34,233 nt of DNA, from positions 1 to 34,233 of the IMG/VR virus record IMGVR_UViG_3300049156_000026. One strand, 5' to 3'. Origin of the DNA: a virus. Each line of letters begins with the position of its first letter. Position 1 is the stretch's first letter. Below the pieces are notes generated by a model. The model ran no database searches and was not told where the DNA came from. It saw nothing but the letters and a program-made list of their open reading frames with translations. The translations under genes were made by a program, and so were the position numbers. Positions 1-34,233 of the stretch are shown here, in pieces.

Positions 1-21
1 ATGGCAGAGTATGAGTCGTAA
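1..21 (+). CDS. 3' end of an upstream gene (partial)
   Basis: Frame 1 is open from the window edge and stops with TAA at 19-21. That stop shares its last base with the ATG of the helicase gene (TAATG overlap), the coupling style used throughout the window. Only six codons are visible, so nothing can be said about the product. Confidence 0.4.
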   Translation: MAEYES

Positions 22-1430
22 TGTATACTTTAAAAAAGAGAGCAGGCATTGCAATACCAAGAACCTATGAGAATGATGCGTTTTATGTGAAAATGAGAGC
101 TTCCTTAACAAGAAGGTCAATGGACTATCATCAAGAATCCATATTTGTAGTTCACAGATTCTTCTTAGAGTCTAAGAAGTTCTTGACAATTCCTAGGTTC
201 TTCCCGATACATGAGTATATTTCAGACTGTCAAATTGAAGACCACAGTCATGTGGGTGAGAATATTAAGATAAATCATAACATAAAGTTTCGAGATGAGT
301 TACAAGAAAATATGGCTAATCACATGCTTAGTTGCGATAATGCAACAATTCAAGCACCACCTGGATCTGGGAAGACTGTAGTTGCTCTATATGTGATTGC
401 CGCCAAGAAAAAGAAAACATTAGTTCTGGTTCACAGAGATACTCTTGTTGAGCAGTGGGCTGAACGTGCGCTAGAGCATACAAATATAAATAAAAATGAT
501 GTAGTAAGATTAACGTCGTCTAATTTTGTTCACGCTCTCAAGAAACCTCTAATAATTACGACTGATCAGACGATGGTATCAATACTAAAGAGAAATAGAT
601 ATAACTTTCTGGTGGCACTGAATCAAGCAAATATTGGAATGTTTATTGCTGATGAGGTGCATACTTCTGTTGGAGCTCCCAGATTTTCAGAGTGCTCCTT
701 GCATATGCCAGCTAAGTTGACTTACGGTTTGAGTGCGACTCCATATAGATATGATGGCAATGGAGATGTTATCAATTATCATCTGGGTGATACATATACA
801 CCTGAGGGCGTAGCATCTATTATGGATGCAAGGGTTACAGTTGTTCTGTTTGACTCAGGAATGTTGAATAAGAGTTATAAATATATTTACTGGAATAATA
901 AGTTTCAGAGAGCTAGATATTTGAATTTACTTAAGAATTCGAAAACATTCATGTCTTTATGTAAGGGTCTTCTGACAAAATTCTCTTCTAATGGTAGGGA
1001 AGTTATATTCGTCTCTGAAAGAATTAAGATGATTGAGGAACTTTTCAAATGGTTGAAAGTTCCTAGCAAATCAATGTTTATTAGGAGTGCAACGAATAAG
1101 GAATTGAAATATCAAGTAACATTTGCAACTCCTGGTAAAGTAAGGGACGGAGTAGATATACCAAAGAAGGACTGCTTAATTATGACAAGTCCAATAAAGA
1201 ATGTTGAGCAAATGTGTGGACGAATTGTAAGGGAAGCAGATGATAAGAGTAGACCTGTAGTTGTAGACATGATTGATATAGGAGTTAAAGATATACGAGA
1301 AACATATTATGGTCGATTGAGATATTATCGGGATAAGCAGTGGGAAATAAATTATCTTGTTGCTTACTCTGATGGGCGAATAAATGGAATAGACGAACAG
1401 GTGGCAATCGAAATAATTCGAGGTGAGTGA
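21..1430 (+). CDS. SF2 DExH-box helicase (UvsW-like)
   Basis: This is an ATP-dependent superfamily 2 helicase, 469 aa. Visible motifs are Walker A PPGSGKT (residues 113-119), the DEVH box (211-214), motif III SAT (238-240) and motif VI QMCGRIVR (397-404). The first ~90 residues form an N-terminal extension before the RecA1 core. Length and motif order fit phage helicases such as T4 UvsW, which remodel recombination and replication intermediates. The gene lies just upstream of an SbcD/SbcC nuclease pair, so a role in recombination-dependent DNA metabolism is inferred. The start ATG overlaps the stop of the preceding gene, and the TGA stop overlaps the ATG of the next one. The helicase class is clear; the exact biological role is not. 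Confidence 0.9.
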   Translation: MYTLKKRAGIAIPRTYENDAFYVKMRASLTRRSMDYHQESIFVVHRFFLESKKFLTIPRFFPIHEYISDCQIEDHSHVGENIKINHNIKFRDELQENMANHMLSCDNATIQAPPGSGKTVVALYVIAAKKKKTLVLVHRDTLVEQWAERALEHTNINKNDVVRLTSSNFVHALKKPLIITTDQTMVSILKRNRYNFLVALNQANIGMFIADEVHTSVGAPRFSECSLHMPAKLTYGLSATPYRYDGNGDVINYHLGDTYTPEGVASIMDARVTVVLFDSGMLNKSYKYIYWNNKFQRARYLNLLKNSKTFMSLCKGLLTKFSSNGREVIFVSERIKMIEELFKWLKVPSKSMFIRSATNKELKYQVTFATPGKVRDGVDIPKKDCLIMTSPIKNVEQMCGRIVREADDKSRPVVVDMIDIGVKDIRETYYGRLRYYRDKQWEINYLVAYSDGRINGIDEQVAIEIIRGE

Positions 1431-1624
1431 TGTTACGAAATCCATGTAAACCATGTATAGTCAATGTGATATGTTCAAGTAGTTGTTATAAACTTGACGC
1501 CCACATTAATAGTTTGAAAAGGGTAAGGGAAGGTTTGAAATTTCTAATAGCCGGTTTCTATATAGCTGTGTTGGTAGTGACATTCCTAACGGTAATCTTT
1601 GAAAAGGCTCTTTATGGAGGGTAG
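1430..1624 (+). CDS. Small Cys-motif membrane protein (C-x2-C-x5-C-x3-C family)
   Basis: 64-residue protein starting at ATG 1430, which overlaps the helicase stop (ATGA) behind a GAGGTGA ribosome site. A GTG at 1427 is the alternative start. The N-terminus carries PCKPCIVNVICSSSC, a member of the C-x2-C-x5-C-x3-C family seen at least ten times in this window. The second half is a single hydrophobic helix of about 22 residues (near residues 37-58), so this member is probably membrane-anchored. The cysteines could bind a metal or an Fe-S cluster, which is inference. No known family recognised. Confidence 0.75.
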   Translation: MLRNPCKPCIVNVICSSSCYKLDAHINSLKRVREGLKFLIAGFYIAVLVVTFLTVIFEKALYGG

Positions 1625-1627
1625 TTA

Positions 1628-2659
1628 ATGAAATTCGCATTATCGGCGGATTGGCATTTTGCTGGATATACACAGGATAAATTGATTGGCGGTCTACCTG
1701 AAAGACTAATGGCATTGAAAGGTTGCATTGAATCAATGTTGAATTATTGTATGGAATATCAAATTGAAAGAGTTGTCGTCGCTGGAGATATTCTTCATGG
1801 GAAGTCAATTATCTATGCTCTTGCCCAGTCAATTTTGATAGACATTTTCAATACATACCCATACATAGAGTTTTATTTGGTAGACGGTAATCATGATCTA
1901 TCTGGAAAAGGACAAGATGCCGTATCGGCACTAAGAGGTTTGGTTGCGTGTGACAATGTTGTGCTAATCAGTCGTCACCTAAGAGATTATTTTGAATATG
2001 AGGGTGTTGCTTTCGTTCCGCATGCATATGATATGGTAGAAACTATCAAGAAGAACTCCTGCAAATATCTTGTTTCCCACTTTGGATTGAATGAAGCTGT
2101 ACTAAATTCTGGAGTTAGTATAGTTTCGAAGATGGGTCTTAAAGATCTTGTTGGGAAATATGAATATGTTCTCCTTGGGCATTATCATTTGCCACAGGAA
2201 ATGATTGCTGATGAAATTAAAGTATACTATGCTGGTTCTCCAATTCAGTTAGATTGGGGAGAGAAGCATGAGCAAAAAAGATTTCTAATTGTTGATACAG
2301 ATAATGATACAGTTGAGTCTAGACCAACTGTTGGTTATAAGCAACACCACGAGTTCAAGATAACAAATGAGAACAAAGAGGAAATAGTTGAGAAGGCGAA
2401 GAAATTTCAAGCAATAGGTCATGAGGTTAGAATATTTCGAGATGATCTTGATGTTGATGTTGAACATCTTGCTGAAGAATTTCTTATTATCGACAAGGCT
2501 GAAAAAGATATTACTGATAGAGGTATAGAGTCTAGTATGTCTCTGGATGAAAAGTTTTCGAAATATCTGGACATAAAAGGAATTAAACCAGAAGATCAAT
2601 CAAAGTATTTAGAAGTTGGTCTTAGCATTGTCGAAAGGGCAGCAAAGGAAACACAATGA
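1628..2659 (+). CDS. SbcD/Mre11-like nuclease subunit (T4 gp47-like)
   Basis: 343-aa calcineurin-like metallophosphoesterase. The metal-binding motifs appear in order: D8-x-H10 (SADWHF), GD-x2-HG at 53-58, GNHD at 87-90, H151 (SHFG) and GHYH at 184-187. These are the phosphoesterase motifs of Mre11/SbcD/gp47, the nuclease half of a complex that opens and resects DNA ends. The Rad50-like partner lies one small gene downstream (2933-5146). The C-terminal ~80 residues, rich in charged helices, would contact the ATPase. The start is ATG 1628; the stop overlaps the next ATG. In T4 the pair makes a recombination and host-DNA degradation nuclease; the same role here is inferred. Confidence 0.92.
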   Translation: MKFALSADWHFAGYTQDKLIGGLPERLMALKGCIESMLNYCMEYQIERVVVAGDILHGKSIIYALAQSILIDIFNTYPYIEFYLVDGNHDLSGKGQDAVSALRGLVACDNVVLISRHLRDYFEYEGVAFVPHAYDMVETIKKNSCKYLVSHFGLNEAVLNSGVSIVSKMGLKDLVGKYEYVLLGHYHLPQEMIADEIKVYYAGSPIQLDWGEKHEQKRFLIVDTDNDTVESRPTVGYKQHHEFKITNENKEEIVEKAKKFQAIGHEVRIFRDDLDVDVEHLAEEFLIIDKAEKDITDRGIESSMSLDEKFSKYLDIKGIKPEDQSKYLEVGLSIVERAAKETQ

Positions 2660-2949
2660 AAAAGAAGAAGGCAAATCTATACAATCCAGCTAATGCTACG
2701 ATAAAAGATCTCTTGGATTTAATGGTGACCCTTGCTGGTGGTCCTGTAGAAGAGGAACTTACACTTAAGGAACAGGATGCAATGACTGCGGTTGCTGGAA
2801 TATTGATAAGATCTGGATATGTAGTAACAAGAGAGTCTATCTTGGCATATTTTGAGTCTGATTCATTTGACGGAATCGAGCAACACGCAAAAATATGGTT
2901 AATGGACCTGTTTGGTAGAGTGATATGGGTGGATGATGAGAAAAGTTAA
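2656..2949 (+). CDS. Hypothetical protein between SbcD and SbcC
   Basis: 97-aa acidic protein of predicted helical character, starting at an ATG that overlaps the SbcD stop (ATGA) and ending 17 bases inside the SbcC gene. Its position between the two nuclease subunits implies co-translation with them. No motif or family is recognised. A similar small gene is often found between gp47 and gp46 in phages, but no homology can be claimed from the sequence alone. Confidence 0.75.
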   Translation: MKKKKANLYNPANATIKDLLDLMVTLAGGPVEEELTLKEQDAMTAVAGILIRSGYVVTRESILAYFESDSFDGIEQHAKIWLMDLFGRVIWVDDEKS

Positions 2950-5146
2950 ATTCAAGAAAGCAGGAGCTGAAAACTTTTGTTGTTACATTGAACCAATTGA
3001 GATTGAATTTAAGGGGAGTCAACTCGTTCTTATAAGCGGTCCTAATGGAGTCGGCAAGTCAACCATGTTCGATATAATTCCATTTACATTCTATGGAGTT
3101 ACAACGAAAGGTTCGAGAGCAGACGATGTAGTAAACACAACCATTGGCAAGAATTGTAAGACATGGGTTGACTTCGATATTGACAATGTTGAATTCCGGG
3201 CTGAGCGTTATCATAAGTTTACCAAAGTCGGAAGTACCGTGATTTTAAAAGAGAAGAGAAACGGGAAATTCGTTGACATTGGAAATGGTCACAGGGAGGT
3301 CAAACCTTTAATTGAGCGACTCATTACTCCTGAGAAGCTATTTATGAATACTCTGTTGTTTGGCCAAAAGGTTAAGACCTTCTTTACTGACCTAACTGAC
3401 TCTCAGCAAAAGGAAATATTTAGGAAGATATTAACGCTAGATGATTATGTCACATATTCAAAGGTATCTACTGAGATCCTTAACGAAGTTGAGAAAGTTA
3501 TATTTTCAATTGAAGGTGACATAAAAACTCAAGAGGTTTTGATTGGAGAAACAAAATCTTTAATCGCTCATTTTGAGCATGAGAAAAGAAAGTTTTATGA
3601 TCAAAAGCAGGTAGAACTTGAGTTTCAGAATACTCGTTATAGAAAAAGACAAGAAGATGTAAATGTCCTAGAGGCCTCTATAAAGGAGTATATGGACTTA
3701 AACCTTGAATTTGAAATGAACAAAGGTTCTGAGCACATCAATCAGACATACTCAATGTTGTCTTCAATTGCTTCAGATATGGAAGCTAAGATGAGTGAAG
3801 TAAAGTCAAAGGGGGCATTGAAGACTTCAGAAATACAGACTGCTGCTGATAATGAGAAGCGAAAGGCACAGGAGCAGGTTGCAGATGCTATTTACAAAGT
3901 TGACAAAATACTTAATGAAGAAGAGAAAGAATTGCTGTTAAGTATCAGTGAGATAGAAAATCAGAAATCTCAAATGAGATTGAAATCAGTCACTAATGGT
4001 GACAGAATTCATGTAATGCTTGAACAGACTAAAGAGTTTAGTGATGCCATATTGGACGGACAGGTGTCAGTATGTCCAACTTGCAAGCAAGAGATTGATG
4101 AACCGACTGTCACAACTCTTAATGAGCATCTAGATGAAATAAATACAAAAATTGAACAACTTCGACAAGAGAATGCTGAAATAGATAAAGAGGTTCTTAA
4201 ACTACAAGGAGAAGTTGAAAAACAACACATTGAACTCGCAGAGATAAAGGCAAAGGCAAGCAGGGAAGCAAAGTCTCATCGAGATGCTAGTGGTGAGATA
4301 GCCAAAGGAATTGATAAGAAACTTGATGAACTTACAGAGCAAATAAATGAGTTAACAGTTCAAGCGATTGATAAAATACGAGAACATTTTGAGGAAAAGA
4401 AAAAGTCTTTAGACTTGGAGTTGGAGAATTTAAAGAATGTGATGGAGGCTCTTCAAGTTAAACTTGATTATCGTATAGGTCTTGAGAAAGATCTTGCGGG
4501 TTTGGAGTCTGAACTAAAATCAATTGAAGGAATGATTAAGTCAATTGAAGAAAAGGAGTATGACGAAACTAACCTAAGAGGGGCAATTCAAAAAGAGGAA
4601 GTGCTCATTAAGAAAGTTGAAACTCTCAAGAAAGACTTAGAAGATGAAAAGAAGGGAACAAAAGTCCTTGAGTTCTGGAAAGGAGCTTTCTCTTCTGCTG
4701 GTATTCCAAGTATGCTAATTGATGAATCAATTCCCTTTATGAATAGGAAGATAGCATATTATTTGGAGAGAATTGCAGGCGGAAGATATATCGTGTCATT
4801 CGATACGTTGAAGGCTACAAAAGCTGGAGAGATGAGAGATAAAATTTCAGTGAATGTTCTTGATACCAAAACCAAGGCAAACTCACGAGTTCAATTTTCG
4901 GGGGGTCAAACAAGAATTGTAGACATCGCCACAATTCTAACCCTTGGTGATCTGCAAAATGCCATCCATGATATGCAGTTTAACATCATATTATTTGACG
5001 AGATATTTGATGCACTTGACGATGAAAATATATCGTATGTATCAAAATTACTTCGTTCACTTGTGGACGATGATAAGAGTATATTTATTATTAGTCATAG
5101 ACATATTGATCAAATTGATGCAGATGAAAATTTGAGATTTCTGTAG
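2933..5146 (+). CDS. SbcC/Rad50-like ATPase (T4 gp46-like)
   Basis: 737-aa SMC-like ATPase and partner of the SbcD-like nuclease. The N-terminal Walker A is GPNGVGKST (36-44). A long coiled coil follows, broken by a zinc hook CPTC (C381, C384). A second coiled coil leads to the C-terminal ATPase half with the ABC signature FSGGQ (around residue 656) and Walker B IILFDE (D689, E690). The length is shorter than bacterial SbcC (about 1000 aa) and closer to phage gp46 proteins. The complex would use ATP to tether and process DNA ends. ATGs at 2933 and 2936 are both possible starts. All key residues are intact. Confidence 0.93.
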   Translation: MMRKVKFKKAGAENFCCYIEPIEIEFKGSQLVLISGPNGVGKSTMFDIIPFTFYGVTTKGSRADDVVNTTIGKNCKTWVDFDIDNVEFRAERYHKFTKVGSTVILKEKRNGKFVDIGNGHREVKPLIERLITPEKLFMNTLLFGQKVKTFFTDLTDSQQKEIFRKILTLDDYVTYSKVSTEILNEVEKVIFSIEGDIKTQEVLIGETKSLIAHFEHEKRKFYDQKQVELEFQNTRYRKRQEDVNVLEASIKEYMDLNLEFEMNKGSEHINQTYSMLSSIASDMEAKMSEVKSKGALKTSEIQTAADNEKRKAQEQVADAIYKVDKILNEEEKELLLSISEIENQKSQMRLKSVTNGDRIHVMLEQTKEFSDAILDGQVSVCPTCKQEIDEPTVTTLNEHLDEINTKIEQLRQENAEIDKEVLKLQGEVEKQHIELAEIKAKASREAKSHRDASGEIAKGIDKKLDELTEQINELTVQAIDKIREHFEEKKKSLDLELENLKNVMEALQVKLDYRIGLEKDLAGLESELKSIEGMIKSIEEKEYDETNLRGAIQKEEVLIKKVETLKKDLEDEKKGTKVLEFWKGAFSSAGIPSMLIDESIPFMNRKIAYYLERIAGGRYIVSFDTLKATKAGEMRDKISVNVLDTKTKANSRVQFSGGQTRIVDIATILTLGDLQNAIHDMQFNIILFDEIFDALDDENISYVSKLLRSLVDDDKSIFIISHRHIDQIDADENLRFL

Positions 5147-5158
5147 AAAGGGGGATTT

Positions 5159-5332
5159 ATGGCGACATGCCCATTCTGTGGTTTTCGAGTTAGGAAGGGT
5201 TCAGGAAATAAGAGAAAGGTGAAAGGTACTAGTATATGGGCACACAAGAGGAAAAGATGTCCAAAGAAACCAGAAGTACGCGTCGATGGACCGAGGTACC
5301 CGACCGAGAGATTAAGTATCACACCGTGGTAG
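5159..5332 (+). CDS. Small basic zinc-finger protein
   Basis: 57-aa protein beginning 13 bases after the SbcC stop behind an AAAGGGGG ribosome site. It opens with CPFC, then a strongly basic stretch, then H-x5-C near residues 29-35, so a C2HC zinc site is plausible. The protein is highly positive and may bind nucleic acid (inference). Its last 76 bases overlap the next ORF in another frame if that gene starts at 5257. No family recognised. Confidence 0.6.
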   Translation: MATCPFCGFRVRKGSGNKRKVKGTSIWAHKRKRCPKKPEVRVDGPRYPTERLSITPW

Positions 5333-5532
5333 TATCTGATGGTCTTATCAATAATCTGAATATGGTCGGAAGGTTAAAGACTATAAGCGATGAACCATCA
5401 AAGGTTGTTACGGTTATGGGTAATATAGGTCCTTGTGAAGGTTGTATAGTACAAGTGAACTGTGCAGCAATGTGTGATGCAAAGGAGCTTGCATTAGTCC
5501 ATGACATGATGACCAGGAGGGAGAGAGTTTGA
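5257..5532 (+). CDS. Cys-motif small protein
   Basis: 91-aa protein if started at ATG 5257, which has an AGAGGA site 5' to it; the frame is also open from ATG 5236. Both starts overlap the zinc-finger ORF 5159-5332. Later starts such as ATG 5362 would remove the overlap but lack a clear ribosome site. The C-terminal third carries PCEGCIVQVNCAAMC, a clean copy of the C-x2-C-x5-C-x3-C motif. The stop overlaps the TTG start of the next motif protein, and a radical SAM gene follows. The first ~40 residues may be untranslated. Confidence 0.65.
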   Translation: MSKETRSTRRWTEVPDREIKYHTVVVSDGLINNLNMVGRLKTISDEPSKVVTVMGNIGPCEGCIVQVNCAAMCDAKELALVHDMMTRRERV

Positions 5533-5738
5533 AGACGAGCAGGTTATGTATTATAACTTCTGAGTCTGGTAAAATAGGGATGTACCTCAATAGAGGAGCT
5601 GCTTCGTATAAGAGTTGTAAAGCAAGATATCTGAAGAGGAGTGGCGAACCCAATGTAAATGATCCCTGTGATGATTGTTTGATTTCTTCCATTTGTGTTG
5701 ATTGGTGTGATGAGAAAAAGGAGTACCTCTGGGAGTAA
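5529..5738 (+). CDS. Cys-motif small protein upstream of radical SAM gene
   Basis: 69-aa protein starting at TTG 5529, which overlaps the previous stop (TTGA) and has a GGAGGG ribosome site, so the non-ATG start is well supported. The C-terminal half carries PCDDCLISSICVDWC, the C-x2-C-x5-C-x3-C motif. The N-terminal half is basic and featureless. It ends two bases before the ATG of the radical SAM gene, so the two are probably translated together. It could be a substrate, partner or Fe-S carrier for that enzyme; this rests on position only. Confidence 0.75.
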   Translation: MKTSRLCIITSESGKIGMYLNRGAASYKSCKARYLKRSGEPNVNDPCDDCLISSICVDWCDEKKEYLWE

Positions 5739-5740
5739 CA

Positions 5741-6823
5741 ATGGACAAAATTCAAATTGTAAGTTGGCTCTTGACAAGGAGGTGTAATCTCTCCTGTGAT
5801 TATTGCAGGATTGCGAGAGATTACAAAGCTAGACCGAAGAACGACTATCCATCCTTGGGTCATTACCTTAAGATGGAAATGTCAACGGATTATGTGCTTG
5901 AATGTTTGGGCCGACTTCAAGCACATAATCCAAATTGCTTCCACATACTTTATGGCGGCGAACCCTTACTAAGAAAGGATCTGCCAGAGATTGTAAACTA
6001 TTGTAACGACAATGATATTAACTACACTATCATAACTAACAACAGCGATGAAGTTCAGCCAATGTTAGAGAGATTGGTAGGAGAAACAGATTACATTACT
6101 GGACTGACGTCCTCAATTGATCCAATCATCTTCTCAGCGGAGGAGGATTCGGACCGGGTCAAAAAGAGCATCAAGGGTCTTGAACGATTGAAAAAGTATC
6201 GAGAATGTATAAAAGATATCGTTGCCGAGATAACCGTCGATAGTAAAACGGTTGGTTACCTCTATCAATTAGTTGACGAATTGTCTAAATTGGGAATAAG
6301 CAGCGATATTACAGTTATCGACATCGCGAAGAGTCCGTACTACGACTTCGCTCATATTACGGACCCCGCCCTGCTAGTGCAGAAAGATAATGTACTTCTA
6401 GATGCTTTTGGTCGAATCATTGACAACAAACTAGATGTTCATATGGCCTCGGTCCTCCTCCCTGAGATAGTAAACATACTTCCGGCAGAATTGGATTGTG
6501 AAATTGAGAAGGACGTACATAACTTAACAATTGATGCAGACGGATCAGTTAGACTTTGCCTTAGGATCAGAGGCAAGTCAACTCCGGCAATCAAGGCAAT
6601 CAATTATATAAGTAAGGACGGACGTCTTAATCCTGTATTGAAGAACATGCTCACAAAGGATAAGAAAAAGTTCTGTCGGAAGTGCAATTGGACTTGTATG
6701 ATTATGTCCAAATTGTTATCAAATAACCCAAAACTCTTTGATGACTTAGTTCACAAGGAAAGGAGGAAAGATGGCAAAGAGGGCGTCTCCAAAATCAATG
6801 CACCAACGGGGTTTGGAGACTAA
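5741..6823 (+). CDS. Radical SAM enzyme with C-terminal cysteine cluster
   Basis: 360-aa radical S-adenosylmethionine protein. The [4Fe-4S] motif C-x3-C-x2-C is intact near the N-terminus (C15, C19, C22 in RRCNLSCDYC), followed by a GGEPLL segment that binds the SAM amino group in this superfamily. The C-terminal region has LTIDADGSVRLC and then FCRKCNWTC (C312, C315, C319), resembling the auxiliary-cluster region of SPASM/Twitch enzymes. It is too long for QueE. The substrate is unknown. Two Cys-motif small proteins lie immediately upstream, which would fit a peptide- or protein-modifying enzyme, but a nucleotide or RNA substrate is not excluded. The end overlaps the next gene by 53 bases. 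Confidence 0.85.
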   Translation: MDKIQIVSWLLTRRCNLSCDYCRIARDYKARPKNDYPSLGHYLKMEMSTDYVLECLGRLQAHNPNCFHILYGGEPLLRKDLPEIVNYCNDNDINYTIITNNSDEVQPMLERLVGETDYITGLTSSIDPIIFSAEEDSDRVKKSIKGLERLKKYRECIKDIVAEITVDSKTVGYLYQLVDELSKLGISSDITVIDIAKSPYYDFAHITDPALLVQKDNVLLDAFGRIIDNKLDVHMASVLLPEIVNILPAELDCEIEKDVHNLTIDADGSVRLCLRIRGKSTPAIKAINYISKDGRLNPVLKNMLTKDKKKFCRKCNWTCMIMSKLLSNNPKLFDDLVHKERRKDGKEGVSKINAPTGFGD

Positions 6824-7247
6824 AGAAGGCTTATTTAAGAAGTATGGATTGGACGGAAAATTTGATAGAAATACCATTGTAGATTATGTTTGTAGAACTG
6901 GTTTAAAACCTAGTTCCAGAGGAAGAATTAACTCAATTATTAAGTATCTAATTTACCAGAAACACATAAGGCCTACAGACAACGGAAAGTTTACTGTTTG
7001 GTACAGAGACAAGAAATTGGCAGATACACTTTTCAATTTTGAAGGTCTGGTGGCATCAAAGACTCCAGATGTAGAAGTTACAACTGAAGTGAAGGAATTT
7101 AGTATTCCAACAGAGGAACTAGTTGGAATACTTTATCCTCATCTGAAAGGCTCCAAGATTAATATTAGTCTTGAGAGTACTCCACTAAACATTAACTTCG
7201 TTACAGAGTTAGGACAACTTCTTAAGAAACATTTTGGAGGTACCTGA
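6771..7247 (+). CDS. Hypothetical protein, possible winged-helix N-terminus
   Basis: 158-aa protein with an excellent AAGGAGG site before ATG 6771. It therefore starts inside the radical SAM gene, whose last 17 codons overlap it. Residues ~15-70 are basic, with a helical pattern ending in a W-rich strand (KFTVWYRD) that could be a winged-helix DNA-binding fold. This is a guess from pattern only. The rest is acidic and helical. The next gene follows directly after its stop. Confidence 0.7.
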   Translation: MAKRASPKSMHQRGLETKEGLFKKYGLDGKFDRNTIVDYVCRTGLKPSSRGRINSIIKYLIYQKHIRPTDNGKFTVWYRDKKLADTLFNFEGLVASKTPDVEVTTEVKEFSIPTEELVGILYPHLKGSKINISLESTPLNINFVTELGQLLKKHFGGT

Positions 7248-7553
7248 ATGGCAGACGATGTAATCAAGACTGCAGTTGAGTTTCTTGAGAGAATTAAGGC
7301 TGAAGATGAGGTCACCGTAAAGTTTAGAAAAAAGAACAATGAGGAAAGAACAATGAGGTGTACCCTCAACTTCGGTAAAATTCCGAAAGAAAAGCATCCA
7401 AAGGATGTGAACCTCGCAAAGATCCTCAAACTGATAGATCAACACAAGATTATCCATGTGTATGATCTCGACAAGAACGACTGGAGAAGTGTCCCTTTTG
7501 ATAGAACTGAGTGGCTTAAGACTACTGATAAACAATACACTATAAGAAAGTAG
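7248..7553 (+). CDS. WYL_2-like SH3-barrel phage protein
   Basis: 101-aa protein. The segment VKFRKKNNEERTMRCTLN, then IP, then the later VYDLDKNDWRSVPFDR match the pattern of the WYL_2 (Sm-like SH3 beta-barrel) proteins common in large phages: a K-x-NG/E-x-R-x-M-x-CTLN strand pair and a vyDle-x-x-WRsf-x-dR hairpin. The molecular role of that family is not established. It starts immediately at the previous stop (TGAATG). Family assignment is by pattern and fairly confident. Confidence 0.7.
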   Translation: MADDVIKTAVEFLERIKAEDEVTVKFRKKNNEERTMRCTLNFGKIPKEKHPKDVNLAKILKLIDQHKIIHVYDLDKNDWRSVPFDRTEWLKTTDKQYTIRK

Positions 7554-7561
7554 AGGGATAA

Positions 7562-7924
7562 ATGAGGATCCAGAAGAACTTCGTACTAGGTACGTTGGAG
7601 GTTGTGCCTGAGGAGGGGAGGTTATGGTTAAAGACCCAAAGTTTTAATTTAAAAGTAAGCAAACTTTCATTTAAGAATGTTGAAGAATCATTTTCGATGA
7701 TTGATATACAGGGCGGCCAAGCTGTTATGGTGCCTGAAGCTGAAGAATATGATGAGACAATGTTAAACTTTGTTGGTAACATCTACAGTTGTATTGAGGC
7801 AGAAGCAGAAAATAGAGAGATGAAAGGCCAAGATAAACAAGAGTTCCTTGACCACATTCTTAAAGTTGTACAAGGATGTGTATCCACACTTGAAAAAGGA
7901 AAGGTAAATGTCTATCCTAAATGA
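7562..7924 (+). CDS. Hypothetical protein
   Basis: 120-aa acidic protein with a beta-rich first half and a helical second half, from ATG 7562 behind AGAGGGATAA. The final 17 bases overlap the next gene. No motif or family is recognised. Confidence 0.7.
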   Translation: MRIQKNFVLGTLEVVPEEGRLWLKTQSFNLKVSKLSFKNVEESFSMIDIQGGQAVMVPEAEEYDETMLNFVGNIYSCIEAEAENREMKGQDKQEFLDHILKVVQGCVSTLEKGKVNVYPK

Positions 7925-8279
7925 ACTTTTGGTGAAGATTGCATCAGCTGAATTGGATGAACAAGTTAAGATACTGTGTGATGTAATTTTTGAAGAAGAA
8001 AAAGAAAATATTAAAAATATAGATGACTTACCCAAAGGCCCAAACATCTTTCTCTGTCTAGAGGTGCCAGGTAGAAAACAAGGAGAAACTGCCTTTGTTG
8101 CTCTTGAGAGAGAATCAAAGGAACAGTACATAACAAGTATTTGGGTAAAGGGACCACCTTCCTCGGTGGATAGGCCGAGGCCGGCAAGGAGAATTAAAGC
8201 AGTGGAAGTGAAAGAGGTAAAGGCTGAAAAAATTCTCCTGCAATTTGCAGAAACTTATAAACACATGAAGGGAGACTAA
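7908..8279 (+). CDS. Hypothetical protein
   Basis: 123-aa protein starting at ATG 7908 inside the end of the previous gene (AAAGGAAAGG ribosome site). It has a helical acidic N-terminus, a central strand-rich part and a PPSSVDRPRPARR basic linker. It ends three bases before the next start. No family is recognised. It is the last small gene before the Ubl-system cluster. Confidence 0.7.
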   Translation: MSILNELLVKIASAELDEQVKILCDVIFEEEKENIKNIDDLPKGPNIFLCLEVPGRKQGETAFVALERESKEQYITSIWVKGPPSSVDRPRPARRIKAVEVKEVKAEKILLQFAETYKHMKGD

Positions 8280-8282
8280 GGT

Positions 8283-8723
8283 ATGGTATCCGAGGAATTG
8301 ACACGAGAAAATCTGGAAGGGAAGACGATTGTTGATTTAAACCAACTTTGCCGTGACCATGAAGTTAAAGGAGTCATTGGTCGCCCAAAGGGAGACATGG
8401 TCAACTACATGGTAGCCTTCAATGAGGGCCGCCCTGTTGAACAGGTTATGGCCGAGCAAGGTCAGGCGCCGCCAGAAACTGTACAACCACCGGCGGAGTC
8501 TGGAACTCCTGGAAGTGAACCTGCTGCAGGCGAGGGAACTGAAGGTTGGCAGAATCTTGGTGAGGTTACTGAAGAGGCTGCTTCGGAACCGGAAACTGAG
8601 GCTGGAGAAGAGGTTGGAGAGTCTCGACCCGAAAGTCCAGGTCCACCCGCAGAACCAGAGACGAGTGAACCTGCCCAGGAGGAGTCGACCGAACCTGAGA
8701 CCATTCAGTCTCAGTCCGTCTAA
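8283..8723 (+). CDS. Rho_N/SAP-like module with acidic Pro/Glu tail
   Basis: 146-aa protein with two parts. Residues ~8-45 (LEGKTIVDLNQLCRDHEV, then GVIGRPKGDMVNYMV) look like a Rho_N/SAP-type helix-extended-helix module. They closely parallel the N-terminus of the Ubl protein at 12948 (LDGKTVPELRGIARNLGC, then GYSKKPKATVIDLIL). From ~60 on the chain is low-complexity Pro, Glu, Ser, Thr and presumably disordered. The tail is GC-rich compared with the neighbours. It lies just upstream of the E2-like gene, so it may be a partner or target of the conjugation system (inference). Confidence 0.7.
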   Translation: MVSEELTRENLEGKTIVDLNQLCRDHEVKGVIGRPKGDMVNYMVAFNEGRPVEQVMAEQGQAPPETVQPPAESGTPGSEPAAGEGTEGWQNLGEVTEEAASEPETEAGEEVGESRPESPGPPAEPETSEPAQEESTEPETIQSQSV

Positions 8724-8742
8724 AACCTCTGAGGAGTAGGCG

Positions 8743-11250
8743 ATGAAACGTGAAAGAAGTGAGATAATCATAAGTGAAAAATTTTCCAGTCTTTGTACAT
8801 CTGAGTATGAATTAGGTAATGAAGATGAATCAGTTCCGAAGAAAAGACAAAGAGTGATAAATACGTCTGATTTAGTTAACCGTTTAGTAATTAATGTGGC
8901 TAATCGCCGGCCAGATGAAATTCTTCCTCAGAATTGTCGATTTGTTCAACCTATGAGCAATGGAGGGAGGGTCGTAGTTATTGAAGACCCTCCCTGTTCT
9001 AGAACAATTCATCTCGACATGAACCTGGAAGCTAATATTGAGAAGTTGAGGAAGACAGGAAAATTGGAACATTATGGTTATACAAAAGAATTGCAGAAGT
9101 TGTATAAAGAAGGACCTTACCCTCATCGGGTTATATTAGGTTTTCCATATGTTATTTACATAATGTCTATCACTAAATTCTTTGAACTATATTCTCTTAG
9201 AGTGTTCTATCGGGTGCATCCAATAACTAGTCCATCAGATTATCTCTTTCAACCAAACTTATTGAATATTGATGGCAGTTTTAATGTGTGCTTGGGAGAA
9301 GGTTCAAATAGTGGTGATAGTACTCCATCTACCTGTACTAAGACTATTAATAGATTTTGGAATAATAGTTTTAATACGGATTATCTTCAGGCATACAGAA
9401 ACTATGAAGATGTTGGAGAAGTATCCGATTTTCTGACCTGGCAATATTACACGCATCGAGATCCGATGTTTGTGTTTAAGGTGGATTGGAAACCTCACAA
9501 AAGAACTCTTAAAGAGGAAATCAGTAGTGTAGCAGGTTCTAAAGTACCAAGACCTGCTAGTTACAATTTCTATAAACTTACTGATTTATTCACTGAACCT
9601 ATTCGAACAGATGAGAAGAATGTTTACATTGATCCATGTGAAAGTATACTGGTGGGTGATACACCACTCTCTCTGGGCGATAAGATTAATATTGATGGTA
9701 AAGCATATTGGGTTAATGGATTCAAAGGTATGCTTGGCTATCCCCCACAAGCGATTGTTCTTGTGGACGACAAAGAAGAGATGACTGAAAAGCTGTTGAC
9801 TGAAAAGTTGAAGAATGATTTAGCGGAGAAGTTGATTAAAGTAAACAGCCTAGAGTCACTCGAATTGAGGAATGGACTTACCATAAAACCTGGAGATGTT
9901 GTCGAATTGGCAAATCCATTCAAAAGTTTTCGTAAGGTAAACGAAATCAGGATTGCTCCAGATGACAGCACTGAGGTTAAACTTGGAACAGACTTCTACT
10001 TTGCCGATGCTTTGGATTTGAAGTTGTTTGATCAGAAGGTGGAACTGTATGGTGTAGAGCTGGAACCAGGCCGTGAGTACACCTTGATAAATCGAGTTGG
10101 CGATGTTCTCGTTTATATGGGACGCCCCGCTAAACTTATGGGAATTGATGTTAATAATGAGGGCATGTTGAGCGTAATGTTCAAGGACGAAGAGTCTGGT
10201 TATGTAGTGAACGAAACTTATGAGTCTCTTGAACATCGGTATAAGTTAGTAGAAGAGGACACTTCTGTCTATTGTCCTGTTTTCCGAATTGGACCTAAAA
10301 TGTTTACGTCTGATGAGGGGGAGCAACGTCACAGGATAATGAAGGGTACTGGAGTTCTGTATACTCATAGTTACAGAGATGGAGCCCTAAGATTTCCTTA
10401 TGACAGAGGATTTGCTCTAGAGCATCTTTTGACAAATGGAGAGTTCAATCTTCCAAGTTATGATGTTGATTTAAACTTCAGGGTTGGGGATAAAGTGATT
10501 TTTGCAGACTGGAACCATCCTGAGGATATGACTACAGTGAGAGAGATAATAGGTATAAGTCACGATGATCATTATATTAAGATAAGCGCACAAAGTAATG
10601 AAGGCGATGTAAGGACTATGGAGTATGCTGATATATCCAATGGTCGAGTGTTTATTGGAAAGATTAGAAAAATTGAAGAAGAGTATAACGGTCTGAGAGC
10701 GGGCACAAAGTTGAAAGCCAATGCTTCGGGAATCAGTAAGTTTCCAAAGAAAGATGTAAATCAAATCATTGGTTTTTTAACTGACACTGGAACTGGTGTT
10801 CCGCTTATGTTGTGTTCGAATCGTTGTACACTTTGGGCACATGATGAATATCTTTCCAAATTTTCATATCTGCCTCCATCCTCTCAATTGTGGAGTCGGG
10901 TACAGGTTGCATCACCACCAACTAGGTTTGCACAACAACTTGGAGACCTTACCCTATATTCGTACTCTAGTAGATGGGCACCATATATGGTAAATAGGGA
11001 TGGTCATGGTAGAACAAGGAAATATCCAACTACCCATATGTGCAAGTACCTAACGAATGGAACCATATATCCGGATGACAGAGTTACAAAATGGGGTATA
11101 CTACAACCTCGTTTTACTCAGAGGCAACTTGATCAGTTTGAGGTAAAGTATGTCTATCCTAATATGCATGGTGGTTTCATGGAGGTCCCAGATAGAAAAG
11201 GTTTGAGAGTGAAGGCAGACTGGAGGTGTGCATGTTCAACGTCTTCGTAA
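8743..11250 (+). CDS. E2-like (PRTRC_B-type) protein with SH3-like repeats
   Basis: 835-aa protein. Residues ~125-250 look like an E2/UBC-type domain. QPNLLNIDGSFNVCLGEG (170-187) parallels the E2 active-site segment H-P-N-x(n)-G-x-I-C-L, making C183 the candidate conjugating cysteine. The surrounding pattern (VILGFPYV, LYSLRVFYRV) also resembles PRTRC system protein B. The C-terminal ~580 residues are unusual. At least five segments open with an x-x-G-D/T-x-V/L turn (SLGDKINI, IKPGDVVEL, LEPGREYTL, FRVGDKVIF, LRAGTKLK), suggesting a string of SH3/Tudor/KOW-like barrels. The gene leads the JAB-E1-Ubl cluster. The E2 assignment is from pattern, without a structure; the Ubl context supports it. 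Confidence 0.7.
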   Translation: MKRERSEIIISEKFSSLCTSEYELGNEDESVPKKRQRVINTSDLVNRLVINVANRRPDEILPQNCRFVQPMSNGGRVVVIEDPPCSRTIHLDMNLEANIEKLRKTGKLEHYGYTKELQKLYKEGPYPHRVILGFPYVIYIMSITKFFELYSLRVFYRVHPITSPSDYLFQPNLLNIDGSFNVCLGEGSNSGDSTPSTCTKTINRFWNNSFNTDYLQAYRNYEDVGEVSDFLTWQYYTHRDPMFVFKVDWKPHKRTLKEEISSVAGSKVPRPASYNFYKLTDLFTEPIRTDEKNVYIDPCESILVGDTPLSLGDKINIDGKAYWVNGFKGMLGYPPQAIVLVDDKEEMTEKLLTEKLKNDLAEKLIKVNSLESLELRNGLTIKPGDVVELANPFKSFRKVNEIRIAPDDSTEVKLGTDFYFADALDLKLFDQKVELYGVELEPGREYTLINRVGDVLVYMGRPAKLMGIDVNNEGMLSVMFKDEESGYVVNETYESLEHRYKLVEEDTSVYCPVFRIGPKMFTSDEGEQRHRIMKGTGVLYTHSYRDGALRFPYDRGFALEHLLTNGEFNLPSYDVDLNFRVGDKVIFADWNHPEDMTTVREIIGISHDDHYIKISAQSNEGDVRTMEYADISNGRVFIGKIRKIEEEYNGLRAGTKLKANASGISKFPKKDVNQIIGFLTDTGTGVPLMLCSNRCTLWAHDEYLSKFSYLPPSSQLWSRVQVASPPTRFAQQLGDLTLYSYSSRWAPYMVNRDGHGRTRKYPTTHMCKYLTNGTIYPDDRVTKWGILQPRFTQRQLDQFEVKYVYPNMHGGFMEVPDRKGLRVKADWRCACSTSS

Positions 11251-12251
11251 CTGACGGAAAGCAGGAATTGCCTGACGACGATATATTTTATGTGGTCGCA
11301 GGTAATGGCATTTACATTAGAAAGAAATTGGGAATCTTGGATGCTCTAGTTCCAGCAACCGGTATACCTCATTTAAATTATGTGGTGCCGTATGCAAGTC
11401 TGGACTTACCAAAGATCCCAAGAGATGATTTTGCCCAAATTGTTAGTTTCTTTAGAGAAGTTTACGACGAGCATAAGAGCGAATCAGTTTCTTTACTTCA
11501 CTTTAATCAAGACAAACAAGATTATAAGATTCAAATACCTTTTCAAGAAGTTTCTGGAGGTGCTGTTGACTATGAAAAGACTTTACCCTGGCAGAATCAA
11601 GGGTACATTCTTATGTGTACTATTCATAGTCATGCCGGATTTGGAGCTTTTCACTCTTCTATAGATGACTCAGATGAAAAGCATTTCGATGGTTTGCACA
11701 TAACTGTCGGAGACCTTGGTAAAGACCTCCATACTATTTCAAGTTCGATTGTTGTGAATGGTAAGCGTTTTGTAGTTGATACCGAAGAGTATGTTGAAGG
11801 AGTAGAGTCAGTCGAATACAGCAACTACAGTCGAGGTATGTTTCGTCCTATTCACAAAATGGTGGAAGGAGCGAAAGTTTACGAAAAAGATATTAAGAAG
11901 CAGAAGGGTTATTACGTTGCGGAAGTTCCCTTTGACCGTGTCTGGATGGACTTTGTAGAGAAGAAATATCCTACAGCTTCAGTCTATTATGTAGGTCAGC
12001 CACATGGACTTCAACGAGGTAGGGTTCAATCCCCTGCCGATCCCAGTGAGTTGCCCTACGGATCCTGGCTCCCGTACTGGTACAAACACGGAGGCCTCAT
12101 CATCGACCCCGACGACTACGATCCTCTCTACGGTCTTGAACCGGATGAAGGTGGTGGTGGGTTCTATACTGGGCCGGACTCGTTCGAGCAACTAGCCTTA
12201 ATCCCCGAGACAACTAGTGAGGAGCCTAGCGATGATGAACCACCCTTCTGA
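11232..12251 (+). CDS. JAB/JAMM (MPN) metallopeptidase, PRTRC_A-like
   Basis: 339-aa protein starting at ATG 11232, five bases after a perfect GGAGG; GTG 11226 is less likely. The JAMM zinc motif H-x-H-x7-S-x2-D is intact (H132, H134, S142, D145 in the HSHAGFGAFHSSID segment). These peptidases remove or process ubiquitin-like proteins. In PRTRC and related prokaryotic clusters a JAB protein sits with E1, E2 and Ubl genes, exactly as here. The C-terminal ~80 residues are a low-complexity Tyr/Pro/Gly/Asp tail in a GC-richer stretch, probably disordered. It overlaps the E2-like gene upstream and the E1-like gene downstream. Confidence 0.85.
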   Translation: MFNVFVTDGKQELPDDDIFYVVAGNGIYIRKKLGILDALVPATGIPHLNYVVPYASLDLPKIPRDDFAQIVSFFREVYDEHKSESVSLLHFNQDKQDYKIQIPFQEVSGGAVDYEKTLPWQNQGYILMCTIHSHAGFGAFHSSIDDSDEKHFDGLHITVGDLGKDLHTISSSIVVNGKRFVVDTEEYVEGVESVEYSNYSRGMFRPIHKMVEGAKVYEKDIKKQKGYYVAEVPFDRVWMDFVEKKYPTASVYYVGQPHGLQRGRVQSPADPSELPYGSWLPYWYKHGGLIIDPDDYDPLYGLEPDEGGGGFYTGPDSFEQLALIPETTSEEPSDDEPPF

Positions 12252-12936
12252 GTTATCCATCAAAGTCATAGGCGTAGGTGGGATTGGCACAATCCTGGCA
12301 GACAAACTTTCCAGGTTCTTGAATTATAGTAATGGAGTTGATACCAGGATTACTTTTGTAGATGGAGATACTTTTGAACCAAAGAACAGAGACAGACAAG
12401 AGTTTGTAATTGCTGGAGGCAAGAAATCATTAGTGAAGGCCTCTGAGTTTCAAGAGAAGTACAGCGAATTAAATTACAGTGCATTTGATGAATATGTTGA
12501 TCCCAGCAATGTAGGTACATTTATTAAGCAGGGAGACATAGTCTTCGTATGCGTCGATAATCATAAGACGAGAAAAATAATCTCAGATTTTACCAAAACA
12601 CTCAGTGACGTTGTTGTAATATCAGGAGGAAATGAGTTTACTGACGGCAACGTTCAAATTTTTGTGAGAAGGGAGGGTAGAAGTTTAACTCCGTCATTGA
12701 GTGATTACCACCCGGAAATTGAACATCCAAAGGACAGGACACCGGGTGAGATGACTTGCGAGGAATTAGCTCAATCAGAACCCCAGTTATTCTTTACAAA
12801 CCTTGGAGTTGCAACGTATATGTGTTTTGCATTCTACAATACTGTTGTGAAGAATAGCCCCAGTTACTCTGAAGTGTACTTCGATGTCCTATCAATGAAA
12901 GCAGATTCGAAATCCAGAAAACCCTTGAATTCCTAA
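12232..12936 (+). CDS. E1-like ThiF-family adenylyltransferase
   Basis: 234-aa ThiF/E1-type enzyme that would adenylate the C-terminus of the Ubl and carry it as a thioester. It has the nucleotide-binding GVGGIG (14-19), the FVDGDTFEPKNRDRQ segment equivalent to D-x-D-x-V/E-x2-N-x2-RQ, and VCVDNHKTRK. A candidate catalytic cysteine is C176 in MTCEEL, as in PRTRC ThiF proteins. ATG 12232 follows GAGGAG at good spacing; ATG 12235 and GTG 12217 are alternatives. It overlaps the JAB gene and ends 11 bases before the Ubl gene. Confidence 0.87.
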   Translation: MMNHPSELSIKVIGVGGIGTILADKLSRFLNYSNGVDTRITFVDGDTFEPKNRDRQEFVIAGGKKSLVKASEFQEKYSELNYSAFDEYVDPSNVGTFIKQGDIVFVCVDNHKTRKIISDFTKTLSDVVVISGGNEFTDGNVQIFVRREGRSLTPSLSDYHPEIEHPKDRTPGEMTCEELAQSEPQLFFTNLGVATYMCFAFYNTVVKNSPSYSEVYFDVLSMKADSKSRKPLNS

Positions 12937-12947
12937 AGGAGATCGGA

Positions 12948-13427
12948 ATGGCAAGAAAATTCACAAAAGATCAACTGGACGGGAAAACTGTCCCGGAACT
13001 TCGTGGCATAGCCAGAAATTTGGGTTGTGTTGGTTACTCCAAGAAACCCAAGGCTACTGTTATTGACCTCATTCTGGAGAAGCAAGGTCCGGTGGCGGCC
13101 TCTACTGCAAAGGCCAAGGCTGCTCCTGCGAAGAAAGACGACACAGTCAAACAGGCAGAGTTTAGCTTGCAGAGTGTTCTTACCAAACCCAGTGCCAAGA
13201 AGGGCGATAAGACAACCACAACTATCCGGGTGTCTTGTGGGGCTGCTGCAGGTGACTTCACTGTATGTGGTAAGACAGTCGGTGCCGTGTCTGAGTTCCT
13301 TCGTGAGGTCTTGAATATTGACCGGATGGCACAAGGTGTTGTCAATGGTAATACTGTTGACGGCAGCTATGTGCTGAAAGATGGGGACAATCTAGAGTTC
13401 CTAAAAGCGGCAGGCCGGAAGGGATAG
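12948..13427 (+). CDS. Ubiquitin-like beta-grasp protein with Rho_N-like N-terminus
   Basis: 159-aa protein. Residues ~8-46 are a Rho_N/SAP-like module shared with the protein at 8283. Residues ~47-88 are an Ala/Lys-rich linker. Residues 90-159 have the pattern of a ThiS/MoaD/PRTRC_C-type beta-grasp fold: a starting strand (TTIRVSC), a helix (AVSEFLREVL), the VVNGNTVDGSYVLKDGD hairpin (131-147), then a last strand ending at the C-terminus AGRKG. The chain ends in a single glycine, ready for E1 activation without trimming; PRTRC_C proteins likewise end in Lys-Gly. The gene directly follows the E1-like gene behind AAAGGAG. Assignment as the conjugated modifier is inference but strongly supported by context. 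Confidence 0.78.
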   Translation: MARKFTKDQLDGKTVPELRGIARNLGCVGYSKKPKATVIDLILEKQGPVAASTAKAKAAPAKKDDTVKQAEFSLQSVLTKPSAKKGDKTTTTIRVSCGAAAGDFTVCGKTVGAVSEFLREVLNIDRMAQGVVNGNTVDGSYVLKDGDNLEFLKAAGRKG

Positions 13428-13438
13428 AGTCAGAAGGG

Positions 13439-13576
13439 ATAAAAAGTTGCCTCCATTGTGGTGGTGTGGGTTATAAATCCCACACCACTGTATGGGGGGC
13501 CAAGTATGAAAGATACTGTGTTTGTGTAGAACTTCTGGCCGCATGGAGAAAACTTGGTGAATCTAGAACTTATTAA
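13439..13576 (+). CDS. Possible zinc-ribbon micro-ORF with no normal start
   Basis: The -1 frame relative to the Ubl gene is open from about 13374 to a TAA at 13574-13576. It encodes CLHCGGVGY, then YCVCVELLAAWRKLGE, a convincing four-cysteine ribbon with a CxxCGGxG knuckle. No ATG, GTG or TTG lies ahead of the first Cys pair; AUA at 13439 behind AGAAGGG is the best in-frame position. It could also be reached by a -1 frameshift from the Ubl frame. The 3' end overlaps the next start (13557) in the usual phage fashion. A strong hairpin at 13461-13488 lies inside it, so it could be non-coding. Confidence 0.35.
   Translation: MKSCLHCGGVGYKSHTTVWGAKYERYCVCVELLAAWRKLGESRTY
13461..13488 (+). other. 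Perfect 10-bp hairpin after the Ubl gene
   Basis: GTGGTGTGGG (13461-13470) pairs perfectly with CCCACACCAC (13479-13488) around an 8-base A/T loop. There is no T-run after it, so it is not a classical terminator. It may stabilise the 3' end of the Ubl mRNA or tune the downstream genes. Confidence 0.6.
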
Positions 13577-13970
13577 GAAATATGATGACCATTACCTTGT
13601 TAGAAATGAACAAGGCGAGGAAATTAAGTTGTACATAATTAAACAAGAAGAGCTCGACGAAATTAGGCATAAAGACAATCTTAAAGTTGTTGAGAAACTA
13701 CACTTTAAGAAATTGAACCGTCTTGCAGAAATGTTGGAGATTATTGATAAGAACGAACTCCTCATTGAGCATTATAAGACGTCAGCAACACGATTAGTCG
13801 AGCATTTGAAAATGTGCTATGATGAAGTTGGACGACCAAATGTATTTCACCATCATATAAAGAATCTTGATCCGGAACATTATGGTCGTGCTCAGACGTT
13901 TCGAGAAGAAACCAGAAGTTTAATAGAAAGAGTCCACGAGATAATTGAACTCAAACGTGAGTTGAAATAG
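13557..13970 (+). CDS. Hypothetical coiled-coil-like protein
   Basis: 137-aa protein taken from GTG 13557, preceded by GGAG at 13545; TTG 13554 is also in frame. It begins with a short beta hairpin (YDDHYLVRNEQGEEIKLY) and continues as charged helices with heptad-like leucines, ending with ELKRELK. No family is recognised. It lies between the Ubl gene and the second ThiF-like gene and is followed by a strong hairpin. Confidence 0.7.
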   Translation: MNLELIKKYDDHYLVRNEQGEEIKLYIIKQEELDEIRHKDNLKVVEKLHFKKLNRLAEMLEIIDKNELLIEHYKTSATRLVEHLKMCYDEVGRPNVFHHHIKNLDPEHYGRAQTFREETRSLIERVHEIIELKRELK

Positions 13971-13972
13971 CG

Positions 13973-14003
13973 GTGACCGGGATCATTTATTGATCTCGGT
14001 CAC
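13973..14003 (+). terminator. Strong hairpin, terminator-like but T-poor
   Basis: GTGACCGGGATCA (13973-13985) and TGATCTCGGTCAC (13991-14003) form a 13-bp stem with one G-T pair and a 5-base loop. The next bases are TATTCTC rather than a T-run, and a smaller hairpin (TTCTC/GAGAA) follows. It separates the Ubl cluster from the second E1-like gene and may be a weak terminator or processing site. Confidence 0.5.
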
Positions 14004-14041
14004 TATTCTCTAATTCGAGAACAAACAATAAAGGATCGAGC

Positions 14042-14911
14042 GTGAAACAAAGAATCGCAATCCTTGGAGTCGGATCTTTGGGTGGCTACCTAGCGGAAAG
14101 TTTAGCTAGTACTGATAGCCTAAAAGAATTAATTTTGATTGACCCCGATATTGTACAAGAGAAAAATGTTAGAAATTCAATTTACACAAGAGGAGACATT
14201 GGAGATTTAAAAGTAAATGCCATGTATAATCTCTTGAAGTCTCTTAATGAAGATATTATAATAGCAATATCTAGAGAGAAATTTATAGAAGGAAAGACTG
14301 AACTTCCTACCTGTGACTTAGTCATAGATTGTAGAGACTATGTCTATGACCGAGGCGATGCAATAGATGTTCGAGCATCTATTTCTGGCCGATACCTTAT
14401 TATCGACTGTCGAAAAAACATAACGTATCCCTTTAATTACGACGGTAGATATAACCTACCTTTAAAGAAAACTGATCTTAAAAATGCTGCTTTACAACTT
14501 GCTATCTTAATTGATAGTAACAGTATTATTAATCAGTGGGTAGCTGAACAGGAAATATACGAGATAAGTTTAGATCATCATGCAAAAGAGATTAGCAGAG
14601 ATGTTCGAGATCGAAGCAAAGATACAGATCTGGTTTACGAACCTGATGTAGATGATGCTAGACTATTAAAACTAGAACAGAGTTTTCGCCCAATTATGGA
14701 AGTAAATCAAGAGAGGGATGTTAAGGTTTGTTTGGGTGAGAAGGAGAGGCATGTTGGTTGTAAGATTGTTCCTAGAGGTCAATTGAATACTCCTCAGGCC
14801 GTAGTCTCTAGTCTAAAATCAGTTATGCAACTCTATCCGTTTGAAAGGAGTTTCATAATTCGAGTTGAGGGAGACCATATTCAATTACTGTTTGTAACGG
14901 GTGGTGCGTGA
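14042..14911 (+). CDS. Second ThiF/E1-like Rossmann protein
   Basis: 289-aa protein starting at GTG 14042 behind AAAGGA. The N-terminal Rossmann motif GVGSLGG (9-15) and the LIDPDIVQEKNVRNSIY segment match the ThiF/MoeB/E1 fold, including the Asp that binds ribose and the N-x-R-N region. The usual R-x2-Q and a clear catalytic cysteine loop are not obvious, so it may be non-catalytic or act by adenylation only. The second half (to residue ~289) is unrecognised and helical/strand mixed, ending in Gly-Gly-Ala. A separate role from the first E1-like gene (12232) is likely but unknown. Confidence 0.7.
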   Translation: MKQRIAILGVGSLGGYLAESLASTDSLKELILIDPDIVQEKNVRNSIYTRGDIGDLKVNAMYNLLKSLNEDIIIAISREKFIEGKTELPTCDLVIDCRDYVYDRGDAIDVRASISGRYLIIDCRKNITYPFNYDGRYNLPLKKTDLKNAALQLAILIDSNSIINQWVAEQEIYEISLDHHAKEISRDVRDRSKDTDLVYEPDVDDARLLKLEQSFRPIMEVNQERDVKVCLGEKERHVGCKIVPRGQLNTPQAVVSSLKSVMQLYPFERSFIIRVEGDHIQLLFVTGGA

Positions 14912-15234
14912 TGAGAATACTAAATTTCAACACGCACATTTTCCCCCTGAGATTTTTTTATAAAGGAGACACATTTCCCATATCTAAGATAAATAAAGAG
15001 TATATGATAACCAACTATAAAATATATCTTGTAGATGGTTATATTGACAAGGTAATTATTAACTCTAAACATCCGAATGCTGATCCCGATACGGGCGAGT
15101 TCTGTTTAGATGAGCAGATTAAGAAGCAAAAGTATGATCACAAAGTGAGAGATTTTATTGAGATGGTAATGTGTAATTTTTACCTTGATGATTGCTACTT
15201 CAAACCATGGCTAGACTTTAGCTGGGAGGAGTAA
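14911..15234 (+). CDS. Hypothetical protein before RNA polymerase beta'
   Basis: 107-aa protein from ATG 14911, overlapping the preceding TGA (ATGA); GTG 14908 is the alternative. It is rich in aromatic and acidic residues with no recognised motif. It ends two bases before the beta' start and has a GGAGGAG ribosome site for that gene inside its last codons, so it is probably co-expressed with the polymerase. Confidence 0.7.
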   Translation: MRILNFNTHIFPLRFFYKGDTFPISKINKEYMITNYKIYLVDGYIDKVIINSKHPNADPDTGEFCLDEQIKKQKYDHKVRDFIEMVMCNFYLDDCYFKPWLDFSWEE

Positions 15235-15236
15235 TA

Positions 15237-17942
15237 ATGCCGAGTCTTCTTGACATTAATGAGTTTTCTGCGGAGTTAAAAGAAGTTACCTCAATAAAGA
15301 TGATGGCGAAAAAGAAGTTCCATCCAAAAGGACTGTTCTCTGAGCAGATCTTCGGCCCGGTTAGGAATTATACATGCCAGTGTGGAACGTATTATGGAAT
15401 TTCGGGTGCTGGTGGAACTTGTGCTATATGTGAGGTTGATATTGTTAATAGTGATGAAAGGAGAAGGAAGTTTGCTAGAATAATCCTCCCCTTTCCAGTT
15501 GTGAATCCAATTTTCTATGAGCTAATAGCTGACATTGGGGGTTCTAAAGTGAAGGGACTCCTAGATGATTTGATGAGAAATGAACAGAGTATTTTATTTG
15601 TGCTAGAAGATGAATACGGAGTTACAACTAGTGATACAGCAGTTCCGTCTGGCGCAGAGAAATTTGAGAAAGTTGAAGCGATTGATAAACTTATAAGAGA
15701 CCTTTCCCATATGTTTGTTGAAGATGGTATTCTTGAGTGGAGAGTGATTCGAGATAACTTGGACAAATTGTTTATACACAATGTCCTTGTACTGCCCCCT
15801 GACCTTAGACCAGCTGCGAAAAATATCGAAAGAAACAACCAAGTGGTTGATCAAATAAATAGATATTATATTCAAATACTTACGAAGAAAGAAATTATGA
15901 GGGATACGATAGTTGATATACATAGGGATAAGAAGCTTTTCTATAGCTACTTTACCCAAATTCAGAAAGATGTGAATGAGTTGTATGCACACATCATTTC
16001 TAAGTTGGCAAAGAAGGAAGGTCTGATTAGGGGAAATATCTTAGGTAAGAGAATTGATTTTTCTGGTCGAGCTGTGATTATTCCAGACCCTGTATTGAAA
16101 TTGGATGAGTGTGTTTTACCTTACCTGATGTTTCTTGAACTGTTTAAATTACAAATATCTAAGAAACTCATAGAGATTGGCAGATTCAAATTGTTGAATG
16201 ATTCTATAGACTTTGTTGATGATTGTATAGAAATGAGATCTCCAGTACTCTATCGAGTTTGTGAAGAAATTGCTGAGGATGAAGTCTGTCTATTGAATAG
16301 ACAACCATCCTTACACCGACTAAGTATGGTTGGTTTTAACATCAAAATATCTCTAGATAATGTCATTAAGATCCACCCGTTAGCATGCCCTGGTTTCAAC
16401 GCTGATTTTGATGGGGATCAAATGGCAGTCTACATTCCAATTTCTGAAGAATCAAAGCAAGAAGTGAGAGAAAAATTTCTCATAACGAAAAATTTGAGTA
16501 ATCCTGCAAATGAGAGTTTGGCAACAACTCCTAGTCAAGATATAATTCTTGGGGTATTTGCTCTGACAAATGATACTTTTTCTGAATTATCAAATAAAGT
16601 TGAGTTTAAAGGAGAACAAGTTAGTGAAGGAGTAAAGATATTCAATGAGTGTCTACCAGAGGACTATCCTCTGATTAATGAAGGAGTTAGAAAAAGAAAG
16701 TTAATGGAAATACTCAATGATATTAAATCCAAATATTCTGAAGATATTGTTCAGGAAGTTCTGGATAAGATAAAATTTATAGGTTTTAAATACTCGACCT
16801 TGTTTGGAGCAACAATGTCACTTGACTCATTTGATGGTGATTTGACTAAAATAAAAGATGAAATATACTCAGACCAAAGTATGAGACATCAAATCGAGAT
16901 GATCTCTAATGAAAAAACTACAAAGGCGCTTCAGGATAGTTTTAAGTATTCGTATATGATTGAGTCTGGAGCAAGAGGGAGTTGGGATCAAGTCAGACAG
17001 ATAATACTGACCCGAGGTTTTATCTCCAACTTCAAAGGTCAAATTCTTCCAACGCCAATTAAGCATAGTCTTTTAGAAGGTTTGACCCATGAGGAATTCT
17101 TTAACTCCACATATGGTTGCAGAAAAGGACTCTTGGATGTTGCACTTAACACCGGAGCATCTGGCTACCTATCAAGGAAGTTAGTCTTTGCTTGTGCAAA
17201 TCTTCAGATTGGAGATCACGAAGATTGTGGAACGACTGATCTTCTTGAAGTCCATGTGAAGAGTGGCAGGAAAGCAAACATGCTAATTAATAGATTCTAT
17301 GATGATAATGGAAATCTAAATAAGATAACTAATGAGAATCATTTATCTTTTGTTGATAAAGTAATTAATATCAGAAGTCCAATATTTTGTAAGAGTCCAA
17401 AAGTGTGCAGAACATGCTATGGAGACTTGTATAAAGTTTTGAACAGCAGATTCGTTGGAGTTATTGCTGCACAAAGTCTGGGAGAATGTAATACCCAACT
17501 CGTCTTAAGGACTTTTCATACATCTGGAGTTGCTCATGTGAAAGAGGGAGAGCAAGCGGATGATGAAGCAGTAAGGCAAATGGATATTATTGGTGACCTC
17601 GCAACAGCATCTAAATTATTGCACAAGTTTGACAAGAAAGGTCACACAAGTATTGTCTCTGATCTCTTCGATGTCTATAACACAAATCGGAGCATCCATC
17701 ATGTTCATTTTGAATGTGTGGTTTCTCAATTGATGTGGAAAGGCACAAGAAAGTGGAGACTGTTGGAAGGACGAGAAAAGTTAAGTCCGGAATTTCATTC
17801 AGTACAGAAAGTGCCAAGTTATGAGAGTTGGCTATTGGGTTTAGCATTTTCAAGACCAAAGCAGCACATCTTAAAGGGAATTTTACAACCAGGAAGATAC
17901 TACGGAGTTATGGACAAGATTCTGTGTGGAAAGGAGTTGTAA
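15237..17942 (+). CDS. RNA polymerase beta'-like subunit (RpoC-like)
   Basis: 901-aa homolog of the bacterial RNA polymerase beta' subunit, shorter than the 1200-1400 aa of bacterial RpoC. The N-terminal zinc ribbon is present (C47, C49, C62, C65). The catalytic NADFDGDQMAV motif is intact (D390, D392, D394). The bridge-helix and trigger-loop region is recognisable (SGARGSWDQVRQ, then STYGCRKGLLDVALNTGASGY in outline). The second zinc site (DCGT, then CKSPKVCRTC) and the AAQSLGECNTQLVLRTFHTSG segment follow. The C-terminal ESWLLGLAF segment corresponds to the bacterial ESWLSAASFQ. The chain is unsplit, unlike phiKZ-type phage polymerases. It pairs with the beta-like gene at 18168. No alpha, omega or sigma gene is seen. 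Confidence 0.95.
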   Translation: MPSLLDINEFSAELKEVTSIKMMAKKKFHPKGLFSEQIFGPVRNYTCQCGTYYGISGAGGTCAICEVDIVNSDERRRKFARIILPFPVVNPIFYELIADIGGSKVKGLLDDLMRNEQSILFVLEDEYGVTTSDTAVPSGAEKFEKVEAIDKLIRDLSHMFVEDGILEWRVIRDNLDKLFIHNVLVLPPDLRPAAKNIERNNQVVDQINRYYIQILTKKEIMRDTIVDIHRDKKLFYSYFTQIQKDVNELYAHIISKLAKKEGLIRGNILGKRIDFSGRAVIIPDPVLKLDECVLPYLMFLELFKLQISKKLIEIGRFKLLNDSIDFVDDCIEMRSPVLYRVCEEIAEDEVCLLNRQPSLHRLSMVGFNIKISLDNVIKIHPLACPGFNADFDGDQMAVYIPISEESKQEVREKFLITKNLSNPANESLATTPSQDIILGVFALTNDTFSELSNKVEFKGEQVSEGVKIFNECLPEDYPLINEGVRKRKLMEILNDIKSKYSEDIVQEVLDKIKFIGFKYSTLFGATMSLDSFDGDLTKIKDEIYSDQSMRHQIEMISNEKTTKALQDSFKYSYMIESGARGSWDQVRQIILTRGFISNFKGQILPTPIKHSLLEGLTHEEFFNSTYGCRKGLLDVALNTGASGYLSRKLVFACANLQIGDHEDCGTTDLLEVHVKSGRKANMLINRFYDDNGNLNKITNENHLSFVDKVINIRSPIFCKSPKVCRTCYGDLYKVLNSRFVGVIAAQSLGECNTQLVLRTFHTSGVAHVKEGEQADDEAVRQMDIIGDLATASKLLHKFDKKGHTSIVSDLFDVYNTNRSIHHVHFECVVSQLMWKGTRKWRLLEGREKLSPEFHSVQKVPSYESWLLGLAFSRPKQHILKGILQPGRYYGVMDKILCGKEL

Positions 17943-18193
17943 TGAAAGTAGAAGGACTTCTTCACTCATTTGATGTATCTTGTCAAACGAGACAATTTAC
18001 TAGGAGGAGGTTACTGAGATTTATAAGATTGAATGATTACTTATTAGAAGACCATGCCCTTTATACATGGTTGTCAAAAAAAGTTAGTAACAATTATATG
18101 GCTGATCTTACAGATAGTGATGTGATAAATTTTGTAAGATGGATTGTCAACAAGACGGGAGGACAAGTTGAACATACTCAATCCGTACTTTAA
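17942..18193 (+). CDS. Small protein between beta' and beta genes
   Basis: 83-aa basic protein from ATG 17942, overlapping the beta' stop (TAATG) with AAGGAG just upstream. The C-terminal part overlaps the start of the beta gene. It is helical and rich in Arg/Leu/Tyr with no recognised family. Its fixed position between the two large subunits suggests an accessory polymerase factor (inference). Confidence 0.7.
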   Translation: MKVEGLLHSFDVSCQTRQFTRRRLLRFIRLNDYLLEDHALYTWLSKKVSNNYMADLTDSDVINFVRWIVNKTGGQVEHTQSVL

Positions 18194-21167
18194 AGTTAAT
18201 GAGGAGAGCAATATTTTCTCAATTCGAGAAAATGAACTCTCCTCATTAACCGAGAAAATAAGGGAAATACTGAAACCTGCTGAGGAGCTAGGATTCGAAG
18301 TAATTGACTTTTGTATCAAAGAGTCGAAGTTTACCTCAGGAGAGTTGTTCAAAACCCTAAAGCAAAACTTAGTCATTAAGTTACAAAAGGGCAATTCTGA
18401 GATTGATTTGAGTATGGCGATACCGAAACTCATTGACCGAAATTACATAATGATAAAAGGTAGGAAAAAGATTCCACAATTCCAACTTTTTGATATTCCC
18501 ATTGTTACAAGGGGAAAGTCAATTAAGTTGAGAACGAATGTTGCTTCAATAATGGTTTTTGAAGATCGGAATCAACCACACATAAAATTGAGTATCCTTG
18601 GCAAGAAAGTCTCATTTGCTTTAATCATGTTTGCTTACTATGGATTGGAAGAACTGAATACACGATTTGGTTTTTCCGATATGACAGTAAGTGGAAACAC
18701 TGCACTTGATAAGCTGATGCTAGACTTGAAAGTCTACTATGATAACTCAAGAGATTGGACCCAAGATGATTTTATGAATGAGATCGGGAGGCATTACTCT
18801 CAGTACAATGTGAAGTCAAAAGGAGAAGATCTTATATATGCTCTTGATTTAATTCTTAAAACTGATGTAATGTCAGCTGAATACTTTGCAACTGGATCTA
18901 TATTGGAAGAGTTATATGAGGCCATTGCTGGTAAGGTATATGATGATACCGACTTTAGAAATAAGAGAGTTAGATGTGCAGAATATATGATTTTATCAAA
19001 GGTTTCAAAGGCTGTCTTTGATTTATGTATGTCGAATAGGACAGCTCGACAACCTAAATTTAATATAAACTCATCTCAGATTCTCTCTGAGTGTAATGTG
19101 TCTGACATTGTTCAGTTTGATTTTGCGATTAATCCAATTGAAGAATTGACCAGGTTATCAAGAGTAAGTCTGATTGGACCTGGGGGTTTTAACCGTGAGA
19201 ATGTCCCTGAGCATTTGAGAGACATTTGTCCTAGTATGTTTGGGAGAATATGTCCAGTTGATACTCCGGATAGAGATAATTGTGGAGTTATTCAGAACTT
19301 GCTTCCAAATGTGAAGTTGGATAGTAATTTGAGATTTTCAGAGGAAGTTCTGGATAAACAAGTTATTTCTATTCCTGTTTCTATGGTTCCATTTCTTGAG
19401 CATAATGATCAGACGAGGTTGCAGATGTCTGCATCTCAGATGAGACAATCAATAATGCTGAGAAACTTTGATAGACCCATAATTCAATCTGGTTGTGAAA
19501 GTCTATATACTGACTTCACCCAGTTTGTTAAGAGAGCAAAAAAGGATGGAGAAGTAGTACACCAGGACGGCAAGTTCTTAATTGTTAAATATGATGATAA
19601 CGAACCTGAGATTTTTGATATTGCATATCGAAAGATATATGTTGAGAATATGGATATTATGAAAGTTTATGTTAAAGTTGGAGACAAGTTTAGTGCTGGA
19701 GAAGTTCTGGCTGAAAGTGGCTTTGTCACCAACGGGAAGATAAATTTTGGGAGAAATCTGCTAACTGCTGTTATGACATATTACGGTCACAATTATGAGG
19801 ATGGAATAGTTATATCTGACCGATTAGTTAATGAGCGAATTTTTACTTCTGTTCACTATAGAGATTTATCATTTACAGTTCCACCAAATAAAGTTCTTTT
19901 GAGTTTATCTAACGATGATTATAAACCATTACCTAATATGATGGAAGATATAGATCCTGGTCAACCATATGCGATGATGAAAGAAGTAACATCTGGTTTA
20001 GACTTTTACTCCGTTTTTGAAGAACAGATGCCTCTTACAACCAGAAAGAAGGTTCGAATAACTGATATAAATGTATATGCGAATGTGTGGAATGAGGAGA
20101 TACCTGAATACAGAGATTGGATTGAAAAGAAGTTAGAAGATCAAAAACAGAAGGAAGCTGAATTTCAAAAGGTCGTCTTTGATCACCTTCCAACTGTAGA
20201 AGCAAAACAGTTTATTAGAGATCGAAATTTAAGTAAATACTCTCACATTGGTCGGTACAAAGTTAAGGGCGAACCAGTTAATGGAGTTCGTATTGAGATG
20301 TTTGGTGTTTACCTTAGACCAATAGAGGCTGGAGATAAAATTGCAAATAGACATGGTAATAAGGGAGTTATCTCTAGGATAGTTCCACATGAGAAAATGC
20401 CTCAACTTCCGGATGGAAGGCATGTTGATATTTGCATAAACCCTCTAGGGATAATTTCGAGAATGAACATTGGTCAGTTATTTGAGTTACACTTAACGAT
20501 GTCCTTTATGGACTTGAAAGCAAAACTAATTAAAATGATTGAAAAGGAGGATACCCAGAAAAACCTTAAGAAAACATTACTTCGCTATGTGAAGACTGTG
20601 GATAATACTGAAGGTAACTGGTATTATAAACAGTTTGAAGAGCAACTTCCCAAAATAATTGACAAAGATTTTATTGATAGGTTGTCACTGATTCAACCCC
20701 CATTTGAGTCTGTTTCAATAGATATGGTCAAGGAAGCAATGAGGAAAACGGGAACTCCATTTGAGTATGATATTTATGATCCCATTTCAAAAGAGAAACT
20801 TTTGAATAAAATTGCTGTTGGTTATGTCTACTTTTTTAAGATGGTTCACATAGCTGAGACAAGACTTGCTGCAAGGGGAATTGGATCGTATGCAAAGAAA
20901 ACCCTTCAACCATTAGGAGGTAGAAAACACAGAGGCGGTCAGAGATGTGGAGAAATGGAAACTGCATGTCTAATTGCACATGATGGACCAGTCAATTTGG
21001 CTGAATTTCTGACAACAAAATCTGATTGTATAGACTTGAAAAATAGGTATATCAATGAGACAATTGAGTCAGAGTTCATCAAACCAATAGAAGAAGAGGA
21101 TTACGTTTCCGAATCAGTTAAATTGTTAGATGCATACTTTAATGTGATTGGAGTTTCGAAAGAATGA
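18168..21167 (+). CDS. RNA polymerase beta-like subunit (RpoB-like)
   Basis: 999-aa homolog of bacterial RpoB (usually 1100-1350 aa). The start is taken as TTG 18168, preceded by GGGAGGA; TTG 18144 is in frame but has no such site. Key RpoB motifs are visible: GRICPVDTPDRDNCG (bacterial GRICPIETPEG region), YGHNYEDGIVISDRL, GDKIANRHGNKG (722-733) with the catalytic-centre basic residues, and the C-terminal LQPLGGRKHRGGQRCGEME clamp segment. Reduction relative to RpoB seems spread through the lineage-specific regions. With beta' it would form the catalytic core of a phage RNA polymerase that transcribes phage genes without, or alongside, host subunits. Confidence 0.95.
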   Translation: MNILNPYFKVNEESNIFSIRENELSSLTEKIREILKPAEELGFEVIDFCIKESKFTSGELFKTLKQNLVIKLQKGNSEIDLSMAIPKLIDRNYIMIKGRKKIPQFQLFDIPIVTRGKSIKLRTNVASIMVFEDRNQPHIKLSILGKKVSFALIMFAYYGLEELNTRFGFSDMTVSGNTALDKLMLDLKVYYDNSRDWTQDDFMNEIGRHYSQYNVKSKGEDLIYALDLILKTDVMSAEYFATGSILEELYEAIAGKVYDDTDFRNKRVRCAEYMILSKVSKAVFDLCMSNRTARQPKFNINSSQILSECNVSDIVQFDFAINPIEELTRLSRVSLIGPGGFNRENVPEHLRDICPSMFGRICPVDTPDRDNCGVIQNLLPNVKLDSNLRFSEEVLDKQVISIPVSMVPFLEHNDQTRLQMSASQMRQSIMLRNFDRPIIQSGCESLYTDFTQFVKRAKKDGEVVHQDGKFLIVKYDDNEPEIFDIAYRKIYVENMDIMKVYVKVGDKFSAGEVLAESGFVTNGKINFGRNLLTAVMTYYGHNYEDGIVISDRLVNERIFTSVHYRDLSFTVPPNKVLLSLSNDDYKPLPNMMEDIDPGQPYAMMKEVTSGLDFYSVFEEQMPLTTRKKVRITDINVYANVWNEEIPEYRDWIEKKLEDQKQKEAEFQKVVFDHLPTVEAKQFIRDRNLSKYSHIGRYKVKGEPVNGVRIEMFGVYLRPIEAGDKIANRHGNKGVISRIVPHEKMPQLPDGRHVDICINPLGIISRMNIGQLFELHLTMSFMDLKAKLIKMIEKEDTQKNLKKTLLRYVKTVDNTEGNWYYKQFEEQLPKIIDKDFIDRLSLIQPPFESVSIDMVKEAMRKTGTPFEYDIYDPISKEKLLNKIAVGYVYFFKMVHIAETRLAARGIGSYAKKTLQPLGGRKHRGGQRCGEMETACLIAHDGPVNLAEFLTTKSDCIDLKNRYINETIESEFIKPIEEEDYVSESVKLLDAYFNVIGVSKE

Positions 21168-21192
21168 AAGATAGAAAAACTGGTGGTGTAAT

Positions 21193-21375
21193 ATGTCAAC
21201 ATTAGGAGAAGGTTCAATAACAATTTCTGAAAAGGGAGTTCATCAAATCAAACTTGTTTTAGATGAAGTTATCAATAATGAAGAATGCTTTGCAGACATT
21301 TTAATAGGGGGATCGGAGTCGTGTCTCCACTGCAATGCAGATTTAGCATTGAGTTACTTGAAGGAGGATGAATAA
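21193..21375 (+). CDS. Small acidic protein with CxxC
   Basis: 60-aa acidic protein from ATG 21193, 25 bases after the beta stop. It contains ESCLHCNADL, a single CxxC pair that might bind a metal as a dimer or be redox active. No family is recognised. Confidence 0.65.
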   Translation: MSTLGEGSITISEKGVHQIKLVLDEVINNEECFADILIGGSESCLHCNADLALSYLKEDE

Positions 21376-21377
21376 GA

Positions 21378-21662
21378 ATGGCGGAGATAATCAGTTACCA
21401 GAAGGTGAGACTACGAAGATTTTCCAAAGAGATGACAGAGATTGTTGATGAAATAGTTAAGATTGAAAGGAAGTGGCTTTTAGGAGTAACAACTGTTGAG
21501 GATGCTCGTACCGATTTACTAATGGTAGAAGAGTGCATTAACACTTTAATAAAGAGAGCGGAGGAGTTGAATCTGTTTAAAGAAAATGACCTTATTAAAT
21601 TCAGATTCAAAAACACAAAGGCAAAGATACAAAGAGCTCTTAGAGGAGAATGGGGTGAGTGA
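21378..21662 (+). CDS. Hypothetical helical protein
   Basis: 94-aa charged, all-helical protein with a GGAGG site before ATG 21378. It is probably a short coiled coil. Its last 10 bases overlap the 5' acceptor strand of the tRNA-Leu-like structure that follows. No family is recognised. Confidence 0.7.
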   Translation: MAEIISYQKVRLRRFSKEMTEIVDEIVKIERKWLLGVTTVEDARTDLLMVEECINTLIKRAEELNLFKENDLIKFRFKNTKAKIQRALRGEWGE

Positions 21663-21757
21663 CGGAATCTTAAAATAGTGGCAGACGTACGTGGCAAATC
21701 AGGTGTCACGTTGCCAATTGGTTTTGGCTGTTGTGGGTTCGACTCCCACCTCACCCC
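21653..21757 (+). tRNA. Abnormal tRNA-Leu-like structure (CAG?), possible pseudo-tRNA
   Basis: Acceptor arms GGGTGAG (21653-21659) and CTCACCC (21750-21756) pair perfectly. The T arm GTGGG-TTCGACT-CCCAC is normal. GCCAA/TTGGC forms a long variable arm as in class II (Leu/Ser) tRNAs. The D stem ACG/CGT encloses a 21-base loop instead of about 11. The anticodon stem GTGGC/GTCAC closes a 9-base loop, AAATCAGGT, instead of 7. Aligned to normal tRNA-Leu (loop TTCAGGT) the anticodon would be CAG. The discriminator is C rather than A, and CCA is not encoded, unlike the three other tRNAs. It is either a degraded gene or a deliberately altered tRNA. Confidence 0.6.
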
Positions 21758-21783
21758 TCATCTTTCAGTTTAAGGAATCTAAA

Positions 21784-22191
21784 ATGGCAAAAATTTACAT
21801 CTATTCAAGGAGGCAAGTACAGAGGTTAATCCCTTCAAGCAAATCAATTTTAATCTCCATAGCTAGCCCGGGTCAAAAGCACCCAAAAGTTTCTGGTTCA
21901 TGGAGATCCCTTCAATTAAAATTCCATGACATTGATGAAGCAAAAGAAAAGGGAGACGTAGTAATTAATGAATGGCACGCAGTGAATATACTTAAGTATC
22001 TCGATATAACTCAACCTGAAGAAATTGTGATCAATTGTGAAGCAGGAATTAGTCGAAGCGCAGGCGTTGCAGTCGCACTAGAGGAAATTCTAAATGAGAA
22101 CAAAAAAGCATTCAAAAAGTATCCGAACCACAATAGAAGAGTTGCTTCTACGATACTTCAAGTGTGGCATAAAAGATTTAGAAAAGATTAA
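21784..22191 (+). CDS. Dual-specificity/tyrosine phosphatase-like protein
   Basis: 135-aa protein from ATG 21784 behind AAGGAAT; the open frame further upstream runs through the tRNA-like gene and is not real. It has the cysteine-phosphatase loop C-x5-R in NCEAGISRSAG (C85, R91). A preceding Asp (D50 in FHDID) could be the general acid. The residue before the Cys is Asn rather than the usual His. The length is short for the family. A protein-phosphatase or nucleotide/RNA 5'-phosphatase role is possible; the substrate is unknown. Confidence 0.75.
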   Translation: MAKIYIYSRRQVQRLIPSSKSILISIASPGQKHPKVSGSWRSLQLKFHDIDEAKEKGDVVINEWHAVNILKYLDITQPEEIVINCEAGISRSAGVAVALEEILNENKKAFKKYPNHNRRVASTILQVWHKRFRKD

Positions 22192-22372
22192 TGTAGAAGA
22201 TAAGAATGATCCGTGTCATGGATGCCTTATATTTTCTAACTGCCATACCGAGTGTATCAATAAAGCGGCACACAAAATACTAGAATATTTTGATCAACCT
22301 GGTAATGACCCGAATAGTTACGTCATTGTTACCTCACAAAATAAGAAGACGAAGGAGTTGATAATACGATGA
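22094..22372 (+). CDS. Cys-motif small protein
   Basis: The frame is open from ATG 22094 (92 aa), but this overlaps the phosphatase gene by 98 bases. The true start may be later, for example near 22187 with a non-ATG codon, because the recognisable part begins at NDPCHGCLIFSNCHTEC. That is a C-x2-C-x5-C-x3-C family motif. The C-terminal half is helical then strand-like. The stop overlaps the next ATG. The gene is convincing; the start is uncertain. Confidence 0.65.
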   Translation: MRTKKHSKSIRTTIEELLLRYFKCGIKDLEKINVEDKNDPCHGCLIFSNCHTECINKAAHKILEYFDQPGNDPNSYVIVTSQNKKTKELIIR

Positions 22373-22626
22373 AATTAGAATGCTTTTATCACTGTAGATT
22401 TTGTCAGGCTAATTTTCCTGATGTGGCTGAAACTAATGATTCACTTGATACTATATTAATGCACCTGAATAGTTTCAACTTCATGTATAGACCCCATGAA
22501 TGTGAAAAAGGTCCCAGTGATTTAGCTAAGAGAATGAAGGGGGTAATTGGAGTTGCTGATCTAACTGGATTCAGAGTAGCCGAGGGAGAAAATGCCGAAT
22601 CCGTTTATTCCAATAACAAAGGCTGA
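22369..22626 (+). CDS. Small zinc-finger protein
   Basis: 85-aa protein whose ATG overlaps the previous stop (ATGA) behind AAGGAG. CFYHCRFCQANF followed by a later H-x(n)-HEC gives a Cys/His set suited to one zinc ion (C2HC/C2H2-like). Its end overlaps the next gene by 35 bases. The function is unknown; nucleic-acid binding is possible. Confidence 0.65.
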   Translation: MKLECFYHCRFCQANFPDVAETNDSLDTILMHLNSFNFMYRPHECEKGPSDLAKRMKGVIGVADLTGFRVAEGENAESVYSNNKG

Positions 22627-23182
22627 GGACAAGTGGAAATCAAAGGCATACTCACATAAAGCTGTTGATATGTTTATATGCCCTCTCTGTGGTTGGGATT
22701 TAAAAATAACTGGAGTACAGCAAGCTAGTGCCTATATTCGTCCTAGTGAAAAAAAGTATAAGTGGGCACATTACACTCTAAGATGTGGTATGTCAGAGAC
22801 TTGTAAATTTGAAATTAAAATTTATTTTAGAAAGTGGAAACAGAGTTATTCGTCTCGTCCAATGCCAATGACGAAACTTCAGAAGTATAAAATACACAAA
22901 AAGATAAGAAAAGCTGTTGATAATAAGTGGGAAAGTATGAATTACTATAACAAGTGTTTCTCAATGCAAGTTTGTCCTGAGTGTGGAGAGAGACTTATAA
23001 TGGCCCTAACTACTGATGGGACTGGTTTTACTTATATACCACGACTTAGAGTTGAATGTTCACATAATTTTGTGAAAGTTGACGATAAAAGAAATCGAGG
23101 ACATTGTAGTTTTCTGACCACTGCGGTTATTACTTTGGAGGTTGGAGGTCTTATTTACGCAAGGTTGGCACCTAATATTTAG
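22592..23182 (+). CDS. Tandem zinc-ribbon protein
   Basis: 196-aa basic protein from ATG 22592 (GAGGGAGAAA ribosome site). It contains two similar halves: residues ~8-80 with CPLCGW and CGMSETC, and residues ~105-185 with CPECGE and a C-x(n)-C pair (ECSHNF, GHCSF). This looks like an internal duplication of a two-CxxC zinc ribbon. It ends at the base before the tRNA-Trp gene. Probably a nucleic-acid binder; no family is recognised. Confidence 0.7.
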   Translation: MPNPFIPITKAEDKWKSKAYSHKAVDMFICPLCGWDLKITGVQQASAYIRPSEKKYKWAHYTLRCGMSETCKFEIKIYFRKWKQSYSSRPMPMTKLQKYKIHKKIRKAVDNKWESMNYYNKCFSMQVCPECGERLIMALTTDGTGFTYIPRLRVECSHNFVKVDDKRNRGHCSFLTTAVITLEVGGLIYARLAPNI

Positions 23183-23261
23183 TACGCACGTAGCTCAGTC
23201 TGGTCAGAGCGCTGGTCTCCAAAACCAGTTGTCGGGGGTTCGAATCCCTCCGTGCGTGCCA
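23183..23261 (+). tRNA. tRNA-Trp (anticodon CCA)
   Basis: A complete cloverleaf. Acceptor ACGCACG pairs with CGTGCGT. The anticodon stem CTGGT/ACCAG holds the loop CTCCAAA, giving anticodon CCA. T arm GGGGG-TTCGAAT-CCCTC. Discriminator G, as expected for bacterial tRNA-Trp, with the 3' CCA encoded. Confidence 0.96.
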
Positions 23262-23280
23262 AATTTTATGGGAGGAAATA

Positions 23281-23583
23281 ATGGTTTGGATAAACCCTGA
23301 ATACATTCTTGGTTTTTGGACACCCGATTTAAAAAGATTTTCAAAAGAGCATATATTTCTAGCAAAAACAAGAGAAACAAAGAGTCTCTGTGGTCTCGAA
23401 CCGATTGGAAGAGGGAGATTTGAGTATACTGAATCCTTTTATAGTGATAAAGATTCAATTACAGATATTAACAGTAGAGGTTTTCTTAGTCCAACTGGAG
23501 TTTGTATTCGTTGTCTAAAGTCCTTAAAATCAAGACTTCATTTTGAGTTTAAACCACTAACTATAGGATGGACAGGGGACTAA
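23281..23583 (+). CDS. Hypothetical protein with CxxC
   Basis: 100-aa protein from ATG 23281 behind GGGAGGAAATA, lying between tRNA-Trp and tRNA-Cys. It has a later CIRCLKSLKSR segment and an upstream C/H pair that might complete a zinc site. No family is recognised. Confidence 0.65.
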   Translation: MVWINPEYILGFWTPDLKRFSKEHIFLAKTRETKSLCGLEPIGRGRFEYTESFYSDKDSITDINSRGFLSPTGVCIRCLKSLKSRLHFEFKPLTIGWTGD

Positions 23584-23588
23584 TTCTA

Positions 23589-23664
23589 CACTGTGTGGCC
23601 AAGTGGTTTAAGGCAACGGATTGCAAATCCGTGATCCCCGGTTCGAATCCGGGCACAGTGTCCA
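23589..23664 (+). tRNA. tRNA-Cys (anticodon GCA)
   Basis: A complete cloverleaf. Acceptor CACTGTG pairs with CACAGTG. The anticodon stem ACGGA/TCCGT holds the loop TTGCAAA, giving anticodon GCA. T arm CCCGG-TTCGAAT-CCGGG. The U discriminator is the identity base for Cys, and CCA is encoded. A phage tRNA-Cys fits the many Cys-rich small proteins nearby. Confidence 0.96.
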
Positions 23665-23675
23665 AAGGATTTCAA

Positions 23676-23846
23676 ATGAAATTACTACTACTGTTATTGA
23701 AGCTAATATTAAAGAGGAAAGTGAAGTGGAGTTTTTGTTCTGGATGTTTAGTAAAAAGATGGAAGTTCAGGAGATGGTACGGAAACGAAGAAAAGTGTAG
23801 ACTCATTTGTCAATGTCCATTTTGTGAAACAATTAGCTATACATAG
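23676..23846 (+). CDS. Small basic Cys-rich protein
   Basis: 56-aa protein from ATG 23676 (AAAGGAT site), 11 bases after tRNA-Cys; the longer open frame through the tRNA is an artefact. It has a Leu-rich N-terminal helix, then CSGCLV, a very basic stretch and a C-x4-C-x-C-x2-C group (CRLICQCPFC). A six-cysteine zinc-binding micro-protein is likely. No family is recognised. Confidence 0.6.
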   Translation: MKLLLLLLKLILKRKVKWSFCSGCLVKRWKFRRWYGNEEKCRLICQCPFCETISYT

Positions 23847-23853
23847 GTGAGAG

Positions 23854-24135
23854 ATGTTATATCCATGTAAAGACTGTCTAGTCCAAGCGGCGTGTTCAGA
23901 TAAATGTATTGACTATCTTGCATATATCAACGGAGCAGCAGATAATCTAGGAGAAATGAGTGCTGACGAAATTTCATATATAGTAACAGAAGTCCCACTT
24001 GAGGTAAGGAGGAAGATCGAGAAGTTTATTAGTGAAAAACTTAGATACGCTACTGAAAGAGGATTTGAGATACACGACTTTCGAGAAAAGGAGTTAACTG
24101 AATGCTCGGATACCCTTGTAAAACTTGTATCGTAG
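23854..24135 (+). CDS. Cys-motif small protein
   Basis: 93-aa protein from ATG 23854. The N-terminus is MLYPCKDCLVQAACSDKC, an archetypal C-x2-C-x5-C-x3-C family member, followed by acidic helices. It overlaps the next member of the same family (24102) by 34 bases, so the two form a tandem pair, probably from duplication. Confidence 0.75.
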   Translation: MLYPCKDCLVQAACSDKCIDYLAYINGAADNLGEMSADEISYIVTEVPLEVRRKIEKFISEKLRYATERGFEIHDFREKELTECSDTLVKLVS

Positions 24136-24356
24136 GCATTACATGCTCAGTAGAGTGTGAAGACTTTGATAGTTTTTTAGAACACACTGCTGATATATAT
24201 TATTTATTTACACAGGATGAAATCATTTCTTATGGAGAGTTGCCAAAATCTGTAAGACAAGTAATTATGATTCGGGCTTTTGATGGAGGTAGAGCCACAG
24301 CAAAATGGAAACAAAAAAGAAGGGAGGAGCTTTATGGAGAATGTGCTACTGCTTAA
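24102..24356 (+). CDS. Cys-motif small protein (tandem copy)
   Basis: 84-aa protein from ATG 24102, preceded by AAAGGAG inside the previous gene. MLGYPCKTCIVGITCSVEC matches the family motif and resembles its upstream neighbour in layout: motif first, then an acidic helical segment. The end overlaps the start of the HNH gene by 23 bases. Confidence 0.75.
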   Translation: MLGYPCKTCIVGITCSVECEDFDSFLEHTADIYYLFTQDEIISYGELPKSVRQVIMIRAFDGGRATAKWKQKRREELYGECATA

Positions 24357-24855
24357 TGCTGACTACACTTATTTGTGTACGCTTCGTTGGCAAAGGGCGG
24401 TATGCCTTATGATTCAGAACAAAGTTGAAGTTTTGAAGCATGGTGACCGTCAAATTGCTAACACTGGGCGGACCGTCGTGATCACACTTCCTTTGATCCT
24501 GCGACTGTTGAAATTAGTTCGCTCAATTTACAAGAACAGAGTCCCCTTTAGACAAAGGAATGTATTGATTCGGGACAACTGGACTTGTCAGTACTGCGGT
24601 AGCACGGATCGAGGAAATTTAACAATAGATCATCTAATTCCGAAGTCTCGTAACGGAAAACATAATTTTGAAAACTGTGTGGCTTCTTGTAAAGATTGCA
24701 ACAACAAGAAAGGCAATAGGACTCCAAGAGAAGCAAATATGTTTATCAAGAGGCAACCTTATCAACCTACCATTTCTGAATTTCTCATGCTGAGAATGAA
24801 AGAATATGGAATCCATGATCTATTGAAGGAGATATGGTGTGAGTGCTCGAAGTGA
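24334..24855 (+). CDS. HNH endonuclease
   Basis: 173-aa HNH nuclease from ATG 24334 behind GGGAGGAG; the longer upstream frame is unlikely. Features are an N-terminal VLLLNADYTYL-x-L-x-WQRAV module, then the zinc pair CQYC (85-88), the catalytic TIDHLIP (D99-H100), N114 and a second zinc pair CKDC (119-122) with GNRTPREA. This is the widespread stand-alone HNH family of bacteria and phages, often mobile. It lies about 650 bases upstream of the repeat array but lacks any Nop-like domain, so it is not evidently a TasH effector. Confidence 0.9.
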   Translation: MENVLLLNADYTYLCTLRWQRAVCLMIQNKVEVLKHGDRQIANTGRTVVITLPLILRLLKLVRSIYKNRVPFRQRNVLIRDNWTCQYCGSTDRGNLTIDHLIPKSRNGKHNFENCVASCKDCNNKKGNRTPREANMFIKRQPYQPTISEFLMLRMKEYGIHDLLKEIWCECSK

Positions 24856-24862
24856 ATGGAAA

Positions 24863-24991
24863 ATGATGCATGAATTGTGTTGGTTGGGCAGACTGTTTAG
24901 GAAATTAGAACTTGCACTTACAGGTCATTGGGAGTACTGTGATGGATGTAGGCGATTTAGTCCTCCTAGGCGGCCCTGTCCATGGTGTTAA
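24863..24991 (+). CDS. Micro-protein with zinc ribbon
   Basis: 42-aa ORF from ATG 24863 (a second ATG follows at 24866). The C-terminal end is YCDGCRRFSPPRRPCPWC, two CxxC pairs separated by a basic, proline-rich loop, a textbook four-cysteine zinc ribbon ending at the stop codon. The ribosome site is weak (GGA at spacing 5-6). The cysteine pattern makes it likely real. Confidence 0.55.
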   Translation: MMHELCWLGRLFRKLELALTGHWEYCDGCRRFSPPRRPCPWC

Positions 24992-24996
24992 ACATC

Positions 24997-25060
24997 TTGG
25001 CCGAGCGTGACCCAGCACGTCCGGGAGCTCTGACTGGGCTATATTCAACTCCCGGGCCAA
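24997..25060 (+). ncRNA. Three-way-junction structured RNA with possible kissing loops
   Basis: TTGGC (24997-25001) pairs with GCCAA (25056-25060). Inside it, GCGTG/CACGT (25005-25009 and 25016-25020) and CCGGGAG/CTCCCGG (25021-25027 and 25049-25055) form two further helices. The small loop holds CCCAG (25011-25015), which is complementary to CTGGG (25034-25038) in the large loop, so a loop-loop contact is possible. The region lies between a zinc-ribbon ORF and a small membrane-protein ORF, in the position of a 5' leader. It is not a normal tRNA and matches no RNA class I can name. Confidence 0.5.
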
Positions 25061-25073
25061 AAGAGAGGATAAT

Positions 25074-25220
25074 ATGGAGTGGATAATTATATTGATAGTG
25101 ATAGCCATTGTTTGGTACAAGTATAAAATAGGTGACAAGAAACGTTTTTTCTACATTGGATGTGATAGGGAAAAATACGACGAGGCTGAGTTAGGGTTTA
25201 AACTTAGAGAGCCAGAGTGA
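25074..25220 (+). CDS. Small membrane-anchored protein
   Basis: 48-aa protein from ATG 25074 behind AGAGAGGATA. Residues 3-14 are a strongly hydrophobic stretch (WIIILIVIAIVW), followed by a basic then acidic tail with one Cys. Likely a single-pass inner-membrane peptide. No family is recognised. Confidence 0.6.
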   Translation: MEWIIILIVIAIVWYKYKIGDKKRFFYIGCDREKYDEAELGFKLREPE

Positions 25221-25238
25221 AAGGTGACCTACAATAGA

Positions 25239-25547
25239 ATGAAAGAACAACCGGAGCATATAAAACTCATTTGTGAGAATCTTAAAAAAGCTCACAATAT
25301 AAAAGTTATAAATATTACTGTAGCACTAGATGCAAATAACAAAGTAGTTCATAGTCATATGGAACATCCACAACCAATTACCAGGCCTACACTTATGGAT
25401 ATATTAGAAGGCCTACGAGAGCAAGTTATAAAGGATTATGAAGTATTGGAGAAATCAGCATCAACTATAGAAAATGCTGAGAGTATCCTTTCAATTCTAA
25501 AAAAAAGTGAACCAGCCCATGACAGAAAAACCAAGCATCGGGAGTGA
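25239..25547 (+). CDS. Hypothetical protein whose 3' end enters the repeat array
   Basis: 102-aa protein from ATG 25239 with AAGGTGA upstream; GTG 25224 also opens the frame. It is helical, with a central strand part (VINITVALDANNKVV). The last ~14 codons, starting at Ser-Glu-Pro, are encoded by the first repeat unit of the array, and the stop falls inside the second edge repeat. So either the array begins inside this gene or array growth has replaced its original C-terminus. No family is recognised. Confidence 0.6.
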   Translation: MKEQPEHIKLICENLKKAHNIKVINITVALDANNKVVHSHMEHPQPITRPTLMDILEGLREQVIKDYEVLEKSASTIENAESILSILKKSEPAHDRKTKHRE

Positions 25548-26052
25548 ACCGGTAATATCCAGAAATCCAAAAAAATCGAGTGAACCAGAAGTCCGCAGTA
25601 CCCAACGAACATGAGTGAACCAGAGTATGTCAGAACCCAACAAAAGAAAGTGAACCACTATGTATAAGAAACCTATAGAAACTAGTGAACCATGGAGCCC
25701 GAGTAACCCGGTGATCATGTAGTGAACCTAACTCTATCAGAACCCCTATTGAGGTAAGTGAACCACCCCGTCATAGAAATCCATCGTCTACTAGTGAACC
25801 ATTCGATGAAAGTAACCCATTGTAAAACAGTGAACCAGAAGTGGCCAGTAAACCATTCAGTTGGAGTGAACCATCTCTGTAGAGAAATCCAATGAACACC
25901 AGTGAACCACAGACTTTCAGTAAACCGCCAAAGAGCAGTGAACCAACAGGGAGCAATAATTCAGCGACCCGAAGTGAACCATTACCTTAAAGTATCCACT
26001 TTATTATAGTGAACCAGAGCGATATAGAAAACCAGTAAAATCAAGTGAACCA
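25506..26052 (+). repeat. TIGR-like dual-spacer repeat array (15 units)
   Basis: Sixteen copies of AGTGAACC (9th base A in 14) start at 25506, 25543, 25579, 25614, 25649, 25684, 25721, 25757, 25793, 25829, 25865, 25901, 25937, 25973, 26008 and 26044. A second, looser repeat (consensus AGWAAHCCA; for example AGAAATCCA, AGTAACCCA, AGAAAACCA) begins exactly 18 bases after each of the first fifteen. All length variation (35-37) lies in the second half. The ~9 bases after each repeat differ from unit to unit. Stops and frame changes exclude a protein-repeat reading on either strand. Known TIGR arrays give ~36-nt tigRNAs with two ~9-nt spacers between edge and loop repeats; the match in layout is close. 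Transcription and function are inferred. CRISPR is excluded by the tiny repeat and spacer size. Confidence 0.88.
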
Positions 26053-26070
26053 TGAATAGAAGGATGTTAT

Positions 26071-26565
26071 ATGAAAATAGAATATGCAGTGAAGTGTAAC
26101 TGTGGTAATAATTTGATTATCACAGATGCTACAATCAATCATCTAAAGGGAGAAATATCATTTTACGTTCATGACCATGAATGTGAAAGTCCTTTCTTAA
26201 AACTTCTTGAGTCAGGTAAGAAAATAAAAATGACAATCGAAAAATGTCAATGTCCCACTGGATCACATGAAGCACGTGGACGATCTATTGATGTACCTGT
26301 TATTGAAGGGGTAATGACTCTTAGGGCTGTAAGATTAATTCACTGTCCGACTTGCAAAGTCAATTATGTCAGAGATGAGTATCTAGAGGAGCTTGAACGA
26401 CAGTTTACAAGGGCAGGAATACCTACAAACAAAACTTTTCTGTGGGGAATGATCTCTAAAGGTTTAGACTATTGGGAACAGAAATTTGGCACTAAGTATG
26501 AAACTAAGGAGGAGGGCGGACATGGCGGAGCAGCAGGAGGAGAAGAGGGAGATGATGATAATTGA
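26071..26565 (+). CDS. Zinc-binding protein after the array
   Basis: 164-aa protein from ATG 26071 behind AGAAGGAT, 18 bases after the last repeat. It has CNCG near the N-terminus, a middle C-x-C pair (KCQCPTG) and CPTCKVNYVRDEYL, so one or two zinc sites are likely. The C-terminus is a Gly/Glu/Asp-rich tail ending DDDN. It has no Nop-like or nuclease motif. The end overlaps the next gene by 44 bases. Confidence 0.7.
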   Translation: MKIEYAVKCNCGNNLIITDATINHLKGEISFYVHDHECESPFLKLLESGKKIKMTIEKCQCPTGSHEARGRSIDVPVIEGVMTLRAVRLIHCPTCKVNYVRDEYLEELERQFTRAGIPTNKTFLWGMISKGLDYWEQKFGTKYETKEEGGHGGAAGGEEGDDDN

Positions 26566-27076
26566 GGGGATGAAGAGGTTGCGAGTTATCAAAAAGAGGA
26601 TGGCGAACAATATTGAAAGCGTGAACAAGTACGCTGCTATTGTCTCAAACGAGCGACCTATGTTTGGCTCTGAGGACCAACAGAAGAAGGAAGTCAAACA
26701 GATAATTCAATCAAACCTTGATTTGCTCAATGAGTATCTCAAGTTAAAAAAGCGAATTGAAAGAACAAATTTACAAACTGTGGTCGAGATCGGAGGAGTA
26801 GACTATACAATTAGTGACCTGCTGATTCTCAAGAGAGAGTTGGTTCAACTCGTTGTACAGACTTATGATGCCTTGAATACCAATCTAGCACAGATGAAAC
26901 TCAATGCATTGTCAAGGCAGCATCATGTCGCTGGTCAGCAGGGCGAAAGTTTACGAATCGACCATATGTTTGATGAAAAGGAGAAAAACAAAGAGTTGAG
27001 GAAATGGCAAGATCTCTATGACAATATTGATAGTCGTCTAGAGGTCATAAATGCTACAACCACATTACTGGATTAA
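26522..27076 (+). CDS. DIP1984-like helical protein
   Basis: 184-aa protein from ATG 26522 with GGAGG upstream; ATG 26552 is the alternative. It is a long helical protein. A central KRIERTNLQTVVEIGGVDYT-type segment is followed by a DLLILKREL helix, and the C-terminal LYDNIDSRLEVINATTTLLD resembles DIP1984-family proteins (I-x-R-T-N, then G-x-T/x-L-x-D-L-x-x-x-R-D, then a closing D-x-x-I/L-x-x-x-N-x-x-x-x-L). That family has no clear molecular function. Assignment is from pattern and moderate. Confidence 0.55.
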   Translation: MAEQQEEKREMMIIEGMKRLRVIKKRMANNIESVNKYAAIVSNERPMFGSEDQQKKEVKQIIQSNLDLLNEYLKLKKRIERTNLQTVVEIGGVDYTISDLLILKRELVQLVVQTYDALNTNLAQMKLNALSRQHHVAGQQGESLRIDHMFDEKEKNKELRKWQDLYDNIDSRLEVINATTTLLD

Positions 27077-27422
27077 AAGGAGATGGGTTTCGATAGCGTA
27101 ATCTAGGTAGTATGAGAGCGTACGTCTAAAACGTCATTTAGACAACAGCTATGAAGCTGAGACTATCATGATCAAGACTCAAGATTTATCTACCGTCCTA
27201 TTGAGGAGGTAGAACTTAAGACTAACTCAGCGTCCCACTGAGGGTAAACCTTGGGATCTTCAAGACTAAAGACGGCAAGACTAAAGAGTATGAAAAACCC
27301 GGATTAAACAGTGCTGCCTTCTCTCAGGCAGACCAGCACTACCGGCTGCTGTATGGAACCCTCCTTTTATTTCAAATTTTAGAATTTAGAATACTCAATA
27401 AAATCAAGGACTTAGGAGTCAA
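27077..27422 (+). ncRNA. 346-bp non-coding, highly structured stretch
   Basis: No credible ORF on either strand. Several perfect hairpins follow one another: GTCTAAA/TTTAGAC (27124-27143), CAGCT/AGCTG (27146-27159), CTACC with an inner TCCT/AGGA (27190-27212), CTCAG/CTGAG (27226-27242), and CTGCC/GGCAG inside GTGCT/AGCAC (about 27311-27339). AAGACT occurs four times, twice as AAGACTAAAGA in close tandem (27262 and 27277). It has none of the hallmarks of tmRNA or RNase P, and a group I intron core could not be convincingly assembled. A phage structured non-coding RNA is the best description. Confidence 0.5.
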
Positions 27423-27692
27423 ATGCCTACCTACAAAATTGCCTGTTTATGGCAAGTCTATGGTGAGTTAGATATTGATGCACCTACCTTAGAAAAAGCA
27501 ATTGAAATAGCTGAAGATGGAGATACCCCCCTGCCAGTTGAATCAGATTATGTAGACAGTTCGTTTGAAGTTGATATTCAGATGACTGAAGAATTGAATA
27601 ATTTACACATACTTGAAATATGGCAGGAAGAAGAGAGAGTGCGAAAGGAGAAAGAGAATGAGCGAACCAAGTCCGTTTCAACTAATGATTGA
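27423..27692 (+). CDS. Hypothetical acidic protein
   Basis: 89-aa protein from ATG 27423 behind TTAGGAG. It starts with strand ACLWQVYGELDID, then a helix and an acidic middle, a layout like small phage proteins with a YK-x-x-x-W-x-x-YG-x-x-x-V fold; the family is not named with confidence. It overlaps the next gene by 35 bases. Confidence 0.65.
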   Translation: MPTYKIACLWQVYGELDIDAPTLEKAIEIAEDGDTPLPVESDYVDSSFEVDIQMTEELNNLHILEIWQEEERVRKEKENERTKSVSTND

Positions 27693-27819
27693 TCCAGAAA
27701 GATATGGCTTCACTCAGTGCGGTCATTGTAATGGTTATGGAAGTTCTTTGAAAGAAGAAGCAGACAGGTGTACTGAATGTGAAGGTCTTGGATTAGTACC
27801 GATGAAGGAGAAAAAGTGA
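27658..27819 (+). CDS. DnaJ-type zinc-knuckle micro-protein
   Basis: 53-aa protein from ATG 27658 (AAGGAG upstream); the longer frame from 27613 is less likely. CGHCNGYG and CTECEGLG are two CxxCxGxG-type knuckles, as in the DnaJ cysteine-rich domain, enough for one zinc ion. The final bases overlap the FolE2 start (GTGA). Confidence 0.7.
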   Translation: MSEPSPFQLMIDPERYGFTQCGHCNGYGSSLKEEADRCTECEGLGLVPMKEKK

Positions 27820-28664
27820 GCACTTGCAAACTACCGGATGTTCAATGTACAGAACCAGTAATTAAAATACCAATTTATCAGGTGGGAGTCGAGAACGTTG
27901 AAGTTCCCTTTATGCTTGAATCAAAATTCGGGGGGTTTCACGAGATGGTTGCAAAAGTCTCGATGAGAACCAGTTTGGAGGATAATATCAGAGGGATATC
28001 AATGTCTCGACTCCTTCTCACCTTGAAACCATATTTAAGGAAACCTCTAAAACATTTTCTAATTAATGAAATTCTTGTGAGTTTGAAAGATAATATTGGA
28101 TCAACCTCTAGCTTTATGAAGTTTGAATTTAAACTTCCGGTACTGAGAAAATCTCCAGTATCGGATAATGAATTTCCTATTTATTATAACTGTAAATTTG
28201 AAGGGCAACTTGACAATGGAGAGTTTAGATTTTTTCAAGGCCTTAGAGTTCAATATTCATCTTACTGCCCTTGTTCAGCAGAACTGTGTGAAGACCTAGG
28301 CGGCAAAGGTTCGTCTGGTTATCCACATGCTCAGAGATCATTTGCTGATTTACTAATTGAGACAATAGAGCCAAATTATGTTTGGCTAGAAGATATAATT
28401 GAAACAGTTGAAATGGCTGTTCATACATTACCCTATCCAGTTATTAAGAGAGTAGATGAACAGGAGATTGCTCGAATTGCTGCAGACAATCCAATGTTTG
28501 TTGAAGACGCAATTCGAGCAATCTCTCACCAATTAAATAAGAGAGAAGATGTTTATGATTGGATTGTGAAGTGTACACACGAAGAATCAATTCATACATC
28601 TGAAGCAATTGCGATGAATTATAAAGGAGTTGAGAATGGATTCGATGGAAGATATTTTCTCTAG
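27816..28664 (+). CDS. folE2: GTP cyclohydrolase FolE2 (type IB)
   Basis: 282-aa protein starting at GTG 27816 (AGGAG upstream). It would convert GTP to 7,8-dihydroneopterin triphosphate, the first step towards folate and 7-deazaguanines. Family signatures are YCPCS (C153, the conserved metal/catalytic Cys), GYPHAQRS (H171; HNQRS-like) and a C-terminal ESIHTSEAIA (ESIH-x-H/x-D/E-A-like). The length fits the family. In phages this enzyme is mostly seen with 7-deazaguanine (preQ0-type) DNA modification genes; none of those is recognised in this window. It acts in the cytosol. The end overlaps the next gene. Confidence 0.88.
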   Translation: MSTCKLPDVQCTEPVIKIPIYQVGVENVEVPFMLESKFGGFHEMVAKVSMRTSLEDNIRGISMSRLLLTLKPYLRKPLKHFLINEILVSLKDNIGSTSSFMKFEFKLPVLRKSPVSDNEFPIYYNCKFEGQLDNGEFRFFQGLRVQYSSYCPCSAELCEDLGGKGSSGYPHAQRSFADLLIETIEPNYVWLEDIIETVEMAVHTLPYPVIKRVDEQEIARIAADNPMFVEDAIRAISHQLNKREDVYDWIVKCTHEESIHTSEAIAMNYKGVENGFDGRYFL

Positions 28665-29043
28665 TTTCCCACAACTGAGGGCAAGGTTTGAAGATATGGA
28701 GGGTAATATTCGAGAAGAACTTAATACTAGAATTTTGTTTCAGAATATACTTAGTGTGTATGGAATGATGGATGCTGTTGCGTTTGTTGATGTTTTACTA
28801 ATCGCTAAGGACGGAAGAATTAGCATTCTCAAGGATAAACCAAAAAAAGTTGAGGATGATGTTCATCCTATTGATTTGGTTTCTCTGTTTGTTAGATTGT
28901 TAAAGGAAAATGTTGGTTGTGGTATTGATGTATTTGACGATATGATTGAAATTGAGTTATCAGAATTTGTTACTAAACTTATGAAGAAATATCATATAAA
29001 ACCTATGCGGGAGGGTCCACATGGGAAACAAGAAGATTTTTGA
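28636..29043 (+). CDS. Hypothetical protein (paralog of next gene)
   Basis: 135-aa protein from ATG 28636 behind AAAGGAG, overlapping the FolE2 end. The C-terminal ~50 residues (VSLFVRLLKENVG, then DVFDDMIEIEL, then KKYHIKP) line up with those of the protein at 29021 (VDMVIELLKVEF, then GFFEDVVAQEL, then SHHKVLP). They therefore look like tandem paralogs. Helical; no family is recognised. Confidence 0.7.
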   Translation: MDSMEDIFSSFPQLRARFEDMEGNIREELNTRILFQNILSVYGMMDAVAFVDVLLIAKDGRISILKDKPKKVEDDVHPIDLVSLFVRLLKENVGCGIDVFDDMIEIELSEFVTKLMKKYHIKPMREGPHGKQEDF

Positions 29044-29452
29044 TATGGGAAGAAATTTACATAACTTAGAGACTGTGTTAAAGGATAGTAAATTTAGAGC
29101 GAATAAGGATGCCAGTCACCCCGATGAGGAAGATCCATTTGGTATAAGAGACGGAATGCCGGGGAAAAATCCGAGATGGTTATACATGGCAGATCTAGTC
29201 GTATCAATAATAAAGAGTGGTGAAGATCCTGATCGAGGCGTCTATGTTATAAAGAGTAGGTATGGTGTACCTGGTCGAATGAACCTTCGCCAAATTGTTG
29301 ATATGGTTATAGAATTACTAAAGGTTGAGTTTGATTTGAACATTGGTTTCTTTGAGGATGTTGTTGCTCAAGAATTACGTGGGGCAATTATGAGTGTCCT
29401 TTCTCATCACAAGGTACTTCCCAAAAAAGATTGGAACAAAATTATGAAATGA
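29021..29452 (+). CDS. Hypothetical protein (paralog of previous gene)
   Basis: 143-aa protein from ATG 29021, starting 23 bases inside the previous gene. Its helical C-terminal region matches the preceding protein, while its N-terminal ~65 residues (basic, then DPFGIRDGMPGKNPRW) are distinct. Function unknown. A short CTCG/CGAG hairpin near 29473 follows. Confidence 0.7.
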   Translation: MGNKKIFDMGRNLHNLETVLKDSKFRANKDASHPDEEDPFGIRDGMPGKNPRWLYMADLVVSIIKSGEDPDRGVYVIKSRYGVPGRMNLRQIVDMVIELLKVEFDLNIGFFEDVVAQELRGAIMSVLSHHKVLPKKDWNKIMK

Positions 29453-29495
29453 TAAAGTTCATGTTGTAAAACCTCGTGTTCGAGAGGGGCAGACA

Positions 29496-29714
29496 ATGAC
29501 CTACATTTGCGTTAAATGTGGCAAGAAGTGGGTTAAAGACGGAGAGTCTGACGAGGTGTCTGGCGGGTTATGTTATAGATGTATTACTGAATATGTTAGA
29601 GATAGACAAAAGAAAGAAGGTCTCCACGACTGTTTTGCGCGTAACACAGAGTTATGTAATGAAGAGTGTAAATATTCTAAACCATGTAACAATATCCTTT
29701 TGAATGATCAGTAA
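29496..29714 (+). CDS. Small zinc-ribbon protein
   Basis: 72-aa protein from ATG 29496 (GAGGGGCAGACA upstream). CVKCGKKW and LCYRC form a classical four-Cys ribbon in the first half. The second half has three or more Cys (HDCFARNTELCNEECKY). It ends at the base before tRNA-Pro. Confidence 0.7.
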   Translation: MTYICVKCGKKWVKDGESDEVSGGLCYRCITEYVRDRQKKEGLHDCFARNTELCNEECKYSKPCNNILLNDQ

Positions 29715-29792
29715 CGGGCAGTGGCGCAGTCTGGCTAGCGTATCGGCTTTGGGAGCCGAGGGTCCCCGGTTCGAATCCGGGCTGCCCGACCA
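29715..29792 (+). tRNA. tRNA-Pro (anticodon TGG)
   Basis: Acceptor CGGGCAG pairs with CTGCCCG; the C1-G72 pair is typical of bacterial tRNA-Pro. The anticodon stem TCGGC/GCCGA holds loop TTTGGGA, giving anticodon TGG. T arm CCCGG-TTCGAAT-CCGGG. Discriminator A, and CCA is encoded. Confidence 0.96.
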
Positions 29793-29811
29793 ATCGAATT
29801 GAGGAGAGGTG

Positions 29812-30201
29812 ATGAATACTGAAGAAGTGATAAACCTTTATGAAAAAGAAAGAAGCTATCAGAGAAATGCATTTGGAGATTATCAAAATAACCCTAGTCT
29901 TAACCTTGCAAGCTTCTTGGAATTCCTAGATGATTATGTAAAGAGAGCGAAACAAGAGTACGTTGTCAAGTGGACTCCAATCCTCCCACCTTGGTTAAAA
30001 ACCTGTAAAGAACAGCAATTACAGAATAGTGCGCCAGTGAAGACTTATGAACATTTAGTAAAAATAATGACCCTTGCAGGTGCGGCATTAGAGGCATATG
30101 CCGAAATAGATTTAAACGAATGGAGAAAAGAAGGAGTGAAATCGAAATGGATGGAGGAGAACGAGATGCTTTGCAGACCGACTCTCTCGGAAGACCCATG
30201 A
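29812..30201 (+). CDS. Conserved-looking phage hypothetical protein
   Basis: 129-aa protein from ATG 29812 behind GAGGAGAGG, 19 bases after tRNA-Pro. The pattern YEKERSYQRNAFGDY, then SLNLASFLEFLDDYV, then a W-x-P...PPWL stretch and the AGAALEAYAEIDLNEWR helix is one I associate with small proteins of large phages, but no function is known. It overlaps the next ORF. Confidence 0.7.
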   Translation: MNTEEVINLYEKERSYQRNAFGDYQNNPSLNLASFLEFLDDYVKRAKQEYVVKWTPILPPWLKTCKEQQLQNSAPVKTYEHLVKIMTLAGAALEAYAEIDLNEWRKEGVKSKWMEENEMLCRPTLSEDP

Positions 30202-30323
30202 GAGTAGAGGAAAAAACTCCGTTACCTCAAGTCGGTATAAAATTTTATGTTGAAGGAATTGAATATAAGGTTACATATGTGAACGAGGGTAAGAGAAGGT
30301 TTAGCTCAACTCCTACCCAGTAG
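30147..30323 (+). CDS. Small hypothetical protein
   Basis: 58 aa if started at ATG 30147 (AAGGAG 10 bases upstream), or 41 aa from ATG 30198, which overlaps the preceding stop (ATGA). The conserved-looking core is VGIKFYVEGIEYKVTYVNEGKR, a small beta-sheet fold. Only this part is clearly coding. No family is recognised. Confidence 0.6.
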   Translation: MDGGERDALQTDSLGRPMRVEEKTPLPQVGIKFYVEGIEYKVTYVNEGKRRFSSTPTQ

Positions 30324-30337
30324 TCGAAAGGAGTCAA

Positions 30338-31093
30338 ATGATGGGCGAAGAAGAACGAGGAGATCTGACCAGTATGTTAGAGAGCTTCGAAACTGAAAAG
30401 ACGGAAGAAGAACCCTCTCTAGATTTGGACAGAGAACCAAGTCAACCTCAAGTAACTCAACCACAACACTATCCTTCTCAAAGTGATGAATTTATAGTTG
30501 GAACTGTCTGTCTTTATGATTGGTTTGAAGCAAACCACAAGAATCTTCCAGGTATCAGTCATACCAAAGTCTCTATTCAAAATGTAAATCCAAAAAAGTT
30601 TTTGATTTATAAGTTTCCTGTTCCTGATAGCGAAACGGGCGAGTGGGATATTGACATGAGGAGGGATGCCCACATATATCAAGTATTGGATATGCCTGGT
30701 TATGCGATGATGGCCCTCACCAATGGGTTTGTGATTCTCTATCGCTATGAGGACAAATTTCTAAAAGCATACTGGACCAGAACAGGTTTGATCATCGTCT
30801 TTTGTATTGAAGTTGAGGGGACAATACTGATTCCTTTTGCTCGTGTGAAACTGAAAAAGAGGGGTAAAGGAATTAATATTCCCAGTGCCGATTCAACTAG
30901 CATAATTCAAAAGTTGACTCGATCTGCAGATATTGAAGCGGTGATGTTACTTTATCCGCAGTTTGAAAAGTTTAGGGAAGGTATAAACACAAACCAAGAT
31001 GTTCTAGTATGGTTTACACAGAGACAGATGGAGATGCGGGACACTACTCACTTATTGCAAATTGATAATGTCCTGATAAGCATCTTCGCCTAG
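30338..31093 (+). CDS. Hypothetical protein with disordered N-terminus
   Basis: 251-aa protein from ATG 30338 behind AAAGGAG. Residues 1-50 are acidic Pro/Gln-rich and likely disordered. The rest is a mixed alpha/beta domain (strands GYAMMALTNGFVILYRYED, TGLIIVFCIEVEGT) ending in helices. No family is recognised. Confidence 0.7.
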   Translation: MMGEEERGDLTSMLESFETEKTEEEPSLDLDREPSQPQVTQPQHYPSQSDEFIVGTVCLYDWFEANHKNLPGISHTKVSIQNVNPKKFLIYKFPVPDSETGEWDIDMRRDAHIYQVLDMPGYAMMALTNGFVILYRYEDKFLKAYWTRTGLIIVFCIEVEGTILIPFARVKLKKRGKGINIPSADSTSIIQKLTRSADIEAVMLLYPQFEKFREGINTNQDVLVWFTQRQMEMRDTTHLLQIDNVLISIFA

Positions 31094-31105
31094 GGAGGAT
31101 CTATT

Positions 31106-31273
31106 ATGGTGAAAGTCAATCTTAATGAATTTGCAAAAGAAATCACTTTGTTGGAAGGGAAGAAAGAATCAGTAAATATGGGACAGGTGAAAGAGGTCCT
31201 AAGTATTACTCTCACAAAATTGGCAGCACTTCCACAAGAACAACTAGATGAACTGCTGTCAAGATACAAGTAG
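31106..31273 (+). CDS. Small helical protein
   Basis: 55-aa ORF from ATG 31106 with a perfect GGGAGGAT site. It is charged and all-helical, ending LPQEQLDELLSRYK. Two helices joined by a short turn are likely. No family is recognised. It is followed directly by a 230-bp non-coding stretch. Confidence 0.65.
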   Translation: MVKVNLNEFAKEITLLEGKKESVNMGQVKEVLSITLTKLAALPQEQLDELLSRYK

Positions 31274-31501
31274 GCTTCGGCCGTGTTGACCGGTTGCAAC
31301 ACGATAAAAAATAAATCTCCGGGTGTTCTTTGACAAGCTAAGTGAGACATTAGATCTGCTTCGTGAGTAGCTTGAGGTTCGTTCTTCTTGATGTGGGTGA
31401 AGGGCGCGTATTTGCTCACATTACAAGTAGATCTGCTGCTTCATAAATTCCTTATGAAACTGCATGAATGAATATCTTGCTTAGCTAACAACTATGTTAG
31501 G
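31274..31501 (+). ncRNA. Non-coding stretch with hairpins before the terminator
   Basis: No ORF fits here. Inverted repeats CGTGTTG/CAACACG (31282-31303), CAAGCTA/TAGCTTG (about 31334-31374) and CTAACA/TGTTAG (about 31485-31500) are present, and TAGATCTGCT occurs twice (near 31351 and 31427). A TTGACA hexamer at 31330 has no convincing -10 box. With the terminator at 31502-31547 this could be a small RNA or the 3' UTR of the preceding operon. Confidence 0.4.
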
Positions 31502-31547
31502 TGGGGTACCCCTGGTGGGAACGTAAACAGGGGTACCCCATTTTTTT
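31502..31547 (+). terminator. Strong Rho-independent terminator
   Basis: TGGGGTACCCCTG (31502-31514) pairs perfectly over 13 bp with CAGGGGTACCCCA (31528-31540), followed by seven T. It is the only clear intrinsic terminator in the window and ends the transcription unit upstream of 31564. Confidence 0.93.
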
Positions 31548-31563
31548 AGTTAGGAGGACAAAG

Positions 31564-31872
31564 ATGAGCGGAGTTGATCGTGTAGGCAACTGGGATAAGT
31601 TTGCAAAAGTTGTACATGATTATATTGATTCATTTACAACCGAAAAATATGGGTCCGGTCAAACTGTTGATCTGATGCATTTTACTCCTCCCCATATCTC
31701 TATTTGGAATGTGCTCAAATATGCAATTCGTATATGGAATGGGAAACCAAAGCGTCATGACCTTTTGAAAATTGCTCATTACATTGAGATGGCATGGACA
31801 TATTCAGAGGGAGATGTAAATAAGTGTGTCTGTCCAGATCATGTAAGGAAAGAGTTTGAGGAGAAGTTATAA
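31564..31872 (+). CDS. Hypothetical phage protein (DUF3310-like pattern?)
   Basis: 102-aa protein from ATG 31564 (TAGGAGGA upstream), the first gene after the terminator. The frame runs back into the terminator, but that part is not coding. The segment LKYAIRIWNGKPKRHDLLKIAHYIEMAW is reminiscent of the KY-x-x-R-x-G-K-x-x-x-x-DL-x-KA-x-x-Y helix pair of DUF3310-type phage proteins; this is a weak likeness only. Confidence 0.65.
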   Translation: MSGVDRVGNWDKFAKVVHDYIDSFTTEKYGSGQTVDLMHFTPPHISIWNVLKYAIRIWNGKPKRHDLLKIAHYIEMAWTYSEGDVNKCVCPDHVRKEFEEKL

Positions 31873-31873
31873 T

Positions 31874-32011
31874 ATGAATGATACAAAAGGTTTAAGACTT
31901 AGAATGATAAAGGATGGTCCTTGTGAGGAGTGTTTAATCAAAGTAGCTTGCGATGAGATATGTGATGCTGCGTGGGATTTTCATCTCGGAGAGTTAGCTA
32001 AATGTCCGTGA
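31874..32011 (+). CDS. Cys-motif micro-protein
   Basis: 45-aa ORF from ATG 31874, one base after the previous stop, with GGAGAAG upstream. It contains GPCEECLIKVACDEIC, the C-x2-C-x5-C-x3-C motif, in the middle of a very short chain, close to the minimal form of the family. Confidence 0.7.
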   Translation: MNDTKGLRLRMIKDGPCEECLIKVACDEICDAAWDFHLGELAKCP

Positions 32012-32024
32012 GAGGATGTAAAAT

Positions 32025-32243
32025 ATGGACGATCCATGTAAAAGTTGTTTACTTGTTACAAATTGTAGTAACGCTTGTATTGAATTGATAGACTTTTACG
32101 ATTACCTATCAAAGAAAACTAGAGCAAATCTTTTAGCAATCCCCGGCATAACCGAGGAGAATCTTGAGGAATTTGAGAAATTAGAAAAGCGGGGTGAAAT
32201 GCTTGTGAAATGGTGGAAGAAGACGGAGGGAATATGTTCATGA
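32025..32243 (+). CDS. Cys-motif small protein
   Basis: 72-aa protein from ATG 32025 behind AGAGGATG. It starts with DDPCKSCLLVTNCSNAC, the family motif, followed by an acidic helical tail. The layout is like the proteins at 23854 and 24102. It overlaps the next gene by 10 bases. Confidence 0.75.
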   Translation: MDDPCKSCLLVTNCSNACIELIDFYDYLSKKTRANLLAIPGITEENLEEFEKLEKRGEMLVKWWKKTEGICS

Positions 32244-32650
32244 ATATAAACCAATTTCAGTTAATGGAGTCACGGAATTATTCACAGCTTGTAGCATTTC
32301 AGTTTAAAGAATCAAGTATGACTACAGATGAATTGTGGGAGGCTAGTCCATGCAACTGGTGCTTGTTACAAAATATTTGCTTCGAATACTGTGATGCCAA
32401 GACGGACTGGTTGAGGATATTTCATGGTCAGGATACATTTCAAGATTTACGTGACTTTTTTAGGATATTTCCTACCAGCTCTTCATCCACGGTGACAATA
32501 TCAGGTCCTTGTACATCATCGACGGAGATAGAAAGGAATAAAGATGACAGTGTTAATAGCAGCGGGCAAATGCAGGGACTGTCTCGTAAGGGTAAATTGT
32601 TCAGAAGCTTGCGAAGAAGAGTTAGTAAGGGGATCAAAAGTTTACTGTGA
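32234..32650 (+). CDS. Cys-motif protein with low-complexity tail
   Basis: 138-aa protein from ATG 32234 (GGAGGGA upstream). The family motif is SPCNWCLLQNICFEYC in the middle. After it comes a Ser/Thr-rich then basic tail, and the last 107 bases overlap the next Cys-motif gene in another frame. The tail may be a by-product of a lost stop codon. Confidence 0.6.
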   Translation: MFMNINQFQLMESRNYSQLVAFQFKESSMTTDELWEASPCNWCLLQNICFEYCDAKTDWLRIFHGQDTFQDLRDFFRIFPTSSSSTVTISGPCTSSTEIERNKDDSVNSSGQMQGLSRKGKLFRSLRRRVSKGIKSLL

Positions 32651-32780
32651 GAGGAATAAGTATATGCCCAGTGTTACAGAAAAAGAAGAAATTCAGTTTG
32701 TGTTTACTCACCCAGAGACCGGGATGCAAACACACTATATGTGGAACAAAAACAAAAATGAGATTGTAAAGTGGATATAA
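32544..32780 (+). CDS. Cys-motif small protein
   Basis: 78-aa protein from ATG 32544 behind AAAGGAATAAAG, starting well inside the previous gene. GKCRDCLVRVNCSEAC is the family motif. The C-terminal part is a strand-rich segment (IQFVFTHPETGMQ). The end overlaps the GTG of the next gene. Confidence 0.65.
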   Translation: MTVLIAAGKCRDCLVRVNCSEACEEELVRGSKVYCERNKYMPSVTEKEEIQFVFTHPETGMQTHYMWNKNKNEIVKWI

Positions 32781-33556
32781 ATCAAGAGTGTAAACTCTAT
32801 ATCAGTAATGTTTCTCTTCATGATATTTCTGCCTGCCATTATACCATCCTTGAAAGATTTGGTTTTGATTTATCAAAATTAGATAAAGAGGATAAGGCAC
32901 AGAGGAATATACAGATTGGAATGTGGATCCGAGATAATAAGGAATTAGGAAAGTTTTTACGAAACATCACAATTTCAACAATTGATGAATATATACTTTT
33001 AAATGAAATTTCTGAGCAGGATATCATTGTCCGTCAGTACGATGGTCTGATAACCTCTCGGTTTCTTAGGGAGACAGAAAATTATATTCCTCTTCCAGAA
33101 AGAGTGAAGTATGATTTTATTCTATTGTCTTTTGACCGAAAAAAGTATATTGCTTACAGTACAAGAAAAGATAAGTTAGCGATTAAAGGGGTGCCCCACC
33201 GATATCCGAAAATGGATAATATTTACAGAGTGTTAGCAAAACAACTAACTAACCCTAAACCAGATACACTCTTTCAGAGGATGAGAGAAATATACGATGA
33301 AATAATGGAGTCGAAAGATCCTCTGTTATTTTGCATTCCAACAACGAAAGATAAATTTAATATTTTTCTGAAAGGTTATGGAGAAGTTGAGATATCAAAG
33401 ACGACAACAAAACTTCTTGATACAAAAGATATTGAGAGGATGAGATATTTTGATCATTATATGTGGCCATTTATTGAATCAGTGATAGTTGAGTTCACGG
33501 AGGAACATTATGAGGGATTTAAAACGGAGGTACTCTACAGAAACAAAGGGAGCTGA
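32771..33556 (+). CDS. Hypothetical protein, faint family-B polymerase thumb likeness
   Basis: 261-aa protein starting at GTG 32771, which overlaps the previous stop. The segment DFILLSFDRKKYIAY, then KLAIKGVPHRYPKMDNI resembles the KKRYA...G-x-L-x-IKG-x-E-x-x-RRDW strand pair of family B DNA polymerases at the palm-thumb border. The catalytic DTD motif is absent, so it would be a C-terminal piece or a separate fold. The rest is helical. The likeness is weak and unproven. Confidence 0.55.
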   Translation: MDINQECKLYISNVSLHDISACHYTILERFGFDLSKLDKEDKAQRNIQIGMWIRDNKELGKFLRNITISTIDEYILLNEISEQDIIVRQYDGLITSRFLRETENYIPLPERVKYDFILLSFDRKKYIAYSTRKDKLAIKGVPHRYPKMDNIYRVLAKQLTNPKPDTLFQRMREIYDEIMESKDPLLFCIPTTKDKFNIFLKGYGEVEISKTTTKLLDTKDIERMRYFDHYMWPFIESVIVEFTEEHYEGFKTEVLYRNKGS

Positions 33557-33896
33557 ATGGATGAGACCGAAGCATATCTCTCAATGGGCCTTTCAGCGAT
33601 GTGCAGATGGGGAAGATACTCCTGAGATGAGAAAATTGATAACTGATCCCCATTGGGCATATTTGTATTGTAAGACTGTTGCGAATAGGGCAGAAGTTGC
33701 TATCAAGATTACTGATCCAAAATGGGCGGGACCATATTGTAAATTTCTGGAGACTATGCCACAACTTCTTAATAACAAGGAGTGGAGAGAAGTATATGCA
33801 GTTATCCTTTTGTACGCTAGGTGGTCTCCAAGTTATATGACTTCAGCCTCTGACTCTGGTTCAGTTTATGATGGAGGTTATAACGACTCATGTTAA
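33510..33896 (+). CDS. Protein with repeated DPxWAxxYC segments
   Basis: 128-aa protein from ATG 33510 behind GGAGG. It contains two near-repeats, LITDPHWAYLYCKTV and KITDPKWAGPYCKFL, plus a degenerate third (LLNNKEWREVYAVIL), so it looks like a short helical-repeat protein. The following protein (33890) has a similar NPYNAFKYCTEV segment. It overlaps both neighbours. Confidence 0.65.
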   Translation: MRDLKRRYSTETKGAEWMRPKHISQWAFQRCADGEDTPEMRKLITDPHWAYLYCKTVANRAEVAIKITDPKWAGPYCKFLETMPQLLNNKEWREVYAVILLYARWSPSYMTSASDSGSVYDGGYNDSC

Positions 33897-34186
33897 TGAC
33901 TCCAACCTGGATAGACCCAGACGAAATGTTTAAAGATATACATAGGGATTGTAAGGGAGGTAGGGTAGACGAAGATCTAATCCTTGCCTTCTGCTCTAGT
34001 ATGGTAAAAATGTTCCCTGACACCATTAAATATCAATTCCTATCATGTTACATAGACAATCCATACAATGCGTTTAAGTATTGTACAGAGGTCACAGATC
34101 TACCTTTTGTAAGGTTAAAGATTAAAAAGGACTATCGAATGTGGAGAATGTACGAATACGTTAAACAACGTCGAGGTACACCATAA
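33890..34186 (+). CDS. Small helical-repeat-like protein
   Basis: 98-aa protein from ATG 33890 (GGAGG 13 bases upstream; ATG 33896 is an alternative). The DNPYNAFKYCTEVTDLPFVR segment resembles the DPxWAxxYCK unit of the previous gene. The stop shares a base with the next ATG (TAATG). Confidence 0.65.
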   Translation: MLMTPTWIDPDEMFKDIHRDCKGGRVDEDLILAFCSSMVKMFPDTIKYQFLSCYIDNPYNAFKYCTEVTDLPFVRLKIKKDYRMWRMYEYVKQRRGTP

Positions 34187-34233
34187 TGTGGATAGAACCA
34201 CAAGAGATTTCAGTATGGGCAATGTATAATTGC
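34186..34233 (+). CDS. 5' end of the next gene (partial)
   Basis: ATG 34186 overlaps the preceding stop and the frame is open to the window edge (16 codons, beginning MWIEPQEISVW). Too short to identify, but the WIEPQEISVWAMYNC start could be another member of the helical-repeat family upstream. Confidence 0.5.
   Translation, partial: MWIEPQEISVWAMYNC

What the first reader, a model, noticed from the sequence alone, without database searches (positions are those of the whole stretch)
25506..26052. A TIGR-like dual-guide array with 15 units in a phage-like genome
Sixteen invariant AGTGAACC octamers recur every 35-37 bases. Each of the first fifteen is followed after exactly 18 bases by a second, degenerate repeat (AGWAAHCCA). 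About 9 variable bases sit behind every repeat. The first half-unit is fixed at 18 while the second varies 17-19. This is the edge repeat, spacer A, loop repeat, spacer B plan of TIGR arrays, whose ~36-nt tigRNAs guide Nop-domain Tas proteins. The repeat is too short, and the dual period too regular, for CRISPR, iterons or coding repeats.
Basis: partly seen in the sequence, partly recalled or inferred. Interest (0 to 1): 0.97.

Follow-up and report, generated by a model that had tools for sequence, protein, structure and literature searches.

The report
TIGR dual-guide RNA array in phage
This giant-phage fragment carries a genuine array of 15 two-part guide RNAs of the recently described TIGR-Tas kind; its partner protein sits far away in the genome of close relatives, and many of the guides have been kept across related phages rather than swapped out, which gives a handle on the open question of what these systems target.

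Summary
Confirmed. Window 25506-26051 holds 16 perfect AGTGAACC edge repeats, 35-37 nt apart. All 15 units have a second, A-rich loop repeat exactly 18 nt after the edge start, a 9-nt spacer A and an 8-10-nt spacer B. The 34-kb contig is a phage fragment without a Tas gene. The same edge pattern occurs in 107 viral DNA stretches, and 61 of these encode one protein family, on the array's strand (60 of 60), a median 46 bp away. That family matches TasR (E 4e-30) and TasH (E 2e-16); a predicted structure from the window's own lineage returns only TasH and TasR as its top ten PDB hits. The 277-kb relative carries a syntenic array 142 kb from its TasA-like gene, which has a second array beside it. 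Edge and loop ends covary between families, as TIGR requires. Eleven of 15 window units recur in relatives, largely in order, so spacers are inherited and occasionally relocated. No self-targeting was found. Substitutions between homologous units are synonymous when read as spacer A, two bases, reverse-complement of spacer B (0 of 3000 permutations). That suggests protein-coding targets, but it was not seen in other array families and no target gene was identified.

The parts
25506..26052 (+). TIGR dual-repeat array: 16 edge repeats AGTGAACC(A), 15 complete units
25506..25542 (+). unit 1: spacer A GCCCATGAC, loop AGAAAAACC, spacer B ~AGCATCGGG; homologous first unit in three relatives
25543..25578 (+). 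unit 2: A GTAATATCC, loop AGAAATCCA, B AAAAAATCG; identical in G018
25579..25613 (+). unit 3: A GAAGTCCGC, B ACGAACATG; identical 18/18 in G018, G004, G006 (in G006 in the Tas-proximal array)
25614..25648 (+). unit 4: A GAGTATGTC, B ACAAAAGAA; 18/18 in G018 and G004, 14/18 in G006
25649..25683 (+). unit 5: A CTATGTATA, B ATAGAAACT; in G018 and G004
25684..25720 (+). unit 6: A TGGAGCCCG, B TGATCATGT; identical in G018 and G004
25721..25756 (+). unit 7: A AACTCTATC, B ATTGAGGTA; 15/18 in G004
25757..25792 (+). unit 8: A CCCCGTCAT, B TCGTCTACT; only in window
25793..25828 (+). unit 9: A TTCGATGAA, B TTGTAAAAC; in all three syntenic arrays (16-18 of 18)
25829..25864 (+). unit 10: A GAAGTGGCC, B TTCAGTTGG; only in window
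25865..25900 (+). unit 11: A TCTCTGTAG, B ATGAACACC; identical in G004
25901..25936 (+). unit 12: A CAGACTTTC, B CCAAAGAGC; 17/18 in G018
25937..25972 (+). unit 13: A ACAGGGAGC, degenerate loop AATAATTCA, B GCGACCCGA; in G018, G004 and the Tas-proximal array of G006
25973..26007 (+). unit 14: A TTACCTTAA, B CTTTATTAT; only in window
26008..26043 (+). unit 15: A GAGCGATAT, B GTAAAATCA; only in window
26044..26052 (+). terminal edge repeat AGTGAACCA; no loop repeat follows
25224..25547 (+). upstream 107-aa ORF, no family; same-strand neighbour, stop codon lies inside unit 2 of the array
26071..26565 (+). downstream 164-aa ORF starting 20 nt after the array; its DNA is conserved next to the syntenic arrays of the relatives

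Best explanation
It is a dual-repeat TIGR array of a large phage-like virus. It is most likely transcribed with or between its + strand neighbours, cut inside the edge repeats into ~36-nt tigRNAs (half edge, spacer A, loop, spacer B, half edge), and loaded on a dimer of a nuclease-less Nop-domain protein (TasA type) encoded elsewhere on the same phage genome. Spacers A and B then pair with opposite strands of one double-stranded DNA site. Because this Tas has no N-terminal RuvC or HNH domain, binding probably blocks transcription or replication of the target rather than cutting it. Shown here: array anatomy; edge/loop covariation; linkage to Tas in other phages; a Tas gene with its own array in the syntenic 277-kb relative, 142 kb from that relative's copy of this array; inheritance of many spacers between related phages; no detectable self-targeting. 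Inferred: transcription, processing, loading and binding, by analogy with TasR/TasH/TasA. Tentative: the targets are protein-coding sequences, with two unpaired base pairs between the half-sites.
For: Unit anatomy equals the published TIGR plan. 107 viral DNA stretches carry three spaced copies of the same edge; a single ~300-aa family recurs in 60-61 of them, 60/60 on the array's strand, median distance 46 bp. That family hits TasR 9mty (3.9e-30) and TasH 21kl (1.7e-16), PF02371 in 16/16 members, and by tblastn Salicola phage CGphi29, the published TasH locus. AlphaFold model of the Tas of the window's lineage: pLDDT 81, PDB top ten all TasH/TasR, then IS621 and Nop5. Edge/loop last base covary: A/A 50, G/G 6, C/C 3, T/T 1, discordant 2. 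Relatives with syntenic arrays and Tas at G006:218138-219298 beside a second array. Shared units. Synonymy test.
Against: No Tas gene in this 34-kb contig, so the pairing of this array with a Tas is by synteny, not seen in one molecule. No rho-independent terminator after the array, which published arrays usually have. No RNA data. No natural target found. The synonymy signal is not seen in other array families and not in a codon-usage test.
Confidence: 0.93

Rival explanations
1. Iteron-like or other protein-binding array (origin, partition or packaging site) that only resembles TIGR; spacers are conserved because they are part of the binding site.
For: Eleven of the 15 spacer pairs have homologues in related phages, the array is non-coding and intergenic, and no tas gene lies in the contig.
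Against: Spacers differ completely between units of one array while edges are invariant. The same edge repeat is tightly linked to a Nop/Tas family in dozens of other phages, edge and loop covary, and the window's lineage encodes that Tas next to a second array of the same repeats.
Confidence: 0.04
2. A remnant TIGR array: once functional, now decaying in a lineage without Tas (15 units against 27-43 in relatives).
For: Fewest units of the four syntenic arrays; no Tas in the contig.
Against: All 16 edges are perfect, whereas relatives show some altered edges (AGTGGACC, AGTGTACC). The region where the relative carries Tas is ~142 kb away and simply not covered by this contig.
Confidence: 0.06
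3. On targets: the 3-periodic, synonymous-looking divergence of homologous spacers reflects guide positions 3, 6 and 9 being structurally tolerant in the Tas complex, not coding targets.
For: Variable sites fall on positions 3, 6, 9 of both spacers more often than expected (35 of 63 sites, binomial p 2e-4), a pattern symmetric in the RNA; restricted to that phase, codon context adds nothing significant (second test: 503 of 2000). The signal is not seen in other families.
Against: With codon context shuffled but positions and alleles kept, only 2 of 2000 shuffles reach the observed synonymy when all frames are allowed. Published TasR mismatch scans report a two-base seed and tolerant ends, with no 3-periodicity described (PMC12045711).
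Confidence: 0.4

Closest known systems
TIGR-Tas dual-repeat arrays with TasA (e.g. Flavonifractor plautii FpTIGR), Faure et al. 2025, PMC12045711
   Same: Alternating 8-9-nt edge and loop repeats, 9-nt spacers, ~36-nt unit, 15 units, covarying repeat ends, solo-Nop effector, phage genome.
   Different: This array is not beside the tas gene (142 kb away in the syntenic relative, which has a second array beside tas); box D-like end is AG rather than UG; no terminator after the array; spacers shown to be inherited across phages.
TasR (PDB 9mty) and TasH (PDB 21kl, 9w03, 9w04) nuclease-bearing Tas proteins
   Same: Nop core; sequence and predicted fold of the lineage's Tas match these best.
   Different: The lineage's Tas (387 aa) shows no RuvC or HNH match at its N terminus; it has an insertion in the coiled-coil region instead.
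IS110/IS621 bridge-RNA transposases and box C/D snoRNPs (Nop5)
   Same: Shared Nop/Transposase_20 RNA-binding fold; paired guides between box C and D-like motifs.
   Different: No DEDD transposase domain, no fibrillarin or L7Ae partner found; guides come in a long array.
CRISPR arrays
   Same: Repeat-spacer alternation.
   Different: Repeats of 8-9 nt, two alternating repeat types, 9-nt spacers.

Membership tests
TIGR-Tas (dual-repeat) | Two distinct alternating 8-12-nt repeats separated by ~9-nt spacers | tested here: met
   15/15 units with edge and loop, spacer A 9 nt, spacer B 8-10 nt
TIGR-Tas (dual-repeat) | Box D/box C-like ends shared by edge and loop and covarying between them | tested here: met
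   AG....CC(A) in both repeats; across 73 loci the last base covaries A/A 50, G/G 6, C/C 3, T/T 1 against 2 discordant; consensus per locus
TIGR-Tas (dual-repeat) | A-rich tetraloop-like loop repeat; extra pair in the edge repeat | tested here: inconclusive
   Sequence fits (AG-AAAA-CCA; possible G2-C7 and U3-A6 in AGUGAACC), but the edge is invariant so pairing cannot be tested by covariation
TIGR-Tas (dual-repeat) | Nop-domain Tas gene in the same contig | tested here: not met
   None in the 34-kb fragment; the contig is a fragment, so this does not show that the phage lacks it
TIGR-Tas (dual-repeat) | Nop-domain Tas gene in the same phage lineage, with arrays of the same repeat | tested here: met
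   G006 and G020 (syntenic array, 78% nt) encode it beside a second array; 61/107 loci with this edge carry the family
TIGR-Tas (dual-repeat) | The associated protein has the Tas/Nop fold | tested here: met
   Profile hits to 9mty and 21kl; model pLDDT 81, top ten PDB hits all TasH/TasR
TIGR-Tas (dual-repeat) | Precursor processed to 36-nt tigRNAs | not testable with these tools
   needs RNA sequencing
TIGR-Tas (dual-repeat) | Spacers A and B pair with opposite strands of one DNA site | tested here: inconclusive
   No target identified; opposite-strand reading is favoured by the synonymy test
TIGR-Tas (dual-repeat) | Array followed by a rho-independent terminator (usual, not obligatory) | tested here: not met
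   no + strand terminator-like site at the array end
CRISPR array | A single type of repeat, 25-36 nt long, with spacers of similar size | tested here: not met
   8-9-nt repeats of two kinds, 9-nt spacers
IS110 / bridge RNA | DEDD transposase domain plus Transposase_20 | tested here: not met
   only the Transposase_20 (PF02371) part matches, 16/16 members, no DEDD_Tnp_IS110

The most novel reading that the evidence does not exclude
A phage-borne TIGR-TasA system whose guides are a stable, vertically inherited set aimed at protein-coding genes of other genomes. Arrays are dispersed over the phage genome and served in trans by one TasA, and homologous guides track synonymous drift of their targets with a fixed two-base-pair gap between the half-sites: a programmed repression set rather than an adaptive immune memory.
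Probability: 0.35. Interest if true: 0.85.

Novelty: new member of a known kind. Interest (0 to 1): 0.66.

Why it matters
TIGR-Tas was described in 2025 with two questions left open: what the natural targets are, and how arrays arise and change (PMC12045711). Here four related phages carry orthologous arrays, so array evolution can be read directly. Units are inherited largely in order, lost and gained, and a few appear in different arrays of different genomes. Spacers are often conserved between phages whose flanking DNA has diverged to 78-90% identity, and guides do not point back at the phage. If the synonymy signal is confirmed, homologous guides become a way to identify TIGR targets by comparative genomics alone.

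Tried and rejected
Self-targets: 209 units against their own genomes, four spacer arrangements and gaps 0-2, no excess for the expected arrangement. Cross-targets among 1.95 Mb of array-bearing phage DNA, 1,062 distinct units: at most a marginal excess at one mismatch (17, against 13-24 in the other arrangements and 5-12 in re-paired units) and one exact hit with an A/T-rich, low-complexity spacer pair. Exact composite targets in viral and genome collections: unit 3 none in viral contigs and 24 in genomes with 22 expected by my estimate, scattered taxa, gaps not skewed; unit 9: 28 viral hits, about 8:3:7 independent families at gaps 2:1:0; the IQxNHG composite likewise. The DGQxHR composite gave 16:2:2 at gaps 2:1:0, but in many unrelated genes and a different reading frame, so I take it as a codon-phase effect. 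The PEWxQA composite hits phage DNA polymerases, terminases and replication proteins (names from reading the sequences), but the pattern itself encodes the motif and no second unit hits the same contigs. One contig (L266) is hit by two composites, probably chance. Pfam Nop (PF01798) is too distant to detect Tas in these phages (0 of 42, several of which do carry it). Codon-usage phase test: uninformative. Synonymy test in other array families: no signal. With only very close homologues (two or fewer differences) the window family also shows no clear signal.

Full report
Observation. Sixteen exact AGTGAACC lie at 25506-26051, 35-37 nt apart; the whole window would be expected to hold one by chance. 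In all 15 units a second, degenerate repeat (mostly AG[AT]AA[ACT]CC[A]) starts 18 nt after the edge start. Spacer A is always 9 nt; spacer B takes up the length variation (8-10 nt). The source is a 34-kb virus record encoding RNA polymerase beta and beta' subunits, Mre11/Rad50-like proteins and a helicase.

Is it TIGR? The published plan (PMC12045711) is two alternating 8-12-nt repeats, ~9-nt spacers, 36-nt units, repeats that begin with a box D-like and end with a box C-like motif shared and covarying between edge and loop, and an A-rich loop repeat. AGTGAACCA and AGAAAACCA fit. The window contig has no Nop/Tas gene, so I searched for the array in other phages. The pattern AGTGAACC x3 with 25-31-nt gaps gave 107 stretches in IMG/VR. 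Clustering all ORFs around them gave one dominant ~300-aa family in 60 loci. It lies on the array's strand in 60 of 60 cases, at a median of 46 bp. Its profile matches the solved TasR (3.9e-30) and TasH (1.7e-16) and, more weakly, IS621; all 16 members tested match Transposase_20; tblastn finds Salicola phage CGphi29, the published TasH phage. Across loci the last base of edge and loop covaries (A/A 50, G/G 6, C/C 3, T/T 1, discordant 2).

The window's own lineage. RNA polymerase beta' leads to five related records. Four of them, G018 (97% nt identity over 12.6 kb), G004 (87%) and G006/G020 (78%, apparently one phage in two samples), have an array at the same place between the same genes, with 44, 38 and 28 edges against 16 here (one mismatch per edge allowed). 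The 277-kb G006 has a 387-aa Tas gene at 218138-219298 with two further array segments right beside it (219406-220837), 142 kb from its syntenic array at 75526-76508. That Tas models well (pLDDT 81), and its ten best PDB matches are all TasH and TasR, followed by IS621, ISCro4 and Nop5. It shows no RuvC or HNH match at its N terminus, so I call it TasA type. The window therefore shows a distal array of a multi-array TIGR system whose effector is encoded outside the fragment (inference from synteny).

Array evolution. Of the 15 window units, 11 have a homologue (13-18 of 18 spacer bases, most of them 15 or more) in at least one relative; units 8, 10, 14 and 15 do not. The order is kept except for one exchange (units 11 and 13 in G004). 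Several spacer pairs are identical in G004 although flanking DNA is 84-91% identical, and units 3 and 9 are identical in G006. Units 3 and 13 lie in the Tas-proximal array of G006 but in the distal array elsewhere, so units relocate between arrays. In all, 30 cross-genome clusters were found, against about 2 by chance. This is not CRISPR-like turnover.

Targets. Neither the units' own genomes nor 1.95 Mb of array-bearing phage DNA contain matches clearly beyond the controls. Five scans of viral contigs for composite targets and one scan of genomes gave no identifiable target.

Indirect evidence on targets. In 23 homologous units with 63 variable sites, I asked whether substitutions are synonymous in any reading frame of the composite A-gap-rc(B). 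With a relative phase equal to a 2-nt gap, the non-synonymous load is 16.9 against 28.7 +/- 2.3 for relocated substitutions (0 of 3000 permutations). Other gap phases give z of -1.4 to -2.6; same-sense arrangements give -2.3 to -2.9. The phase equivalent rc(B)-1-A is indistinguishable by this test. Examples: PEWxQA in three phages with four variable sites, all synonymous; DGQxHRV; IEVxIEL; IQxNHG. Keeping positions and alleles but swapping codon context gives 2 of 2000. Caveats: most variable sites fall on positions 3, 6, 9 of each spacer, which structural tolerance could also explain; a stricter version of the context test was not significant; other array families show nothing; a codon-usage test is blank; and the pattern was first noticed by eye in the same data before it was tested, so the permutation value is not a clean prior test. 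I treat coding targets as a hypothesis at about even odds.

Mechanism. By analogy with TasR/TasH/TasA: transcription, cutting in the edge repeats to ~36-nt tigRNAs, loading on a Tas dimer, and binding of both strands of one DNA site. Without a nuclease domain the likely outcome is repression or a replication block. None of these steps was tested here.

Verdict. A real TIGR array; a new member of a known kind. The new information is its dispersal away from tas, the inheritance of spacers, and the tentative coding-target signal.

Noticed in passing
window 8743-14911: A ubiquitin-like module in a phage: weak Prok-E2_D (8743-11250), JAB/PRTRC_A (11226-12251), ThiF/PRTRC_ThiF E1-like (12217-12936), a small protein with TGS/ThiS-like end (12948-13427) and a second ThiF (14042-14911).
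   Followed up: partly
window 24280-24855: HNH endonuclease (closest models IscB and Cas9 HNH) 0.65 kb upstream of the array, kept beside the syntenic array in the related phages G018, G004, G006 and G020 (86-94% identity). Possible nuclease partner of a nuclease-less Tas, or just a homing-type HNH.
   Followed up: partly
window 27816-28664 and 5741-6823: FolE2 GTP cyclohydrolase and a radical SAM protein: possibly part of a nucleotide or DNA modification pathway.
   Followed up: no
window 15237-21167: Multisubunit RNA polymerase beta' and beta genes; beta has only ~25-30% identity to named phages.
   Followed up: no
L070 (G028:115334-116992): Arrays with the same edge AGTGAACC but a different loop repeat (G)ATTTTAACA and a conserved G before both repeats: a distinct loop subtype beside a Tas gene.
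   Followed up: partly
PP438412.1 21475-22059: Microcystis phage Mvi-JY20 encodes a Tas-like protein annotated as hypothetical (26% identity, E 7e-12): a named phage with a known host in which TIGR targets could be tested.
   Followed up: no
window 23184-23261, 23589-23664, 29715-29792: tRNA-Trp(cca), tRNA-Cys(gca) and tRNA-Pro(tgg) genes.
   Followed up: no
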